From: Parasphingopyxis sp. CP4
GTDB lineage: Bacteria > Pseudomonadota > Alphaproteobacteria > Sphingomonadales > Sphingomonadaceae
DNA length: 64,000 bases
Direction of reading: 5' to 3'
NCBI RefSeq assembly: GCF_013378055.1
Contig: NZ_CP051130.1
Span: 62,001-126,000, forward strand
Positions 1 to 64,000 of this stretch are shown here, piece by piece (the stretch's first letter is position 1; each line of letters opens with the position of its first letter). The translations under genes were made by a program, and so were the position numbers. The notes beneath the pieces were generated by a model that had not been told where the DNA came from, did no database searches, and worked only from the letters and a program-made list of their open reading frames with translations.

Positions 1-2
1 TT

Positions 3-1076
3 CCAATCTCTTGCATAGTGAATGATGACAAAATTCAACCTCGCTACATCAATATCAATCACCTGCTGTCGATCGCCACGGACCTCACCAAGAATCCGCT
101 TCACGAACAACCTGCATGTCGTCTGGTCGGTGATAGCGATAAAAAAAGCGTGTTAATGTTCGACGGCCAGCACAAGACTGTTGCAAACCTGATCAACGGC
201 CGGACATCATTGGTCTTTAAACTCTATCTGGACATATCGATTGAAGAATCGCTTCATTTGGTAAATTCAATCCAGAGCCGAATAAAAAAGCTCCCCCTCA
301 CTCCTTTTGAACTAGCCACAAAGATGTCGGACGAAGTGGCTAGGCAGATTGAAGCGTATGAAGAAGAGATGGGATCCCAAGAGGTCTCGGAAGCTGGCTT
401 CATCGCATGGCTGGATCCGGCGAGCAGGGCGAGGGCAAAGGCGGGCATAGCTTCGGCTGTCATTGACAGAGTAGTCAGTGATCAAGACCTTGCATTCGCG
501 CGGATAATTGAACGAAAAGGTCTAGTGATAGATGGCCCGATCTCGCTAAAAGAAGCTGCGTTTCAAAAGAACATTCTGAAGAAATTGCTCTTTACTAAAC
601 CTCTGTCTGAGGGCCTCAAGGGAGAGGCCATGAAACAAGCAAGGGAACGAGAGACCAAGAACGTAGTAAAGCTGCTAAACAAAATTTATGAGCGTGGTTT
701 CGTCGAACAACCTGACGCAGACCCGGAGCAGGAAAGACATAGAATCGGCCGGCTAGGATACCAAGCTAGCTTGGCTTATATGACTGCGATCATTCGCCAG
801 TTGATGTCAGCACAAATGTTTCCATCGCATGATGATCTGACTTTTGTCGAAGAGGATGTTCCACAGAAAACGTGGGATATAATTTCTGGAAACATTGACC
901 GATTCTTCGATCACCCTGTCTGGACTGCAGATCTAACAAGAGGCATCCACGCGAAAGCCGTGCAAGAAGCTTTCAGCAAAAATCAGAACGTCGAAACTGC
1001 ATTCCGGAACGTAGGTCTGACCGGCGGCTATTGCGCTCGCAACGATAGATTACCGACAAATTGGGCTGGGGTATGA
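3..1076 (+). CDS. DGQHR-motif (DndB/ParB-like) protein, 5' end cut by window
   Basis: The reading frame is open to the window edge, and the first possible start (GTG at 18) has no visible ribosome site, so the gene probably begins upstream. The N-terminal part shows an MFDGQHKTVANL segment. This is the DGQHR-type signature found in DndB and related ParB/sulfiredoxin-fold proteins, which in known families act in DNA modification or its control. The rest is mostly helical and charged, with no recognised catalytic motif. The stop overlaps the start of the KAP NTPase gene (ATGA), so the two are very likely co-translated. Base composition is more A+T-rich than most of the window, which suggests transfer. 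The precise function is unknown. A DndB-like regulator or a nuclease-related defence role are both inferences. Confidence 0.6.
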   Translation, partial: PISCIVNDDKIQPRYININHLLSIATDLTKNPLHEQPACRLVGDSDKKSVLMFDGQHKTVANLINGRTSLVFKLYLDISIEESLHLVNSIQSRIKKLPLTPFELATKMSDEVARQIEAYEEEMGSQEVSEAGFIAWLDPASRARAKAGIASAVIDRVVSDQDLAFARIIERKGLVIDGPISLKEAAFQKNILKKLLFTKPLSEGLKGEAMKQARERETKNVVKLLNKIYERGFVEQPDADPEQERHRIGRLGYQASLAYMTAIIRQLMSAQMFPSHDDLTFVEEDVPQKTWDIISGNIDRFFDHPVWTADLTRGIHAKAVQEAFSKNQNVETAFRNVGLTGGYCARNDRLPTNWAGV

Positions 1077-3325
1077 TAGATCCTAAAGCGATCCGTGGCG
1101 ACCGGGAACTAGATGCAGCGGAGCCGGACAAGCTAGGATTTGAAGCGAGTGCGAAGAAGATTGCAAATGCGCTGACAAAGTGCTCGCCAGAGGCGCACTT
1201 AGTGGTCGGACTAGAAGGTTCGTGGGGGTCGGGCAAGTCAAGTATGATCAACAAGCTCATTGCGGAACTTGATGAGCAAAACCTTCATACTCGTCCTGGA
1301 ATTATTCAATTCAAGCCATGGCAAATTGGGAGCCAAGGCTCGCTGATGGAAGCTTTCTTTTCGGAGTTATCGATTGGAATTGGTCAGTATAAATACGAAC
1401 ACGGAGATGCGACCGACGTAACGATAAAAGCTTTCAAAGATACCGGAAAAGCAATTCAACGATATGCAAAAAAATTGATAGCTTGGCATCCAGCATATGC
1501 TCCAGCTGTTGAGGCCGTTATTCCTGGATACAGCGTCCACGCCGATATCGCTGCGGGATTTGGAAAAGCAATCGACTCCAAAGAAGCAATTCCATTGGAA
1601 GAAGCCAAGTGCAAGGTAGAGAGAAAACTAAAGAGCCTGCCAAACAAATTTGTTGTGATAATAGACGATATTGATCGCCTAGAACCACGTGAAACAATCG
1701 AAATTATTAGATTGATTAAGTCTGTCGCTAACTTTCCGAATATTCTTTATCTCCTTTCATTTGATCAAGAGATTGTCGTGCACGCACTGGAGCAATCGGG
1801 CATCAAATCGGGATCAAGTTTCCTTGAGAAGATCCTGCAAATCGTGGTCCCAATGCCAGTTCCAGATTCCTTTGATCTCCGACGGTGGTTTGAGGAGGAG
1901 CTTTCCAGCTTCTATTCTCCAAAAGACACCGCTGAGCAGTCGAGAATTCGTGAAATCATTGACATTGAGGGAGGATGGTATTTTCACAATCCTCGCTCGG
2001 TCGTCAGATCACTTGATGCAATCAAGTTTGCGTGGTTCGCCGTCGAAGGGGCAGTTGATTTCGCTGATTTGGTCTGGGTGCAGATCATCAAAGTCGCGCA
2101 TAGTGAGCTTTATCACTGGATCGTGAGTTACCTAACTGAGAACGCCGCTGTAACGATTGGAGGTATAGTCTCAAGAAAGGATCGAAAACGCTCTATCAAG
2201 AGATTGCGCCGGGCGTTGAACAGCCACCAAGGCGCGGGCGACTTGTTACTGCAGAGGCTTGAAGCGTTTTTGCCAGGTTTCGAACAGGATGTATTTAGCG
2301 AAGCATTTGAGAATGGAGAAGGTGACAATAAGCTCCATTTAAAACTATTTGAGGCTGTTGATGCAGCCACCATGGAATCGGCCTTCAAACTACGTCGTCT
2401 ATCAAGTCCTGATCACTACAAATTGTTTTTGTCATACGGTGAATCATCCTATTCAACGTATGCTAGCCGTTGGCAAAAGTTGATGGCGGCCCTTGATACG
2501 GGCGAGGATAAGACCACTGAACTTTTATTGGATTGGGGTAAAAACACGTTACCGACAGGTGTTTCAGAATTAACACTGATAATTGATTGGTTGGCGGGCC
2601 AAGTGACTCAACCACAAATAAAAGATCTCCTCACATCTGACAGATCTACTATGTTGGTAACGGCTCTGTCGGAAACAATGGATGTGGCTGTGCTTGGACA
2701 GGACTCGCACTTTGGGCGTCCTCAAATCTGGCGTAAGGCAATTGTTATCTTTGACGCCGTGGTTCAATTCTATCCAGATAACGTGTCCAATATGATCTCG
2801 GAAATTTTTGAAGATGGCGACGCGATCGGTTGGCTAACAGATATTGTCCGATCAGAACTATTTGCGCATGGTCGGGTTGGAGAAAATGCGCGAGGCAATC
2901 CAATACTGGATGGCGAAAATCTCGACATAGCTATTCAAAAAATCCAGGCGCGATTCCAAGAAATGAGTTTGAATGAAATATTCAAACTGCCACAACCGGT
3001 TAGTAGTCTGTATGGATGGTATCAAAGCGGTGATACAAACAAGCCAATTTCGCTTGTCAAATCAAGTATTGAGTCGGATGATGATTTTGTCAGTGTGCTC
3101 GAACAGTGGTCTGGAATTGCACGGGTAGGTAATCCGGATGCCTTTCATGAAATAGTGTCCTTGACCCCTCAAAATCTCAGCCCATTCCTAGATTTGGGTG
3201 AGATCAGAACACGGCTTGAAGGGCTGTTAGACGAATCGCCAAGCTCGGAGAATCCGTCAATGAAAGAGCGCGTTCAAAAGCTGCTGGATTTGACGGAAGA
3301 TGCAGAAATTCTCGGATCGGGTTGA
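1073..3325 (+). CDS. KAP family P-loop NTPase
   Basis: The protein has 750 residues. The ATG at 1073 is chosen over TTG 1061 because it gives the classic ATGA overlap with the upstream stop and follows a G-rich stretch. Walker A (GSWGSGKS, about residues 49-56) and Walker B with the KAP-style tail (IIDDIDRLEP, about 196-205) are clear, so this is a KAP (Kidins220/ARMS-PifA) ATPase. Members of this family occur in plasmid phage-exclusion (PifA) and in the Qat defence system. The usual pair of membrane segments between Walker A and B is not evident, so it is probably soluble. The roughly 450-residue C-terminal half is unrecognised and helical. It is coupled to a DGQHR protein in an A+T-rich segment. 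A defence role is an inference; the ATPase assignment is firm. Confidence 0.8.
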   Translation: MIDPKAIRGDRELDAAEPDKLGFEASAKKIANALTKCSPEAHLVVGLEGSWGSGKSSMINKLIAELDEQNLHTRPGIIQFKPWQIGSQGSLMEAFFSELSIGIGQYKYEHGDATDVTIKAFKDTGKAIQRYAKKLIAWHPAYAPAVEAVIPGYSVHADIAAGFGKAIDSKEAIPLEEAKCKVERKLKSLPNKFVVIIDDIDRLEPRETIEIIRLIKSVANFPNILYLLSFDQEIVVHALEQSGIKSGSSFLEKILQIVVPMPVPDSFDLRRWFEEELSSFYSPKDTAEQSRIREIIDIEGGWYFHNPRSVVRSLDAIKFAWFAVEGAVDFADLVWVQIIKVAHSELYHWIVSYLTENAAVTIGGIVSRKDRKRSIKRLRRALNSHQGAGDLLLQRLEAFLPGFEQDVFSEAFENGEGDNKLHLKLFEAVDAATMESAFKLRRLSSPDHYKLFLSYGESSYSTYASRWQKLMAALDTGEDKTTELLLDWGKNTLPTGVSELTLIIDWLAGQVTQPQIKDLLTSDRSTMLVTALSETMDVAVLGQDSHFGRPQIWRKAIVIFDAVVQFYPDNVSNMISEIFEDGDAIGWLTDIVRSELFAHGRVGENARGNPILDGENLDIAIQKIQARFQEMSLNEIFKLPQPVSSLYGWYQSGDTNKPISLVKSSIESDDDFVSVLEQWSGIARVGNPDAFHEIVSLTPQNLSPFLDLGEIRTRLEGLLDESPSSENPSMKERVQKLLDLTEDAEILGSG

Positions 3326-3408
3326 CCGGCATGTGGTAAGAAATGTGGGAATGAGAGAATTTGATACAACATTTTCACATTAATCTAAGCTACTATGGCG
3401 TTATACAA

Positions 3409-3431
3409 GCGGACACCCTCTCCGCCAGGGC
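3409..3431. repeat. short hairpin repeat, copy 1
   Basis: The stretch reads like GCGGACACCCTCTCCGCC followed by AGGGC, and its CCCT/AGGG arms can pair. A near-identical copy lies at 39312-39334. Both are in intergenic DNA just after long genes, so they may be terminator or attenuator hairpins or members of a dispersed family. Confidence 0.4.
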
Positions 3432-3471
3432 GTTGTTCGCCAACATTCGCGGTGAAGCATAGATTTCCAAA

Positions 3472-3639
3472 ATGTGGAGAACCGCACTCCTGATTGTGCT
3501 GATACTGGTCCTTGGACTTTCTACCGGCTGGTATTTGCGCGGCGAAGCCGCCAAAACTGCATGCGAACGTGTGGGGGGCGAATGGGCGCCTAACAGCGGA
3601 CATTGCACGGGGGCGCTCTACGGGGACCGCGTGAGCTAG
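3472..3639 (+). CDS. small membrane-anchored protein (55 aa)
   Basis: An ATG at 3472 opens a 55-codon frame ending in TAG. Residues about 4-16 are almost wholly hydrophobic (ALLIVLILVLGL), giving a single N-terminal membrane helix or uncleaved signal. A short periplasmic tail follows with two cysteines (C31 and C46) around a GGEWAP segment, suggesting a small disulfide-stabilised domain. I recognise no family. It stands alone between the KAP gene and a convergent gene. The composition and coherent topology argue for a real gene, but the ribosome site is weak. Confidence 0.45.
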   Translation: MWRTALLIVLILVLGLSTGWYLRGEAAKTACERVGGEWAPNSGHCTGALYGDRVS

Positions 3640-3642
3640 TCG

Positions 3643-3669
3643 AGCGCTTCCAGCCAATAGCGGGCATTG
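3643..3669. repeat. dispersed palindromic repeat, copy 1
   Basis: The sequence around CGCTTCCAGCCAATAGCGGGC matches the core seen at 7057-7155, 12093-12116, 13761-13786 and 15019-15047. It lies between two convergent gene ends and has weak dyad symmetry. Confidence 0.45.
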
Positions 3670-3696
3670 TCCGCTAACCACCCAGGGCGGAGTTCG

Positions 3697-3996
3697 TCAC
3701 CTCGATCCATAGAATCCCTCCCAACCGGTCGGTTCTGGATTGGCGGCGATATACTGTGCGCGAGCTTGGTCATCTAGCGCGCGAAACCAATCCGAGAAAT
3801 CATGCCAATAGTCTTCGCCCGATCCCATGCGCCATCCCATGCTTTGTCTTTCATAATCAGGGAAAACGATCCAGGGAGGCAACATAGGATCGGGATAAGG
3901 CACCCTGTTCTCGCGCATGTGCTGATGTGCTTCGTTCACCATCTTCATTATTTCATCCGCTGACATTGGGCGCTCATCTTCATCACGTGTCGACAT
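3697..3996 (-). CDS. hypothetical acidic protein (99 aa)
   Basis: The frame extends upstream to GTG 4020, but ATG 3996 has an AGGGATAGAG ribosome-site-like stretch just before it and gives a 99-residue protein starting MSTRDEDERPMSADE. The protein is hydrophilic and rich in Trp and Tyr (SMGWRMGSGEDYWHDF), with no signal peptide or membrane helix. I recognise no family or catalytic motif. It is a single gene between small genes and the end of the oxidoreductase gene. Confidence 0.55.
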   Translation of the reverse strand: MSTRDEDERPMSADEIMKMVNEAHQHMRENRVPYPDPMLPPWIVFPDYERQSMGWRMGSGEDYWHDFSDWFRALDDQARAQYIAANPEPTGWEGFYGSR

Positions 3997-4154
3997 CTCT
4001 ATCCCTGCCCTAGCGGTCACCGCGAAATTGTGAATGGATCACGGCCATTCGATTGTATACGCAACAAGTTGTTACCGCCTGGCCTATGGTTTTGCCAACG
4101 TCCGCTATCCACCCAAAGCAGTCATTGATTGCAGCTCGACACTCGGCGATTTAT

Positions 4155-5708
4155 TCACCCCCCGATCTTGCGAAACACCTTGGGATTGACGCTTGCCGCA
4201 GAGAGCACGCCGCCCATCAGGGCTCCAGGAATGCCCGGGCTCGCAACATCCTGGCCTGCCAGGTACAGGCCCGGAATGGGGGTTTTGGCCTGCAACGCAT
4301 CGCACATGACGCGCTCCGGCGTTACATCAACGCCATAGAATGCGCCCTTCCGATGCCCAGTAAAGCTGACAGTCGAAAGCGGTGTCGCCAATTCCCGGTA
4401 AACCACCAATTTTGAGAGCTCCGGGAAATATCGCTCAAACTGCGCCATCAAAGTATCTTCGACCCGGCGCTTGAAGTCAGCATAATCATCTCCGCGCATT
4501 CCGGCTGGCTTGTCAGCCCATTGAGATACCGAGCTCCAGTCCGTCCAGGCCAGAAGCTGGCCCATATGCCTTTGGCGCGGGCCCGGGTCATGCTGCGGGT
4601 CCTTCAATGAACCAAAGGAAGCGGTCATGTGGGGCGGCTCGCCATCTGGTGCTGTTTCCCAAAGAACATCGACCTTTCCGGTTGGATAGATCCAGTGATT
4701 GGCCTTGGTCGCACCGGCAGCTTCGATATCACCCTCAAAACCAAGAAAGAGCGTGAAATTGGCAATGCTGGACGGCAGTGCACGAATCTTAGCCATCCAT
4801 TCACGATAACCACAGTCGCCGGGCAAGAGTGTATCGATAGTCTCCCGTGCTCCGATGTCGGAGATCACGACATTTGCGCGTATCTCGCTCCCGTCATCCG
4901 TTTGCACGCCGACTACGGCACCATCATCAAGCAGCAGCTTTTCGACACGCACGCCCGCACGCGCGTCGCCGCCATTCTTGGTGATGGTCGGTACAATCTT
5001 CTCGGCAAAAGATGTTGCACCACCCACCGGATACCATGAACCGCTGTGTAAATAAGATGCCGAAATCAACGCATGCATCGCGAAACTTGCTTTGCTCGGT
5101 CGTCCCCCATGATCGCCCCATTGGGCGGCCAGGACTGCAGCGAGCTCCGGATGATCGGTGAGGTCGTCGATCACCTCCTGGGTGGTTCGGGCGCACCATT
5201 TTGAAATGCTACTCCGGTTCCACCAGTCGAGAATGTCACCAACCATCTCCGGCATCGCCCGAGTTGGAAACACCTTGTACAACGCCTTTCGTCCTTCACG
5301 CAGGGCGTGGGTCCAGGCTTCGATTGCCTCGGCCTGATCCGGGAAGCGGTCCTTTAGATCTCTCTCTTGCGCTTCATAGGGACGGGAAAGCGACAATGGT
5401 TTTGCCGATCCAATATGTATCGTATCGTATATCGAGCCCAACGACACGAGATCGATGGGCTCGTCCGATATCCAATCGAGCAACTCGCGCGTCGGATCTC
5501 CGGGCGCCAACAAGCTCAAATAGTGAATGCCGACGTCCCAAGTGAAGTCGCCTCGCGAAAAACTGTGCGTCAAGCCACCAAGTGTATGATGCTGTTCGAG
5601 CAACAGTATCTTTTGGCCCATCCGGCTCAGTGCGGCGGCTGCAGCCATCCCCCCTATTCCCGAGCCAATGACAATGGCGTCCCAATCAGTGTGTTGAGCA
5701 TCAGTCAT
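4155..5708 (-). CDS. phytoene desaturase/retinol saturase-like FAD oxidoreductase
   Basis: The 517-residue protein opens with a Rossmann FAD-binding motif (GSGIGG at residues 15-20), then the ELLEQH-like acidic strand end and the GG(L)THSF segment typical of the CrtI/CrtISO/retinol saturase group. The C-terminal half carries the usual second FAD contact (PGLYLAGQDVASPGIPGALMGG region). Such enzymes move hydrogen to or from polyene or other unsaturated lipids. The substrate cannot be read from the sequence, and no carotenoid genes lie nearby. A LysR regulator gene lies upstream on the same strand with 230 bases between them that contain an FNR-like box, so the gene may have its own promoter. 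Confidence 0.8.
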   Translation of the reverse strand: MTDAQHTDWDAIVIGSGIGGMAAAAALSRMGQKILLLEQHHTLGGLTHSFSRGDFTWDVGIHYLSLLAPGDPTRELLDWISDEPIDLVSLGSIYDTIHIGSAKPLSLSRPYEAQERDLKDRFPDQAEAIEAWTHALREGRKALYKVFPTRAMPEMVGDILDWWNRSSISKWCARTTQEVIDDLTDHPELAAVLAAQWGDHGGRPSKASFAMHALISASYLHSGSWYPVGGATSFAEKIVPTITKNGGDARAGVRVEKLLLDDGAVVGVQTDDGSEIRANVVISDIGARETIDTLLPGDCGYREWMAKIRALPSSIANFTLFLGFEGDIEAAGATKANHWIYPTGKVDVLWETAPDGEPPHMTASFGSLKDPQHDPGPRQRHMGQLLAWTDWSSVSQWADKPAGMRGDDYADFKRRVEDTLMAQFERYFPELSKLVVYRELATPLSTVSFTGHRKGAFYGVDVTPERVMCDALQAKTPIPGLYLAGQDVASPGIPGALMGGVLSAASVNPKVFRKIGG

Positions 5709-5838
5709 CGGTCGATCTCCATTGCTTACAATAGATTACGCGTGGTCCGGACATCGGCTTGCTGCGCAGTCAAATCGCGCATCAGCCGCAAAGCAAATTT
5801 GGCAAGAAAGGACCTAGGGCCAGCGACGCTGCAGCGCA

Positions 5839-5852
5839 TTGACCTGAATCAA
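5839..5852. promoter_or_regulatory. FNR-like box upstream of the oxidoreductase gene
   Basis: TTGACCTGAATCAA fits TTGAY-N4-RTCAA. It lies 131 bases before the start of the minus-strand oxidoreductase. The window also encodes an FnrL regulator with clear targets. One isolated match of this kind can arise by chance. Confidence 0.3.
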
Positions 5853-5938
5853 TCGCATCGGAGTGTCCGCCTTCCATCCATTGCGGACTTAGCCGCCCAC
5901 CAGGCAGCCATCCTCGCTGATCGACATAGGAAAGTCAC

Positions 5939-6823
5939 TCAGCGCGTAGCTGTAGATAACCTGTCGGCCAGGAAATCGAACACTCGGCGTACGCGAGGAT
6001 TGGTCTTCAATTCCGAGTGCGCGACAAGCCATACAGGCAATGGATCTATTTCGCCGTCCATTTCAATTCTGGAGACTCGTGGTTCAGCTTCCCCCACCTG
6101 AACCTGATTGAAGCCCAGCCCATATCCCTCGACGACCATGTTCCAGCATACAATCGGATCATCACTGCGAAACGCAAAGAATTCGCGCTCTATATGAACA
6201 CCGAACCGCTTCATTCCTGCGATTATGTCTTGGTTTCGATCTGCTCCGACGACAGCGTGCTCGAGTATCTCGCGCATGGTGGTGGGTGCCGGGTGCCGCG
6301 CAAGATAGGAATGAGCCGCGAATATCCCGAGTTCAAAATCCCCGACCTTGCGCGCAAAAACGTCCGCCTGAGTCGGCCGATACATGCGGACAGCAATGTC
6401 TGCCTCGCGGCGCAACAGGTTTTCGGTTTTATCCGACGCAGTCAGCTCAATATCGATCTCAGGTTCTTCAAGCCGCAAGGCGGCAAGGATCTTCGGCAAG
6501 ACAAAGGTCGCGACAATCGTGCTGGCAGTGATGCGCACGGTGCCAGAAATCGACATGTCCTTACCTTCTACGGCAAGGGATAATCGACCGGCGGCATCGG
6601 CCATTTCGGTGACATGACGCAGTACGGCAATGCCGCGCTTGGTCAGCTCAACACCTCCCACCGCCCGTTCAAACAGACGCGCATCAAGTTGCTGCTCAAG
6701 TGTCGATATGTGGCGGCTCAATGTGGCCTGACTGCCGTTCGTTGCGCGCGCAGCGGCCGAGAAAGAGCCATGTTCGCTAACAGCAACAAGGGATTGCAGG
6801 AGTGTCCAATCGAGGTTTGCCAT
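5939..6823 (-). CDS. LysR family transcriptional regulator
   Basis: The protein is 294 residues, the standard LysR length. The N-terminal winged helix-turn-helix is clear (residues about 5-65: LLQSLVAVSEHGSFSAAARA, then QATLSRHISTLEQQL and LFERAVGGVELT). A LysR substrate-binding domain with type-2 periplasmic binding fold follows from about residue 90. It is divergent from a 40-codon gene at 6933, which is the usual geometry for a LysR target, and it lies upstream of the CrtI-like oxidoreductase. The inducer is unknown. Confidence 0.9.
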   Translation of the reverse strand: MANLDWTLLQSLVAVSEHGSFSAAARATNGSQATLSRHISTLEQQLDARLFERAVGGVELTKRGIAVLRHVTEMADAAGRLSLAVEGKDMSISGTVRITASTIVATFVLPKILAALRLEEPEIDIELTASDKTENLLRREADIAVRMYRPTQADVFARKVGDFELGIFAAHSYLARHPAPTTMREILEHAVVGADRNQDIIAGMKRFGVHIEREFFAFRSDDPIVCWNMVVEGYGLGFNQVQVGEAEPRVSRIEMDGEIDPLPVWLVAHSELKTNPRVRRVFDFLADRLSTATR

Positions 6824-6932
6824 CAGTCAATCCATTCATATTTGGATGATTATATGCACATTTTGCGAATTTCCTATCCAATATCGACTGGGCATAAGGG
6901 CGTTGTCAACATGATTTGAAAGGAACTCCAAA

Positions 6933-7055
6933 ATGCAAAACCACACCGCACAAACCAAAATCGCTGCCGCTCTTGCCGCACTAGTCTCCACCCTTGTTTC
7001 GCTCGCCGCCAGTGTCGGTCCGGCAGTTAACATGGCCATGCCAGTGGCTATCTGA
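6933..7055 (+). CDS. 40-residue hydrophobic/secreted peptide
   Basis: ATG 6933 follows a good ribosome site (AAAGGAAC, about 6 bases away) and opens 40 codons. The peptide starts MQNHTAQTKIAA, then has an Ala/Leu/Val-rich helix with VSTLVSLAASVGPA and ends NMAMPVAI. It resembles a signal peptide or a small membrane peptide rather than an enzyme. It is divergent from the LysR gene, so LysR control is plausible. The repeat element at 7057 begins right at its stop. I recognise no named family. Confidence 0.5.
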   Translation: MQNHTAQTKIAAALAALVSTLVSLAASVGPAVNMAMPVAI

Positions 7056-7056
7056 A

Positions 7057-7155
7057 CGTCTGCTTTCGGTCAGAATCGATCACTAGATCTACCTAGGCGA
7101 CACTCACCCGCCTCAGTTACGGCGAACGACTGGCAATCGGCCGAAAGCGGACATT
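7057..7155. repeat. dispersed repeat element with inverted ends, copy 2
   Basis: CGTCTGCTTTCGG at 7057-7069 is an imperfect inverted copy of CCGAAAGCGGACATT at 7141-7155. The arms enclose about 70 bases without a gene. The same core motif appears four more times in this window, always in gaps. Confidence 0.55.
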
Positions 7156-7219
7156 GGAGTCCACGCAAACGCCGCCGCCGAGGCGTTGTATGTCAACAGG
7201 CGTGCGCCACCCGGCAGAG

Positions 7220-8068
7220 CTAGGTTGCCATTCTCGCCTTGATTGCAACGTCGACGCCCGGCTCAAGAAAATTTGCAATCGCCGTGCCGAGATCTTCGCG
7301 TTTGCCAATCTCGCTAGCGGTCGCGATCAGGCCGACATAACCTTCGCTATGCCAATGCCCGGGGGCAACCGCAGGTGGCAGGCTGGCCGCGTCGAGATGG
7401 GGCCAGGGATTGATGTAGAGATAGGGCTCGTCATAGCCTTCATCGCCTGGCGACAGGCCAACGCCAATGCCTTTTGCGGTTTCCGGATCGCCCGATTCCA
7501 AAGCGATATAGGTAGCGATATCAAAATGATGCGGCCAGCAGCGCACCGGGCTTGGGCCGGGGTCAATGGCTGCATAGGTTTCGGTGATATGCATCAATGA
7601 TGCGGCTGTCGCGCCAAACCAATCGGCGAGACCCGCAAAGTCACTCGCTGCGATAGCATCTGCATCATATCCCTCGATCGCTGCCGCATCGTCTGGCAGC
7701 GCATAGGGCAATTCGACTGTTGAGGCCCGGCTATGTCCATTGGCGACCAGCTGATCGTCGAGCCATTGGGCGACCTCGGCGTCTGACGCGCCGCTCAATG
7801 GGAATTGCTCGGCGACACCGGATTGATGCCGGACAAACAGCGTAAAATCGCTGAACCCAAGCCCAACGCGCAGCTCACCAATTGGGTGAGAGACGAACCC
7901 GTTTGATGCGGAATCCCATCCAACATTCGACTGACTGTCATCGGGCTCCGCAACAAGATTGGCCCGGGCTGCGCGGGTGACATGCTGCAGCGCTTTATGC
8001 GCGTGATTGCGGGCCGAGCGAAGCGCATCCGCTTGGCCGACGGAAATCCCTTCTTGATTGTCGGCCAT
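7220..8068 (-). CDS. DUF5996-like protein of unknown function
   Basis: The frame runs on upstream, but ATG 8068 shares one base with the stop of the preceding gene (TAATG), so a 282-residue protein starting MADNQEGISVG is chosen. Its central WPHHFDIATY and C-terminal PGHWHSEGYVG segments, rich in His and aromatics, resemble the DUF5996 group, whose role is not known. There is no signal peptide. Translational coupling to the Rieske/glutamate-synthase-like fusion suggests a shared process. Confidence 0.65.
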   Translation of the reverse strand: MADNQEGISVGQADALRSARNHAHKALQHVTRAARANLVAEPDDSQSNVGWDSASNGFVSHPIGELRVGLGFSDFTLFVRHQSGVAEQFPLSGASDAEVAQWLDDQLVANGHSRASTVELPYALPDDAAAIEGYDADAIAASDFAGLADWFGATAASLMHITETYAAIDPGPSPVRCWPHHFDIATYIALESGDPETAKGIGVGLSPGDEGYDEPYLYINPWPHLDAASLPPAVAPGHWHSEGYVGLIATASEIGKREDLGTAIANFLEPGVDVAIKARMAT

Positions 8069-9681
8069 TATTGCACGCCTCCGAAAGCAACGCCGGACAG
8101 TTCTGTCATCTCGCGTTTCCATGTTGTCAGGTCGTCCGCATTGAATTTCGAGAGGTGATCATGGCCGCAAGCTCGCGCCATCACTTGCATCAGCTCGACG
8201 CTGGCATCGAAGAAATTCTTGAGCTGGCCGGCCGATTTGTCGGCAAGCAGGCGGCTTACAAGGTGCGGCTTCTGGGTGGCGATGCCGACCGGGCAGTTGT
8301 TCGTATGGCAAGCGCGCATTGCGATGCAGCCAATCGCCTGCATCGCCGAGTTGGAGACCGCGATTGCGTCAGCGCCCAGTGCCATGGCCTTGATGAAATC
8401 TGCCGGTTTTCTGAGGCCACCGGTGGCGACCAGCGTCACACCATTTGCGTTCGAGCTATCCAGATGCCGCCGTGCACGTGCCAGGGCCGGGATAGTCGGG
8501 ACTGAAATATTGTCGCGGAAGATGATCGGGGCTGCGCCCGTGCCGCCGCCGCGGCCGTCAAGGATGATATAGTCGACGCCCACTTCGAGCGCGGCATCGA
8601 TATCCTTCTCAATATGCTGGGCTGACAATTTGAATCCGATCGGAATGCCGCCGGTTCGGCTGCGCACTTCGTCGGCGAATTCCTTGATCTGGCTGACTTC
8701 GGTCCAGTCGGGAAAGCGCGGCGGGGAAATCGCAGATTCGCCTTCGGCCAGGCCGCGCACCTCAGCAATCTTGCCTTTGACCTTTTCACCTGGAAGATGG
8801 CCGCCAGTGCCGGTTTTTGCGCCCTGGCCACCCTTGAAGTGAAAGGCCTGCACGCGTTCAAGCTTGTCCCAGCTAAAGCCAAAACGGGCCGATGCCAGTT
8901 CATAGAAATAGCGGCTATTCTCGGCTTGCTCCTCAGCCAGCATACCGCCTTCTCCCGAACAGATGCCGGTACCGGCCAGTTCGGCGCCCATGGCGAGCGC
9001 GACCTTGGCGGTTTCCGACAAGGCGCCGAAACTCATGTCAGAGACAAAAAGCGGAATGGCGAGTTTGAGGGGTTTTTGCGCATTGGGTCCGATGACCACC
9101 TCGGTTGCCACGGGATCGTCATCGAGCAGCGGCGGACGATGCAGCTGCGCGGTGAGGAGTTGGATATCATCCCAATCGGGCAATTCGTGGCGCGGCACGC
9201 CCATCGCCGCGACGGCACCGTGATGCCCGGTCTTTGAGAGGCCATCTTTCGCATATTGCTGGATCAGGCCGGTATAAGGTTCTTCTTCTGTGCCATGGCT
9301 GGTGTCAGCATAGAGGCCGAGATAAGCATCACGATCAAAGGGTTGCGGGCTGGCGTGGTGCCACGCGGCGATTTCGTCTTCATCGACCAGGATTTCGCCA
9401 TCCTGAATCCAGCTTTCAAACTTCTGCAATGCTTCTTCATTCGCATAGCTCGAAACGCCGCTGTCGAGCCGGTAATCCCAGTCGTGAACACCGCAGATCA
9501 GATTGTCATTGGCGTCGACATGGCCATCAGCCATCAGCGCGCCGCGATGCAGGCAACGGCCATACATCACCGATACTTTCTCATCGAAGCGAACGATAAC
9601 GAGATCGACATTGGCGACCAGCGCATATGTCGGTGTCCGGTCCTCAAGTTCGTCCCATTTGGCTATGGCAATTTTTGACAT
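8068..9681 (-). CDS. Rieske-FMN glutamate synthase-like fusion protein
   Basis: ATG 9681 is preceded by an AGGGGATTGAG ribosome site that overlaps the upstream stop. The upstream extension to 9813 reads into the antiporter gene and is rejected. The 537-residue product has an N-terminal Rieske [2Fe-2S] domain (C43-x-H45 and C63-x2-H66). A GltB2-type FMN barrel follows, with VSDMSFGALSE, GTGICSGEGG, FKGGQGAKTG and GTGAAPIIF segments and a [3Fe-4S] cluster pattern C452-x5-C458-x4-C463. It lacks the amidotransferase domain of true glutamate synthase. The family is annotated as FMN-binding glutamate-synthase-like. The electron path Rieske to 3Fe-4S to FMN is inferred, and the substrate is unknown. 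It lies between an antiporter and a DUF5996-like gene in one operon. Confidence 0.85.
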   Translation of the reverse strand: MSKIAIAKWDELEDRTPTYALVANVDLVIVRFDEKVSVMYGRCLHRGALMADGHVDANDNLICGVHDWDYRLDSGVSSYANEEALQKFESWIQDGEILVDEDEIAAWHHASPQPFDRDAYLGLYADTSHGTEEEPYTGLIQQYAKDGLSKTGHHGAVAAMGVPRHELPDWDDIQLLTAQLHRPPLLDDDPVATEVVIGPNAQKPLKLAIPLFVSDMSFGALSETAKVALAMGAELAGTGICSGEGGMLAEEQAENSRYFYELASARFGFSWDKLERVQAFHFKGGQGAKTGTGGHLPGEKVKGKIAEVRGLAEGESAISPPRFPDWTEVSQIKEFADEVRSRTGGIPIGFKLSAQHIEKDIDAALEVGVDYIILDGRGGGTGAAPIIFRDNISVPTIPALARARRHLDSSNANGVTLVATGGLRKPADFIKAMALGADAIAVSNSAMQAIGCIAMRACHTNNCPVGIATQKPHLVSRLLADKSAGQLKNFFDASVELMQVMARACGHDHLSKFNADDLTTWKREMTELSGVAFGGVQ

Positions 9682-9682
9682 C

Positions 9683-10987
9683 TCAATCCCCTGACTTGAT
9701 CTGTTGTGGTGAGGTCGCAGCGTCGTCTTCGACGCGCTCGAATGGATCCGCGACGTCCATTGTTTCAGCGCACTCACCCATTTGTTCGGTGCGGCGCGCG
9801 TATAGGTTACCAAGCGGGAGGGCGCTCATCCCGTGCAGGAGAGCGCTGATCCATACCGCATTGATGGCGATGACGAGGATGGGTTCGGCCCAGGCTTCGC
9901 CGACCTGCGGTATGATCAGCAGTGCGAACAGGGCCGTTGCGAGGCCGCGCGGCCCAAACCAGCCGAAGAAGAGCCGAGTTGCGGGCGCAGCGTCCGTGCC
10001 GATCAGCGAGAGCCAGATTGCGAGCGGCCGAACGATGAAAAGGCTGGCGAAGATCAAACCCATAATGGGCCAGCTAAGATGCTCAATCGCCTCGGGCAGC
10101 AATACAAAGCCGAGCAGGAAGAAGGCGGCCCACATTAAGAGCTGGCCTTCGCCCTCGGTAAATTCGAACAGGAATTCGCAGCGACCCTGGAGGAGATTGC
10201 CGAAGCACAATCCGCCGACGAACGCCGCGATAAACCCGTTACCGCCGATCGCGGTCGCTCCGAGATAGCAGAGCCCGGCCAGCGAAAGGGCAGCAATGCC
10301 TTCATAGGTCCGGCTGGTCCAACCGCGACGATTGACATGCAAGGTGATCCAGCCACCGGCCAGGCCAATCACAATTCCGGCGAGGGGCCCAAGTAGCACC
10401 TGGCCGAGGCCAAATAACAGCCAGCCCTGGGCATCCTGTGTTGCCATTTCTCCGAGCAGTGCCGCGAGCAGCAGGATGATCGGCAACGCAAGGCCATCAT
10501 TGAGGCCACTTTCGACCGTCAGGCCGCGCCGCACCCGCTCGGGTACGCGCAGATTGGTGACGATTGATTGGCCCAGCGCCGCGTCGGTCGGAGCGAGCAA
10601 GGCGGCGACCAATGCCAGAGCGACGAGTGGCCAGCCGGGCAGGAGGAGATAGCCCGCGCCCGTGCCAATCAGCACCGCCAGTGGCAGCCCGACAAGCAGC
10701 ATGCGCTGCGGCCAGACATGCTGTTTTCGGAACTGCATCAGATCGACTTGTGACGCGTCCAGGAACAGCAGGATTACCAGCGTGGTTTCGGCCACTGCGT
10801 GGAGGATCGGTTCACCAGCCTCGGGATCGGCCCATCCGGTCCCAGAAATCAGGAAGCCGGCTGCGAGAAAGAAAATCGGTGCAGTCAGGATCGTGCGCTC
10901 AAACCGCTTCGCGAGCCAGGCGAAACCGACAGCACATGCCGCGGCGTAGATTAGTGCCGTTTCACCCAAGCTTTTTCCCCTTCCCAT
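9683..10987 (-). CDS. cation/proton antiporter (CPA1 type)
   Basis: The 434-residue integral membrane protein has about 12 hydrophobic helices. It has the CPA1-type Asn-Asp pair in ESGLNDGLAL (N163-D164), the expected ion-binding site, and a LAPTDA segment before it. It should exchange Na+ or K+ for H+ across the inner membrane. The C-terminal ~50 residues are a charged cytoplasmic tail. It is the first gene of a three-gene operon; its stop sits in the ribosome site of the Rieske fusion gene. The ion specificity cannot be judged. Confidence 0.85.
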   Translation of the reverse strand: MGRGKSLGETALIYAAACAVGFAWLAKRFERTILTAPIFFLAAGFLISGTGWADPEAGEPILHAVAETTLVILLFLDASQVDLMQFRKQHVWPQRMLLVGLPLAVLIGTGAGYLLLPGWPLVALALVAALLAPTDAALGQSIVTNLRVPERVRRGLTVESGLNDGLALPIILLLAALLGEMATQDAQGWLLFGLGQVLLGPLAGIVIGLAGGWITLHVNRRGWTSRTYEGIAALSLAGLCYLGATAIGGNGFIAAFVGGLCFGNLLQGRCEFLFEFTEGEGQLLMWAAFFLLGFVLLPEAIEHLSWPIMGLIFASLFIVRPLAIWLSLIGTDAAPATRLFFGWFGPRGLATALFALLIIPQVGEAWAEPILVIAINAVWISALLHGMSALPLGNLYARRTEQMGECAETMDVADPFERVEDDAATSPQQIKSGD

Positions 10988-11086
10988 TGTAATGGCAGCA
11001 CGTCACTGTGCGTCAATGTACCATCCTTAGATGCGCGCCGAGCGCCCTTGGTTACACTTCTCCTCTCCCGTGATAGATGTGCGGCA

Positions 11087-11695
11087 ATGGGGAACGGGAT
11101 ATCAGAGCAAGTGAAGCAGGTCTCAAAGCCGGAGATTGAAGCGCAGATGGACCCTAGCCAGATCGAAATTCTGATGCGCGAACATTCGGGCTGGATGCTT
11201 GCCCTGTGCCGGCGGTTGCTCGGTGAAACGGCGCTGGCCGAGGATGGTGTGCAAGACGCGATGATTAGTGCATTCCGCAAGCTGCCGCAGCTTGAAGACC
11301 CACTTGCGCTCAAGGCCTGGCTCTATCGCGTTACGCTGAACAGCTGCCTGTCGATCCTGCGGGCGCGTCGCCGCCAGGAGCAAGAATTGCCGGATGGCAA
11401 TTTTCCCGAATTTGATGCGAATGGATGCCGGATCGAGCCGGTCTGGACGCATTTTGAATCGCCTGAAGACCTTCTGAGCCGCGACGAAACCCGCGTATTC
11501 GTGCTCGCAAAGATCGCCGAACTGCCGGAGAAATATCGTTTGCTTATCCTGCTGCGCGATATTGAAGAGCTGTCCACGGCGGAAACGGCCGAACTGCTGG
11601 GATTGAGCAAAAGCAACACCAAGGTACGTCTGCACCGGGCGCGTAACGCTCTCAAACGCCTGCTTGAGCCGATGATGCGGGGAGAAGCGACATGA
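11087..11695 (+). CDS. ECF-type RNA polymerase sigma factor
   Basis: ATG 11087 gives 202 residues; an internal ATG at 11147 is also possible. Sigma region 2 is visible (SGWMLALCRRLLGE, DGVQDAMISAFRKLP, LKAWLYRVTLNSCLSI) and region 4 follows (LPEKYRLLILLRDIEELSTAETAELLGLSKSNTKVRLHRAR, a helix-turn-helix), separated by a short acidic linker. There is no region 3, as expected for group 4 (ECF) sigma factors. It overlaps the anti-sigma gene by four bases, so the pair is translated together. The signal it senses is unknown. Confidence 0.88.
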   Translation: MGNGISEQVKQVSKPEIEAQMDPSQIEILMREHSGWMLALCRRLLGETALAEDGVQDAMISAFRKLPQLEDPLALKAWLYRVTLNSCLSILRARRRQEQELPDGNFPEFDANGCRIEPVWTHFESPEDLLSRDETRVFVLAKIAELPEKYRLLILLRDIEELSTAETAELLGLSKSNTKVRLHRARNALKRLLEPMMRGEAT

Positions 11696-12018
11696 TCACC
11701 AAAGGGATCAATTTTCCGCCTGCCATGAAACGCGTGATGTCAAAACTGCCCCTGATGATCGATTGCCAGGAGTTCGAGACCTTCATCATCGCCTATTTCG
11801 ACGACGAACTCACGCCACGCCAGCGCCTCATTTTCAATATGCATTTGCGGGTGTGCCGCGAGTGCCGCGAATATCTGCGGGCCTATCAGGCATCGATGAC
11901 ACTTGCCCGCGCGAGTGCAGCATCAGCCGAAACCGAGTTACCCGAACTGCCGGAGGATTTGATCGTCGCAGTTGTCGACGCGCTGAGTGATGGAGATGGT
12001 CCGGATCGTGACAGTTAG
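11692..12018 (+). CDS. zinc-finger (zf-HC2) anti-sigma factor, soluble
   Basis: The start ATG overlaps the sigma factor stop (ATGA). The 108-residue product carries the zf-HC2 pattern: C25 in DCQEFE and H51-x3-C55-x2-C58. Proteins of this kind bind the partner sigma factor and release it upon a redox or other cue. No membrane helix follows the finger, so it is a cytoplasmic anti-sigma factor rather than a transmembrane one. Confidence 0.8.
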   Translation: MITKGINFPPAMKRVMSKLPLMIDCQEFETFIIAYFDDELTPRQRLIFNMHLRVCRECREYLRAYQASMTLARASAASAETELPELPEDLIVAVVDALSDGDGPDRDS

Positions 12019-12092
12019 ACCAACTCAACGAGCAACCCGTATTGTCGAAGACCTGCAATAGGCGGTCACTAATAAGCCGACAGCCAATGAAC

Positions 12093-12116
12093 GACCGCTT
12101 TCGGCCAATAGCGGAC
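12093..12116. repeat. dispersed palindromic repeat, copy 3
   Basis: GACCGCTTTCGGCCAATAGCGGAC forms an imperfect dyad around GGCC. It sits just beyond the end of nadR, between convergent genes, where it could act as a terminator-like hairpin. Other copies are listed separately. Confidence 0.55.
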
Positions 12117-12124
12117 ATCTGTCG

Positions 12125-13102
12125 TCAGTCGAGAGATTGCACGGCCTCTATGGCTTGTTCATACCGTTCATCCCACGAACCGTTGATGGTGATCCAGTTC
12201 GCCCCGGCGGCAATGAGTTCTTCACGGCAAAGGTTATCGAATTTCAATCGCTGTTTGTTCGAGCCAAACAGTCGTAATCCATCATCAATCCACTCGGTGT
12301 CTGCGGCGAGATAGAGATAAAGGTCAGCTATCGGAAATGCCGGGCAATTGAGCGGTGCATCAAATATCATACGATGCCAGGCCCGAGTCATGAGCCAGTC
12401 CGTATCGCAGGGCAGGATTAAACCGCTCCATTCCTTGGCCGAGGCGATCATTGCCTGTTGAGCTGCCGCAATCAACGATAGATCAGACTGCGACAGTTCG
12501 GTCCCATGAACAACGCAATGTGATCGGCCATATTCCGGTACCCAACAACTCTTGAGTTCATCGGCAAGAGAGGCGGCCAAGGTTGATTTGCCGCTGCTCT
12601 CGATCCCGTGCAACACAACCGTTTTGACCATGTCCCTTCGGACAGGCCCGGGCAAGTGCGTCCATTCCGCAGACAAATCCTCACGGATCTTCTGGCCCGA
12701 TAATCCGCCTAGTCCATTCTGATCGGCATCGATAATCCGTCCGCCCAAAGGCACGAATTTACCACCGACCTGTTTTGCGAGTTCGTCGCCATATTCTTCG
12801 CCCGCGAACAGCAAATCAATGGGTTCGGGGTGCGCCCGCTGCACAATTTCCCGCCATATTGGCCAAAATTCTTCACTTTCGTCCGGATGCTGAGGTACTT
12901 CAGCGCCATTCCCAATCAGCCGAGATTGGGGGAACAGCTGACGCATCCATTCCATGCGGAGTTCGCCTGCGATTGGGTCGTCCGGTAACCAGCAAACGAG
13001 AATAGTAAGTTGGTCGCACATCATTTCAGCCGCCCGGCACAGCGCAATATGGCCAGCATGCGGAGGCATGAACTTACCTAACAAAAATCCCCGCGATGTC
13101 AT
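12125..13102 (-). CDS. nadR: NMN adenylyltransferase/ribosylnicotinamide kinase
   Basis: The 325-residue protein has a nucleotidyltransferase N-domain with GKFMPPHAGH (residues 9-18, the HxGH motif) and SGQKIRE (about 135-141). A kinase C-domain follows with a Walker A loop GIESSGKS (166-173). It would phosphorylate nicotinamide riboside and adenylate NMN to NAD. The regulatory helix-turn-helix present in enterobacterial NadR is absent. The start overlaps the pnuC stop by four bases, so uptake and phosphorylation are coupled. Confidence 0.9.
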   Translation of the reverse strand: MTSRGFLLGKFMPPHAGHIALCRAAEMMCDQLTILVCWLPDDPIAGELRMEWMRQLFPQSRLIGNGAEVPQHPDESEEFWPIWREIVQRAHPEPIDLLFAGEEYGDELAKQVGGKFVPLGGRIIDADQNGLGGLSGQKIREDLSAEWTHLPGPVRRDMVKTVVLHGIESSGKSTLAASLADELKSCWVPEYGRSHCVVHGTELSQSDLSLIAAAQQAMIASAKEWSGLILPCDTDWLMTRAWHRMIFDAPLNCPAFPIADLYLYLAADTEWIDDGLRLFGSNKQRLKFDNLCREELIAAGANWITINGSWDERYEQAIEAVQSLD

Positions 13103-13680
13103 ATTTGGCTTTGCTCCGCCGCCCGTTTTCTACCCGCTCGCCACCAAACGATCAGGCCTGTTGTCGCCAATACCAGAAACACCGCATACAGTCCGGCCGT
13201 GAGGTAAAGCTCACGGCTCAGGAACAGCCAAATCGCAATGATGTCGACAAAGATCCAGTAGATCCAATTTTCTATCCGGCGGAGCGCAAGCAAAATTTGT
13301 GCGGTGATGCTGGCAGCGGATACTGTCGCATCGGGATAGGGGGCTACCGCATCCGTCCAAGTGCCTAAGGCATAGGCCAGACCCATGGTCACACCCGCAG
13401 TTACTCCCAACCAGAGGACTATCGAGCTCAAATCGGTCCATCGGACATTGAGTGTTCCCTCGTGTTCGATAGCCCGCGACCATCTCCACCATCCATAGAA
13501 TTGGATGACGACAAAAAATATCTGAAGACCGGCCTCGCCATACAGTTTGGCATCGAAGAAGATGTATCCATAAAGCGATACCATCACGATGCCGAACGGA
13601 TAGTTCCAAACATTTCTCCTGACGATCAGAGTGACATTTGCAATGCCAAGCGCAACCGCCAGCGCTTCGATCAACACCAA
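13099..13680 (-). CDS. pnuC: PnuC-type nicotinamide riboside transporter
   Basis: The 193-residue membrane protein has six to seven helices and the PnuC signatures NVWNYPFG (NxxxxPxG), FYGWWRW and IENWIYWIFVD. PnuC proteins carry out facilitated diffusion of nicotinamide riboside, which is trapped by phosphorylation by NadR, encoded immediately downstream with a four-base overlap. No riboswitch-like fold was recognised in the 250 bases upstream. Confidence 0.9.
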   Translation of the reverse strand: MVLIEALAVALGIANVTLIVRRNVWNYPFGIVMVSLYGYIFFDAKLYGEAGLQIFFVVIQFYGWWRWSRAIEHEGTLNVRWTDLSSIVLWLGVTAGVTMGLAYALGTWTDAVAPYPDATVSAASITAQILLALRRIENWIYWIFVDIIAIWLFLSRELYLTAGLYAVFLVLATTGLIVWWRAGRKRAAEQSQI

Positions 13681-13760
13681 GTTACTCCTAAATTGGCATT
13701 CCCCTTGGGTCAGGGATGGTTGAGGCTAACCGTTTCCTTGTTATCCAACAAGGAAACGAG

Positions 13761-13786
13761 GTCCGCTTGTGGCCGAAAGCGGACAT
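13761..13786. repeat. dispersed palindromic repeat, copy 4
   Basis: GTCCGCTTGTGGCCGAAAGC plus GGACAT shows the same dyad core as the other copies. It lies in the 253-base gap between divergent pnuC and the desaturase gene. Apart from this repeat I see nothing definite in that gap. Confidence 0.5.
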
Positions 13787-13933
13787 AGACCGTGACGGTA
13801 GCGGCGGCCTGGTTTGCACTGGCTGACTTGCCTCCTACCTCAGCAGAGCGTACCGCGCCGCGATGATCTGACGGAACACTTTCATTGACGCAATATTCGC
13901 TCTTTTCCAGGCCATGCTCCCGGGGACCAAGAA

Positions 13934-15010
13934 ATGCTGAACCCTAATGATGGTGACGAGGCGGCGTCTGTGCCACCTGGCGACACCCAAGCGAATGAAG
14001 CCGCAGGATCCGCTGCGAGCTCCGGAACCACACCGATCGATCCGCGACAGCTGGTTCAGGCACTGAAAGCGTTCAATGACCCGCAGCCATGGCGAAGCGG
14101 ATTCGAACTCGCGATCACGCTGGTTTCTTTCGTGTTCTTGAGCTGGATAATGCTGGCCGCAGTAGGGGCTGGCTATCTTCTCGCACTTGTACTCACCGTC
14201 CCGGCGGGACTCTTTTTGCTCAGGGTGTTCCTGATCCAGCATGATTGTGGCCATGGGGCGTTCTTGCCTGGCAGGTCCAGCAACGACTGGCTTGGCAGGG
14301 CGCTTGGTGTGCTGACTCTCACTCCCTACGATTGCTGGAGGAGGTCTCATGCGCTGCACCATGCGGGCACCGGCAATCTTGATAGGCGTGGGCTCGGTGA
14401 CGTCGACACACTGACTGTTCGTGAGTTCCAATCGCTGTCCAGATTCAAACAAATCCTCTACCGCATATACCGACACCCGGTCATTCTGTTCGGGCTCGGC
14501 CCCGCCTATTTGTTCTTGCTGCGTCACCGGCTCCCGATCGGGCTGATGAAGGCCGGGACGGTATATTGGGTCAGCGCGATCGCAACCAACGCCTTATTGG
14601 CTCTGCTGTTGGCCGCGCTCGCCATCCAGTTCGGCATCGGCGCTGTTGTTTTGGTCGTCCTGCCTGTGGTGTTATTCGCCGCCTCGGTGGGCGTCTGGTT
14701 ATTCTATGTCCAGCATCAGTTCGAAGCCACTCACTGGCACCAGGACGCCGAGTGGTCTTTCCACGATGCTGCATTTCGGGGGAGCTCGCACCTCGATCTT
14801 CCTCCCGTGCTACGCTGGTTCACAGCCAATATCGGCGTTCACCACGTCCATCACCTCGCTAGCCGGATTCCCTTTTATCGGCTTCCCGAAGTGCTAAGGG
14901 CGTATCCGCACTTGCGAACTATAAACCGGCTCACCGCTCCCCAGACGATCGGAACGCTGCGCCTCGCTCTGTGGGACGAGGATCAACGACGGCTGATCCC
15001 TTTTCAATAA
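13934..15010 (+). CDS. fatty acid desaturase
   Basis: The 358-residue membrane protein has the three histidine boxes of the acyl-lipid/DesA family: HDCGH (103-107), HALHH (139-143) and HHVHH (about 303-307). Four hydrophobic helices lie in two pairs between the boxes. These boxes bind the di-iron centre that removes hydrogens from acyl chains. A 45-residue Ala/Gly/Ser-rich N-terminal extension precedes the first box. Regiospecificity cannot be read. It stands alone, convergent with rtcR. Confidence 0.88.
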   Translation: MLNPNDGDEAASVPPGDTQANEAAGSAASSGTTPIDPRQLVQALKAFNDPQPWRSGFELAITLVSFVFLSWIMLAAVGAGYLLALVLTVPAGLFLLRVFLIQHDCGHGAFLPGRSSNDWLGRALGVLTLTPYDCWRRSHALHHAGTGNLDRRGLGDVDTLTVREFQSLSRFKQILYRIYRHPVILFGLGPAYLFLLRHRLPIGLMKAGTVYWVSAIATNALLALLLAALAIQFGIGAVVLVVLPVVLFAASVGVWLFYVQHQFEATHWHQDAEWSFHDAAFRGSSHLDLPPVLRWFTANIGVHHVHHLASRIPFYRLPEVLRAYPHLRTINRLTAPQTIGTLRLALWDEDQRRLIPFQ

Positions 15011-15018
15011 GCATCGCC

Positions 15019-15047
15019 AATGCCCGCTATGGCTGGAAAGCGGACGT
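15019..15047. repeat. dispersed palindromic repeat, copy 5
   Basis: ATGCCCGCTATGGCTGGAAAGCGGACGT carries the same core. It fills the short gap between the convergent ends of the desaturase gene and rtcR. Confidence 0.5.
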
Positions 15048-15054
15048 CTCGTCG

Positions 15055-16650
15055 TCAGCCGTCCGTGATGATCTTCCAGTCCAGGTCAAAGCGAGCGAGG
15101 TATTTTCGCAGCCGATCAGCGTCATTCGCACTTTTCCGCCTCAGTCGCGACGCGGCGAACAGCTTTCGTCCAGCCTCGGATAGAGTCCGGCTTGCTTGGC
15201 AAGTGCGAATGGCCTCGACCAGCTGGACCCGGTCAAAGGGATCAATTTGATCGATAGCGCCCTGATCCAGATATGCATCTAGCATGTCTGTCGATGCCGA
15301 CCGATCGACACCCCAAAGATTTTCGAGACGGTTGATTTCGGCGGTAACCATCGATTTTCCAATTCGCCCGGTCGAGGAAAGTGTGGCCATCCGCGTTACG
15401 CTTGATGCCAAGTCACGGAAATTCCCTGACCAGATCGCGGCCGGTGAGGTCGCAAAATCCAGGTACCGGTTGCGCGCTTCCATGTTGAATTGCACGCGAC
15501 TGCCTTCTCGTTCAGCAAAGCGGTCCAGCTCATAATCGAGATTGGGCTCGATATCCTCTCGCCGTTCGGCAAGTCCCGGCAATGAGAAGGTCCAAAGGTT
15601 GAGACGGGCCAAGAGATCTTCGCGAAAGCTCCCGCCAACAACCGCGTCGGCCAGGTTACTGTTGGTTCCTGCGATCAACTGGAAGTCGGAGGCCGATTCC
15701 GCATCGGCTCCGACCGGCAGGAAGCGTTTCTCCTCGACTGCCCGTAAGATTATGGCCTGCTCATCAAGCCCCAATTCGCCTATTTCGTCCAGGAACAGCA
15801 TTCCCGTATCAGCAGATTTGAGCAGGCCCGCCCGGCCCTCAATAGCTCCGGTGAATGCGCCTTTGCGATGTCCGAAGAGCGCTGACATCGCGCTATCGCC
15901 TTTCAGTGTGGCGCAGTTTACCTCAACGAACGGTCCGGCAATCTGATGCTTAAGACGCTTGAGCTCATAGATGCGCCGGGCAAGCTGACTCTTCCCAGCG
16001 CCGGTCGGTCCCATTAGTAGGATCGGTGCCGTGGATCGGATGGCGACCTGCTCAATCTCGTCGATCATGCGATTGAAAGCAGTGTTCTGCGTGTCGATAC
16101 CCGACTTCAGGAAGGATGTACTTTCCTCGACCTCTCCGGCGAAACGGCTTGCAATGCTGTCATAGCGCGAGAGATCAAGATCGATCGTTGTCCAGCTGCC
16201 GGCCGCCCGTGGGGCACCACCGCGCTCGGGTTGGGTCTGGAGTAGCTTGCCAGGCAGGTAGCGGGCTTCGGTAAGCAAGAAGAGACAGATCTGCGCGACA
16301 TGCGTGCCGGTCGTGATGTGGATCAGATAGTCATTTGCCTCGGGATCAAAATCAAAGCCCCGGGTGAAATCGAGAAGCTTGCCATAAACCTCCTCAAAAT
16401 CCCAAGGATCGTCGAAATCGACCAGATGGCGCTGGACGGAGGTTTCGGGGGAAACAGATTCAATGTCGTCCGCAATGAACTGGGCCAAGCGACCGTGCCG
16501 ATCGCCGTGCAACATGACGAAGTTATCGACCCTCAGATCTTCATGCATATGGATGCCAACGCTGGGTCGCCACTTGTTCCAGCGTGTCGGGCCATATTTG
16601 GACGCATCGAGCGTCGATCCCAAAAATCCGATAACGGTCAGCGGTTTCAT
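15055..16650 (-). CDS. rtcR: RtcR, sigma54-dependent activator of RNA repair genes
   Basis: ATG 16650 starts the conserved MKPLTVIGFLGS sequence; the longer frame is A+T-rich leader. The 531-residue protein has the RtcR N-terminal CARF-like domain (residues 1-180, with HITTGTH at 111-117) and a sigma54-type AAA+ domain with Walker A GPTGAGKS (214-221) and the sigma54-contact loop GAFTGA (264-269). A C-terminal DNA-binding region follows. RtcR activates rtcBA when damaged RNA ends bind the CARF domain. It is divergent from the tRNA-rtcB-rtcA unit, which has a good sigma54 promoter. Confidence 0.93.
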   Translation of the reverse strand: MKPLTVIGFLGSTLDASKYGPTRWNKWRPSVGIHMHEDLRVDNFVMLHGDRHGRLAQFIADDIESVSPETSVQRHLVDFDDPWDFEEVYGKLLDFTRGFDFDPEANDYLIHITTGTHVAQICLFLLTEARYLPGKLLQTQPERGGAPRAAGSWTTIDLDLSRYDSIASRFAGEVEESTSFLKSGIDTQNTAFNRMIDEIEQVAIRSTAPILLMGPTGAGKSQLARRIYELKRLKHQIAGPFVEVNCATLKGDSAMSALFGHRKGAFTGAIEGRAGLLKSADTGMLFLDEIGELGLDEQAIILRAVEEKRFLPVGADAESASDFQLIAGTNSNLADAVVGGSFREDLLARLNLWTFSLPGLAERREDIEPNLDYELDRFAEREGSRVQFNMEARNRYLDFATSPAAIWSGNFRDLASSVTRMATLSSTGRIGKSMVTAEINRLENLWGVDRSASTDMLDAYLDQGAIDQIDPFDRVQLVEAIRTCQASRTLSEAGRKLFAASRLRRKSANDADRLRKYLARFDLDWKIITDG

Positions 16651-16740
16651 ATTTATACTATCATATAAAATATGCGCTCTGTCGATATAAAATGTTGATT
16701 TCGGACTCTCTCGGATTTTCGACCAAACATTCAAGAATGG

Positions 16741-16777
16741 CAGTTTTCTGGCAATTTTCTGCGCTTCTCAGAAACTG
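16741..16777. promoter_or_regulatory. possible RtcR-binding inverted repeat
   Basis: CAGTTTTCTG at 16741-16750 and CAGAAACTG at 16769-16777 are near-perfect inverted copies just upstream of, and touching, the sigma54 -24 element. RtcR sites usually lie farther upstream, so this is only a candidate. Confidence 0.25.
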
Positions 16778-16791
16778 GCATGCAATCTGCA
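16776..16791 (+). promoter_or_regulatory. sigma54 promoter of the RNA repair operon
   Basis: TGGCATGCAATCTGCA matches the -24/-12 consensus (TGGCACG-N4-TTGCA) with exact GG-to-GC spacing. Transcription should begin near 16802, 85 bases before the tRNA-like gene and 183 before rtcB. The divergent RtcR gene supports the call. Confidence 0.8.
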
Positions 16792-16886
16792 ATGTATCGT
16801 GCGTCGTCGGTTCGCAAACATCTCCGACGATACAGCGGCGGAAGGGGCGGCCGGAATCGGCCGGTCGCCCCAAAGGATTTGAACGG

Positions 16887-16964
16887 CAGGGCGTAGCTCA
16901 GCTTGCGAAGAGTACCGGCCTTGGAAGCCGGGGGTCGTTGGTTCGAATCCAACCGCCCTGACCA
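16887..16964 (+). tRNA. tRNA-Pro(UGG)-like gene inside the RtcR-controlled transcript
   Basis: A full cloverleaf can be drawn. The acceptor stem is CAGGGCG/CGCCCTG with discriminator A and encoded CCA. The D stem is GCTC/GAGT, the anticodon stem CCGGC/GCCGG, and the loop CTTGGAA carries anticodon TGG (16922-16924). The variable loop has five bases, and the T arm is GTTGG-TTCGAAT-CCAAC. C1:G72 and A73 fit bacterial tRNA-Pro. Oddities: the 10-base D loop (AGCTTGCGAA) lacks the GG pair that normally docks with the T loop, and the D stem ends in a G-U pair. It lies between the sigma54 promoter and rtcB, only 20 bases from the rtcB start, so it should be co-transcribed. It may be a functional tRNA, a decoy, or a sensor. 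Confidence 0.75.
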
Positions 16965-16984
16965 GTTTTTAAAGGAGGTCAATC

Positions 16985-18208
16985 ATGACCGATAGCTATG
17001 AATTTCAGCATGTCGAAGGCGGTGTGCCGATCAAAATGTGGACCAAGGGAGTGCCCGTTGATGAGGGCGCCCGGGACCAGCTTTCGCGCGCAGCCCAGAT
17101 GCCGTTCGTGTTCAAGCATGTGGCAGCAATGCCCGATGTCCATGTCGGGATTGGCGCGACCGTTGGTTCGGTGATTCCGACCAAGGGCGCTGTCATCCCG
17201 GCTGCTGTCGGCGTCGATATCGGCTGTGGCATGATGGCGGCTCGCACTTCGCTTCTGGCGAGCGATTTGCCGGATAATCTGGAAGCCGTTCGCCACGCGA
17301 TTGAGGCTGCCGTGCCGCACGGTCGCTCGGTGGGACGTGGTCGTCGCGATCATGGCTCCTGGGGCGAACCGCCGGCCGAGGTCATTGAAGCCTGGCGTGC
17401 GGTTTCTACGCGCTTTGATCGTATCTGCGAGAAATATCCGCGATTCAAGAATACCAACAACATCGTCCATCTCGGAACGCTGGGTACTGGCAATCACTTC
17501 ATTGAGCTGTGCCTTGATACCGAGTCCCGAGTGTGGGTGATGTTGCATTCCGGATCGCGCGGTGTGGGCAATCGTATCGGCTCGTCGTTCATCGAACTGG
17601 CGCGTGAAGATATGCGCAATTGGTTCATCAACCTGCCGGACAAGGACCTCGCCTATTTTGCCGAAGGCACCGATCATTTCGATGATTATGTCGAAGCGGT
17701 CGAATGGGCGCAGGACTTTGCCGCGCTGAACCGTCGCGTGATGATGGCAAATGTGATCCGTGCCCTGCGCACGCAGATCACCAAGCCATTCGATGCGGAT
17801 GTCGAAGCGGTAAACTGTCATCACAATTATGTGACGCGGGAAAACCATTTCGGCGAGAATATCCTCGTAACCCGGAAGGGCGCTGTACGCGCGGCTGAAG
17901 GATCGATGGGGATCATTCCCGGATCAATGGGCGCCAAGAGCTTCATCGTACGCGGGCTCGGCAATGCTGAGTCCTTCCATAGCTGTAGCCATGGTGCGGG
18001 CCGTGTAATGTCCCGTACCCAGGCCAAAAAGGAAGTGACGATCGAAGAGCATCGCGCGGATACGGCGGGTGTCGAGTGCCGGAAAGATGCCGGTGTCATC
18101 GACGAAACGCCCAAAGCGTATAAGCCGATCGACAAGGTCATGGCTGCACAGGCCGATCTTGTGGAAATCGTCCATACGTTGAAACAGGTGGTATGCGTGA
18201 AGGGGTGA
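16985..18208 (+). CDS. rtcB: RNA-splicing ligase RtcB
   Basis: A strong ribosome site (AGGAGG at 16973-16978) precedes ATG 16985. The 407-residue protein has the RtcB metal site GVDIGCGMM (D78, C81), a GNHFIEL histidine, and the guanylation motif SHGAGR with the catalytic His near 336. RtcB joins RNA 3'-phosphate or 2',3'-cyclic phosphate ends to 5'-OH ends using GTP and Mn2+. It is transcribed from the sigma54 promoter after the tRNA-like gene, and rtcA follows 33 bases downstream. Confidence 0.95.
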   Translation: MTDSYEFQHVEGGVPIKMWTKGVPVDEGARDQLSRAAQMPFVFKHVAAMPDVHVGIGATVGSVIPTKGAVIPAAVGVDIGCGMMAARTSLLASDLPDNLEAVRHAIEAAVPHGRSVGRGRRDHGSWGEPPAEVIEAWRAVSTRFDRICEKYPRFKNTNNIVHLGTLGTGNHFIELCLDTESRVWVMLHSGSRGVGNRIGSSFIELAREDMRNWFINLPDKDLAYFAEGTDHFDDYVEAVEWAQDFAALNRRVMMANVIRALRTQITKPFDADVEAVNCHHNYVTRENHFGENILVTRKGAVRAAEGSMGIIPGSMGAKSFIVRGLGNAESFHSCSHGAGRVMSRTQAKKEVTIEEHRADTAGVECRKDAGVIDETPKAYKPIDKVMAAQADLVEIVHTLKQVVCVKG

Positions 18209-18241
18209 CCCTTCACGCATCCAGAAGTTGGAAGAGAGACA

Positions 18242-19252
18242 ATGATTACGATTGACGGCTCGGCGGGCGAAGGAGGTGGGCAGATTTTGCGCACTGCAGT
18301 TGCGCTCGCCCTGGTTACCGAACAGCCGTTCAAGATTGAGAATATCCGTGGCAAGCGGAAAAAGCCTGGGCTGATGCGTCAGCATCTGACTAGCGTTGCG
18401 GCGGCGTGCGAGATTGGAAATGCAGACTGTAGCGGACTGGAAATTGGCAGTTCTGAACTTGTCTTCCGGCCTGGGGCTGTCCGCGCCGGTAGCTATCGTT
18501 TTGCGGTTGGCACGGCTGGCAGCACCGGGCTTGTCCTTCAGACCATTTTGCTGCCGCTCGCCTTGGCCGGCGGTCCATCACATGTCGCGATCGAAGGCGG
18601 CACGCATAATTCCGGCGCACCGCCTTTTGACTTTCTCGAGCGCAGCTTTCTGCCGATACTCGGCAAGATGGGGCCAGATGTGCAACTGCGCCTGGCGCGG
18701 CATGGATTTTTTCCGCGCGGTGGTGGCCGCATTGAGGCGGAGATTACTCCATCGTCGCTGCGCCGGATTGAATGTGTCGATCGCGGTTTGCTGAAATCGC
18801 ACCAGGCCATGGTGCTCAGCGCTGGCCTGCCACGTGAAATTGCCGAGCGTGAAATTAAGGTTCTGGCCGCCAATCTCGACTGGTCGGACGAGTCAATCGT
18901 GAAGCGCGATCTTCCAGGAGATCAGGGGCCGGGCAATATTGTCGTGCTTGAATCGGCCTATGAACAGGTGACCGAGGTGGTGGCTGGCTTTGCCAAGATG
19001 GGATTGCCGGCGGAGCGCGTGGCCAAGCAGGCCGCTGCACGGATGCTCGGCTATGATAAATCTACAGCCTTTGCCGGGCCGTATCTCGCCGACCAGCTGC
19101 TGTTGCCAATGGCCTTGGCCGGCGGCGGACGCTTTACGACCGTCAAGCCCAGCCAGCATACGCTGACCAATATCGACACGATCAAACTGTTCACCGGGCG
19201 GTCGATTTCGATCGAACAAACCCAAGACGGAACCCATCTGGTACGGATCTGA
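18242..19252 (+). CDS. rtcA: RNA 3'-terminal phosphate cyclase
   Basis: The 336-residue protein begins with the signature GSAGEGGGQILRT and carries RGKRKKPGL and GTHNSGAPP. The predicted adenylated His lies in SQHTLTN near residue 306. RtcA uses ATP to turn RNA 3'-phosphates into 2',3'-cyclic phosphates, which RtcB can then seal. The ribosome site GAAGAGAG precedes ATG 18242. Confidence 0.95.
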   Translation: MITIDGSAGEGGGQILRTAVALALVTEQPFKIENIRGKRKKPGLMRQHLTSVAAACEIGNADCSGLEIGSSELVFRPGAVRAGSYRFAVGTAGSTGLVLQTILLPLALAGGPSHVAIEGGTHNSGAPPFDFLERSFLPILGKMGPDVQLRLARHGFFPRGGGRIEAEITPSSLRRIECVDRGLLKSHQAMVLSAGLPREIAEREIKVLAANLDWSDESIVKRDLPGDQGPGNIVVLESAYEQVTEVVAGFAKMGLPAERVAKQAAARMLGYDKSTAFAGPYLADQLLLPMALAGGGRFTTVKPSQHTLTNIDTIKLFTGRSISIEQTQDGTHLVRI

Positions 19253-19262
19253 AGCCCATAAA

Positions 19263-19281
19263 CCGGCACTGCAAATGCCGG
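19263..19281 (+). terminator. hairpin after rtcA
   Basis: CCGGCACTGCAAATGCCGG forms a six-base stem with a seven-base loop 10 bases after the rtcA stop. No T-run follows, so termination is only likely. Confidence 0.4.
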
Positions 19282-19323
19282 GGTGACGGTTCAGCAAGCC
19301 ACTGGCAATCAAAGGACACTTCA

Positions 19324-19776
19324 GTGCCCCAACCAATGACAGAAATGACGCCCGATCTTGTCATGGAAGGCCTGTCTGTGTGGATACATGGCAGAGAGTT
19401 CCCCGATTCTAACGATTTTTGGGACGGGAACTGGCTTAGGCTCCGAGCAACAATGGCCGCCGATGAAGCCAAGGTGACCATTGACGGAGCCTATCTTAGA
19501 ATTGAAGATTTCGCTCGATTCCACAAACAGCTTGCCGAGATGCATTCATCATTGAGCGGAGAAGCCGCGTTGGGAGGATTGGAACCCAATATCTCGTTGA
19601 CGCTCAAAATGCATCGCACTGGCCATGTCGCCGGGAGCGTAGAAATCACGCCAGATCACGTCGAGCAATTTCACCGGTTCGAATTTGGTTTGGATCAGTC
19701 CTATTTGCCGCCGATATTGGATTCGTTGGAGGCCCTCTTGGCAGCATATCCTGTTCGCGATTCATCGCGCTCGTGA
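19324..19776 (+). CDS. unrecognised protein, possibly WapI-type immunity-like
   Basis: A GTG at 19324 or ATG at 19336 opens a protein of about 146-150 residues. It is a soluble alpha/beta protein with a WIHGREFPDSNDFWDGNWL opening and a terminal LDSLEALLAAYP helix. The pattern of short beta strands with DFWDGNWL resembles small proteins annotated as WapI-family immunity proteins, but no toxin gene is adjacent. The function is not established. It follows rtcA by about 70 bases after a hairpin. Confidence 0.55.
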   Translation: MPQPMTEMTPDLVMEGLSVWIHGREFPDSNDFWDGNWLRLRATMAADEAKVTIDGAYLRIEDFARFHKQLAEMHSSLSGEAALGGLEPNISLTLKMHRTGHVAGSVEITPDHVEQFHRFEFGLDQSYLPPILDSLEALLAAYPVRDSSRS

Positions 19777-19941
19777 GACCTGCCTAATAGTGGGCCGCAT
19801 AGGAAGTTGAATTTCGGCTGCTTCGAGCTTGAAAGCGGTTGGAGATTGCTCGCCCATATGGGATGCGGCTTGGCATCGCGGTTTCGACGATGCATGCTTC
19901 TCGTCACGCTAGTCGCCATCGCCACGACTGAGAGTTTGATC

Positions 19942-21183
19942 ATGCCGAGCAAGATACTTCGCCCCATTTTATTGATCGCTGCTTTGATGATGCCAGCATC
20001 CGCCGTCGCACAGTCAGAAGGCCGAGGGGAAGAGTTGGTCGAAGATGTATGCGGCAGTTGTCACGGTACGAACCGCATGGCGAGAAGTTCCGGCTATACG
20101 CGTGAGGATTGGCGTGTTCTGGCGTCTACCATGGTTGATCTGTCCAGAAGTCCGGAAACCGAGGCGGAGATTCTCGACTATCTTGCAGCCACATATCCAC
20201 CCAGTGAAAACCGAGCCTCAACACCCGTAAATGGACCGCTGTCCATACGGTTTGAGGAGTGGCAGGTGCCGACTTTGGGGCAGCGGTCACGCGATCCGGT
20301 AGAGGCGCCTGACGGCAGCATTTGGTGGGTCGGTCAGTGGCTCGACATATTGGGCCGGCTGGATCCTGAAACCGGTGAGATGGAAGAGCATCGGTTGCCA
20401 GCCGGGGCGCGACCGCATTCGGTGACAATCGGGCCTGACGGAGCGGCATGGTACACCGGAAATCGCAACGCCACGATCGGTAGATTTGATCCTGCAACTG
20501 AGCAGATCACGGAGTTCGTAATGCCGGACGAGGCCGCACGCGATCCCCACACGGCAGAGTTCGACGCCAATGGAATTCTCTGGTTCAGCCTGCAGGGCAG
20601 CAACATGATCGGACGATTGGATCCGGCTACCGGCGAAGTCCGACTGATCCGGAGTCCCCGTGAGAGGTCGCGTCCCTATGGGGTGAAAATTGCAGCAGAC
20701 GGCACGATTTGGGTGGCCTGTAACGGGGCCAACTGTTTGTTGCGGGTCGATCCAGACACGATGGAGGTCACCGAAATCACTCTGCCTGAGCAAGGCACAA
20801 CGGTCAGGCGGCTCGATATCGATCGGGACGGACTAATCTGGTGGGTCAATTCGGGTCTGGGGCGCTTGGGGCGCTATAATCCGGAAAGTGGTGAAATCAC
20901 GGAATGGGCCTCCCCGAGCGGACCCAGTTCACACCCTTATGCGATTGCCGTTTTTGACGATGCGATCTGGTATAATGAAAGCGGCGTGCGCCCTGACATG
21001 CTGGTGCGGTTCGAACCGGAAACCGAGACCTTTCAAAGCTGGCCAATTCCTTCGGGACCGGTCTATGCGGGAATCCTTCGCCACATGCGAACCAGCCTGG
21101 ATGGCAGCGCATTGCTGATCCATCAAAGCGGCACAAACCATATTGCCAGGGTTACGGTCGACCGCACGGACGCGGCCCGCTGA
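19942..21183 (+). CDS. cytochrome c-streptogramin lyase-like propeller protein
   Basis: ATG 19942 starts a classic signal peptide (ILLIAALMMPASAVAQ); the upstream extension of the frame is ignored. The 413-residue secreted protein has one covalent haem motif C37-GS-C40-H41 in a short cytochrome c domain. A beta-propeller of roughly six repeats follows (GxIWxxxxxxxxIGRxDPxTGE type), as in virginiamycin B lyase (Vgb). The Vgb-like SHPYAIAV and IWYNESG segments with possible catalytic His and Glu are present. A role in antibiotic linearisation is doubtful here. A periplasmic haem-linked lyase or redox protein is an inference. Confidence 0.75.
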   Translation: MPSKILRPILLIAALMMPASAVAQSEGRGEELVEDVCGSCHGTNRMARSSGYTREDWRVLASTMVDLSRSPETEAEILDYLAATYPPSENRASTPVNGPLSIRFEEWQVPTLGQRSRDPVEAPDGSIWWVGQWLDILGRLDPETGEMEEHRLPAGARPHSVTIGPDGAAWYTGNRNATIGRFDPATEQITEFVMPDEAARDPHTAEFDANGILWFSLQGSNMIGRLDPATGEVRLIRSPRERSRPYGVKIAADGTIWVACNGANCLLRVDPDTMEVTEITLPEQGTTVRRLDIDRDGLIWWVNSGLGRLGRYNPESGEITEWASPSGPSSHPYAIAVFDDAIWYNESGVRPDMLVRFEPETETFQSWPIPSGPVYAGILRHMRTSLDGSALLIHQSGTNHIARVTVDRTDAAR

Positions 21184-21222
21184 GGGTTTGGCGACCTGAT
21201 TCCGTCTGACGACGGGATATCT

Positions 21223-22401
21223 TCAACGGACAGCCAGCGCCCGTATCACCCCGCGAATTTCCGCCAGGCCTTTCATTCTGCCAATGGCTGAATATCCGGG
21301 ATTGGTTGGGTGGTGGACATCATCGAGCATCAAATGGCCATGGTCAGGGCGGATGAAGATTTCGCTCTGTCCGGCGGCTTCATTGTCCAACAGTTGCGCA
21401 ATGATTGCGACCATATCGACGTCGCTGTCGAGATGGCTCGCTTCGAAGAAACTACGCTGGTTTTCGGGATCGCGTGTGACGCCGCGAAGATGCGCAAAGA
21501 ATATCCGATCTGCATAGCGATCTGCCATTTGAGGCAGATCATTATCGGGCCTGCTGCCATAGGTTCCGACACATAATGTCATACCGTTTGCCGGACTCGG
21601 AATATCGGCAAACAGCTTATCGAGATCATCCGCCGTGCAAATGATGCGGGGCAAGCCAAACATGTCCCATGGCGGATCATCCGGGTGGATGGCCAGTCGA
21701 ACGCCCGCTTTTTCTGCATGCGGTGTCACCCGTGCGAGAAAGGAATGGAGATTGCTCCTCAGGGTCGCGTGATCGATGCCGTCGTACCGGGCCAGCGCGG
21801 TTCTAAAGTCTTCGAGCGAATAGGCCTCTGTCATCTTCCCCGGCAAGCCGGCGATGATTGTTCGGGTCAGCTCGGCGATATTTGCCGCTGTCATCGACTG
21901 AAACTCACGCTCGGCCCGATCGATTTCTGCTGTAGTGTAATCCAATTGCGCATTGTCGCGTTTCAGAATGAACAGATCAAAGGCCGCGAACTGGTCTTGG
22001 TCGAAACGCAGCGCAAAGGCGCCGCTCGGCAACCGATATTTGAGGTCGGTCCTTGTCCAATCGATCACCGGCATGAAGTTGTAGCAGATTGTTGTGATAC
22101 CCTCGGCGGCAAGGTTTTCGAGCGTCGCAATCCAAGCATCGACATACTGATGATGCCCAGCTGCTGCACATTTTATGTCATCATGGACAGGGATGCTCTC
22201 GACAACGGTCCAGTGCAGCGGTGCTCGCGCGTTAGAACCATCCTCGATCAAAGCCTTGTGCGCAGCTATGGCTTCACGAGGCCAGACCGCGCCGATCGGC
22301 ACGTCATGGAGCGCGCTGACAATGTCCGTTGCGCCGGTTTGGCGAATGTCGTCCAGACTGACTGGATCATTGGGCCCAAACCATCGCCAGGATTCACGCA
22401 T
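21223..22401 (-). CDS. uxuA: mannonate dehydratase
   Basis: The 392-residue protein starts MRESWRWFGPNDPV, the typical UxuA opening. It contains ICYNFMPVIDWTRTDL, LAIHPDDPPW, CVGTYGSRPDND and IFIRPDHGHLM, which together form the UxuA TIM-barrel active site. It converts D-mannonate to 2-keto-3-deoxygluconate (KDG), the intermediate also made by the alginate genes on the other side of the locus. A GAGG ribosome site precedes the start. It follows the Nramp-like transporter by 15 bases and shares its transcript. Confidence 0.93.
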   Translation of the reverse strand: MRESWRWFGPNDPVSLDDIRQTGATDIVSALHDVPIGAVWPREAIAAHKALIEDGSNARAPLHWTVVESIPVHDDIKCAAAGHHQYVDAWIATLENLAAEGITTICYNFMPVIDWTRTDLKYRLPSGAFALRFDQDQFAAFDLFILKRDNAQLDYTTAEIDRAEREFQSMTAANIAELTRTIIAGLPGKMTEAYSLEDFRTALARYDGIDHATLRSNLHSFLARVTPHAEKAGVRLAIHPDDPPWDMFGLPRIICTADDLDKLFADIPSPANGMTLCVGTYGSRPDNDLPQMADRYADRIFFAHLRGVTRDPENQRSFFEASHLDSDVDMVAIIAQLLDNEAAGQSEIFIRPDHGHLMLDDVHHPTNPGYSAIGRMKGLAEIRGVIRALAVR

Positions 22402-22416
22402 GTCCTCGCCCTCCGT

Positions 22417-23682
22417 TCAGCTCGCCAGCATCACAAACAATCCCTGATATCCCATATAGCTGGTGATTAGGGAGAAGAGAAAAATCGCGATAAGTCCGCA
22501 ATTTGTCGCTGGGCGGAAACGATGTTCGCCCATCAGATCGTGGCGATTGCCCAGATAGACTATGCACGCGACTGTGAGCGGCAAGAGCACCACATTGAAG
22601 GCCTGAGATACTATCATCACGAACACTGGCCGGGCATCGAATAGCGGAACAACCAGGCCGAGCAATGAGATCAAAAGCACCATTATCCGATATTTCGGAA
22701 GGGTCATTTCGCGCGGTGCGTTCTGATAGTCGCACAACAGCCAGGGCAGCATCAGCACATTGGGAAATTGTGATGACACACCGGCCGCCACAATACCGAT
22801 GGCAAAGATTGAGACTGCAAACGCGCCCGCTAACGGTTCCAGCAAACTGATCATCTGGGATGGTCGATCGAGGCCGACCCCGGCAATATAGAGCGTGCCT
22901 GCGGCTGCCGACATTATTGCAGCGCTGATGACAAACATCATTATGGCCGCAAACAAGGCGTCTCGACGCTGTTGCCGTGCATCGCCGATCGTCCAGCCAG
23001 CTTCTTTTACAAGAGTCGTGCGAATGATGAACAAGCCGGAAAACAGAGTCGTCCCGACCATCGATGCGATCAGGAGGAGGGGGCCTCGGCCATCGCTTTC
23101 CGTGTCCGCGATATCTGGAACTGATGGAACAAGGCCGCTCACCATGTCTGCCAGCGGCGGCATCAGGATAAAAAAGTTCAAAACGAAGCTCGCCGCCATG
23201 ATCGCAACGATCACGGCCAGTGCGCGCTCAAATACTTGCGTGCGTCCATTCCAGAATATCAGATAGACAATGCCTATGAAGAGGGCGGCCCAATAGATGG
23301 GTGCAATTCCACCTTCGATGATTGTCTTGGACCATTCATAGCTGATTTCGGCGATGATCCCCATAACGCCCATCACGCTGCCACTGACACCAGCGGTGAG
23401 AGCAACAATGAAGAAAATCCCGATCGCCGGGTGAATATGACGGCGAAACGCCTGTAGGGCTGTTTCACCGGTGACCAGTGTGAACCGGCCATACGCGTTG
23501 ATCATCAGAAATGTTGCGACACAGGACAGCATAACTGTCCACAGCAATGACATACCATATGTAGCGCCCGCCTTTGCCATGGTTGTGACGCTGCCCGTGC
23601 CGATATTGAAGCCGAGCAGGAATATTCCGGGCAAAAACAATGGCACCCATGCAAATAATCGACGTCGAGCAACAATCGCCAT
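22417..23682 (-). CDS. Nramp-fold transporter lacking metal-binding residues
   Basis: ATG 23682 has a GGAGGA ribosome site. The 421-residue membrane protein of about 11 helices aligns with Nramp transporters (PGIFLLGFNIGTG, then GATYGMSLLW and LVTGETALQAF). The TM1 metal motif DPGN is replaced by GTGS, and the TM6 MPHN motif by FSGL (in GTTLFSGLFIIR). The Asp, Asn and Met ligands that bind divalent metal are therefore gone. Together with its place in an operon with uxuA and opposite an alginate-linked TonB receptor gene, this suggests a non-metal substrate, perhaps a uronate or other sugar acid. That specificity is inferred. Confidence 0.8.
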   Translation of the reverse strand: MAIVARRRLFAWVPLFLPGIFLLGFNIGTGSVTTMAKAGATYGMSLLWTVMLSCVATFLMINAYGRFTLVTGETALQAFRRHIHPAIGIFFIVALTAGVSGSVMGVMGIIAEISYEWSKTIIEGGIAPIYWAALFIGIVYLIFWNGRTQVFERALAVIVAIMAASFVLNFFILMPPLADMVSGLVPSVPDIADTESDGRGPLLLIASMVGTTLFSGLFIIRTTLVKEAGWTIGDARQQRRDALFAAIMMFVISAAIMSAAAGTLYIAGVGLDRPSQMISLLEPLAGAFAVSIFAIGIVAAGVSSQFPNVLMLPWLLCDYQNAPREMTLPKYRIMVLLISLLGLVVPLFDARPVFVMIVSQAFNVVLLPLTVACIVYLGNRHDLMGEHRFRPATNCGLIAIFLFSLITSYMGYQGLFVMLAS

Positions 23683-23718
23683 GAGTCCTCCGTGCGGAAG
23701 GTCCGCCTTAGTTGGTAT

Positions 23719-23733
23719 ATTGGTATGACCAAT
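23719..23733. promoter_or_regulatory. operator-like palindrome in the TonB receptor/Nramp divergent promoter
   Basis: ATTGGTATGACCAAT has six-base inverted arms, like GntR/FadR-family operators (ExuR/UxuR type TTGGT...ACCAA). A second copy-like stretch (CTGGTATGACAATTTT) precedes the PL6 lyase gene. The GntR gene at 27022 is the likely binder. Confidence 0.6.
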
Positions 23734-23759
23734 TTGGTGTAATAGGTGTGCAATATAGG

Positions 23760-23787
23760 TTGACATTTGTCCATGCCAGTCTACTGA
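23760..23787 (+). promoter_or_regulatory. sigma70-type promoter of the TonB receptor gene
   Basis: TTGACA at 23760-23765, a 16-base spacer, and TACTGA at 23782-23787, about 40 bases before the start codon. The operator-like palindrome lies just upstream. The PL6 gene has a promoter with the same -35 and spacer length. Confidence 0.5.
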
Positions 23788-23826
23788 CCCACCAAACAAA
23801 CAAGAAAAGGCGATGGGGAGTTTGCC

Positions 23827-26800
23827 ATGGGTTATTTGAACGGGGGCGTAGGCCTGACCGGAAAGAAATCACGTATTCTTGCGGGATTGCTGGCGGGATC
23901 AGCGCTGTCATTGGCGCATGGGACAGCCATCGCACAAACTGACGAATCGGTGCCAGAGGCGAACACTGGCGATGACGTGATTGTCGTCTCCGGCATCCGT
24001 GGTTCGCTACTCAGCGCTCTGAATGAGCAGCGGAATGCGGACAGCCTTGTCGAAGTCATCCAATCCGAAGATATCGGCAAGCTGCCAGATCAAAACCTCG
24101 CTGAGGTGCTGGAGAATATTACAGGCGTCCAGATTACCCGGACAGCCGGTGTCGGCACCGGGGTCCAGATCCGCGGTACCAACGAGAACCGGACTGAAAT
24201 CAACGGTGTCAGCGTTCTGTCTGCGGGCACGGGTCGCGGCGGTATCAACTTCGAAGATATCAACGCAGCGATCATTTCGTCGGTCGAAGTGATCAAGGCG
24301 CCGACGGCCGGAACAATTGAAGGTTCGGTTGGTGGCACCATCAATCTGCGGACGATCCGCCCACTTGATTTGCGGGACCGCTTGATCGCTGGACGTATTC
24401 AAGGTGAATATAGCGAGCTCTCTGAGAGCGTGACGCCGAGAATTTCAGCCAGTTTTGGCGACAATTGGGAAACCGGCACCGGCGATATCGGGTTTGTGCT
24501 GGCCGCAAGCTTTACCCAGCAGGAAGCAACGTCGTTCCGTCCTCGCGTCGACCGCGATACCCTCATCCCGGGTGGTGGATCGGTTACGGCTGCCGGGGCT
24601 CCGGGGCCGACCACGCCCTATCAGGGCATCCAGTTCCTGAACCAGGAACTCGAGAATTTCGAATATCAAACCTTCAACTTTGCGGGCTCTGTCGAATGGG
24701 CTCCGACCCCAGAACTGCGTCTCTATTTTGATGCATTTGTGAACAGTCAGGAGCGTCGCCAGGATAGTTCGCGTATTCAGGCGTCCGGCGTGAGCTCGCT
24801 CCGCTTTAACAACGTTCCCGATACGTTTGAGACGATCAATTATGGCACGCTCGACGGGGTAAATCTGGGTAGCATTCAAGCGGCCCTGACCGGCACCATC
24901 CAGCCAAATCTGGGCGTTGACGATGATGACCCGAACCTGCGCTTTTCGAGCGATACAGGTGCACGCATTACTGACAGCGATGTGTTTGTCGTTGGTGCGG
25001 ACTGGGAGAGTGGCCGGGCGCACTTGCGGGTAGAGGCGTCAACGTCAAATGCGGAGACGGTCAATCCGAATCTGAGCACGACGTTGAACTTTATCAACCC
25101 AAATCCGCTCACGCCTCTGGATGGCACGAGTAACGATAACAGCGTTCCGTTTATCTATGACCTTACCGGTGGAGCGCTTACCTTCGGTGTCGATTTCGCA
25201 TCGCCATTTGCGCCAACTGTCGCTGACCTTCTCAGCCCGAGCAATGTGGTGCTGGATGCTGTCACCGTTGGTCGCAATAGAACCGATAACAGTGAACAAG
25301 CCTTCCGGGTCGATTTTACATATGATTTCGAAGACCTAATCCCGGGTGTCACATCGGTCGACGTCGGCTATCGTTACAATAACAGTTCGAGCGTTTTTGA
25401 CCTGGTCCGTTCTACCTTCGGTACAGGTGCAATCGCGAACAGCCCAAATGGTTCGCTATTTGCTAGCCTGCTTGTCCCTGGACCCAGCAATTTTGGCGAT
25501 TTCGACGGCCGGACGCTGGCTTTCAGGAACTTCCTGCTGGTCGATCCGAACCAGGCCTTCTCCGATCCTACCGGAACATTGCGGACCTTGCAGGCTGCGC
25601 TGGATTCCACCCCTGGTGGTCAAGCTGCAATTGCTGGCGGTGGTCGATTGCTGCGTGATCCAACATCGGATCCGGCAGGCTTTTTCGACATCGAAGAGGA
25701 AACACATGCCTTGTATGGGCAGGTGAACTTCGAGTTTGGCCGTATCCGCGGCAATGTCGGGCTTCGCTGGGTCGATACGAGCATTAGTTCGTTGGGCAAC
25801 AATGTTGCCGCTGGCGTGGTTACGCCGGTAACGGCCGGCGGTAGCTACACCGAGCTGCTACCGCGCGTGAACGTGGTTGCAGACATTACTGACGATCTGG
25901 TCTTCCGCGCCAGCTGGACTGAAGATCTCAATCGTCCGGATTTCAATGATCTGTCTCTGTCGGTCAATTTCCCGACAGGACCGAACAATGCGGTTGCGCT
26001 TGGTAACCCGAATCTCGCACCGGAAACGGTGACGTCATTTGACGCGTCGCTCGCATGGTATTTCGCACCTGCGTCTGTGATCAGCGTCGGTGTCTTCCAT
26101 AAAGAGCGGTCGAGCCTGTTCGTTACGCAAGTCGAAGATGTTGCCTTGGATGCCAATGGCTTCCGCGACATCACGGCACCATGTGAAGGCGGCGGGATTT
26201 TCAATCCGCTGCCCGATCGCAACGTGCTTTCGAACATTCCTGGTAACGGTCTGTGCGTACCGCTTCAGACGATCATCAATGATACGGCCAATACCACCCA
26301 GACGGGTATTGAGGTCGCATTCCAATATGATCTGTCCCAGTTCGAGAGCGCGCTCGGCGGCTTCGGCTTCCTGTCCGGTTTCGGCGTGATAGCAAACTAT
26401 ACCTATCAGGACTTTAGCGGTGGTGAGGCGACGAACTCATCATCTTCTCGCGGGACACCGATTCTCGAAGCCAGCAGCGGCCTCACCGGTCCATTTACGG
26501 CGGTGCAGGGCCTGCTCGATTTCTCGCAGAACGCGTATAACGTAACGCTCTACTACGAGAAATATGGGATCTCCGCTCGGGCACGTTACACGTGGCGTGA
26601 TGCCTTCCGGACCCTGGATACGGCCGGTGGCGCTTCGCTCAACAGTACCTTGGGCTTCCCTGTCGTGACAGAATCGAGAGGACAGCTGAACGCCAGCATT
26701 TCCTACGATGTTACTGACTGGCTCAATGTCGGGGTGGAGGGCGTTAACCTCACCAAATCCCGGATCACCCAGTCTTGTGTGAACTCAGGCGCACAGCTGT

Positions 26801-26856
26801 GCTTCCAGGGTCTCCCGGATCGCCGGATTACGTTCGGTGCGAGCTTCCGGTTCTAG
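23827..26856 (+). CDS. TonB-dependent receptor, probably for alginate oligomers
   Basis: The 1009-residue outer membrane protein has a signal peptide (KKSRILAGLLAGSALSLA...AIAQ). A plug domain follows (about residues 50-180: IVVSGIRGSLLSAL, LPDQNLAEVLENITGVQI, VQIRGTNENRTEINGV), then a long 22-strand-type barrel ending in the C-terminal aromatic FGASFRF. This is the large Caulobacter/sphingomonad class linked to polysaccharide uptake. It lies directly before the alginate lyase cluster and shares its promoter pattern, so alginate oligosaccharides are the likely ligand. Confidence 0.92.
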   Translation: MGYLNGGVGLTGKKSRILAGLLAGSALSLAHGTAIAQTDESVPEANTGDDVIVVSGIRGSLLSALNEQRNADSLVEVIQSEDIGKLPDQNLAEVLENITGVQITRTAGVGTGVQIRGTNENRTEINGVSVLSAGTGRGGINFEDINAAIISSVEVIKAPTAGTIEGSVGGTINLRTIRPLDLRDRLIAGRIQGEYSELSESVTPRISASFGDNWETGTGDIGFVLAASFTQQEATSFRPRVDRDTLIPGGGSVTAAGAPGPTTPYQGIQFLNQELENFEYQTFNFAGSVEWAPTPELRLYFDAFVNSQERRQDSSRIQASGVSSLRFNNVPDTFETINYGTLDGVNLGSIQAALTGTIQPNLGVDDDDPNLRFSSDTGARITDSDVFVVGADWESGRAHLRVEASTSNAETVNPNLSTTLNFINPNPLTPLDGTSNDNSVPFIYDLTGGALTFGVDFASPFAPTVADLLSPSNVVLDAVTVGRNRTDNSEQAFRVDFTYDFEDLIPGVTSVDVGYRYNNSSSVFDLVRSTFGTGAIANSPNGSLFASLLVPGPSNFGDFDGRTLAFRNFLLVDPNQAFSDPTGTLRTLQAALDSTPGGQAAIAGGGRLLRDPTSDPAGFFDIEEETHALYGQVNFEFGRIRGNVGLRWVDTSISSLGNNVAAGVVTPVTAGGSYTELLPRVNVVADITDDLVFRASWTEDLNRPDFNDLSLSVNFPTGPNNAVALGNPNLAPETVTSFDASLAWYFAPASVISVGVFHKERSSLFVTQVEDVALDANGFRDITAPCEGGGIFNPLPDRNVLSNIPGNGLCVPLQTIINDTANTTQTGIEVAFQYDLSQFESALGGFGFLSGFGVIANYTYQDFSGGEATNSSSSRGTPILEASSGLTGPFTAVQGLLDFSQNAYNVTLYYEKYGISARARYTWRDAFRTLDTAGGASLNSTLGFPVVTESRGQLNASISYDVTDWLNVGVEGVNLTKSRITQSCVNSGAQLCFQGLPDRRITFGASFRF

Positions 26857-26902
26857 GTGCCGCACTGGCCGGCAACCGAATATGGGACGGTTGCTTTTGC
26901 GA

Positions 26903-26932
26903 CAGGCTTCGCTGTTACGACAGCGAAGCCTG
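26903..26932 (+). terminator. strong UACG-loop hairpin after the TonB receptor gene
   Basis: CAGGCTTCGCTGT and ACAGCGAAGCCTG form a perfect 13-base-pair stem closed by a TACG (UNCG-type) loop, 46 bases after the receptor stop. There is no T-run. Confidence 0.7.
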
Positions 26933-27021
26933 AGCAGCCTCAAATGGTCGCTGGAGTTTCGATCGGTAATTGCCTATCCACTTTTCCAAAGTGGACTAGG
27001 CAACCGGTGGTAAGGTGACGG

Positions 27022-27762
27022 ATGAGCAGCAAGAGACTCTACCAATCTGTAGCCCAAAAGATCGGCAAGCTGATCGACGATGGCGTATATTCTCCCGGTT
27101 CTCGCTTACCGGGCGAACGGGAGTTGGCAGAACAGCTCGGCGTTAGCCGGGTGACAATCCGAGAGGCCGAGATCGCCCTTCAGGCTGTTGGGCGGCTCGA
27201 AATCAAGACTGGTTCAGGCGTATATGTGCGCGAGGCTCCAGCCGGAGATACCGAAAAATTGCCGACCGCCAGCGCGTTTGAGGTCACTGAAGCGCGATTA
27301 CTCGTAGAGTCTGAAGCTGCCGCCCTGGCGGCCCAGAACATCACGGATGAAGAGATTGAGCAGCTTGAACATCTTATTGATCTGATGGGTGAAGCCGATC
27401 ACGAAAGTGCAAATGAGGCAGATGAAGCCTTTCACCTGACCATTGCTAAAGCCTCCAACAATACCGCTCTGCTCCATAATATTACGTCCTTGTGGCGAAT
27501 GCGCGAAGATCTTCCCGATGTGAAGGCCACCTATGAAGCCGTGTGCGTAGACGACGCACAGATGCGGTCAGACGAACACCGCGCAGTGTTTGACGCATTG
27601 AAAGCCCGGGATTCTGCCGGCGCGCGCAGAGCCATGCGGGATCATTTTCACCGGTTAATCGAAAATATGCTGGACACCACCGAGCAGCAGGCTTTGGCCG
27701 AAGTCCAGAAACAGGCGACGGAAAGTCGTGAGCGTTTCCTCGCCGCGGCGAAGATGCGCTGA
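27022..27762 (+). CDS. GntR/FadR-family regulator of the uronate/alginate locus
   Basis: The 246-residue protein has a winged helix-turn-helix at about 10-70 (GSRLPGERELAEQLGVSRVTIREAEIALQ). A FadR-type FCD ligand domain follows, with the metal-binding Asp/His set expected (DEAFHLTIAKASNN, DEHRAVFDALKARD, RRAMRDHFHRL). Family members such as UxuR and ExuR respond to uronates. It sits between the receptor and lyase genes, and similar operator-like sequences precede both. Autonomous transcription is likely, because a hairpin separates it from the receptor gene. Confidence 0.88.
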   Translation: MSSKRLYQSVAQKIGKLIDDGVYSPGSRLPGERELAEQLGVSRVTIREAEIALQAVGRLEIKTGSGVYVREAPAGDTEKLPTASAFEVTEARLLVESEAAALAAQNITDEEIEQLEHLIDLMGEADHESANEADEAFHLTIAKASNNTALLHNITSLWRMREDLPDVKATYEAVCVDDAQMRSDEHRAVFDALKARDSAGARRAMRDHFHRLIENMLDTTEQQALAEVQKQATESRERFLAAAKMR

Positions 27763-27776
27763 GCCTAGCCAGACAA

Positions 27777-27794
27777 ACTGGTATGACAATTTTG
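27777..27794. promoter_or_regulatory. second operator-like site, upstream of PL6
   Basis: AACTGGTATGACAATTTT matches most positions of the palindrome at 23719 and is followed by a related ACTGGCATAG. It lies just before a -35 element. Confidence 0.45.
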
Positions 27795-27816
27795 TAAAAC
27801 TGGCATAGAATATTGG

Positions 27817-27844
27817 TTGACACACCTTGTCGACCCGATATGGT
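27817..27844 (+). promoter_or_regulatory. sigma70-type promoter of the alginate catabolic operon
   Basis: TTGACA at 27817-27822, a 16-base spacer, and TATGGT at 27839-27844, 30 bases before the PL6 start. It likely drives the run of genes from PL6 to KDG kinase. Confidence 0.55.
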
Positions 27845-27873
27845 CTTCTCGATAAGAGGGGAGTTGTTTTAGG

Positions 27874-30129
27874 ATGTCTGTGAGGTTGCTCATTTGGCTG
27901 TTCGCGCTGTGCGCGTTGACGTCTCCCTTGCACGCAGAAGATCTTCTTGTCCGCAACCAGGATGAATATGCGCAGGCTCTGAGCCGGATTTCGGCGGGCG
28001 ATACAATTGTTCTGGCAGACGGTGAATGGCCGGATTTTGAAATGGCGGTGACCGGGTCAGGGCGAGCCGAGAGCCCGATTACCGTTCGGTCGGAAACGCC
28101 CGGCTCAGTCGTCTTGACGGGCCAGTCCAATCTCCGAATTGGCGGCGAGCATATTGTCGTTTCGGGGCTCGTTTTTCGGGATGGCTACAGCCCCACTGGC
28201 GATGTGATCGCATTCCGGCTGGACAGCGATACGCTCGCGAACAATTCGCGCGTTACGCAAACTGTCATCGACAATTTCAGCAAGCCCGATCGCAATGAGA
28301 CCGATTATTGGGTCGCGATCTATGGCAGCAACAACCGGTTCGACCACAATCATCTCGAGGGCAAAACCAATCGCGGTGTAACTTTGGCCGTTCGCCTGAA
28401 CACGGCGGAGAGCCGCAACAATAATCACCGGATTGACCATAATTATTTCGGGCCGCGGTCCGTCCTCGGCTCCAATGGCGGCGAGACGTTGCGGATCGGG
28501 ACGAGCCATTATGCAAGCTTCGATTCCAACACGATCGTTGAGAATAATGTCTTTGACCGGACTGATGGCGAGGTTGAGATTATTTCCGTCAAAGCCGGTG
28601 GCAATATCGTTCGCGGTAACCTGTTCCTGCGGTCGCGCGGTGCGCTGACCCTACGGCATGGCGACGGAAACCTCATTGAACACAATGTCTTCCTTGGGCA
28701 TGGCAAGGATCATACGGGCGGGATCCGGGTGATCAATCGCAATCAAACTGTCCGTGAAAACTATATGGAAGGCCTGCGCGGCTTTGGTTTTTCGAGCGCA
28801 ATGGCTGTGATGAACGGTGTGCCCAACTCACCGGCCAATCGGTACGTTCAAGTGCAGAACGCTCAGATAGAGCGCAATACTATTGTCGATAGCGCGACAA
28901 TCTCGCTCGGCACAGGCGCGGACGAAGAACGCTCCGCGCCGCCAGTCGACAGTCGGATGACGGCCAACGTTCTGGGTGGGATAGAGGATCAAACCTTTAT
29001 CGAAGTCGATTCCGATATTTCCGGAATTGAGCGTGCCGACAATGTCATCATTGCAGGTGAACTGGACCCGGCGCTTGCCGATATCCAGCGGGTCGAAACC
29101 GAAATGCACCGCGCGGACAACGGGCTTCTCTATCCGACAGATCCGGCACTTGGCGCTATTGGTGTGCCCGCTGATCTAACCGTCATCTCGCTCGAAGACG
29201 TGGGCGTTGATTGGTATGAGAAACCGGCGCCGGCACAGCTGTTTGCTTCCGGACGCGAGATCGAAGTTGCTGCGACCACGGCGGCTTTGCTCGAGGCAGT
29301 CGCACAGGCCGAGGACGGAGATGTCCTGGCGCTTGCACCGGGCCGCTATCAGGTAGATCGGACACTTGGCATTGATCGCGCGCTCACTTTTGTCGGCCGC
29401 ACTGGCGACGATGGCGAGCAGGCTGTTTTGACTTTCTCGCGCCCGTCGCTTTTCGAGATACAGCAAGGCGGGAATCTGCGGCTCCAATCTCTGGTGATCG
29501 ACGGGTCGGCATCTCCGGACTCAGTCGGCAATTCCGTCATTCGTACCGGCATTGCTCCGATCCGCGGGAATTTCGTACTTGAGCTCGAGTCCGTCAATGT
29601 CCGTGGCCTCACCGTCAATCGCGATTTCGACGTGATCTATCTCGGTCCCTCAACATTGGCAGACCGGATTCATATCACCAACAGTCTGTTTGAAGATATC
29701 ACCGGCACAGTCGTTTCCGCGGCCGCAGAAGCCGATGATCAAGGCCGTTACAATGTCGAATATCTCGATATTGAAAACTCTATCTTCCGAAATGTTCGTG
29801 GCGCTCTTGCTGAAGTGTATCGCGGGGGCAGAGATGAGAGCACATTCGGCCCGCATGTTTCCATTCGCCATTCGATCCTCGAGAATGTTGGCGAGGCAAG
29901 CGACCTGTCGTTGCGGCTTCACGGCGTTCAAGAGACCGCGATTAGCGAAAACCTGGTTACTGGATCGGCGGCTCTTGGCATCACCCATACGGTTGGCAAT
30001 CCCCGCACGGCGGTGCAGCGCAACGTCTTTACAGATACGCCAGAACCAGTCCTGACCGAGCTGATTTTCCCTGGGGAGCCCCGGGTCGAGATGCGTGACA
30101 ATGTGTTTAGCGAAAGTGAGAGCCAGTGA
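27874..30129 (+). CDS. PL6 family alginate lyase, two-domain
   Basis: The 751-residue exported protein has a signal peptide (LLIWLFALCALTSPLHAE) and two parallel beta-helix domains. The first domain carries the PL6 catalytic pair, Lys at about 240 (ISVKAGG) and Arg at about 261 (LTLRHGDG). They are 21 residues apart, exactly as K220/R241 in the alginate lyase AlyGC. The second domain (from about residue 420) gives the AlyGC-like two-tower form. It should cleave alginate by beta-elimination in the periplasm or at the surface. A chondroitinase B activity is less likely given the downstream genes. Confidence 0.92.
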   Translation: MSVRLLIWLFALCALTSPLHAEDLLVRNQDEYAQALSRISAGDTIVLADGEWPDFEMAVTGSGRAESPITVRSETPGSVVLTGQSNLRIGGEHIVVSGLVFRDGYSPTGDVIAFRLDSDTLANNSRVTQTVIDNFSKPDRNETDYWVAIYGSNNRFDHNHLEGKTNRGVTLAVRLNTAESRNNNHRIDHNYFGPRSVLGSNGGETLRIGTSHYASFDSNTIVENNVFDRTDGEVEIISVKAGGNIVRGNLFLRSRGALTLRHGDGNLIEHNVFLGHGKDHTGGIRVINRNQTVRENYMEGLRGFGFSSAMAVMNGVPNSPANRYVQVQNAQIERNTIVDSATISLGTGADEERSAPPVDSRMTANVLGGIEDQTFIEVDSDISGIERADNVIIAGELDPALADIQRVETEMHRADNGLLYPTDPALGAIGVPADLTVISLEDVGVDWYEKPAPAQLFASGREIEVAATTAALLEAVAQAEDGDVLALAPGRYQVDRTLGIDRALTFVGRTGDDGEQAVLTFSRPSLFEIQQGGNLRLQSLVIDGSASPDSVGNSVIRTGIAPIRGNFVLELESVNVRGLTVNRDFDVIYLGPSTLADRIHITNSLFEDITGTVVSAAAEADDQGRYNVEYLDIENSIFRNVRGALAEVYRGGRDESTFGPHVSIRHSILENVGEASDLSLRLHGVQETAISENLVTGSAALGITHTVGNPRTAVQRNVFTDTPEPVLTELIFPGEPRVEMRDNVFSESESQ

Positions 30130-32303
30130 AGAGGGCGCTGCCTCTCATTCTAGCAGCTGCAGCTTCGGCTGCGGCTGCGCCCGCTATTGCGCAAGATACG
30201 GCGCCGTCCGGGGCGGTACAGGCCCCGGATGTCCCGCCGCTATTCGCTGCCGAAACCGCAAGAGCGCGCGAGTTTGTCGATGAGATGATTGCTGCGGGGA
30301 TTACGGTCCCGGTTCCAGCAGATCCCGGTGGCGGTTACACGCATGAACAACATAAGCGCAATTTTCGCGCGATGTTTCTTGCAAGCCACCTTTACAATCT
30401 GAGCGACGATCAGCGTTATTTCGTCTTCGTACGTGACATGCTGCTCGAATATGCCGATCTCTACCCGACGCTTGAAGACCATCCCGCGCGCAGCAATCAG
30501 AATCCGGGTCGCCTGTTCTGGCAGGTGCTCAATGACGCGATGTGGCTGGTCCATGCGATCCAGGCCTATGAGGTTATCCGCGACGATCTGGATAGCGAGA
30601 GCCGCGATCGGATCGACAATGATGTCTTCCGTCGCGCAGCCCATTTCCTGTCCGTTGAATCCGAAGCAACATTCAACCGCATTCATAACCATGCGACATG
30701 GGCAACGGCTGCTGTCGGGATGACCGGCTATGTTCTCGGCGATGACGAGTTGGTCCGCCGCGCGCTTTATGGCACGCAAGGCGATGGTGAATCTGGCTTT
30801 CTGCGGCAAACCGAACTGCTCTTTTCGCCAGACGGATATTACACTGAAGGGCCCTATTATCAGCGATTTGCGCTGTTGCCGTTCATGGTTTTTGCTGGGG
30901 CGATTGAACGCAATGAACCGGAGCGGGCGATCTTCGAACATCGCGACGGCATTTTGCGCAAGGCGCTGCTGGCAACGATCCAGCTGACCTATGGCGGGTA
31001 TTTCTTCCCGTTCAACGACGCGATCCGGGACAAGAGTCTTAACACCGCCGAGCTCTATCAGGGCGTTGCAATCGGCTATTCGGTAACCCGCGATCCGAGC
31101 CTTCTCGGCATCGCTCAGTTCCAAAATCGAACGATGATCACGCCGGCCGGCCTTCAAGTCGCAGAAGCGATTGAACAGGGCCTTGCCGAGGAATTCCCAT
31201 TCCGGTCGATGGTCTTGCGAGATGGACCCAATGGTCAGCAGGGCGCGGTCGCAATCATGCGCAATGGGAGCGAGCCTGGTCATATGGCGCTGGTCGCCAA
31301 GAACGCCTCCCAAGGCATGGGTCATGGGCATTTCGATAAGTTGAGCTGGCAGCTCTATGATAATGGTCACGAGATCGTCCGCGACTATGGCGCCGCGCGG
31401 TTCCTGAACATCGAGGCCAAGGAAGGCGGCCGCTACCTGCCCGAAAACGAAAGCTGGGCGAAACAGACGGTGGCTCACAATACGCTGGTCGTTAATCAAC
31501 AGAGCCATTTCTATGGCGACCGCGACCTCGCGGACCAATCCGCGCCGACCCAACAATGTTTCGGCGTCGACGACGAATTGCAGTTCAGCGTCGCATCGAT
31601 TGATGACGCCTATCCCCGTGAAAGCGTAACGATGGAACGCATGCTGGCGATGGTCGAAATCGACGGTCTATCGGCTCCGATCGCCTTGGATGTCTTGCGG
31701 GCTCAAGGAGACGGCGCGCTCCAATTCGATCTGCCGCTGCATTATGCCGGTCATATCATGCGGTTAGGCTTCGATGTCGATCGCAACACGGCAGGCCGAC
31801 CGATCCTCGGCGATGCAAATGGGTATCAGCATATTTGGGTCGATGGCCGCGCCAGGCCTGACGGCGAACAGAGCCTGATGACCTGGCTGCTGGATGGCCG
31901 CTTTTACACCTATCGCTTTGTCCAGTCTGGCGAGCTTGAAGTCATTCTGGGTGAAACCGGCGCCAATGATCCTTCATTCAATTTGCGCCGCGAACCGATC
32001 GCGATCCAGCGCGTCAGCGGGACCGATCGCGCAACATTTGTGAGCCTGGTCGAACCGCACGGCCTTTATGATGGCGCGACCGAACAAACGATTGATAGCG
32101 ATAGTCAGATCGCATCACTGCACCACATTCGATCGGGGACCACTGACATTGCTGTGATCGAAACGATCACCGGCGCACAAGTCGCTGTCGCGGTGTCGTG
32201 GGATAGCAATGCTGAGGCCGAGCACAGCGCCACCGTCAACGGCCAAGAGCTACGCTGGCAAGGCTGTGTTGCCCGCATCTCGCTTTCTCGAGGGGAGAGT
32301 TAA
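30126..32303 (+). CDS. PL17 family oligoalginate lyase
   Basis: GTG 30126 overlaps the PL6 stop (GTGA). The 725-residue protein has a signal peptide (ending AIAQ), an alpha/alpha toroid (to about residue 330) and a heparinase II/III-like beta domain (from about 370, with GHGHFDKLSWQLYDNG). The active-site residues match PL17 Alg17c: N188-H189 (IHNHATW) and Tyr near 245 (GPYYQR), with the same His-Tyr distance as Alg17c. It acts from the chain end and releases unsaturated monouronate, which opens to DEH. Confidence 0.93.
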   Translation: MKRALPLILAAAASAAAAPAIAQDTAPSGAVQAPDVPPLFAAETARAREFVDEMIAAGITVPVPADPGGGYTHEQHKRNFRAMFLASHLYNLSDDQRYFVFVRDMLLEYADLYPTLEDHPARSNQNPGRLFWQVLNDAMWLVHAIQAYEVIRDDLDSESRDRIDNDVFRRAAHFLSVESEATFNRIHNHATWATAAVGMTGYVLGDDELVRRALYGTQGDGESGFLRQTELLFSPDGYYTEGPYYQRFALLPFMVFAGAIERNEPERAIFEHRDGILRKALLATIQLTYGGYFFPFNDAIRDKSLNTAELYQGVAIGYSVTRDPSLLGIAQFQNRTMITPAGLQVAEAIEQGLAEEFPFRSMVLRDGPNGQQGAVAIMRNGSEPGHMALVAKNASQGMGHGHFDKLSWQLYDNGHEIVRDYGAARFLNIEAKEGGRYLPENESWAKQTVAHNTLVVNQQSHFYGDRDLADQSAPTQQCFGVDDELQFSVASIDDAYPRESVTMERMLAMVEIDGLSAPIALDVLRAQGDGALQFDLPLHYAGHIMRLGFDVDRNTAGRPILGDANGYQHIWVDGRARPDGEQSLMTWLLDGRFYTYRFVQSGELEVILGETGANDPSFNLRREPIAIQRVSGTDRATFVSLVEPHGLYDGATEQTIDSDSQIASLHHIRSGTTDIAVIETITGAQVAVAVSWDSNAEAEHSATVNGQELRWQGCVARISLSRGES

Positions 32304-32304
32304 G

Positions 32305-32676
32305 ATGGTCGTTTTGAGCAGCAATAAGAGCGCGCGCTTTATCCATGCTGATGCAACGCCAGTTGAAGATCTTGGCGATGGGATCCGCCGGCAGTTACTG
32401 GGATACAACGACGATTTGATGGCCGTGCGGGTCTGGTTTGAAGAAGGCGCTGTCGGAGAGGCGCACACCCATCCGCACAGTCAAACCAGCTATGTCGAGA
32501 GCGGGCGCTTTCTCGTCACGATCGATGGCGAGGAATCGGAACTCGGCCCGGGCGATGGTTTTTTTGTAGCGCCGCATGAAATGCATGGCGCGGTGTGTCT
32601 GGAAGCTGGCGTGCTGCTGGACATGTTTAATCCCGTGCGCGCTGATTTTCTGGGCTTGGACGAGGCACAATCATGA
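32305..32676 (+). CDS. kdgF: KdgF-type cupin, linearises unsaturated uronates
   Basis: ATG 32305 directly after the PL17 stop gives 123 residues; the longer frame overlaps PL17 and is ignored. The protein is a single cupin with metal ligands in EAHTHPHSQ (H54, H56 and Q60) and HEMH (H91 or H94). KdgF speeds conversion of 4,5-unsaturated monouronates into linear ketouronate (DEH). It lies between PL17 and the transporter, as in many alginate loci. Confidence 0.85.
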   Translation: MVVLSSNKSARFIHADATPVEDLGDGIRRQLLGYNDDLMAVRVWFEEGAVGEAHTHPHSQTSYVESGRFLVTIDGEESELGPGDGFFVAPHEMHGAVCLEAGVLLDMFNPVRADFLGLDEAQS

Positions 32677-33944
32677 ATGGCAAACTACGGTGGCTGATTG
32701 TCAGCCTGGTCGCGCTTGCAACCATCATCAATTATATCGACCGCGGCGCACTGGGTTTCTTGTGGCCTGAGATTTCCAGCGAACTGGGCCTGACCGAGTT
32801 TGACTATGCGATCATCCTCAATGTGTTCACTTTCGCCTACGCCTTTGGTCAATCGATATTCGGCAAGATCTTCGACTGGATCGGAACGCGACTGGGCTTC
32901 GTCTTGTCAATCGCGGTTTGGTCCGCGGCGACCATGCTCCACGCCTTGGCAAGCGGACTGGCGAGCTTCGCTGTGTTTCGCGCGCTGCTTGGCTTGTCTG
33001 AAGCCGGCAACTGGCCTGGGGCGACCAAGGCCAATGCCGAATGGTTTCCGATCAAGGAACGCGCCTTTGCACAAGGGATATTCAATTCCGGTGCTGCGAT
33101 CGGCGGTATCGTCTCGGCGCCTATCGTTGCCTATCTCTTTGTCTTTCTCGGTTCCTGGCAAGCAACCTTCATCACCATAGGTGGGATTGGTTTTCTTTGG
33201 CTGGTGCCATGGCTGATCGTCTACAAAAGCGGGCCAGATGCGCACCCCTGGATTTCTGAGGAAGAGCGCCAGTTTATTCTCACCGGTCAGCGCAATACGG
33301 AAACCGACGAAGTCGCTAGTTATGCGCCGAGCACCAAAGAGATCCTCTCCCACAAAGAGAGTTGGGGCGTCATATTGGCGTCGGCCTTCCTCGATCCGAT
33401 CTGGTGGCTGTTTGTTGGCTGGCTGCCTATCTATCTTGCCAGCACCTATGGGTTCGGCGTTGCCGAGATCGGGCAATACGCCTGGGTTCCCTATGTCGGC
33501 GCAATGTTCGGTGCCTGGTTTGGCGGACTGTTGGCGCAGAACCGCATCAAGGCTGGCTGGTCCGTTAATGCGACACGCAAGGCGGTCATCAGCCTCGGCG
33601 GTGTGATCATGCTGGTCTCGCTCTTGGCGACGACACAGGCTGCGACGCCAATGTTCGCGGTGCTGCTCATGGCTGTGATCCTGTTCGGTTTCCAAACGGC
33701 GGTCGGGAACATCCAAACCCTTCCGAGTGATTATTTCAGCGGTGAATCCGTTGGTACCTTGGCAGGATTTGCCGGAACCGCCGCGAAACTGGCGGTTGTC
33801 GGACTCAATTTCTTGATCCCGGTGATCACCGTCAATTCATACGCACCGGCATTCGTTGTCGGAGCAGCGCTTGCAATTCTTACCGTTCTTTCAGTCCTGA
33901 TTTTCTGTCGGGACATAAAACCACTTCAACCAAATGCGGCCTGA
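32673..33944 (+). CDS. MFS transporter of the anion:cation symporter type (uronate/DEH)
   Basis: The 423-residue protein has about 12 helices. Typical ACS/hexuronate transporter motifs are NYIDRGALGF (helix 1), GLSEAGNWPGATKANAEWFP (helix 4 region) and RAFAQGIFNSGAAIGG. It overlaps kdgF by four bases. In this operon it most likely carries unsaturated uronate or DEH, or saturated uronate, across the inner membrane. Confidence 0.88.
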   Translation: MNGKLRWLIVSLVALATIINYIDRGALGFLWPEISSELGLTEFDYAIILNVFTFAYAFGQSIFGKIFDWIGTRLGFVLSIAVWSAATMLHALASGLASFAVFRALLGLSEAGNWPGATKANAEWFPIKERAFAQGIFNSGAAIGGIVSAPIVAYLFVFLGSWQATFITIGGIGFLWLVPWLIVYKSGPDAHPWISEEERQFILTGQRNTETDEVASYAPSTKEILSHKESWGVILASAFLDPIWWLFVGWLPIYLASTYGFGVAEIGQYAWVPYVGAMFGAWFGGLLAQNRIKAGWSVNATRKAVISLGGVIMLVSLLATTQAATPMFAVLLMAVILFGFQTAVGNIQTLPSDYFSGESVGTLAGFAGTAAKLAVVGLNFLIPVITVNSYAPAFVVGAALAILTVLSVLIFCRDIKPLQPNAA

Positions 33945-33980
33945 TGCGGCCAGCGCGATACGTCCAACAGGGGGAATAGA

Positions 33981-34739
33981 ATGACCAGACTAGCCGGAAA
34001 AGTGGCAATCGTGACCGGGGGTAGCCGAGATATCGGCCGCGCCGTCTGCGTCAAATTGGCCAGTGAAGGTGCCAATGTCGTCGTCAACTATTTCAACAGC
34101 GAAGAAGATGCTGAGGCCACACTTGCCGCGATTAGCAAGGCAGGCGGCGGTGCGGCTATCACGGTGAAAGGCGATATGACCAAGGCGGCCGATGTCGCTG
34201 CGCTGATTGATGCCAGTCGAGAGGCGTTTGGCGATGCCATCCATATCCTCGTCAATGTCACTGGCGGTCTGGTTGAGCGGCGGACTATCGAAGAAATGGA
34301 CGAGGAATTTTTCAACTATGTCATGCAGTTGAATACAACCTCCACATTCCTCGCGACCAAGGCAGTCGTGCCGCACATGCCAGAGGGCGGTGCGATCGTG
34401 AACCTGGCCTCTCAGGCGGGTCGCGATGGCGGTGGGCCAGGAGCGTCCGCCTATGCCGCGTCAAAAGGCGCAGTGATGACCTTTACCCGCGGTATGGCAA
34501 AAGAGCTGGGGCCGCGCGGCATTCGCGTCAATGCCCTGTGTCCTGGCATGATCGCGACGACATTTCATGATCGTTTCACAAAAGACGAAGCGCGCCAGAA
34601 CACGGCAAATGCAACACCATTGCGTCGGCAGGGACGGGCAGAAGAAACGGCGGATGCCGTCGTCTATCTTGCCTCGGACGAGGCATCGTTCATCACGGGT
34701 GCGAATGTCGACATTAATGGCGGCCTCGCTTTCTCCTGA
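33981..34739 (+). CDS. SDR oxidoreductase, probable DEH reductase
   Basis: The 252-residue short-chain dehydrogenase has the cofactor motif TGGSRDIG and the catalytic residues S144, Y158 and K162 (YAASKGA). The N-terminal strand end NYFNSEE hints at NADPH or NADH choice but does not decide it. In alginate loci such SDRs reduce 4-deoxy-L-erythro-5-hexoseulose uronate (DEH) to KDG. A KDPG aldolase gene follows, which fits. Confidence 0.88.
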   Translation: MTRLAGKVAIVTGGSRDIGRAVCVKLASEGANVVVNYFNSEEDAEATLAAISKAGGGAAITVKGDMTKAADVAALIDASREAFGDAIHILVNVTGGLVERRTIEEMDEEFFNYVMQLNTTSTFLATKAVVPHMPEGGAIVNLASQAGRDGGGPGASAYAASKGAVMTFTRGMAKELGPRGIRVNALCPGMIATTFHDRFTKDEARQNTANATPLRRQGRAEETADAVVYLASDEASFITGANVDINGGLAFS

Positions 34740-34757
34740 TCCGATGAGGGATATACT

Positions 34758-35423
34758 GTGAATTTGCGCACTGAACTTGATCAACGGCTCGCCGCGACAC
34801 CGGTAATACCCCTCATCTCGGGCGACGATCCAATGATTGCCGTGGAGACGGCCAAAGCACTGCAGGAGGGCGGACTCTCGGTCATCGAAGTCGTCATGCG
34901 AAGCGATGCGGCGCAAGACTGTATGGAAGCAATCATTGCAGAGACACAGGATGTGATAGTCGGCGCCGGAACGGTGCTGACGCTTGATCAAGCACAGTCA
35001 CTGCATGCGAGCGGTGCGGCGTTTATTGTCTGTCCGGGCTTGGTCGATGAAATCGCGCGCTACTGCATCGATCAGGACATCCCAGTCTATCCTGGAACCA
35101 TGACTGCGGGCGAGGTGCAACGTGCCTATGCTTTGGGATTGCGGGATGTGAAATTCTTCCCCGCAAGCTTGGCGGGAGGAGTGCCAATGTTGCGCGCGCT
35201 CGGCTCCGTCTTTCGTGAGATGCGGTTCATGCCAACCGGTGGAATCAGCGCAGAAAACCTGTCCGACTATCTAGCATTGCCGCATGTGCTGGCGTGCGGC
35301 GGCAGTTGGCTGACGCCGCGGGCGGCGGTCGATAGTTGCGAGTTCGGGACCATCAAGAAACTCGCGCGCGAGGCTGCGGCAATAGCCGCGCGATCGCGAG
35401 GCAAGGAGCAAGACAATGGCTGA
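34758..35423 (+). CDS. eda: KDPG aldolase (2-dehydro-3-deoxyphosphogluconate aldolase)
   Basis: The 221-residue class I aldolase has a GTG start. It shows [12 protein letters not shown] (E44, R48), [15 protein letters not shown] and the Schiff-base Lys K132 in RDVKFFPAS. It splits KDPG to pyruvate and glyceraldehyde-3-phosphate. It overlaps the kinase gene by eight bases, giving the last two steps of alginate breakdown. Confidence 0.92.
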
Positions 35424-36447
35424 ATTTCTGTCATTCGGTGAGATCATGTTGCGGCTAAAGACACCGGGCTATGAGCGCTTCTTTCAGTCGCCGGCATTCG
35501 AGGCAACCTTTGGCGGCGGTGAAGCAAATGTGGCGGTGGCGCTAAGCAATTATGGCCTAGATGCCGGATTTGTCAGCGCCTTGCCGGACAATGATATCGG
35601 CGAAAGCGCGATTGCCGAATTGCGCAAATTTGGCGTTGATACACAGCATGTCAGCCGCTCTGGCGACCGGGTCGGAATCTACTTTCTGGAAACCGGTGCA
35701 AACCAACGGCCTTCCAAGGTGGTCTATGATCGCGCACATTCGTCGATCGCCATGGCTGGCCCGGATGAGTTTGATTGGGCCGCCATATTCTCCGGCGCAA
35801 AATGGTTGCACATTACCGGCATCACGCCAGCGTTGAGCGAAAGCGCGGCGGAACTCAGCATGGATTGTGTAAAGGCCGCCAAGGCTGCCGGATTGACGGT
35901 ATCCTGCGACTTTAATTTTCGCGGCAAGCTTTGGAAATATGGGAAGAGCGCGCCCGAGGTGATGAGTGAACTCGTCAAACATGTTCATGTCGGCATCGCC
36001 AATGAGGAAGACTGCCAAAAGTCACTCGGGATTTCAGTGGATGTCGATGTGGAATCAGGTGAGCTCGACACGGCCAAATACGAGGCGCTCTCGCAGAAGG
36101 TTCTCGATATCTATCCGGAGATGGAGGCTATCGCGATTACGCTGCGGGAAAGCCTCAGCGCCGACCGTAACAATTGGTCGGCCTGTCTTCGTGATCGAGA
36201 GGGCGGCTTCAAGCTTTCGCGGCGCTATGAAATGACCGACATTGTTGATCGTGTCGGCGGTGGTGACAGTTTTGCTTCGGCGTTGATCTATGGCCTGAAC
36301 GCCTATGACGACCGTCAGAAGTCGCTGGAATTTGCTGTAGCCGCGAGTTGTCTCAAACATTCAATTTCAGGCGACTTTAATCGCGTTTCCGTTCCTGAAG
36401 TGGAAAAATTGATGGGCGGCGATGGTTCGGGTCGGGTACAGCGGTAA
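35416..36447 (+). CDS. kdgK: 2-keto-3-deoxygluconate kinase (PfkB family)
   Basis: The 343-residue protein has the PfkB signatures: an N-terminal FGEIMLRL and FGGGEANVA, and a C-terminal [12 protein letters not shown] anion hole with the catalytic Asp. It phosphorylates KDG from the SDR step and from mannonate dehydratase. It is the last gene of the alginate operon; 110 bases follow before ppc. Confidence 0.92.
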
Positions 36448-36557
36448 CGCCCAACGGAACAATGTAATGACTGAACAGGAATGCAGCGGGCTAAACCGCC
36501 CGGTTGATCGTGCTTTCTCCGGATCGCGCTATCCTGCTTCAAATCAAGGTAACTGAC

Positions 36558-39233
36558 ATGGCTTCGGTCCCCCATATATCGCAGAACCCCGATATTCGAT
36601 TTCTTGGCAAGCTGCTGGGTGATGTGATCCGCGCCTATGGCGGGGATCAACTGTTTCGACGCACGGAATATATTCGTGCAGCCTCTGTCGATCGTCACCG
36701 TGGTGTTGAGGGTTCAGACGCTATTGATCCGGGCCTCGATGCGCTGACGCTGGATGAAACACTCGATTTTGTGCGCGGCTTCATGCTGTTTTCGATGCTC
36801 GCCAATCTGGCGGAAGATCGCCAGGGATTGCTCGCGGACAATGATGTAGACGTCGCGGCAGCTTTGGAGCGACTGGAAGAGCATGGCGTAACGCGCGAAA
36901 CCGTTGCCGAAATGCTCGACGATGCTCTGATCGTTCCGGTTTTGACCGCGCACCCAACCGAGGTACGGCGCAAGAGCGTTATCGATCATCGCAACCGCGT
37001 GGCAGAACTGATGGTCCTGCGCGATGCGGGTCATACGCATACAGACGAAGGCGACGATATCGCGGAATCGATCACCCGCCAGATCGCGCTGCTGTGGCAG
37101 ACCCGACCGTTGCGGCGTGAACGGCTGTTTGTCGCCGATGAAGTGGAAAACGCGCTCTCCTATCTACGCGATGTGTTCCTGCCGATTTTGCCCGGCCTCT
37201 ATAACCGCTGGGAAGATGCGCTCGGTGCCCGGCCAGAAAGCTTCTTTCGTCTGGGGAGCTGGATTGGCGGCGACCGCGATGGCAATCCCTATGTGTCAGC
37301 AGAGTCGCTTGAACTCGCACTGCGAAGATCGGCACAGACAGCGCTGTCCACCTATCTCGATGATCTGCACGCACTGGGCGCGGAGCTCTCGATTTCTTCA
37401 GATTTTGCCGAGGTTGATGCTGATGTGCTGGCGCTCGCAGAGGCCAGTGGCGACGAAGCCGCCAGCCGCGCCGACGAACCCTATCGGCGCGCATTGTCTG
37501 GGATCTATGCCCGGCTGGCAGCCACTTATGCGGCGCTCATCGGTGAAACGCCGCCCCGGCCATCGCGGCTTACCGGCGAACCCTATCCCAATCCGCAGGC
37601 CTTCAGCGAAGACTTGCGCACCATTGCGCGCGCGCTGACACGCTCGGGCGGAGAAACCCTGGCGTCAAGCGGTGCGCTTGGCCGTCTCATTCGCGCCGTG
37701 CGGACATTCGGTTTCCATTTGGCATCGCTCGATTTGCGGCAGAATAGCGCAGTCCATGAAGTGGCGGTCGATGAGCTCCTCGCCAAGGCCGGCGTCGAGG
37801 CAGATTATGCATCGCTCGATGAAGATGCCCGGGTTGCGTTGCTTCGCCGAGAATTGGCATCGCCCCGCCCGTTGCGAGTGCCGCACACTGACTACTCGCC
37901 CGAAACGGCACGCGAATTGTCGATCGTCGAAGCGGCCGCGCGCGCGCACACGGCCTATGGCCCGGATTGCATCACCCACTACATCGTTTCGATGACCGAG
38001 ACGGTCTCGGATCTTCTCGAAGTCCATATCCTGTTGAAGGAGGTGGGACTGTATCGTCCGGGCGAAGATCCGCATGCTGCGATCATGGCTATTCCGCTGT
38101 TTGAAACGATCGGCGATCTGGAGCGCGCTGCCGACATAATGGGCAGCTATTTTGCCTTGCCAGAGATCGCCGCGTTGGTGTCTGGGCGCGGACATCAGGA
38201 AGTGATGATCGGCTATTCCGATTCCAACAAGGATGGTGGATATCTGACATCCGGCTGGATCCTGAGCCGGGCGAGCGAGGCGCTGGCGCCCGTGTTCGAA
38301 CAGGCGGGTGCTTCAATCCAACTGTTCCACGGTCGCGGCGGATCCGTTGGGCGCGGGGGAGGGTCGGCATTTGCCGCGATCCGCGGGCAGCCGGCTGGCA
38401 CCGTCAACGGGCGTATCCGGATTACCGAACAGGGCGAAGTGATTGCGGCAAAATATGGAACACCCGATTCTGCCGCTGCCAATATCGACTCCATGGTCTC
38501 GGCCACATTGCTGGCGACGCTTGAGCCCGAACAAATCTCGCCAACCGATAAACAGCGCTTCTCTGAAGCAATGGACGAAATATCGGCCACGGCTTTTCGC
38601 GCCTATCGCTCGCTCGTCTACGAGACCGACGGGTTCACTCGGTTCTTTCGCGATATGACTCCGATCAGCGAAATTGCCTCGTTGAAGATCGGTTCACGGC
38701 CGGCAAGCCGCAAGACGTCCGATGCTATCGAGGATTTGCGCGCCATTCCCTGGGTCTTTTCCTGGTCACAGGCGCGAGTCATGCTGCCAGGTTGGTACGG
38801 CGTAGGCCATGCCCTCCAGGCCTTTGAAGACAAGGGGCTCTTGCGGGAGATGGCCGCGCAATGGCCATTTCTGCAGATGACACTCGGCAATATGGAAATG
38901 GTGCTGGCAAAGTCGGATATGGGCATTGCCGAACGCTATGCTGATCTGATTGAGGACCGGGATCTGGCAGCGTCTGTCTTTGGCGATATCCGAAACGGCT
39001 GGCAATCGACGCATGACACGCTGCTCGACATTACCGATCAATCGCGGTTGCTCGAAAAAACCCCCAAGCTCGATACGTCGATCCGTTTGCGACTGCCCTA
39101 TATCGAGCCGCTTAACCTGCTGCAGATTGAATTGCTCAAGCGTCACAGGGCGGGCGAAGATGATCCAAAGATCGCCGAGGGAATCCAACTTTCGATCAAC
39201 GCCATCGCGACGGCACTGCGCAATAGCGGCTGA
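36558..39233 (+). CDS. ppc: phosphoenolpyruvate carboxylase
   Basis: ATG 36558 (MASVPHISQNPDIRFLG) is chosen over an in-frame ATG at 36504. The 891-residue protein has the PEPC catalytic His motif VLTAHPTEVRRKSV (about 125-138), the C-terminal SYSDSNKDGGY-like segment (IGYSDSNKDGG), and GRGGSVGRGGG. It carboxylates PEP to oxaloacetate, refilling the TCA cycle while the aldolase upstream supplies C3 units. Whether it shares the alginate transcript cannot be told. Confidence 0.96.
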   Translation: MASVPHISQNPDIRFLGKLLGDVIRAYGGDQLFRRTEYIRAASVDRHRGVEGSDAIDPGLDALTLDETLDFVRGFMLFSMLANLAEDRQGLLADNDVDVAAALERLEEHGVTRETVAEMLDDALIVPVLTAHPTEVRRKSVIDHRNRVAELMVLRDAGHTHTDEGDDIAESITRQIALLWQTRPLRRERLFVADEVENALSYLRDVFLPILPGLYNRWEDALGARPESFFRLGSWIGGDRDGNPYVSAESLELALRRSAQTALSTYLDDLHALGAELSISSDFAEVDADVLALAEASGDEAASRADEPYRRALSGIYARLAATYAALIGETPPRPSRLTGEPYPNPQAFSEDLRTIARALTRSGGETLASSGALGRLIRAVRTFGFHLASLDLRQNSAVHEVAVDELLAKAGVEADYASLDEDARVALLRRELASPRPLRVPHTDYSPETARELSIVEAAARAHTAYGPDCITHYIVSMTETVSDLLEVHILLKEVGLYRPGEDPHAAIMAIPLFETIGDLERAADIMGSYFALPEIAALVSGRGHQEVMIGYSDSNKDGGYLTSGWILSRASEALAPVFEQAGASIQLFHGRGGSVGRGGGSAFAAIRGQPAGTVNGRIRITEQGEVIAAKYGTPDSAAANIDSMVSATLLATLEPEQISPTDKQRFSEAMDEISATAFRAYRSLVYETDGFTRFFRDMTPISEIASLKIGSRPASRKTSDAIEDLRAIPWVFSWSQARVMLPGWYGVGHALQAFEDKGLLREMAAQWPFLQMTLGNMEMVLAKSDMGIAERYADLIEDRDLAASVFGDIRNGWQSTHDTLLDITDQSRLLEKTPKLDTSIRLRLPYIEPLNLLQIELLKRHRAGEDDPKIAEGIQLSINAIATALRNSG

Positions 39234-39311
39234 AAATACCCCAAAGGGCGCGATGTGGACTTTCTGACGATTGCCGAGTTGTTGAGGGAACAAATGAGGG
39301 TCTATCGATAG

Positions 39312-39334
39312 ACGGACGCCCTCTCCGCAAGGGC
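39312..39334. repeat. short hairpin repeat, copy 2
   Basis: ACGGACGCCCTCTCCGCAAGGGC with GCCCT/AGGGC arms lies between the convergent ends of ppc and the PilZ gene and nearly repeats the stretch at 3409-3431. It may terminate transcription from both sides. Confidence 0.45.
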
Positions 39335-39347
39335 CATAAAACTCTGA

Positions 39348-39644
39348 CTAACCTGCGAGTTCGTCCAATTTTGCTCGCAGAACGGCTTCGTGCAGTGGAT
39401 GGTCAAAAGCACAACCGACTTTAAATCCGTCTACTCTCACGACCTTTGCAGACAAGGACTGCAAGCCAGGCAATTGCAACCAAACGCGCTCACCGATTGA
39501 AAAATCGACTGCGGAATCGATCAGGAACCCTGTTTCAGAGATGTCGAGGACTTCGACCCGACGGGCGGGGTAGCTGGCGCGCCGGAAGAGCAGGAGAACT
39601 TCCAGTTTATTGCGGGTTTTGCGTGCGATCGGTTCCTTGCTCAT
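39348..39644 (-). CDS. PilZ-domain protein
   Basis: The 98-residue protein has the PilZ layout: an N-terminal basic stretch (RKTRNK, then RRASYPARR), the DISETGFLIDS strand-loop segment, and LPGLQSLSAKVVRVDGFKVGCAF. PilZ domains bind cyclic-di-GMP through an RxxxR and a DxSxxG motif. The latter is DISETG here; the first is less exact. It may be a cyclic-di-GMP adaptor related to the GGDEF-EAL proteins at 53-57 kb. Confidence 0.78.
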   Translation of the reverse strand: MSKEPIARKTRNKLEVLLLFRRASYPARRVEVLDISETGFLIDSAVDFSIGERVWLQLPGLQSLSAKVVRVDGFKVGCAFDHPLHEAVLRAKLDELAG

Positions 39645-40194
39645 CGGATGCGATTCCAGCGGCTATTGTGCGCTGAGCCTTTCCCGGCGCGAGACGCTTG
39701 CGCAAAAAGCTGCCTCGCGAATGCGATTTCTGCGCCGCTAAATGATCCGATCTGGCGGTGAAAAGCGTGCATCGAGTGGACATTTCCCTCGCAATAATTG
39801 TAGTTTGAGGTCGGCGCTCCGTTGGGGGGGTAAACGCCGACCTCCGCAATCCCGTTTCCGGGACTACCTCTTGAAACTATGGTGAGGCCGACGCTCCCTT
39901 GGGGGGGGGGTTAAACGCCGGCCTCTGCAACCCCGTCTCCAGGGCTACATCTCGAAAATGTGGTGAGGCCGACGCTCCCTTGGGGGGGGGTTTAAACGTC
40001 GACCTCTGCAACCCCGTCTCCAGGGCTACCTCTTGAAACCATGGTGAGGTCGGTGCGCTCTTTTGGGGGGGGAACTGCACCGACCTCTGCGACCCTCTCC
40101 AGGCCCGCGTGAGATGAATGATCATCGCCAAAAAGGGGCTGCTTAAATCCGGTCAAAATCTCTTTTTGCATTGGGAGCCCCCCGGGATTGAAAA
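39645..40194. other. 550-base non-coding gap holding the hairpin array
   Basis: Between the PilZ gene start and the tautomerase gene end no convincing reading frame is present. Before 39807 I see only a short possible promoter region for the PilZ gene. From 39807 to 40087 lies the hairpin array. The last 100 bases show nothing recognisable. Confidence 0.6.
39807..40087. repeat. tandem array of four G-run hairpins
   Basis: Four units with a period of 77-81 bases, at 39807-39844, 39884-39925, 39965-40006 and 40046-40087. Each has arms like GAGGTCGGCG/CGCCGACCTC around a loop with a run of 7-10 Gs. Unit 4 changes both arms together (GAGGTCGGTGC/GCACCGACCTC), and unit 3 uses a partner change, so pairing is kept. 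Between units runs a conserved spacer with a second small palindrome (CCCGTCTCCAGGG type). There is no ORF of conviction across it. It could be an array of small RNAs or a protein- or G-quadruplex-linked DNA element. Confidence 0.75.
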
Positions 40195-40473
40195 CTATCC
40201 AGTTCTACCCAAGCCCGAAAAATCGGGATGAATAGGTTCGCGATCAGAAATTCGTGGCGTTGGAACATTTTTGCCGTGCAGATCAAAAGCAGTCATTGGC
40301 CGGCCCCCAACCGCCCAGTGACCTTGGTCGGTCTCATTGAGACGAACCCAAGTCAGGTCCCGACATACCGGTCCGTCGATATCAACAGCCGCATCGGTAA
40401 TCCGATGAATCAGACTTTTCTTTTGCGCCGTGGTGAAGGTGCCGGATAAAATGTCGATCGTGACCAGCAACAC
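40195..40473 (-). CDS. 4-oxalocrotonate tautomerase-family protein without Pro-1
   Basis: GTG 40473 has a good ribosome site (AAGGGAG, about 8 bases before). The 92-residue product reads MLLVTIDILSG and continues with the tautomerase pattern (LIHRITDAAV, RDLTWVRLNE, GHWAVGGRPMTA). In this superfamily the residue after the initiator Met is the catalytic Pro-1. Here the codon is TTG (Leu). The protein therefore cannot use the usual base, unless translation starts elsewhere. It has a 25-residue C-terminal tail. It may be a non-catalytic or divergent member, or a decayed gene. Confidence 0.65.
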   Translation of the reverse strand: MLLVTIDILSGTFTTAQKKSLIHRITDAAVDIDGPVCRDLTWVRLNETDQGHWAVGGRPMTAFDLHGKNVPTPRISDREPIHPDFSGLGRTG

Positions 40474-40849
40474 TTTCCGGCTCCCTTCATTAGTAAGGCG
40501 TTCCCGCCAGCGATTTCCGGGGAGTTTGACCCTGCGCCGCTCTCCCAATCTGGTTATGGGGTTAGGGCAACAGATTTTGGCTTGCATAACCAAAGTCTGA
40601 TATTTACATTACATTTGTCGTACCGCGCCCTTGGGGGGGGATTGGACGATTTTCCCGCAATTTGAGGTTTGTACACGTCGATTGTACGCGAACGGACCGG
40701 ATCGTCCCGTTCAGGGGACTGTCCGGGCTCAACTGCTGAACGCCGAATTAGCGCTCCCATAGCAATCAGCTGACCATTCTTGATCGCGATCAAAGAAGGA
40801 CGTGACCCGATCCCTATGAGCAAGGCACGCTTTGCAAAGGGAAGGGCGC
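40474..40849. other. 376-base intergenic region before the cbb3 operon
   Basis: No supported ORF is visible. It contains a lone CCTTGGGGGGGG run near 40628, resembling the loops of the array at 39807, and the FNR box at 40780-40793. The last 50 bases carry the ccoN ribosome site. Confidence 0.55.
40780..40793. promoter_or_regulatory. perfect FNR box of the ccoNOQP operon
   Basis: TTGATCGCGATCAA is an exact FNR/FixK palindrome. With the box centred at -41.5, transcription would start near 40828, about 20 bases before ccoN. This fits activation at low oxygen by the FnrL encoded downstream. Confidence 0.85.
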
Positions 40850-42514
40850 ATGGAAACTCTTACAATGAAGGTCGGCGGCATGCTGATCGTCGCATTTTTG
40901 GCCTTTGTGGCGGCCGCCTCGGCTGTCGATTCAGGTTTCGCGATTCATATGTGGATCGTCGTCGCAGCAGCGCTCGTCGCTACGTTCGTCATGGCGAACA
41001 AGGCGGATTTCGCCGCGCTCGCGCGCGCTGGAGCGCCGAAGCCTGATCAGTCACGCTATGATGACGATCCCGTTCGCTGGGGCGTCATTGCGACGATATT
41101 CTGGGGCATGGCGGGCTTTCTCGCGGGCCTGTATATTGCGCTCCAGCTTGCCTTTCCGGTTCTCAACCTCAATTTTGAATATACGACATTTGGTCGGCTA
41201 AGGCCGCTTCACACTTCTGCCGTGATTTTTGCCTTTGGCGGCAATGCGCTGATCGCGACGAGCTTCTACATCGTTCAGCGTACCTGCCGCGCGCGTCTGG
41301 CTTTCCCGGGTCTCGCTCGCTTTGTTTTCTGGGGCTACCAGCTTTTCATCGTGCTCGCCGCCACTGGCTATCTGCTCGGTATCACGCAGAGCAAGGAATA
41401 TGCCGAGCCGGAATGGTATGTCGATCTGTGGCTAACGATAGTCTGGGTTGCCTATGCAGTGGTGTTCATCGGCACGATTGTAAAGCGCAAGGAGCCGCAT
41501 ATCTATGTGGCCAACTGGTTCTTTCTCGCCTTCATTCTAACGATTGCGATGCTGCACATCGTCAACAATCTGGCGATCCCGGTGAGCCTGCTTGGTTCGA
41601 AAAGCTACACGGCCTTTGCCGGTGTCCAGGATGCGCTCACCCAATGGTGGTACGGCCACAACGCGGTTGGCTTTTTCCTGACCGCCGGCTTCCTCGCCAT
41701 GATGTATTATTTCGTGCCGAAACAGGCTGAACGCCCGGTCTATAGCTATCGGCTTTCGATTATCCATTTCTGGTCGCTGATCTTCCTCTATATCTGGGCT
41801 GGTCCGCATCACCTTCATTACACGGCTCTTCCCGATTGGGCGCAGACGCTGGGTATGGTGTTCTCGGTGATGCTGTGGATGCCGAGCTGGGGCGGCATGA
41901 TTAACGGCCTGATGACGCTCAACGGCGCCTGGGACAAGATCCGGACCGACCCGATCATCCGCATGATGGTCATGGCGCTCGCCTTTTACGGGATGAGCAC
42001 CTTCGAAGGTCCGATGATGTCGATCCGCGCGGTTAACTCGCTGTCGCACTATACCGATTGGACGATCGGCCATGTGCACTCCGGCGCGCTTGGCTGGAAC
42101 GGCATGATCACCTTTGCCGCGATTTACTATCTGGTTCCGCGCCTCTGGGCTCGGGAGCGGTTGTACAGTTTGCGAATGGTGAACTGGCACTTCTGGCTCG
42201 CGACAGTCGGTATCGTGCTCTACGCCGCGTCAATGTGGGTCGCCGGCATCATGCAGGGCCTGATGTGGCGCGAATATGGGGCTGATGGCTATCTGGTCTA
42301 CGCGTTTTCGGAAGTCACCAGCGCCATGCATCCCATGTATCTGATCCGCGCGGCTGGCGGTGGCCTCTACCTCGCTGGTGCGGTCGTGATGGTCTATAAT
42401 GTCTGGCTGACGATTGCCGGCAAGACCCGCACCGAAAAGCCGATGACAGATACGCCGCACGATCCGGAAAAGGATCGTCCGATCGTTACCTCTCAAACCG
42501 TTCCAGCCGAATAA
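40850..42514 (+). CDS. ccoN: cbb3-type cytochrome c oxidase subunit I
   Basis: ATG 40850 ([10 protein letters not shown]) follows GGGAAGGG. The 554-residue, roughly 12-14-helix protein contains typical CcoN segments with conserved His ligands for low-spin haem b and the b3/CuB centre ([50 protein letters not shown]). It is the catalytic subunit of a high-affinity oxygen reductase in the inner membrane. Confidence 0.96.
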
Positions 42515-42526
42515 GGACGCACGACT

Positions 42527-43261
42527 ATGGCATCCCGATTTCTCGACCATACGAAGATTGAGCGAAATGTAACGCTGTTATCCGTGCTGGCCCTCGTCAC
42601 GGTGGCGATTGGCGGTATCGTGGAGATTGCACCGCTCTTCTATATCGACTCGACTGTTGAAGAAGTGGAAGGCGTGCGGCCGTACACGCCGCTCGAACTC
42701 GCCGGTCGCAACATCTATATCCGGGAGGGCTGCTACACCTGTCACAGTCAGATGGTCCGTCCGTTCCGCGACGAGGTGGAGCGCTACGGCCATTACAGCC
42801 TGGCTGCGGAAAGCATGTATGATCACCCATTCCAATGGGGATCCAAGCGGACCGGCCCTGATCTGGCGCGGGTTGGAGGGCGTTATTCCGATGAATGGCA
42901 TGTCCAGCATCTGATCGACCCACGGTCCGTGGTGCCGGAATCGATCATGCCGCCGTATGCCTTCCTGGCTGACCGCGAGATTGACTTCGAACATATTGAC
43001 GGTGATCTGCAAACATTGCGCACCTTGGGCGTGCCCTATGATGATGCGATGATCGAAAATGCCGCAGCGGACTTTGCGATCCAGGTCGATATTTTCAGCG
43101 ATCCGAGTGGTATCCGCGAACGCTATGGCGATGTGCAAATCCGCGATTTTGACGGTGATCCATCGCGCATTACCGAGATGGATGCGCTGGTCGCCTATCT
43201 CCAGATGCTTGGCACTTTGGTCGACTTTGAATCGGCGCAGGCATTGGAGGAGTCCCGATGA
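42527..43261 (+). CDS. ccoO: cbb3 oxidase monohaem subunit II
   Basis: The 244-residue protein has one N-terminal membrane helix (about 17-35) and a single haem motif C-YT-C-H ([15 protein letters not shown]) typical of CcoO, with a downstream Met ligand in ESIMPPY. It lies 12 bases after ccoN and overlaps ccoQ by four bases. Confidence 0.95.
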
Positions 43262-43428
43262 CCTACGAATCCATGCGCCAATTTGCCGACAGTTGGGGCC
43301 TGCTCTTCATGGTCATCCTGTGGGTCAGCTTTGCCCTTTGGGTGTTTCGGCCGGGCGCCAAGAAATATCACGAAGATGCCGCGAACATGATTTTCGATGA
43401 AGGTGAGAATGATGGCCGAGACGAATAA
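43258..43428 (+). CDS. ccoQ: cbb3 oxidase small subunit
   Basis: ATG 43258 overlaps the ccoO stop (ATGA) and opens 56 codons. The product has one hydrophobic helix ([19 protein letters not shown]) followed by [16 protein letters not shown], the classic CcoQ pattern. It overlaps the start of ccoP by 17 bases. Confidence 0.9.
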
Positions 43429-44389
43429 CGAAGACGGCAACCGCGTCGACGAACCGACTGGCACCGAATTTGTCGGGCATGAATGGGACGGTATCGAAGA
43501 GCTCGATACACCGTTGCCGCGCTGGTGGTCGATCATCTTCTGGGCAACCGTTGTGTGGGGTCTTGCATACACCGTCGCCTATCCGGCCTGGCCGTTGATT
43601 AACGGTGCCACGGAAGGCGTGCTTGGCTATTCGAGCCGCGCGGATGTGGCGGCCGATATAGCCGCTGTCGAGGCCGAACGTGCACCGCTGCGTGAAGCGA
43701 TAGGGGCGATCGACATTAATGATCTGCCCGCCGATGAGCAGCTCATGCAAACGGCAATCCAGGGTGGTCGATCTGCCTATGTGGTTCATTGCGTGCAGTG
43801 TCATGGCTCGGGCGCTGCCGGCAGCACTGGCTATCCCAATCTCAATGATGATGACTGGCTCTGGTCGGGCGATATGGAAGGTATCGAATATACGCTGATC
43901 CATGGCATCCGGAATCCGGATCACCTCGAAACCCGCATCTCGCAGATGCCTGCCTTTGGTACGGACGGCATCCTCGACGATCGCCAGATCAGCGATGTCG
44001 TATCTTATGTGCGCACCTTCAGCGGTGCCGAAGAGGAAAGCGCCGCATCGGCGCGCGGTGCCCAGCTTTACACTGCCAACTGCACGGTCTGTCACGGTCC
44101 GAATGGCGAAGGAGATCGTACCCAAGGCGCTCCCAATCTGCGGGACGCCATCTGGCTCTATGGCAGTGATCGCGAGGCAATAACCGATTCCGTGGCCAAC
44201 AGCCGCTTCGGCGTGATGCCGCGCTGGGGCCATCGATTGGACCCGGTAACGATCCGCATGTTGACCGCCTATGTCTGGTCGCGTGGCGGCGGTGAAGTGG
44301 CTCAGGTCGAAACCGAGGCCGAAGGCGAGGACGCTGCCGACCCAGCAGGCGAGGAAATCGCCCAGGTCGAGAGCGATGAGCGCGGCTGA
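43412..44389 (+). CDS. ccoP: cbb3 oxidase dihaem subunit III
   Basis: ATG 43412 follows an AAGGTGAG site; starts at 43409 or 43397 are also possible. The protein of about 325 residues has an N-terminal membrane helix (about 38-58) and two haem c motifs, C-VQ-C-H and C-TV-C-H. An acidic C-terminal tail follows. It delivers electrons from cytochrome c to CcoO/CcoN. Confidence 0.94.
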   Translation: MAETNNEDGNRVDEPTGTEFVGHEWDGIEELDTPLPRWWSIIFWATVVWGLAYTVAYPAWPLINGATEGVLGYSSRADVAADIAAVEAERAPLREAIGAIDINDLPADEQLMQTAIQGGRSAYVVHCVQCHGSGAAGSTGYPNLNDDDWLWSGDMEGIEYTLIHGIRNPDHLETRISQMPAFGTDGILDDRQISDVVSYVRTFSGAEEESAASARGAQLYTANCTVCHGPNGEGDRTQGAPNLRDAIWLYGSDREAITDSVANSRFGVMPRWGHRLDPVTIRMLTAYVWSRGGGEVAQVETEAEGEDAADPAGEEIAQVESDERG

Positions 44390-45845
44390 TTCCGCCGCGC
44401 CGGATGGGCCGCCCAAACCGCAACTCTATGAGAAGCGCAAGGGTGTCTATCCGAAGGCGGTAACCGGAAACTTCCGGCGTCTGAAATGGGTGATCATGCT
44501 GGCCACCCTGGCGATCTATTATCTCACGCCCTGGATTCGCTGGGATCGTGGACCTTATGCGCCGGACCAGGCCGTTCTCGTCGATCTGGCCGGACGCCGT
44601 TTCTACATGTTCGGGATCGAGATCTGGCCGCACGAATTCTATTATGTGGCCGGGTTGTTGATCATGGCGGGCATTGGCCTGTTCATTGTGACGTCCTCGG
44701 TCGGCCGCGCCTGGTGCGGCTATGCCTGTCCGCAAACTGTATGGACGGATCTGTTTCAGCATGTCGAACGCTGGGTGGATGGCGATCGCAATGCGCAGAT
44801 ACGGCTGGAAAAATCACCTTGGACCGCCAAGAAGGTCGCGAAACGCAGCACCAAATGGACCATCTGGCTGCTAATCGCGATGGCAACGGGCGGCGCCTGG
44901 ATATTCTACTTTGCCGATGCACCGACTTTGTTCTGGCAGTTTTTCACCGGCGAAGCGCCCTTTGTCGCCTATGCGACGGTTGGCGTGCTGACCTTTACCA
45001 CCTTCACGCTGGGCGGTTTCATGCGTGAACAAGTGTGCATTTATATGTGCCCCTGGCCGCGGATCCAGACAGCAATGATGGACGAAAAATCGCTGACGGT
45101 GACCTATAAGGATTGGCGCGGCGAGCCGCGCAGCCGTGGTATGAAACGGGCCAAGGAGCAGCCCGGTGTGTTCGGCGACTGTATCGATTGCAACCAGTGC
45201 GTAGCTGTTTGTCCGACGGGCATCGATATTCGCGAAGGACCGCAGATTGGGTGCATCACCTGCGCACTGTGCATCGATGCCTGCGATGACATCATGGACC
45301 AGGTTGGCAGGCCGCGCGGGCTGATTGATTATGCAACGCTGGAGAGCGCCGAGACTGAGCAAGCTGGCGAGCCGACACCGCCGCTCAAACGATCAGTCTT
45401 CCGCCCTCGGACGATGATTTACTTCGCGCTCTGGGCCGGGATCGGTCTCGCAATGCTGTTTGCTGTCGGCACGCGAGACCGGCTCACAATCAATGCGATA
45501 CAGGACCGCAACCCGACTTTTGTCCAGTTGAGCGACGGACATGTGCGCAACAGCTTCGATGTCCGCGTGCGCAATATGGAAAATCGGCCAAGGGAAATGA
45601 CGCTCGGTCTGGAAGGATTGGAGGGCGCTGTAATGTGGTCGGGTTCTGGCAATCGGGACCAAGCACTGCGGTCGTTCACGATATCAGTGCCACCGGATCA
45701 ATTGCTCAACACTCGCGTCTTTGTGGCCGCGCCTTTCGAAGGCGAGGCTTCGGAAGATTTCGCATTCACGGTCAGCGCGGGCGAGGGTGATGACGCGGAA
45801 TCTGCAATTGAAGCGGCGCGGTTCACCCGCCCGGGAGGCGAATAA
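44376..45845 (+). CDS. ccoG: cbb3 assembly iron-sulfur protein CcoG
   Basis: ATG 44376 lies inside the ccoP end (14-base overlap). The 489-residue protein has about five membrane helices and a ferredoxin-like part with two 4Fe-4S cysteine sets (CIDCNQCVAVCPTGID and CITCALCIDACDD). A C-terminal Ig-like domain follows. CcoG/RdxA reduces or handles copper during cbb3 assembly. Confidence 0.94.
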   Translation: MSAADSAAPDGPPKPQLYEKRKGVYPKAVTGNFRRLKWVIMLATLAIYYLTPWIRWDRGPYAPDQAVLVDLAGRRFYMFGIEIWPHEFYYVAGLLIMAGIGLFIVTSSVGRAWCGYACPQTVWTDLFQHVERWVDGDRNAQIRLEKSPWTAKKVAKRSTKWTIWLLIAMATGGAWIFYFADAPTLFWQFFTGEAPFVAYATVGVLTFTTFTLGGFMREQVCIYMCPWPRIQTAMMDEKSLTVTYKDWRGEPRSRGMKRAKEQPGVFGDCIDCNQCVAVCPTGIDIREGPQIGCITCALCIDACDDIMDQVGRPRGLIDYATLESAETEQAGEPTPPLKRSVFRPRTMIYFALWAGIGLAMLFAVGTRDRLTINAIQDRNPTFVQLSDGHVRNSFDVRVRNMENRPREMTLGLEGLEGAVMWSGSGNRDQALRSFTISVPPDQLLNTRVFVAAPFEGEASEDFAFTVSAGEGDDAESAIEAARFTRPGGE

Positions 45846-46297
45846 TGCCAAAGCGGTTCAACGGCTGGCACATGACGGCAATACTGGTTTGTTTTTTCGG
45901 TGTGATTGTCATCGTGAATTTCACAATGGCGAGCTACGCCACGCGAACCTTTGGCGGGACGGTGGTCGACAACAGCTATGTCGCGAGCCAGCGATATAAT
46001 GACTGGCTGGCCGCTGCGCGTGAGCAGGATAGCCTCCAATGGACCGAAACCGTGGGCCGGGATGGAACGGGTGTTCGGATAGCGGTCGAAGCCTCAGATG
46101 GCATGCTCGAAGGCGCCATTGTGACCGCAATCGCCGAACATCCGCTTGGCCGGTCCGAACCGATCACGCTGGCGTTCGTAGAACGCGAACCAGGCATCTA
46201 TCACAGTCGCGAACCGGTGGCCGATGGGCGCTGGGTGCTGCGGATTGAGATTGAGAGCGGTGCGGATCGCAAGCGTTTGCTGGCGGATCTTTCATGA
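45845..46297 (+). CDS. ccoH: FixH/CcoH, cbb3 assembly protein
   Basis: The start shares one base with the ccoG stop (TAATG). The 150-residue protein has one N-terminal helix (FNGWHMTAILVCFFGVIVIVNF region) and a periplasmic FixH domain with NDWLAAAREQD and ADGRWVLRIEI. It helps mature the oxidase. Confidence 0.88.
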   Translation: MPKRFNGWHMTAILVCFFGVIVIVNFTMASYATRTFGGTVVDNSYVASQRYNDWLAAAREQDSLQWTETVGRDGTGVRIAVEASDGMLEGAIVTAIAEHPLGRSEPITLAFVEREPGIYHSREPVADGRWVLRIEIESGADRKRLLADLS

Positions 46298-48417
46298 ACG
46301 CACCGCTCAAATCCGGCACAGCCACAGTCGCTGCGGAGAGCCGCTTTGCAGTCCCGGGAATGCATTGCTCCGGCTGTATCGCCAAGATTGAGAAGGGTTT
46401 GAGCGCCGAAGCCGGTGTGCATGCGGCGCGGGTGAATTTCACGAGCAAGCAAGTGACCATCGCCCATGATGAAACGCTGACCGAGGACGATCTCGGCAAG
46501 GTCATCCGGTCGCTCGGTTTCGAACCCACAGCGATCGCCGATGCCAGCACCGCGGATGAGCAGGCCAAGGCCACGAAGGCATTGTTCCGCGCGCTTGCGG
46601 TTGCAGGCTTTGCCGCGATGAACGTCATGCTGCTTTCGGTCAGCGTCTGGTCGGGCGCGGACGGCGCAACGCGGACGCTGTTCCATTGGATTTCGGCGCT
46701 GATCGCTCTGCCCGCAATCGCCTATGCTGGACGCCCATTTTATCGGTCAGCCTGGCAGGCCCTGCGCCATGGACGGACAAACATGGATGTGCCGATCGCG
46801 ATCGGCGTGACGGTTACTGCCGCGATCAGCCTCTACGAGACGATTATTGGTGGGGAGCATGCCTGGTTTGAAAGCGCACTCATGTTGCTCTTCTTCCTGC
46901 TGGCCGGACGGGTGCTCGATGCGACCATGCGTCAGCGGGTGGGCGATGGCGCTGCCGCGCTTGCACGCCAATCCGCGCCGGGTGCGCTGATAGTCGATAG
47001 CGATGGGCATAGCCGATGGGTCAAGGCCACGGAGATTGAGCCTGGCATGGTCATGCAGCTCGCAGCCGGGGAACGGCTTGCCGCCGATGGTGTGGTTCTT
47101 GACGGTCAGAGCGCCATCGACGCATCGCTTCTAACCGGCGAGAGCGTGCCGCAACCTGTTGCTCCGGGCGCAACAGTATTCGCTGGAACGCTCAATGCGG
47201 ACGTGCCGATTACGGTCGAAGTGACGGCTGCATCGGATGAGACAGCCTTGGCCGATATTGGGCGACTCATGGAAGCGTCGGGCCAAGGCAAGTCGCGTTA
47301 TGTGCGGATCGCCGATCGAGGTTCGCAACTATACGCGCCCTTGGTCCATGCGCTGGCCTTGCTGAGTTTTGTCGGCTGGATGATCGCCGGCGCCGATTGG
47401 CATCAGGCGTTGCTGATTGGCGTGGCGGTACTCATCATCACCTGTCCCTGTGCATTGGGGCTGGCGGTTCCAGTGGCCCAGGTCGTGGCGACTGGATCGC
47501 TGATGAAACGCGGCGTGCTGGTCAAACATGAATCGGCACTCGAGCGGCTCGCGGAAGCCGATCGGGTCGTGTTCGACAAAACGGGCACGCTGACGCTCGA
47601 TCGGTTGATAGTCGCCAATCTTGAAATATTAGATCCGGACCAGAAGCGGGTCGCACATGGCCTATCGCGGATCTCCCGGCATCCCTTGGCCAGCGCGTTA
47701 CGCGAAGCGCTTGAGGCGGACCGAGTGAAGGCCGCGAAGATTGTCGATGGCGCGGAGACGCCGGGAGAAGGCGTGGCCGGCACTTATCGGGGCCATCCGG
47801 TTTCTCTGACACGACCGGAAGGACCCCAGAATGGTCCAGCCGTCTCGCTGACCATTGGCGATCGCGCGCCGACTACAATTGAGTTTCGCGACCGGCTCCG
47901 CCCCGATGCGGGTTCTACGGTTGCGGCGCTTGAGGCATTGGGATTGCCCGGATCCATATTGTCCGGAGATTCCGTCGAAGCTGTGAGACCGGTGGCCGCT
48001 CAATTGCACCTCACGGCGCAGGCTGGTGCGCGACCGGATGACAAATGCGCCGCGCTCGAACGTTTGCGCCGGGGCGGCAATCATGTGCTGATGGTCGGCG
48101 ATGGGCTGAACGATGGGCCCGCGCTCGCAAGCGCGCATGTGTCGATGGCTCCGGGTTCGGCCAGCGATGTCGGTCAGAATGCGGCCGACCTGGTGTTTCT
48201 CGGTGAAGGCCTTGCTCCGATCCCCTTTTCCGTGCGCGCTGCCCGTCGCACGATGGCAATTGTCCGCCAAAATTTCGCACTTGCGATTGCCTATAATGCG
48301 CTGGCTGTCCCGCTCGCGATCGCCGGATTTGTTACTCCGCTTGTCGCAGCCGTCGCAATGTCGCTTTCCTCGCTTATCGTAATTGCCAATTCCCTGCGGT
48401 TGAGGCGCGTAAAATGA
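46294..48417 (+). CDS. ccoI: cbb3-associated copper-transporting P-type ATPase
   Basis: The 707-residue protein has an N-terminal metal-binding domain (GMHCSGC), eight membrane helices, the CPC ion motif (CPCALGLAVP), the phosphorylation site DKTGTLT and the hinge GDGLNDGPAL. It exports copper for the oxidase centre. It overlaps ccoH and ccoS by four bases each. Confidence 0.94.
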   Translation: MNAPLKSGTATVAAESRFAVPGMHCSGCIAKIEKGLSAEAGVHAARVNFTSKQVTIAHDETLTEDDLGKVIRSLGFEPTAIADASTADEQAKATKALFRALAVAGFAAMNVMLLSVSVWSGADGATRTLFHWISALIALPAIAYAGRPFYRSAWQALRHGRTNMDVPIAIGVTVTAAISLYETIIGGEHAWFESALMLLFFLLAGRVLDATMRQRVGDGAAALARQSAPGALIVDSDGHSRWVKATEIEPGMVMQLAAGERLAADGVVLDGQSAIDASLLTGESVPQPVAPGATVFAGTLNADVPITVEVTAASDETALADIGRLMEASGQGKSRYVRIADRGSQLYAPLVHALALLSFVGWMIAGADWHQALLIGVAVLIITCPCALGLAVPVAQVVATGSLMKRGVLVKHESALERLAEADRVVFDKTGTLTLDRLIVANLEILDPDQKRVAHGLSRISRHPLASALREALEADRVKAAKIVDGAETPGEGVAGTYRGHPVSLTRPEGPQNGPAVSLTIGDRAPTTIEFRDRLRPDAGSTVAALEALGLPGSILSGDSVEAVRPVAAQLHLTAQAGARPDDKCAALERLRRGGNHVLMVGDGLNDGPALASAHVSMAPGSASDVGQNAADLVFLGEGLAPIPFSVRAARRTMAIVRQNFALAIAYNALAVPLAIAGFVTPLVAAVAMSLSSLIVIANSLRLRRVK

Positions 48418-48560
48418 CGAGCCTGGCAATCCTTATTCCGGTGGCAATTGGGCTTGGTCTTGCGGGGCTCGCCGCCTTTTTCTGGGCGGTGTCGGACAAT
48501 CAGTTCGACGATCCTGACGGCGCAGCGACGCGCATTCTGCATGATGAGGAAGACGAATGA
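48414..48560 (+). CDS. ccoS: cbb3 maturation small membrane protein
   Basis: ATG 48414 overlaps the ccoI stop (ATGA) and gives 48 residues. A hydrophobic helix (LAILIPVAIGLGLAGLAAFF) is followed by the CcoS signature WAVSDNQFDDPDG. CcoS is needed for cofactor insertion in cbb3 oxidase. Confidence 0.9.
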   Translation: MTSLAILIPVAIGLGLAGLAAFFWAVSDNQFDDPDGAATRILHDEEDE

Positions 48561-48817
48561 AGAGGCGATCCGGGCCGTATCTGGCGACATTGGCGATTCT
48601 TGGCCTCGCTGGTAACGGTGTTGCAGCGCCCGCCGACCAATCCGATGTCATGTGGCTATCGATCTGCGGACGGCCAGACATGCGAATTGCCATTGAGATT
48701 GATCGCGATCAGGAACCAGCGAATCCCCGGGATTGCGCGCAAGCCTGCCATTCCGCGATGGGTCGCAAAGCCTTTTCAGGCACCGAGCACGGTACGTCGG
48801 ACGGTGCCATGGTATGA
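48557..48817 (+). CDS. small secreted cysteine-containing protein at the cco operon end
   Basis: ATG 48557 overlaps the ccoS stop (ATGA). The 86-residue product has a signal peptide (ATLAILGLAGNGVAAP) and a short mature part with three cysteines in a C..R..DC-x3-C arrangement (WLSICGRP, RDCAQACHS). No family is recognised. A DCAQACH-type motif hints at metal or haem handling in the periplasm, which is inference. Its tight coupling suggests a role with the oxidase. Confidence 0.7.
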   Translation: MKRRSGPYLATLAILGLAGNGVAAPADQSDVMWLSICGRPDMRIAIEIDRDQEPANPRDCAQACHSAMGRKAFSGTEHGTSDGAMV

Positions 48818-48882
48818 TACAATCGTAGGCAGCACGACGAAAAAGGGCTGACCTGCCCGGATTCTTGGTCTAACCCGGCGCG

Positions 48883-49584
48883 ATGTCGAGTTGTGATACA
48901 TGTCTGGTGCGCAATCGCGCCATCTGTGCGGTCCTTGACCCGAACGAGCTGGGCCAGCTGAACCGCATTGGTCGGCGCAAAAATGTTCGGCGAGGCGAGA
49001 CAGTGATCTGGGAAGGCGATGATGCGCCGATCGTGGCCAATGTCATTGACGGAATGTTGAAACTTACAACGGCGACGGGCGATGGCCGCGAACTGATCGT
49101 CGGCATCACATTTCCATCCGATTTTATCGGGCGACCGTTCGGAGCAAGCAGCACCAATTCGGTCACGGCATTGACCGACGCGCAGCTTTGCGTTTTTACG
49201 CGTTCGAGTTTCGATAGTTTCGCCAAGGATCACCCGGATCTGGAACATGAATTGCTCGAACGCACGCTCGGTGAACTGGATCGTGCGCGCGAGTGGATGT
49301 TGTTACTTGGACGCAAGAGTGCCGCGGAACGCGTGGCGTCTTTCCTGCTCGAAATGTCAAAAAGGCTGGCTGGACGCGCTTGCGAAGGTCCAGTTGGTCC
49401 GGCCGATGAGTTTGAACTTCCGCTCTCTCGGCAGCAGACTGCAGATATTCTTGGCCTGACAATCGAGACGGTCAGCCGTCAGCTTGGTCGGCTCCGCGAA
49501 GCTGGGATCATCGTGACCCCGGATCGTCGTACGATCGGTATCCTCAACCGCGCGGCGCTAGAGGCTGAAGCGGAGCGCGAATAG
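48883..49584 (+). CDS. fnrL: FNR-type oxygen-responsive regulator (FnrL)
   Basis: The 233-residue CRP/FNR protein carries the N-terminal iron-sulfur cysteines (C4, C7, C15) and a fourth at C103. A cAMP-like barrel and a C-terminal helix-turn-helix with the FNR recognition helix (ETVSRQLGRL) follow. It should activate cco genes at low oxygen. FNR boxes precede ccoN and lie between ompW and hemN. It begins 65 bases after the small secreted protein. Confidence 0.92.
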   Translation: MSSCDTCLVRNRAICAVLDPNELGQLNRIGRRKNVRRGETVIWEGDDAPIVANVIDGMLKLTTATGDGRELIVGITFPSDFIGRPFGASSTNSVTALTDAQLCVFTRSSFDSFAKDHPDLEHELLERTLGELDRAREWMLLLGRKSAAERVASFLLEMSKRLAGRACEGPVGPADEFELPLSRQQTADILGLTIETVSRQLGRLREAGIIVTPDRRTIGILNRAALEAEAERE

Positions 49585-49587
49585 CAA

Positions 49588-49625
49588 ATGGGACAGGCCA
49601 CCGAAGGGGTGGCAGCCTGTCCCAT
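49588..49625. terminator. bidirectional terminator between fnrL and ompW
   Basis: ATGGGACAGGC and GCCTGTCCCAT pair over 11 bases with an inner CACC/GGTG extension. It lies four bases after the fnrL stop and before the ompW end, so it may serve both genes. Confidence 0.75.
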
Positions 49626-49643
49626 GTTGCGATTACGGTCTAT

Positions 49644-50300
49644 CTAGAGCCGGAAACCAATTCCAATTCCGAAGACCAGCGGATCAAGGTCGATATCGAC
49701 CGATTGGGTGCCTGCGCCCCCGGTGACGAGTGTCGCGGTCGTATCAATGTCGATATATTTAACATCGAAGTTGAGGAAGATGTCCTCGTTGAGATCAATG
49801 TCGACACCTGCCTGAAGCGCCCATCCCCAGCTATCGCTCAGCGACACCGATGTCGGGCCAACGGCAGCCTCCAGAGCAGAGGTCGCATCCTCCGAATAGA
49901 AAGCCGTATAATTGATACCGGCGCCAATATAGGGCCGAACAGAACTCTCAGGCGCAAAATGATATTGCGCGGTCAGGGTCGGCGGGAGCACCCATGTTGA
50001 ACCCAGTTGGCCAATCCCGCCTGTGGTTCCGGACGTGCCGGAAAAATCATGCTTGGTTGTAGCGGCAATCAGCTCAAAACCGATATGATCCGTTGCCATA
50101 TAGGTGATGTCGACCTCTGGTGCGAAGCTGTCAGTCACTTCGACTTCTTCACCCGGAAAGGCCGGCAGAATCGATCCGGAACTTTCGGTCGGTGAGACGA
50201 CAACAGCTCTGACCCGCAGGAGAACGTCTCCAGCTTCGGCATAGGCAGCGCTTGGCGCAGCTGCGAGAGCGATCAGAGGTAGGAGGGTAAGCGCACGCAT
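49644..50300 (-). CDS. ompW: OmpW-family outer membrane protein
   Basis: ATG 50300 has a GAAAGG ribosome site; the longer frame is dropped. The 218-residue precursor has a signal peptide (RALTLLPLIALAAAPSAAYA). It shows the OmpW barrel pattern (ending FGIGIGFRL) with PPTLTAQYHF and RPYIGAGINYTAFY. OmpW proteins form small eight-stranded pores, often FNR-controlled, which fits the boxes in its promoter. Confidence 0.9.
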   Translation of the reverse strand: MRALTLLPLIALAAAPSAAYAEAGDVLLRVRAVVVSPTESSGSILPAFPGEEVEVTDSFAPEVDITYMATDHIGFELIAATTKHDFSGTSGTTGGIGQLGSTWVLPPTLTAQYHFAPESSVRPYIGAGINYTAFYSEDATSALEAAVGPTSVSLSDSWGWALQAGVDIDLNEDIFLNFDVKYIDIDTTATLVTGGAGTQSVDIDLDPLVFGIGIGFRL

Positions 50301-50361
50301 TGTGATACCTTTCAATTCGGTTTGGACACACATGCTTTGCGAGCGCCCGGCATGATGCGCC

Positions 50362-50375
50362 TTGATTTGCGTCAA
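50362..50375. promoter_or_regulatory. FNR box 1 between ompW and hemN
   Basis: TTGATTTGCGTCAA fits the FNR palindrome. A site centred at -41.5 would put a hemN transcript start near 50410, 23 bases before its ATG. Confidence 0.6.
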
Positions 50376-50383
50376 TCGCTTCC

Positions 50384-50397
50384 TTGATCATGGTCAA
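50384..50397. promoter_or_regulatory. FNR box 2 between ompW and hemN
   Basis: TTGATCATGGTCAA is a near-perfect FNR box. Read toward ompW, it would place a transcript start near 50349, 49 bases before that gene. Confidence 0.7.
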
Positions 50398-50432
50398 GGA
50401 GATAGGGCGGAAAAGCTGGTTTCTAGCGGGGC

Positions 50433-51752
50433 ATGTGGCCTTATTACCCTGAACTGATCGGTAAACCGGTCCCGCGCTACACCAGCTATCCGACAGCGGC
50501 GGAGTTTGGCTCCGTGGACAGCTATTTCCACGAAGCTGGTTTTGACAGCCTGTCGCCAAATGCGCCGATATCATTGTACGTCCACATTCCCTTCTGCGAG
50601 AAGATTTGCTGGTATTGCGGGTGCAATACCGGGGCTGCCAATCGCGCCCATCGCCTGACAAGTTATCTCGATGCCTTGCACGCAGAGATTGAAACAGCCG
50701 TCGACCGCCTCGGAAAACAGCACTCCGTTACCCAGATTGCCTTTGGGGGCGGTAGCCCCAATGCTCTCGACCCGATCGATTTCGTGCGGTTGCTGGATCA
50801 TCTGCTGATTGCATTCACGGCATTTGACGCCCGGCTATCGATCGAGCTCGATCCGCGGAGCATGTGTGATGGATGGGAGGCGTTGATCGGCAGGGCCGGA
50901 ATCACGCATGCGAGCCTCGGCGTCCAGACCTTCGATCCGGACTTGCAGGCGCGGATCGGGCGGGTGCAACCTGTCGAGAGCATCAAACAGGCCGTCGCAC
51001 ATCTCCGCCGTGCCGGAATTCAATCGCTGAATTTCGATCTAATGTACGGCCTGCCAGGGCAAAGCTGCGATGCCTTGGTCAGTTCGATTGAGCAGACGAT
51101 CACCCTTAGTCCTGATCGAATTGCCCTGTTCGGCTATGCCCATCTTCCCAATGTGATCAAGCGACAGTGCCAGATCGACGATAGCGATATGCCGGATGGC
51201 GCAACCCGTTTCGAGATGGCTGCGATCGGTTTTGAACGGCTAACGGGTGCCGGCTATGTGCCAATCGGTTTTGATCATTTCGCGCGACCGGGAGATAGCC
51301 TCGCCCAGGCGTGTGAATCCGGCCAGATGCGCCGCAATTTCCAGGGCTTTACCGACGATCCGTGCGAAACATTGATCGGTCTTGGCGCCAGTGCAATCAG
51401 CAATTTTCCTGATCGCATCGTTCAGAATGCGAAAAATAGCGGGCAGTATCGCATAATGGCGAGCGCCGGCATGTTGAGCGGTGAACGTGGTGTGCTGCGG
51501 ACTGCTGAGGACAATGCTCGCGGACGCGTAATTGAATCCCTGTTATGTGGTGGCCAGGCCAATCTCTCAGAGATTGACGTACCGACAGCTATGGTGACTC
51601 GCCTGGAACAACTTTCGAAACTCGGCTTGATCGAGTTAGGCGCGAGCGACATTGCGATTGCATCCGAAGGATTGCCATATAGCCGGGCGATAGCGGCCTT
51701 GTTTGACGGATATCGCGCCAGTTCTGAAGAGCGCTTCAGCAGCGCCGTATAA
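50433..51752 (+). CDS. hemN: oxygen-independent coproporphyrinogen III oxidase
   Basis: The 439-residue radical SAM protein has the HemN motif C55-x3-C59-x2-C62-x-C (HIPFCEKICWYCGC) and FGGGSPN (about 104-110). It makes protoporphyrinogen under low oxygen, supplying haem for the cbb3 oxidase. It is divergent from ompW behind two FNR boxes. Confidence 0.95.
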   Translation: MWPYYPELIGKPVPRYTSYPTAAEFGSVDSYFHEAGFDSLSPNAPISLYVHIPFCEKICWYCGCNTGAANRAHRLTSYLDALHAEIETAVDRLGKQHSVTQIAFGGGSPNALDPIDFVRLLDHLLIAFTAFDARLSIELDPRSMCDGWEALIGRAGITHASLGVQTFDPDLQARIGRVQPVESIKQAVAHLRRAGIQSLNFDLMYGLPGQSCDALVSSIEQTITLSPDRIALFGYAHLPNVIKRQCQIDDSDMPDGATRFEMAAIGFERLTGAGYVPIGFDHFARPGDSLAQACESGQMRRNFQGFTDDPCETLIGLGASAISNFPDRIVQNAKNSGQYRIMASAGMLSGERGVLRTAEDNARGRVIESLLCGGQANLSEIDVPTAMVTRLEQLSKLGLIELGASDIAIASEGLPYSRAIAALFDGYRASSEERFSSAV

Positions 51753-51779
51753 TGTGGAGGCTAGTTTTCAGGCTTGAAT

Positions 51780-52145
51780 TTAGCCCGAGGCGCTGTCCGA
51801 GGCCGTTTCTGGATCCCGAAATCGGATTACATGGTCTGCAGTGTGCAGTTCAGGCAATCTAACAAACCGCCCGACAAATTGCTCACAACCTGGCGAGAGC
51901 ATCACCGAGAATGCCGTGCCATCGACAAGGCCGAGTCTCGCAATGCGATGCTGGTCAGGCCGATTTGAGCCGGGAGTTGAGTCTGCGAAAGCCATGTAAA
52001 TGGCATGACGCAAACCCATTAATAATTCGTCGATGGATCGATTTACGTCTGTGCCCGTTAACCACGATCGAGGGACGGCGTTATTACTGTCCAACACAGG
52101 GACGGATGGAAAACTGGCTGTTTTGTGTTTGCCCGCCGTAACCAA
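51780..52145 (-). CDS. doubtful small ORF, unrecognised
   Basis: The minus frame gives up to 121 residues from a TTG start, or fewer from an internal ATG. The C-terminal part (VDGTAFSVMLSPGCEQFVGR and VRLPELHT) looks protein-like, but no family was recognised. It fills the 433-base gap between hemN and rpfF, in which I otherwise see nothing. It may be spurious. Confidence 0.3.
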   Translation of the reverse strand: MVTAGKHKTASFPSVPVLDSNNAVPRSWLTGTDVNRSIDELLMGLRHAIYMAFADSTPGSNRPDQHRIARLGLVDGTAFSVMLSPGCEQFVGRFVRLPELHTADHVIRFRDPETASDSASG

Positions 52146-52185
52146 ATGTGTTTAGATTCCATTTACCGCGTTCGGAGATAGTTGA

Positions 52186-53133
52186 GTGGACCAGACCAGG
52201 ATCGGACCGACGGACAGTCAATCGCTTCCGAATGATGCGGCCGATACGATATTGGGCGAAGCCGAGCTTCATCGAGTTGCGGAAGTCCAGCCATCGCCAC
52301 TATTTGACCTCGGCCAGCTCGATATCAGCTGGGATCCGGAGACAAAGGCGTTGTGGACCTTCATGACACCTGAGGGGCGGCCCAGTTTTAACCTACCGAT
52401 GCTGCGGGACTTTGATGTCTGGCAGGACGAAATTGAGCGCCTCTATGGCGAAAGCGACGATCAGATCCGCTATCTGATTCTGGGCTCACGCTTCCCCGGG
52501 GTATGGAATTTCGGCGGTGATCTGGGGCTGTTCTCCAAATATATCCGCAATCAGGATCGCCAATCGCTCGTCGATTATGGCCAGGCCTGCAACACTATCC
52601 TGTTCCGGAACATGCAGGCGCTTGGTTTGCCGATGGTTACGATCGGGCTGGTGCAGGGACAAGCGCTGGGTGGAGGGTTCGAAGCCCTTCTTTCATTCAA
52701 TGTTATCATTGCCGAGCGGAGTGCCAAATTCGGCCTGCCCGAGATCGCCTTTGGGCTGTTCCCGGGTATGGGTGCGCATGCGTTGCTGGCCCGGCGGCTT
52801 GGCTTTGCACGGGCAGAGCAGATGATCTTGAGCGGCAAGACGCATACCGCCGAAGAAATGTTTGAACTGGGCCTGGTTCACCAGGTCGTCGAAGACGGCG
52901 AAGGTGAGCAAGCGGTGCATGACTATATCGCCCAGAACAGCCGCCGCCATGCTGGTAATCATGCCGTATTCAAGGCCAGCCGCGAAGTTTGGCCGGTCTC
53001 GCTGGCGGAACTAAATGCGATCGTCGATATATGGGCGGATACTGCACTAAAGCTCAAAGAAACGGATCTGCGACTGATGGAACGCCTGGTTCGCGCGCAG
53101 AGCAAATTGTCGGCGAGTATTAGCGCAGGTTGA
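52186..53133 (+). CDS. rpfF: DSF synthase RpfF (crotonase family)
   Basis: GTG 52186 follows GGAG at 9 bases. The 315-residue crotonase has the two DSF synthase catalytic glutamates, E166 (GGGFEALL) and E186 (GLPEIAFG). They are 20 residues apart, as E141 and E161 in Xanthomonas RpfF. The family makes cis-2-unsaturated fatty acid signals from acyl-ACP. It is convergent with a GGDEF-EAL gene (14-base overlap) in a cyclic-di-GMP cluster. Confidence 0.88.
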   Translation: MDQTRIGPTDSQSLPNDAADTILGEAELHRVAEVQPSPLFDLGQLDISWDPETKALWTFMTPEGRPSFNLPMLRDFDVWQDEIERLYGESDDQIRYLILGSRFPGVWNFGGDLGLFSKYIRNQDRQSLVDYGQACNTILFRNMQALGLPMVTIGLVQGQALGGGFEALLSFNVIIAERSAKFGLPEIAFGLFPGMGAHALLARRLGFARAEQMILSGKTHTAEEMFELGLVHQVVEDGEGEQAVHDYIAQNSRRHAGNHAVFKASREVWPVSLAELNAIVDIWADTALKLKETDLRLMERLVRAQSKLSASISAG

Positions 53134-55093
53134 CGATCTGCGGATCGGCTGCGTTCGACACAGTTTCCATGGCCAATCGTTGTTGTGCCTGCGGTGCCGT
53201 CATCGGGCGCGCATAGTAGAAACCCTGCACGCGGCTGCAGCCAGCGTCGCGTACACGGGCTAGCTGCTCTTCGGTTTCGACACCCTCTGCGACCGTCGCA
53301 ACTTCCAATGATTTCGCGAGCTGAACGACAGCGCGAATAATCTTCTGGTCGGTCGGGCTATTGCCGATATTGCGGATGAACGACTTGTCGATCTTGATCG
53401 TGTCGAATTCCCAGCTGCGCAGATAGGTGAGGGAGGAAAAGCCCGTACCGAAATCGTCGAGGCACAGACGCAGGCCCATTTTCTGCAGCTGGCGCAATAA
53501 CGAGTTTGTATGTGGGTTCTTATCGAGCAAGACGGACTCGGTGATTTCCAGCTCGAGCCGGCGGGCGACCATGCCTGTATTCACGAGCGTTTCGATGATT
53601 TTCACTGGCAGGTTGTTTTGTTTCAACAAGGCTGGCGAGATGTTCACCGACACATTGACCTCTTCGGGCCATTCAGCAGCTGCCTCACATGATTTGCGCA
53701 ATACCCATTCGGTGATATCGCCAATCAAACCAGCGCTCTCCGCAACCGGGATGAATACGGCGGGGCTAACATCGCCAAGCTCGGGGTGATTCCAGCGGAG
53801 CAATGCTTCGCAACTGCGGGTGCGGCCGGTCGCCAGATCGATGATCGGCTGGAACAACACCGTGAACTGGTCCTTGGCCATCGCCTCCGTAAGGCCAGAT
53901 TCAATCTGTCGGTGGAGAAGGAAGTCTTCGTGCATGAAGGGTTCGAATATGCGGACGCATTTTCCACCCTCATTTTTGGAGTGGTAGAGCGCAATATCAG
54001 CGTTCTTGAGCATTACTTCGCTCTGGATACCGTGATCCGGCGCCACTGCGACGCCAAGCGATGCTGCGACCTCGACTGTGTTGTCGTTGATACTGACAGG
54101 TTGGGAGACGGATTCGAGAATTTCGTTCCCGAGCAACTCGGCTTCGTCAGCGCTATCGACCAGACCCATGATGACAAATTCATCGCCACCAAAGCGGGCC
54201 AGCCATCCGCGATCGCCGAGGACAGCTTTGACACGCTGTGCGGTTACGATCAAAACCTTGTCGCCAGCCAGATGGCCGAGCGTGTCATTGATCGTCTTGA
54301 AGTGATCGAGATCCATCCAGATCACAGCCAGTTTTTCGGTTTTCAAATCACCAATATCGTCAAGCAGATCCCCAAGCCTCATCTGCATCGCCAGCCGGTT
54401 GTCGAGGCCGGTCAGCATATCGCTTCGCGCCATCTTCTCGAAGCGCGCTGCAACCTCGCTCTTTTCCTGTTTTCCGGAAAGGGCAGTGTAGACGACTTCG
54501 TAAATCTGCAAGCTGATATCGACCATGCCCAAGACAAAAATGACGATACACAGGCCGAGTGTGATGCTGAGCGCGGTCCCCATCAGGAAGAGGCCAAGCG
54601 CCATTGGCAAGGTGCCAAGGCAAAGCTGCCCAATTGCGATTACCGGTCGCCCGGCATTACGGGCCGCCACACCTGCCGAATAACCGGTGGCCATGATGGT
54701 TGCCATCAACAGGATGACGGTGTTGGTGCTGTTTGTGAGAGTGAAGAATGCCTGGGCACCAAGCAGGGATGCATAAAGCCACGCACCGATCTCGTAGATC
54801 CGTTCCCAATGAAGCTGTTCGCGCGGGGATCCCTTGGCGTTTCCGCGCAGGTAGATGATTGCAGATGCAATCCGCAAAATGCCGACCAGGTGGATTGCAA
54901 TGGAACAGATTAGGAGCGCGAGACTGCCAGTAACATAGGCGATACATGCGGCGGTAACACTGCCGGCAATTGCCCCAATCGCGAGCGATGCGGGAGATGT
55001 ATAGAGGGTGCTGACAAGGGCTGCGCGAACCTGACGCGCAAGTGAGCTTTCGGAAGCTGCTAAGTGTCGTAACTTACCGCCGAGGGTCGGCAT
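53120..55093 (-). CDS. membrane GGDEF-EAL cyclic-di-GMP protein 1
   Basis: ATG 55093 has GGGAG before it (657 residues). The N-terminal 220 residues form about six membrane helices, followed by a GGDEF domain with an intact RFGGDEFV site and an EAL domain with EALLRW and DDFGTGFSSL. Both sites look complete, so it may make or break cyclic-di-GMP. It ends inside the rpfF end region and lies just after the second GGDEF-EAL gene on the same strand. Confidence 0.9.
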   Translation of the reverse strand: MPTLGGKLRHLAASESSLARQVRAALVSTLYTSPASLAIGAIAGSVTAACIAYVTGSLALLICSIAIHLVGILRIASAIIYLRGNAKGSPREQLHWERIYEIGAWLYASLLGAQAFFTLTNSTNTVILLMATIMATGYSAGVAARNAGRPVIAIGQLCLGTLPMALGLFLMGTALSITLGLCIVIFVLGMVDISLQIYEVVYTALSGKQEKSEVAARFEKMARSDMLTGLDNRLAMQMRLGDLLDDIGDLKTEKLAVIWMDLDHFKTINDTLGHLAGDKVLIVTAQRVKAVLGDRGWLARFGGDEFVIMGLVDSADEAELLGNEILESVSQPVSINDNTVEVAASLGVAVAPDHGIQSEVMLKNADIALYHSKNEGGKCVRIFEPFMHEDFLLHRQIESGLTEAMAKDQFTVLFQPIIDLATGRTRSCEALLRWNHPELGDVSPAVFIPVAESAGLIGDITEWVLRKSCEAAAEWPEEVNVSVNISPALLKQNNLPVKIIETLVNTGMVARRLELEITESVLLDKNPHTNSLLRQLQKMGLRLCLDDFGTGFSSLTYLRSWEFDTIKIDKSFIRNIGNSPTDQKIIRAVVQLAKSLEVATVAEGVETEEQLARVRDAGCSRVQGFYYARPMTAPQAQQRLAMETVSNAADPQIVNLR

Positions 55094-55211
55094 CACTTTC
55101 TCCCACAACACCATAGCGATAGTGGCATATGGTTAAGGATGTGTGCCTGAACGGGCCAAGTTGGCATATTCTTCTGCAGCTGTTTTACATGAATTTCAGG
55201 CAGTTGCGGAC

Positions 55212-57557
55212 TTAACCGACGAGGCGGTGTTCCCACTTGCTGCCGACAATCTCGCGGGTCCGCTCGATCGGCATCGGGCGCCCGAAGAGATAGCCCTGGA
55301 TCTGATGGCAACCAAGGTCGCGCATCCGGTTGAAATCATCTGCAGTTTCAACACCTTCGGCCGTGATCGACAGTCGGAAACTGTTGGCGAGCATCACGAT
55401 TGCCTTGATGATCGAGACCGTTTCCTCGCGAGTTGCCGCTTCGCGGACGAAGCTGCCGTCGATCTTCAGTTTATGGAAGACCGCCTTGTTGAGATATCCG
55501 AGCGAGGAGTAGCCGGTACCAAAGTCATCAAGAGCGATGCCAACACCAAGGCCACGGAGCCGCTTCAGCACGTCGACGGCATTACCGGCGCCGCTCATGA
55601 AGACGGACTCGGTAACCTCGAGCTCAAGCCGATTGGGTTGCATGCGCGATTTTCGGAGTGCTTCCGATACAGTTGCGGGCAGGGCAGGGCCAACGAGCTG
55701 GATCGGCGATACGTTGACGGCCACGGTGATGTCTTCGGGCCATGTGGCCGCGTCTTGGCATGCCTGATGGAGCACCCAGTTACCCAGTTCTTCAACCAGG
55801 CCGCTTTCTTCCGCAATTGGGATAAACACGGCGGGCGAGATTGGACCGCGCGTCGGATGGTTCCAGCGCAGCAGCGCCTCAAAGCCCGTGACACGTTGCG
55901 TCTGTGAGGAAACCAGCGGCTGATACAGTAAGTTGAACTGATCCGTATTAATCGCCTGGCGCATATCATGTTCAAGGCGCACCCGTTCTTCAGCCGCAAC
56001 CTGCATCTGCGGATCAAAGTTACAGAAGGTGGCACGCCCCATCGATTTTGCATGATAGAGTGCGAGATCGGCCTTGCGGACCAGATCGTCGACCGTATCG
56101 CCGTCAATCGGACCATAGGCGCAACCCACGCTCAGCCCGATCCGGATCTGCACATTGTCGATCATATAGGGCTCGCTAACCGCAGCGATCAGCTTCTCTG
56201 ACAATGCTTCTACGGCAACGCGGCTCTGGGCATCGTCTACGACAACTGCAAATTCGTCACCGCCGATACGACCGACAGTACCACGGTTGCCAACAATGTC
56301 CGTAAGTCGACGGGCGACAGTCTTGAGCACGGCGTCACCCTTCGGATGGCCGAACGTATCATTGACCGGTTTAAACCCATCAAGATCAAGGAAGAGAATG
56401 GCGCAGGGAATTCCGCGATCCTTGGCATCACTAAGCGCCGTATCCAGCAATGTTCTGACGCGCGATCGATTTGGCAGACCGGTCAACACATCAAGATTGG
56501 CGAGATGTTGCAATTTGGCGTGCGAGCTCTTGGAATCGGTAATATCGAGGCCCACGCCGCGATATCCCTGGAACTCCCCATTTTCATCGATAATCGGACT
56601 GCCTGAAAGGGTGATCCAGCGACGGTTCTTTGTCTGGCCGAGTTCAATCTCAAACTTCGTGAACCGTTCGCGTTTTGCCAACAGTTCGCCAATTCCAGCC
56701 TGGGTGCCCAAGGCACCGGCGAGTGACTTGCCGAGCAGCTGATAGGTAGCGGTTCCGAGCAGTTCGCCCATCCGGGGTGACACATAGGTGAGCTGATACT
56801 GGCCATCGACTTGCCATAGCCAGCCAGCACCACGATCTTCATATTCCTGGAGCAGGTAACGGATATCCGCGCGCTTGGCAGCGAGCACTCCCGCCCGATC
56901 GATTTGCCCCTGCCAAGATCGTGCAAGGAGGATGAAGCCGACCAATGCGGCGGCTGAATAGGCTGCCAATACTGCGATGCCGGGCAAGATGCCGCCTTGG
57001 GCACCATAGAAGCCGGCAATTGCAAGGCCTGCGGCCAGGGCAGAAACCCAGAGAATGACAGCCGTCGGGATCACGGCCACCGAAACACCACTGACGATCA
57101 TCATCGCCACAAGTCCGCCAGTATATGCGTAATTGATCGGCGCGCCGGTCAATCCGGCATAAAGAGGCATCGAGATCCAAAGGCATGCGCGCAGCGTGCT
57201 GTCGGCGATAGCAATCTGGATCTTGCGTAGCGGGAGTTGGTCCGAGCGCCGAACCATCGACGTCTGGTTTAACCAACGGGCGGAAAAATATGTCGCGGCG
57301 ATGATCATCGCGAGCCACGCCAAAAGCAGCTGCAATGGGAGCGTTTGTCGTTCCAAAATGGCAAAAACAACCGCACAAATTGCCTGTGTCGCACCCGAAT
57401 AAAGTGTGAAGCGTGATAGAATATTGAGCTGAGCAGTACGGACTTCGCCCGCAGGGGCGTGCCGCTCCTCAATCATATGCGCAGGGCCGCGGGCGTCGAT
57501 ATCGCGCCGCATAACCATTTGGTTTTCTGCTTCTTTTGTGCTCTGTCCTGCTGCCAT
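55212..57557 (-). CDS. membrane PAS-GGDEF-EAL cyclic-di-GMP protein 2
   Basis: ATG 57557 (MAAGQSTKEAENQ) has GGGA upstream and gives 781 residues; the frame extension to 58589 is antisense to the peptidase gene and is rejected. It has about six membrane helices (50-210), a PAS-like domain (about 225-350, with GAGWLWQVDGQYQLTYVSP), GGDEF (RIGGDEFAV) and EAL (EALLRW, DDFGTGYSS). It resembles RpfR-like partners of RpfF, but the FI domain of RpfR is not seen. Its membrane part may sense fatty acid or another signal. Confidence 0.88.
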   Translation of the reverse strand: MAAGQSTKEAENQMVMRRDIDARGPAHMIEERHAPAGEVRTAQLNILSRFTLYSGATQAICAVVFAILERQTLPLQLLLAWLAMIIAATYFSARWLNQTSMVRRSDQLPLRKIQIAIADSTLRACLWISMPLYAGLTGAPINYAYTGGLVAMMIVSGVSVAVIPTAVILWVSALAAGLAIAGFYGAQGGILPGIAVLAAYSAAALVGFILLARSWQGQIDRAGVLAAKRADIRYLLQEYEDRGAGWLWQVDGQYQLTYVSPRMGELLGTATYQLLGKSLAGALGTQAGIGELLAKRERFTKFEIELGQTKNRRWITLSGSPIIDENGEFQGYRGVGLDITDSKSSHAKLQHLANLDVLTGLPNRSRVRTLLDTALSDAKDRGIPCAILFLDLDGFKPVNDTFGHPKGDAVLKTVARRLTDIVGNRGTVGRIGGDEFAVVVDDAQSRVAVEALSEKLIAAVSEPYMIDNVQIRIGLSVGCAYGPIDGDTVDDLVRKADLALYHAKSMGRATFCNFDPQMQVAAEERVRLEHDMRQAINTDQFNLLYQPLVSSQTQRVTGFEALLRWNHPTRGPISPAVFIPIAEESGLVEELGNWVLHQACQDAATWPEDITVAVNVSPIQLVGPALPATVSEALRKSRMQPNRLELEVTESVFMSGAGNAVDVLKRLRGLGVGIALDDFGTGYSSLGYLNKAVFHKLKIDGSFVREAATREETVSIIKAIVMLANSFRLSITAEGVETADDFNRMRDLGCHQIQGYLFGRPMPIERTREIVGSKWEHRLVG

Positions 57558-57791
57558 GATATCCCAGCTCGATATGGTTTGGCAGACTTGTACCCGGCAA
57601 CCCTTTGATGCTTGGTTAAGACGGGCTTTGGAATAAATATACCGAGTTCGAGATCGAATCCCGTTCTTCCGCGAAAATTGAGCCCGCCAGGCGCCAAATT
57701 CTTTGCGAAACGAAACGAGTTCGAATAGACAGTCTCGCATCAATTTGCGGGTCAGCGTTTGACGCCGATTCCGCCATTTAGGAGAGCTTCG

Positions 57792-59969
57792 ATGCGCAAC
57801 GCGCTTTTTCTGGCGGTTAGTGGACTTGCCCTGACTGCGTCTGTCACACCTTTTGCAGGGGATGCCGCAATGGCAAACCATCATGCGACGGCCGAAGAAC
57901 CGGCTGCCGACAACCCGCTTCTTGCCGATTGGACCGGCCCTTATGAAGGCGTGCCGCCCTGGGATCAGATGGCACCGGAACATTTCTCCGGAGCCTTTGA
58001 AGTCGCCATGGCCGAAATGCGCGCTGAAGTGCAGGCGATCATCGATAATCCGGAAGCGCCAAATTTTGAAAACACCAACCAGGCGATGGAACTTGTTGGC
58101 GATCGGATGAACAATGTGTTGTCGATGTTCGGCGTTGCGGTGAGCAATGTCAGCAATGACGAATATCGTGCAGTGCAGGGCGAATGGTCGCCGCAGATTG
58201 CTGCCTTTTATCAAGGGCTGTATCTCCAGCCTGAGCTGATTGCCCGCTATCGCGCGGTTTATGAAGGCCGTGAAGGCGCAGGGCTTGATGCCGAACAGCT
58301 TCGTTTGGTCGAGCGCGATTATGAGCAGCTGCTGCGGCAAGGGGCCTTGCTCGAAGGCGCGGATCGCGAACGGCTTGCTGCAATCACGACCGAGCTGGCT
58401 GGTCTCTACAGCGAATTCAGCAACCGCGTTCTTGCTGACGAAGAAACCTATGTCCTCCTCGATAGCGAAGATGATCTTGCCGGACTGTCCGACAGCTTTG
58501 TCGCGACGCTGCGGTCGGCTGCCGAAGAGCGCGAGGAAGAGGGTTGGGCGATCGTCAACACCCGCTCCTTCATGCAGCCCTTCCTGCAATATTCAACGCG
58601 GCGCGATCTGCGCGAGCAGGTATACAACGCCTATATCAATCGCGGCGACAATGGCGATGCGAACGACACGAATGAAATCATCGGTCAAATTCTCGGGCTT
58701 CGCGCGGAGCGTGCAGCGCTTCTCGGATTTGAAACGCATGCCCATTGGCGGATGGCCGATACGATGGCCGGTACGCCGGAAAACGCGACCGATCTGATGT
58801 TGCGCGTATGGCCGGGCGCAGTTGCGCGGGTCCAGCAAGAAGTTGCCGATATGCAGGCGATTGCTGACGAAGAAGGTGCCGATATCACGATCGCGCCGTG
58901 GGACTATCGCTTCTACGCAGAAAAGGTCCGCCAAGCACAGTATAGCATCGACGAAGCCGAAATCCGGCCCTATTTCCAGCTTGAGAATATGATCAATGGC
59001 ATGTTCTACATGGCGGAAACGCTGTGGGACCTACAATTCACCGAGAATACCGGCGAAGTTCCTGTGTTCCAGGAAGATGTTCGCACCTTTGTGGTGACTG
59101 ATGCCCGTGACGGATCGAATGTCGGTCTATTCTATCTCGACACCTATGCGCGGACAGGCAAACGGTCGGGTGCCTGGATGACGACCTATCGCAGCCAGCA
59201 AACGCTGGGCGGTGAGCAGAATGTGCTGGCGTCGAACAATAACAATTTCACCGAACCGCCCGAAGGCGAACCGGCGCTTATCAGCCTGGATGATGCCCGG
59301 ACGCTGTTCCATGAGTTCGGCCATGGCATCCATTATCTTCTCCAGGATGTCTATTATCCGAGCCTCGCCGGAACGCCGCGCGACTTTGTGGAGTATCCGA
59401 GCCAGGTGATGGAAAATTGGGTGCTGACGCGTCCGATCCTCAACCAGTTCGCCCGCCATGTCGAAACTGGCGAGCCGATGCCGCAGGAGCTTGTTGATCG
59501 CATCGAGGCCAGCAGTACCTTCAACCAGGGCTTCTCCACGGTTGAATATCTGTCTTCGGCAATTGTCGATATGCGCCTGCATAATCGCGCTGAGGCTATC
59601 ACCGATGTCGATGCCTTTGAGCGCGAAACGCTGGCAGAGATCGGTATGCCGGACGAGATTGTGATGCGGCACCGCCTGCCACAATTTAATCACCTCTTCT
59701 CGTCCGATGCCTATTCGGCTGGCTATTACAGCTATCTCTGGTCCGAAACGATGGACGCGGATACGTGGGAAGCCTTTGTCGAAAGCGGCGATGTCTGGAA
59801 TCGCGAGATTGCCGATCGCTTCCGGTCGACTTTGCTCTCGACCGGTAACGAGACTGACCGCGCAGAAGCCTATCGGGCGTTCCGGGGCCGCGACCCGGAT
59901 GTCGATGCCTTGCTTCGTAAGCGCGGTTTCCCGGTCCCAGAAGCCGGTGGTGAAACCTCAGACGACTAA
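57792..59969 (+). CDS. dcp: periplasmic M3 family peptidase (peptidyl-dipeptidase Dcp-like)
   Basis: ATG 57792 starts a signal peptide (RNALFLAVSGLALTASV). The 725-residue protein carries the zinc motif HEFGH (507-511) with a downstream Glu, and the M3 C-terminal GYYSYLWSE. It cleaves dipeptides or oligopeptides in the periplasm. The haloalkane-dehalogenase-like gene follows after nine bases. Confidence 0.92.
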   Translation: MRNALFLAVSGLALTASVTPFAGDAAMANHHATAEEPAADNPLLADWTGPYEGVPPWDQMAPEHFSGAFEVAMAEMRAEVQAIIDNPEAPNFENTNQAMELVGDRMNNVLSMFGVAVSNVSNDEYRAVQGEWSPQIAAFYQGLYLQPELIARYRAVYEGREGAGLDAEQLRLVERDYEQLLRQGALLEGADRERLAAITTELAGLYSEFSNRVLADEETYVLLDSEDDLAGLSDSFVATLRSAAEEREEEGWAIVNTRSFMQPFLQYSTRRDLREQVYNAYINRGDNGDANDTNEIIGQILGLRAERAALLGFETHAHWRMADTMAGTPENATDLMLRVWPGAVARVQQEVADMQAIADEEGADITIAPWDYRFYAEKVRQAQYSIDEAEIRPYFQLENMINGMFYMAETLWDLQFTENTGEVPVFQEDVRTFVVTDARDGSNVGLFYLDTYARTGKRSGAWMTTYRSQQTLGGEQNVLASNNNNFTEPPEGEPALISLDDARTLFHEFGHGIHYLLQDVYYPSLAGTPRDFVEYPSQVMENWVLTRPILNQFARHVETGEPMPQELVDRIEASSTFNQGFSTVEYLSSAIVDMRLHNRAEAITDVDAFERETLAEIGMPDEIVMRHRLPQFNHLFSSDAYSAGYYSYLWSETMDADTWEAFVESGDVWNREIADRFRSTLLSTGNETDRAEAYRAFRGRDPDVDALLRKRGFPVPEAGGETSDD

Positions 59970-59978
59970 GGAAAGCCC

Positions 59979-60887
59979 ATGACCGTATCAGCGCTTCGTA
60001 CGCCAGAAGACCGCTTCGAGAATATCCCGGATTTCGACTATCCGGTGCATTATGCGGAGGATCTTCCGGGCTATGAAGGGCTGCGGGCCAGCTGGGTGGA
60101 TGCGGGACCGGCCGACGCCGATCGTACATTCCTTTGCCTGCATGGCGAGCCCAGCTGGAGCTTTCTCTATCGCAAGATGATGCCGGTGTTCCTCGAAAGT
60201 GGGGCCCGGGTCATCGCCCCGGATTTCTTTGGTTTTGGTCGATCGGACAAACCGACTGAGCCAGAGACATACAGTTTCGATTTTCACCGGGATTATATCC
60301 TGGCGCTGGTCGAACGGCTTGATCTCAGCAACATCACGCTCGTTGTTCAGGACTGGGGCGGGCTTATTGGCTTGACCTTGCCGGTTGATGAGGGATTTCG
60401 TGCGCGCCTCTCCCGCTTGATTGTGATGAACACGGCGCTGGGTGTCGGAAAATCGCCGAGCGACGGCTTTATGGGCTGGAAAAACTATGCCGCCGCAACG
60501 CCAGATCTGCCGGTCGGTGACCTGCTCGCCCGGGGAACCCCGCAAATGACCGATGAGGAGAAGGCTGCCTATGACGCACCCTATCCGTCGATCGACTATA
60601 AGATGGGAACGCGGCGCTTTCCCGAGATGGTGCCGATCTCACCCGAGATGGAGGGTGTAGAGCTCAGCCTCAAAGCCGCGACCTATTGGAGTGATGAATT
60701 CACCGGCGCGAGCTTTATGGCTGTGGGCGATGCCGATCCGGTGCTCGGTCCCCCGGTCATGAATGCGCTGCGCGAAACTATCAACGGCTGCCCGGAACCG
60801 TTGATGATCGAAGGCGGCGGCTATTTCGTGCAGGAATGGGGCGAGCCGATTGCTCGTGCCGCACTTCACCACTTCGGTGATCTCTAA
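59979..60887 (+). CDS. haloalkane dehalogenase-like alpha/beta hydrolase, catalytic His replaced
   Basis: The 302-residue protein aligns with subfamily I haloalkane dehalogenases: the oxyanion motif HGEPSW (55-60), nucleophile D125 in VVQDWGG with W126 as halide ligand, and a cap domain. At the place of the catalytic His (usual AGHFVQE) it reads GGYFVQE, i.e. Tyr near 282; the codon TAT is one base from CAT. The usual second-step hydrolysis would be lost. It may be a trapped-ester binder, a changed enzyme or a sequence error. It follows the peptidase closely. Confidence 0.8.
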   Translation: MTVSALRTPEDRFENIPDFDYPVHYAEDLPGYEGLRASWVDAGPADADRTFLCLHGEPSWSFLYRKMMPVFLESGARVIAPDFFGFGRSDKPTEPETYSFDFHRDYILALVERLDLSNITLVVQDWGGLIGLTLPVDEGFRARLSRLIVMNTALGVGKSPSDGFMGWKNYAAATPDLPVGDLLARGTPQMTDEEKAAYDAPYPSIDYKMGTRRFPEMVPISPEMEGVELSLKAATYWSDEFTGASFMAVGDADPVLGPPVMNALRETINGCPEPLMIEGGGYFVQEWGEPIARAALHHFGDL

Positions 60888-60896
60888 GACCCGGAC

Positions 60897-61631
60897 CTAG
60901 CGCCGCGCGGTTATTGCCGGTCCATCCGGTCCCAACAGCGTCAATACACCATCTTCGCTTACGCCGAGGCCGTAGACGGTGCCAAGCGCGCCAAGCAATG
61001 CGCTCTCGAACCGGCTGATCTCGGGATTGATGCAAGCCCTGCGCGTTGATGCGATGGGCCCGAAGGATATGCCCCCGATTAGATCATACCTGCCCATGAA
61101 TCGATTGCAGCCGCCATTGCCAGAGACCCCGCCCTCCATATCAAATTGGAGAGTTTGCCCTACGGTTGCTGGAACTTCTTCACCGGCAATCGTGGTGACC
61201 CGCCATTCCTCACCGGCCAGCACGCTGGCGCTGTCGCCGCCGCAGCCGCGATATAATCGGCCATCTACGATGACCCGAACCGAGTGTGGCCAGACCATAT
61301 CGGCCATTCCGTCATTGCAAATTTTCTCGTCGATCAAGACTATGAAATCGCGTCCACCAGGGTTTTCAGATTGGCTAATGAATACCATGCCCGGCCAAGG
61401 GGAAGTACGGTCCCGCCGCTCGGCTTCTGCTGAAAAATCGCCGGCATGTTCGATTCTCAACCGGTCTTCGGTGATCATGAGAGACCAGAATGGCTCGGTC
61501 CCGTGCGCGCGATAGCCGGTCCATGGATCGGCGGCTTCTTCGGCATTTTCATGATGATCTGCGGTGGCAGGAGTCGCGCCGATAAGCGCGATAGCGGCGA
61601 AGGCGGTGAGCCATTTTGGAAGCTTTTTCAT
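60897..61631 (-). CDS. META-domain secreted protein
   Basis: ATG 61631 begins a signal peptide (KWLTAFAAIALIGATPATA); the longer frame is dropped. The 244-residue product has an N-terminal GTEPFWSLMI segment (COG3650-like) and a C-terminal META/HslJ domain (GGVSGNGGCNRFMGRYD, GPIASTRRACI). These occur in envelope proteins of unknown role. It is convergent with the dehalogenase-like gene. Confidence 0.8.
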   Translation of the reverse strand: MKKLPKWLTAFAAIALIGATPATADHHENAEEAADPWTGYRAHGTEPFWSLMITEDRLRIEHAGDFSAEAERRDRTSPWPGMVFISQSENPGGRDFIVLIDEKICNDGMADMVWPHSVRVIVDGRLYRGCGGDSASVLAGEEWRVTTIAGEEVPATVGQTLQFDMEGGVSGNGGCNRFMGRYDLIGGISFGPIASTRRACINPEISRFESALLGALGTVYGLGVSEDGVLTLLGPDGPAITARR

Positions 61632-61759
61632 GCCTCTATTGTCGCAGAATGCTGACGTGTGATCAATCTCCGCCGCTCCATTCGCGACAAAGCTATCCGA
61701 ATGCCGTGTAATTATATTATAAGGACCCAACCGAGCGAATCGGCTGGACAGGATTTCTG

Positions 61760-63046
61760 ATGGCTAGCGACACTCCGCGGCGCAATTTGCCGCCCCTAGA
61801 ATTATACGTACCCGAGCCGAAATTTCGGCCCGGCGATGATGCGGACTTTTCCGACATAGAAGTCCCGCCGGCCGGCGAAACACGGCGGCCCGATACGGCT
61901 GACGATCACGGGGACATGCCGGATCTCGCCTATGGCCTGGTCCGCGTCCTTGACGAGGATAACAAGGCTGTCGGGCCTTGGGATCCAAAACTCGACGCCG
62001 ATACGTTGCGCAAGATGCTGCGATCCATGGCGCTGACCCGCGCCTTTGACGAACGGATGTTCCGCGCCCAGCGACAAGGCAAGACCAGCTTCTACATGAA
62101 ATGTACCGGCGAAGAGGCCGTCGCGATTGCCGCAACCTTTGCGCTTGATCGCGACGATATGTGTTTCCCCTCCTATCGGCAGCAGGGCATCCTGATCGCG
62201 CGGGACTGGTCCCTCGTCGACATGATGAACCAGGTCTATTCGAACAAGAGAGACCGGCTGATGGGTCGGCAGCTACCGATCATGTATTCGACGAAGCAGG
62301 GCAGCTTCTTTTCGATTTCGGGTAATCTCGCGACCCAATATCCGCAGGCTGTAGGCTGGGCGATGGCAAGCGCCGCAAAAGGCGACAGCCGCATCGCCGC
62401 AACATGGACCGGCGAAGGATCGAGTGCAGAAGGCGATTTCCATTCGGCTTGTATCTTTGCCGCCGTCTACAAGGCACCGGTCATCATGAACGTCGTCAAC
62501 AATCAATGGGCGATCAGTTCATTTAGTGGTTTTGCCGGCGGTGAGGCGACCACCTTTGCGGCGCGCGCAGTGGGTTATGGCATTGCCGGGCTTCGCGTCG
62601 ATGGCAATGACGCGCTGGCCGTTTATGCAGCAACCCAATGGGCCGCGGAACGCGCGCGCACCAACAAGGGCCCGACGCTGATTGAGCATTTCACCTATCG
62701 CGCGGAAGGCCATTCAACCTCGGACGATCCATCGCAATATCGCTCCGCTAATGAGGCCGCAGAATGGCCGCTCGGCGATCCGATCGCGCGGCTCAAAAAC
62801 CATCTGATTGCGCTTGGCGAATGGGACGAGGATCGCCAGGCGGCGATGGACAAGGAATGCGCTGAACAAGTCAAGACGGCCGCTAAACAGGCAGAGAAAA
62901 ATGGTATTCTTGGTCATGGGTTACACCATCCACTTGAGACCATGTTTGAACAAGTATTCGAGGAAATGCCCTGGCATTTGAAAGAGCAGATGCAGGACAT
63001 GCTCGATGAGAATGAGGCCGCCAACAATGTGGCGAAGACACGATGA
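61760..63046 (+). CDS. bkdA1: branched-chain 2-oxoacid dehydrogenase E1 alpha
   Basis: The 428-residue protein has the E1 alpha core: FDERMFRAQRQGKTSFYM, TGEEAVAIA, and the thiamine diphosphate motif starting GEGSSAEGDF and ending NNQW (about 215-245). It decarboxylates the 2-oxoacids of Val, Leu and Ile. It overlaps the beta gene by four bases. An A+T-rich stretch just upstream may hold its promoter. Confidence 0.92.
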   Translation: MASDTPRRNLPPLELYVPEPKFRPGDDADFSDIEVPPAGETRRPDTADDHGDMPDLAYGLVRVLDEDNKAVGPWDPKLDADTLRKMLRSMALTRAFDERMFRAQRQGKTSFYMKCTGEEAVAIAATFALDRDDMCFPSYRQQGILIARDWSLVDMMNQVYSNKRDRLMGRQLPIMYSTKQGSFFSISGNLATQYPQAVGWAMASAAKGDSRIAATWTGEGSSAEGDFHSACIFAAVYKAPVIMNVVNNQWAISSFSGFAGGEATTFAARAVGYGIAGLRVDGNDALAVYAATQWAAERARTNKGPTLIEHFTYRAEGHSTSDDPSQYRSANEAAEWPLGDPIARLKNHLIALGEWDEDRQAAMDKECAEQVKTAAKQAEKNGILGHGLHHPLETMFEQVFEEMPWHLKEQMQDMLDENEAANNVAKTR

Positions 63047-64000
63047 GCAGAGGCGATAACTCTACCAGCCAGCGCAACATGATCCAGGCGATCAACAGCG
63101 CCATGGACGTTGCGATGGAGCGCGATGAAAATGTCTGCGTGTTCGGCGAAGATGTCGGATTTTATGGCGGCGTCTTCAGGGCCACTGCCGGCCTTCAGGA
63201 AAAGTTCGGCAAGACGCGGAGCTTCGACACGCCGATCAACGAATGCGGGATCATCGGCGTTGCGGTCGGGATGGCGGCCTATGGCATGCGGCCAGTCGCC
63301 GAGATCCAATTTGCCGACTATATCTATCCTGGCCTTGACCAGCTGGTCTCAGAAGCAGCGCGCTTGCGCTATCGCTCGGCTGGTGAATTCACCGCGCCGT
63401 TGACGATCCGCTCGCCCTTTGGCGGCGGCATCTTTGGCGGCCAAACGCATAGCCAATCACCCGAGAGCATCTTCACCCATGTCTGCGGCGTAAAGACGGT
63501 CATCCCGTCCACGCCTTATGACGCCAAGGGGTTGTTGATCGCGGCGATTGAAGACCCGGATCCGGTCGTTTTTTTCGAACCGAAGCGTATTTATAACGGG
63601 CCGTTCGATGGCTATTACGACACGCCGGTCGAGCCCTGGTCCAAACATCCGGCCAGCGAAGTGCCGGACGGGCACTATGTGATTCCGCTCGGCAAAGCGA
63701 ACATTGTTCGTGAAGGCAGCGCGGTGACAATGCTCTGCTACGGTACGATGGTGCATGTCACGATGGCGGCGGTCGAAACGCTGGGCATTGATGCCGAAGT
63801 TATCGACCTGCGTACCCTGCTGCCGCTCGACATCGAAACGATCGAAGCGTCGATCAAGAAAACAGGGCGCTGCCTTGTGGTCCACGAAGCGACACGGACA
63901 TCGGGCTTTGGTGCAGAACTGGCTGCCCTGGTCCAAGAGCGCTGTTTCTATCATCTCGAGGCGCCGATCCAGCGCGTGACGGGCTATGACACGCCCTATC
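63043..64000 (+). CDS. bkdA2: branched-chain 2-oxoacid dehydrogenase E1 beta, 3' end beyond window
   Basis: ATG 63043 overlaps the alpha stop (ATGA). The frame stays open to 64000 (about 319 codons), and the natural length is about 340-350, so only the end is missing. It shows the E1 beta signatures FGEDVGFYGGVFRATAGL, TPINECGIIGVAVGMA and the C-terminal CLVVHEATRTSGFGAE. It forms an alpha2beta2 E1 with the preceding gene. Confidence 0.93.
   Translation, partial: MSRGDNSTSQRNMIQAINSAMDVAMERDENVCVFGEDVGFYGGVFRATAGLQEKFGKTRSFDTPINECGIIGVAVGMAAYGMRPVAEIQFADYIYPGLDQLVSEAARLRYRSAGEFTAPLTIRSPFGGGIFGGQTHSQSPESIFTHVCGVKTVIPSTPYDAKGLLIAAIEDPDPVVFFEPKRIYNGPFDGYYDTPVEPWSKHPASEVPDGHYVIPLGKANIVREGSAVTMLCYGTMVHVTMAAVETLGIDAEVIDLRTLLPLDIETIEASIKKTGRCLVVHEATRTSGFGAELAALVQERCFYHLEAPIQRVTGYDTPY

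Follow-up and report, generated by a model that had tools for sequence, protein, structure and literature searches.

The window, a 64 kb stretch of the Parasphingopyxis sp. CP4 genome, raises the question of what a transporter of the Nramp fold (P0001) carries when its gene lies beside a D-mannonate dehydratase gene in an alginate locus. Because key metal residues are absent from P0001 and uronate genes adjoin this type of transporter gene in many marine bacteria, P0001 is probably a sugar-acid importer. Our favoured reading, which we hold with more confidence than doubt but well short of certainty, is that it imports a sugar acid of the mannuronate branch, either D-mannuronate or D-mannonate. 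The fold, the absent ligands, the linkage to UxuA and alginate genes over many taxa and the different linkage of the sister clade are observations; transport, substrate, direction and coupling are inferred.

The coding sequence of P0001 (421 amino acids from an ATG) lies on the minus strand, and the plus strand of the same interval contains many stops when read. The uxuA gene follows 15 bp downstream on the same strand, while a 144-bp gap separates the P0001 gene from a divergent TonB receptor gene, beyond which the alginate genes lie. The two-gene unit divergent from an alginate-linked receptor, as described in the first-pass annotation, is therefore present as stated (TIGR00695, TIGR01782). 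The features of the locus are as follows.

21223..22401, minus strand: uxuA, D-mannonate dehydratase (TIGR00695, 480.9 bits, cut-off 199.55; Pfam UxuA, 384.6)
22417..23682, minus strand: P0001, Nramp-fold transporter (Pfam, alignments, AlphaFold)
23683..23826, no strand: divergent promoter region containing the near-palindrome ATTGGTATGACCAAT (23719-23733)
23827..26856, plus strand: TonB-dependent receptor, TonB-Xanth-Caul (TIGR01782, 509.1 bits, cut-off 310)
27022..27762, plus strand: GntR/FCD regulator (best NCBIfam models ExuR, LldR and UxuR, all far under cut-off)
27874..30129, plus strand: Chondroitinase B family lyase (Pfam Chondroitinas_B, 342.5 bits), presumably of PL6 type
30126..32303, plus strand: oligoalginate lyase (NF042990, 957.7 bits, under cut-off 1400; Pfam domains Hepar_II_III_C, Alginate_lyase and Alg17C_C), which we take to be of PL17 type
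32209..32676, plus strand: cupin (Pfam Cupin_2), assumed to be KdgF-like, its true start probably further in than the ORF start at 32209
32673..33944, plus strand: MFS transporter (Pfam MFS_1; TIGR00893, 238.3 bits, under cut-off 395)
33981..34739, plus strand: SDR oxidoreductase, DEH reductase role inferred
34758..35423, plus strand: KDPG/KHG aldolase (Pfam Aldolase, 202.6 bits)
35416..36447, plus strand: PfkB kinase (Pfam PfkB, 106.1 bits), KDG kinase role inferred

Together, the gene set beyond the receptor and the P0001/uxuA pair constitute an alginate catabolism locus, in which the MFS transporter is a second, separate uptake system. No metal-related gene was recognised adjoining P0001. 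Elsewhere in the window, positions 15055-19249 hold an RNA repair set in which the regulator RtcR is encoded on the minus strand and RtcB and RtcA on the plus strand; a protein of a WapI-like immunity family comes next (19324-19776). The protein at 19807-21183 has a propeller of the virginiamycin-B-lyase type, and inspection of its translation by eye showed a CxxCH-like motif close to the N-terminus.

The near-palindrome ATTGGTATGACCAAT is a possible, though weak, candidate for the operator of the FCD/GntR regulator. The 9-mer TGGTATGAC occurs twice in the 64 kb, upstream of the P0001 gene and of the lyase gene (0.12 expected); it was chosen after a search for shared words, and around 0.2 shared 9-mers are expected by chance between two such regions. 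A conserved operator was rejected, as matches with at most three mismatches were found upstream of 5 of 34 relatives against around 3.5 expected in random stretches. A 13-mer with three mismatches was likewise at background (14 found, 10.35 expected).

By descent P0001 belongs to the Nramp fold family, but by motif it lies outside the metal-transporting SLC11 group. Its residues 32-389 match Pfam Nramp (PF01566) at 190.8 bits, above the cut-off of 29.8. The broad NCBIfam model NF037982 (Nramp family divalent metal transporter) is also passed (63.7, cut-off 50) over residues 18-192 only, and the name of that family is no test of function; the MntH model NF001923 (73.8 versus a cut-off of 430) and TIGR01197 (28.9 versus 272.5) are not met. 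An AlphaFold model built with 57 family sequences as input (pLDDT 90.4, pTM 0.89) has unwound TM1 and TM6, with helix breaks at residues 27-28 and 213-214, and so meets the LeuT-type Nramp fold. Solved Nramps rank first among the structures compared with it, the best match being DraNramp (6d91; Z 44.6, rmsd 2.6 over 388 residues). The structure prediction that had been proposed as a check on P0001 thus returned an Nramp fold.

We collected relatives of P0001 in a single scan of GTDB contigs with two patterns; 272 stretches matched, 173 were confirmed and 80 were kept. These comprise group A, 34 loci with 59-81% identity to P0001 from Alpha- and Gammaproteobacteria, Bacteroidota, one Raymondbacteria and one Pirellulaceae, and its sister clade, group B, 46 loci with 39-45% identity from Bacteroidota, KSB1 and Calditrichota. 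P0001-like proteins are rare elsewhere: at a threshold of E 1e-60, a profile search found them in 2 of 349 Pseudomonadota genomes, and in a sample of the class a close match occurred in 1 of 385 genomes, the window's own, with 11 of 385 reaching 1e-10. In a 52-row tree, group A was held together with support of 99/97 and group B with 100/100; group A grouped with a relative from E. coli (99/97), and both groups, this relative and a diverged GTGS protein (L137) were united at 100/100. This tree and a wider one of 44 rows are both unrooted and have long branches.

Metal-site residues were mapped in a multiple alignment with E. coli MntH, with which HMMER alignments to solved Nramps concur. In TM1, MntH D34 and N37 correspond to G28 and S31 of P0001, so that DxxN reads GxxS (DPGN versus GTGS), and in TM6 M209 corresponds to F214 and AxxM reads TxxF. 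Both TM6 histidines are replaced, H211 by G216 and H216 by R221; the HMMER alignment places MPH..H opposite FSG..R, within the P0001 segment GTTLFSGLF..R. Retained are the TM10 glutamine (Q353 in MntH, Q360 in P0001) and MntH E154 and D238. The TM3 acids E102 and D109 align with T96 and V103 in one alignment, a pairing that is less sure because TM3 aligns otherwise in another. Judged by the SLC11 signatures, the TM10 glutamine is met, but TM1 DxxN is not (GxxS in all 35 group A rows, that is 34 loci plus the window), nor is TM6 A/CxxM (TxxF in 33/35 rows, TxxS in 2/35), nor the two TM6b histidines of the H+ path. The NRMT (Mg2+) signature DxxG-TxxA/T is not met either, P0001 having GxxS-TxxF without Asp. 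Because the Asp and both TM6 histidines are replaced, the second by Arg, it seems unlikely that coupling runs through the proton path known from Nramps.

Every row of group A (35/35) and of group B (46/46) has G28 and R221, an invariance that speaks against chance, and R221 is also Arg in the E. coli relative and in four further members, L136, L137, L150 and L151. K37 is Lys in both groups and in the E. coli relative, and another residue in L150 and L137. The invariance of S31 and K37 arises partly by construction, because the scan pattern GS[VI]TTMAK spans residues 30-37; G28, F214 and R221 lie outside it and are hence unconditioned. Seven group A rows read TAMAK and were therefore retrieved by the other scan pattern, and GTGS recurs in L136, L137, L150 and L151, which came from profile or Pfam searches without that pattern. 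The reading by eye in the first-pass annotation, with GTGS for DPGN and FSGL for MPHN, was thus correct in both kinds of alignment, and a tree with mapped TM1 and TM6 residues, as it had proposed, resolved GTGS-type clades with invariant G28 and R221. Its phrase 'all metal ligands' was a slight overstatement, since Asp, Asn and Met are gone but the TM10 Gln is kept, and 'lost' is unproven and is better read as 'lacks'.

These residues bear on a first alternative, namely that P0001 is still a divalent metal transporter whose rebuilt site, by analogy with the Mn2+ role argued for YcsG of Bacillus subtilis, supplies the metal of UxuA, an enzyme that requires Mn2+ or Fe2+. The retained TM10 Gln and the passed NF037982 model fit such a role, and the window genome has no other Nramp above the Pfam cut-off. 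In addition, the accessible text of PMC8806188 describes an EcoDMT triple site mutant that still transported Mn2+, and Mn import is reported for YcsG, whose gene accompanies pxpABC (PMC10448178, available part), so that metal transport is compatible with organic-acid genes nearby. Nevertheless, TM1 Asp is Gly in every row of both groups, with Asn and Met gone too, while mutation of this Asp strongly compromises transport according to the same portion of PMC8806188. Moreover, a comparison of window positions 18000-37000 with Rfam, which covers metal riboswitches, gave no match at threshold. We consider metal transport improbable.

Gene context provided the second line of evidence. UxuA was found in 25 of the 34 group A loci and in none of the 46 group B loci (Fisher p 1.4e-13, kinship ignored); the counts are not independent trials, because the loci are related and some are shortened by contig ends. 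It is directly adjacent in 21 group A loci (9 downstream and 6 upstream in the same orientation, and 6 upstream in the divergent orientation), and one of the four loci with a non-adjacent UxuA is cut by the locus end. The group A copies split into two lineages, whose identities to the UxuA of the window are 64-76% and 47-50%. Two further GTGS members from a Sphingomonadaceae-level sample (L150 and L151, the latter probably from the same genome as L052) both have UxuA adjacent. Alginate lyase clusters occur in 13 of the 34 group A loci, and the other clusters are PMI-like (8 loci), ManD (4), mannitol-dehydrogenase-family (4) and AGE (3). ManD, a mannonate dehydratase unrelated to UxuA, exceeds its cut-off in L048 (674.4 versus 550). 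At least one of UxuA, ManD and the PMI-like, mannitol-dehydrogenase-family and AGE-family genes is present in 31/34 loci; because this list was made after seeing the clusters, UxuA alone, known from the window beforehand, serves as the test. The linked clusters are absent from three of the 34 loci (L054, L079 and L080); an AGE match in L079 is distant, and L080 carries an aldose epimerase gene. A clade with no link to uronate genes in other genomes would have refuted the original proposal, but the link was found in the close relatives.

Group B has other partners. NagA-like or NagB-like genes are found in 38/46 of its loci, directly flanking the transporter on both sides in 32/46, and in none of the 34 group A loci. 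In L114 the two score 221.3 and 143.4 bits, under the NCBIfam cut-offs of 225.65 and 236.9. Besides these flanks, group B loci (L086-L127, for example L114:6659-9959) often carry two Gfo/Idh/MocA genes. The group B transporter is possibly an amino-sugar carrier. The uronate link is thus limited to the close clade, while sister clades carry other, sugar-specific partners that metal supply leaves unexplained, and we read groups A and B as two sugar pathways. An assignment of R221 as the arginine that binds a carboxylate would be unspecific, because R221 and K37 are also present in the NagA/NagB clade, whose substrate is likely not an acid.

The gene sets of some relatives suggest a pathway. In L136, from genome G834 and found in a separate profile search, genes for a mannitol-dehydrogenase-family reductase, UxuA, the transporter and a PMI-like protein lie in a row; its UxuA is 76% identical to that of L064, and its PMI-like protein is 67% identical to a cluster in which L066 scores 99.2 bits against ManA (cut-off 116.2). 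These genes plausibly form a complete route from D-mannuronate to D-fructuronate (isomerase), D-mannonate (reductase) and KDG (UxuA). The conversion of mannose to fructose has the same stereochemistry as that of mannuronate to fructuronate, a parallel that we infer from established sugar chemistry. In L070 the isomerase, reductase and transporter occur together with no UxuA nearby. The reductase matches the D-arabinitol 4-dehydrogenase model a little better than the fructuronate reductase model, with both scores under cut-off, and the PMI-like, mannitol-dehydrogenase and AGE assignments all fall under NCBIfam cut-offs. Genome G834 also encodes the diverged second GTGS protein (L137:9075-10391) between an SDR gene and a GntK-type gluconokinase gene (151.8 bits, cut-off 113.75), and a PL6-like lyase gene adjoins this region.

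Such assignments leave room for import of an uncharged brown-algal sugar or polyol (mannose, fructose or mannitol) instead of a uronate. Substrates of this kind would suit the neighbouring PMI-like, AGE (D-mannose isomerase-like) and mannitol-dehydrogenase-family enzymes, the nearest curated models being ManA, D-mannose isomerase and D-arabinitol 4-dehydrogenase, and NagA/NagB-like sugar genes accompany more remote relatives. However, UxuA, which acts on D-mannonate, is the commonest of the partners and the sole one in the window, the ManD clusters represent a second mannonate dehydratase, and alginate lyases are linked as well; a neutral substrate therefore seems unlikely to us, without being negligible.

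For a sugar acid as substrate, the known glucuronate route offers a reference: UxuB and UxuA take fructuronate to mannonate and then KDG (PMC6353982, available text). The window genome has no member of the Mannitol_dh, UxaC or AGE families, and its PMI-like match is partial (34%), so that no mannuronate-to-mannonate steps are apparent in it. With UxaC and Mannitol_dh absent, the classical glucuronate pathway was rejected for this genome, and because AGE is missing too, the candidate substrate there is D-mannonate itself, or else mannuronate handled by enzymes that escaped recognition. Of the substrates originally named, mannonate or fructuronate fit; D-mannuronate, which was not among them, best fits the gene sets of the relatives. 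Recruitment of the Nramp scaffold for an organic acid such as a uronate, as first inferred, is supported by comparative genomics, without transport data.

On this evidence, P0001 would be a secondary transporter of the Nramp (LeuT) fold whose central site takes a six-carbon sugar acid and not a divalent metal. It may bring D-mannuronate, or the D-mannonate formed from it, through the inner membrane; mannonate would then be converted by UxuA to KDG, which the neighbouring KDG kinase and KDPG aldolase are predicted to finish. The MFS transporter would take the lyase product DEH, and P0001 the saturated uronate or aldonate left by the lyases. That P0001 might instead work as an exporter, or serve the alginate system as a sensor-like protein without transporting anything, has nothing direct in its favour, although sequence does not reveal coupling and an MFS transporter is already present in the locus; catabolic neighbours, the adjoining TonB receptor, an intact LeuT-fold architecture and conservation over distant taxa fit uptake, and we give this possibility very little weight.

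How the metal site came to differ is less clear. Asp-less Nramps form several clades in our unrooted trees. The Asp state requires one change in the 52-row tree, where the Asp-bearing side has support of 88/75, and two in the 44-row tree, where the 12 Asp-bearing rows, along with a single Glu-bearing one, make up a set of 13. Midpoint rooting of the 44-row tree nests this set among Asp-less lineages linked to genes of the uronate, NagA/NagB, 5-oxoproline and hydantoin types. Gain and loss of Asp cannot be distinguished, because the trees are unrooted and have long branches. That Nramps are mainly organic-solute transporters, with divalent-metal transport as one derived branch, so that the ancestors of P0001 never had a metal site, is a speculative proposal that we rate as doubtful, if conceivable.

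We found no printed account of a uronate-linked Nramp-fold carrier in a search limited to open-licence PubMed Central. A supplementary legend of PMC6431674, in the portion available, lists 'Nramp, metal-ion transporter' among the genes of Alteromonas alginolytic systems; its kinship to the P0001 clade is unshown. If sugar-acid import by P0001 is correct, a textbook metal-transporter family also holds sugar-acid and probably amino-sugar carriers, and a candidate is at hand for the uptake of saturated uronates in marine alginate breakdown. Automatic annotation would then mislabel such carriers as 'divalent metal transporter', as in 546 E. coli genomes. The TM1 Asp is called universally conserved in SLC11 in the accessible part of PMC8806188, whose tree was built from DMT1, EcoDMT, ScaDMT, NRAT and NRMT queries; that universality would be broken. 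P0001 would also complement PxpT as a second line of support for the uptake of organic compounds by the Nramp fold, and clades differing at known positions would make the direction of metal-selectivity evolution testable.

Among known systems, the metal Nramps (MntH, DraNramp and DMT1) share with P0001 the Pfam family, the LeuT fold and the TM10 Gln, but P0001 has GxxS for DxxN, TxxF for A/CxxM and replaced TM6 histidines. The sites of NRMT (Mg2+) and NRAT (Al3+) depart from DxxN-A/CxxM as that of P0001 does, and TxxA/T of NRMT shares its TM6 Thr (PMC8806188, as far as available); both keep the TM1 Asp, where P0001 has Gly. The E. coli relative (L047:5944-7173) is 53% identical to P0001, has GTGS and the TM6 Arg and forms a sister clade (99/97); unlike P0001, it is encoded with CoA-transferase, enoyl-CoA hydratase and FAD-oxidoreductase partners, and another organic acid is therefore likely. 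In strain SK1144 it lies between dnaB and qorA with a LacI gene and is annotated as an Nramp divalent metal transporter, and the type occurs in 546 of 5426 complete E. coli genomes. A copy split into two ORFs (L044:11893-13172) was seen on a so-called E. coli plasmid (CP054241.1, pBone7_3) that carries dnaB, alr, tyrB and dusA and is probably a mislabelled piece of chromosome. Group B shares GTGS and the TM6 Arg and differs in its TM6 segment GTTCSAAVF and its amino-sugar type partners.

A further comparison is with PxpT/YcsG, which like P0001 are annotated as Nramps and encoded with organic-acid enzymes. Nramps of pxpAB-type operons (not the YcsG/PxpT sequences themselves) also lack Asp, Asn and Met (GPGT, TTxV) but form a separate clade (99/95), have GPGT, keep the TM6 His and have PxpA/PxpB instead of UxuA as partners; the PxpT/YcsG-type test (pxpA/pxpB partner, GPGT site) is thus not met by P0001. 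In a census of Nramps (66 rows from 79 loci, 13 loci being left out, with flanks of around 1.4 or 4 kb), 12 of 18 GPGT-type proteins lay beside PxpA or hydantoinase B homologues versus 0 of 37 Asp-bearing ones, which partly had shorter flanks. This is indicative only, because of the dropped loci, the choice of loci from search lists instead of at random and the short flanks; the neighbours in L026, L029, L030 and L035 were checked by HMM. Eight GAGD/GxGD-type proteins and one GVSH protein had no such neighbour within the census flanks. In L029, L030 and L035, GPGT Nramp genes directly precede LamB_YcsF (PxpA-type) and CT_C_D (PxpB-type) genes and are candidate 5-oxoproline carriers, and haloarchaeal GPGT proteins are annotated beside hydantoinase/oxoprolinase genes. 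No named PxpT was found among the plasmid-borne relatives from the neighbourhood of Neorhizobium, Shinella, Haematobacter, Alicyclobacillus and Haladaptatus. In the available text of PMC10448178, YcsG is concluded to be a Mn2+ importer and its 5-oxoproline role is questioned, with polar effects possible; according to the accessible part of PMC13274462, Corynebacterium glutamicum needs pxpT for growth on 5-oxoproline, and its authors cannot exclude metal transport. By analogy, the 5-oxoproline growth genetics of PxpT/YcsG (PMC13274462, same part) may serve as a precedent for the uptake of organic compounds by the Nramp fold.
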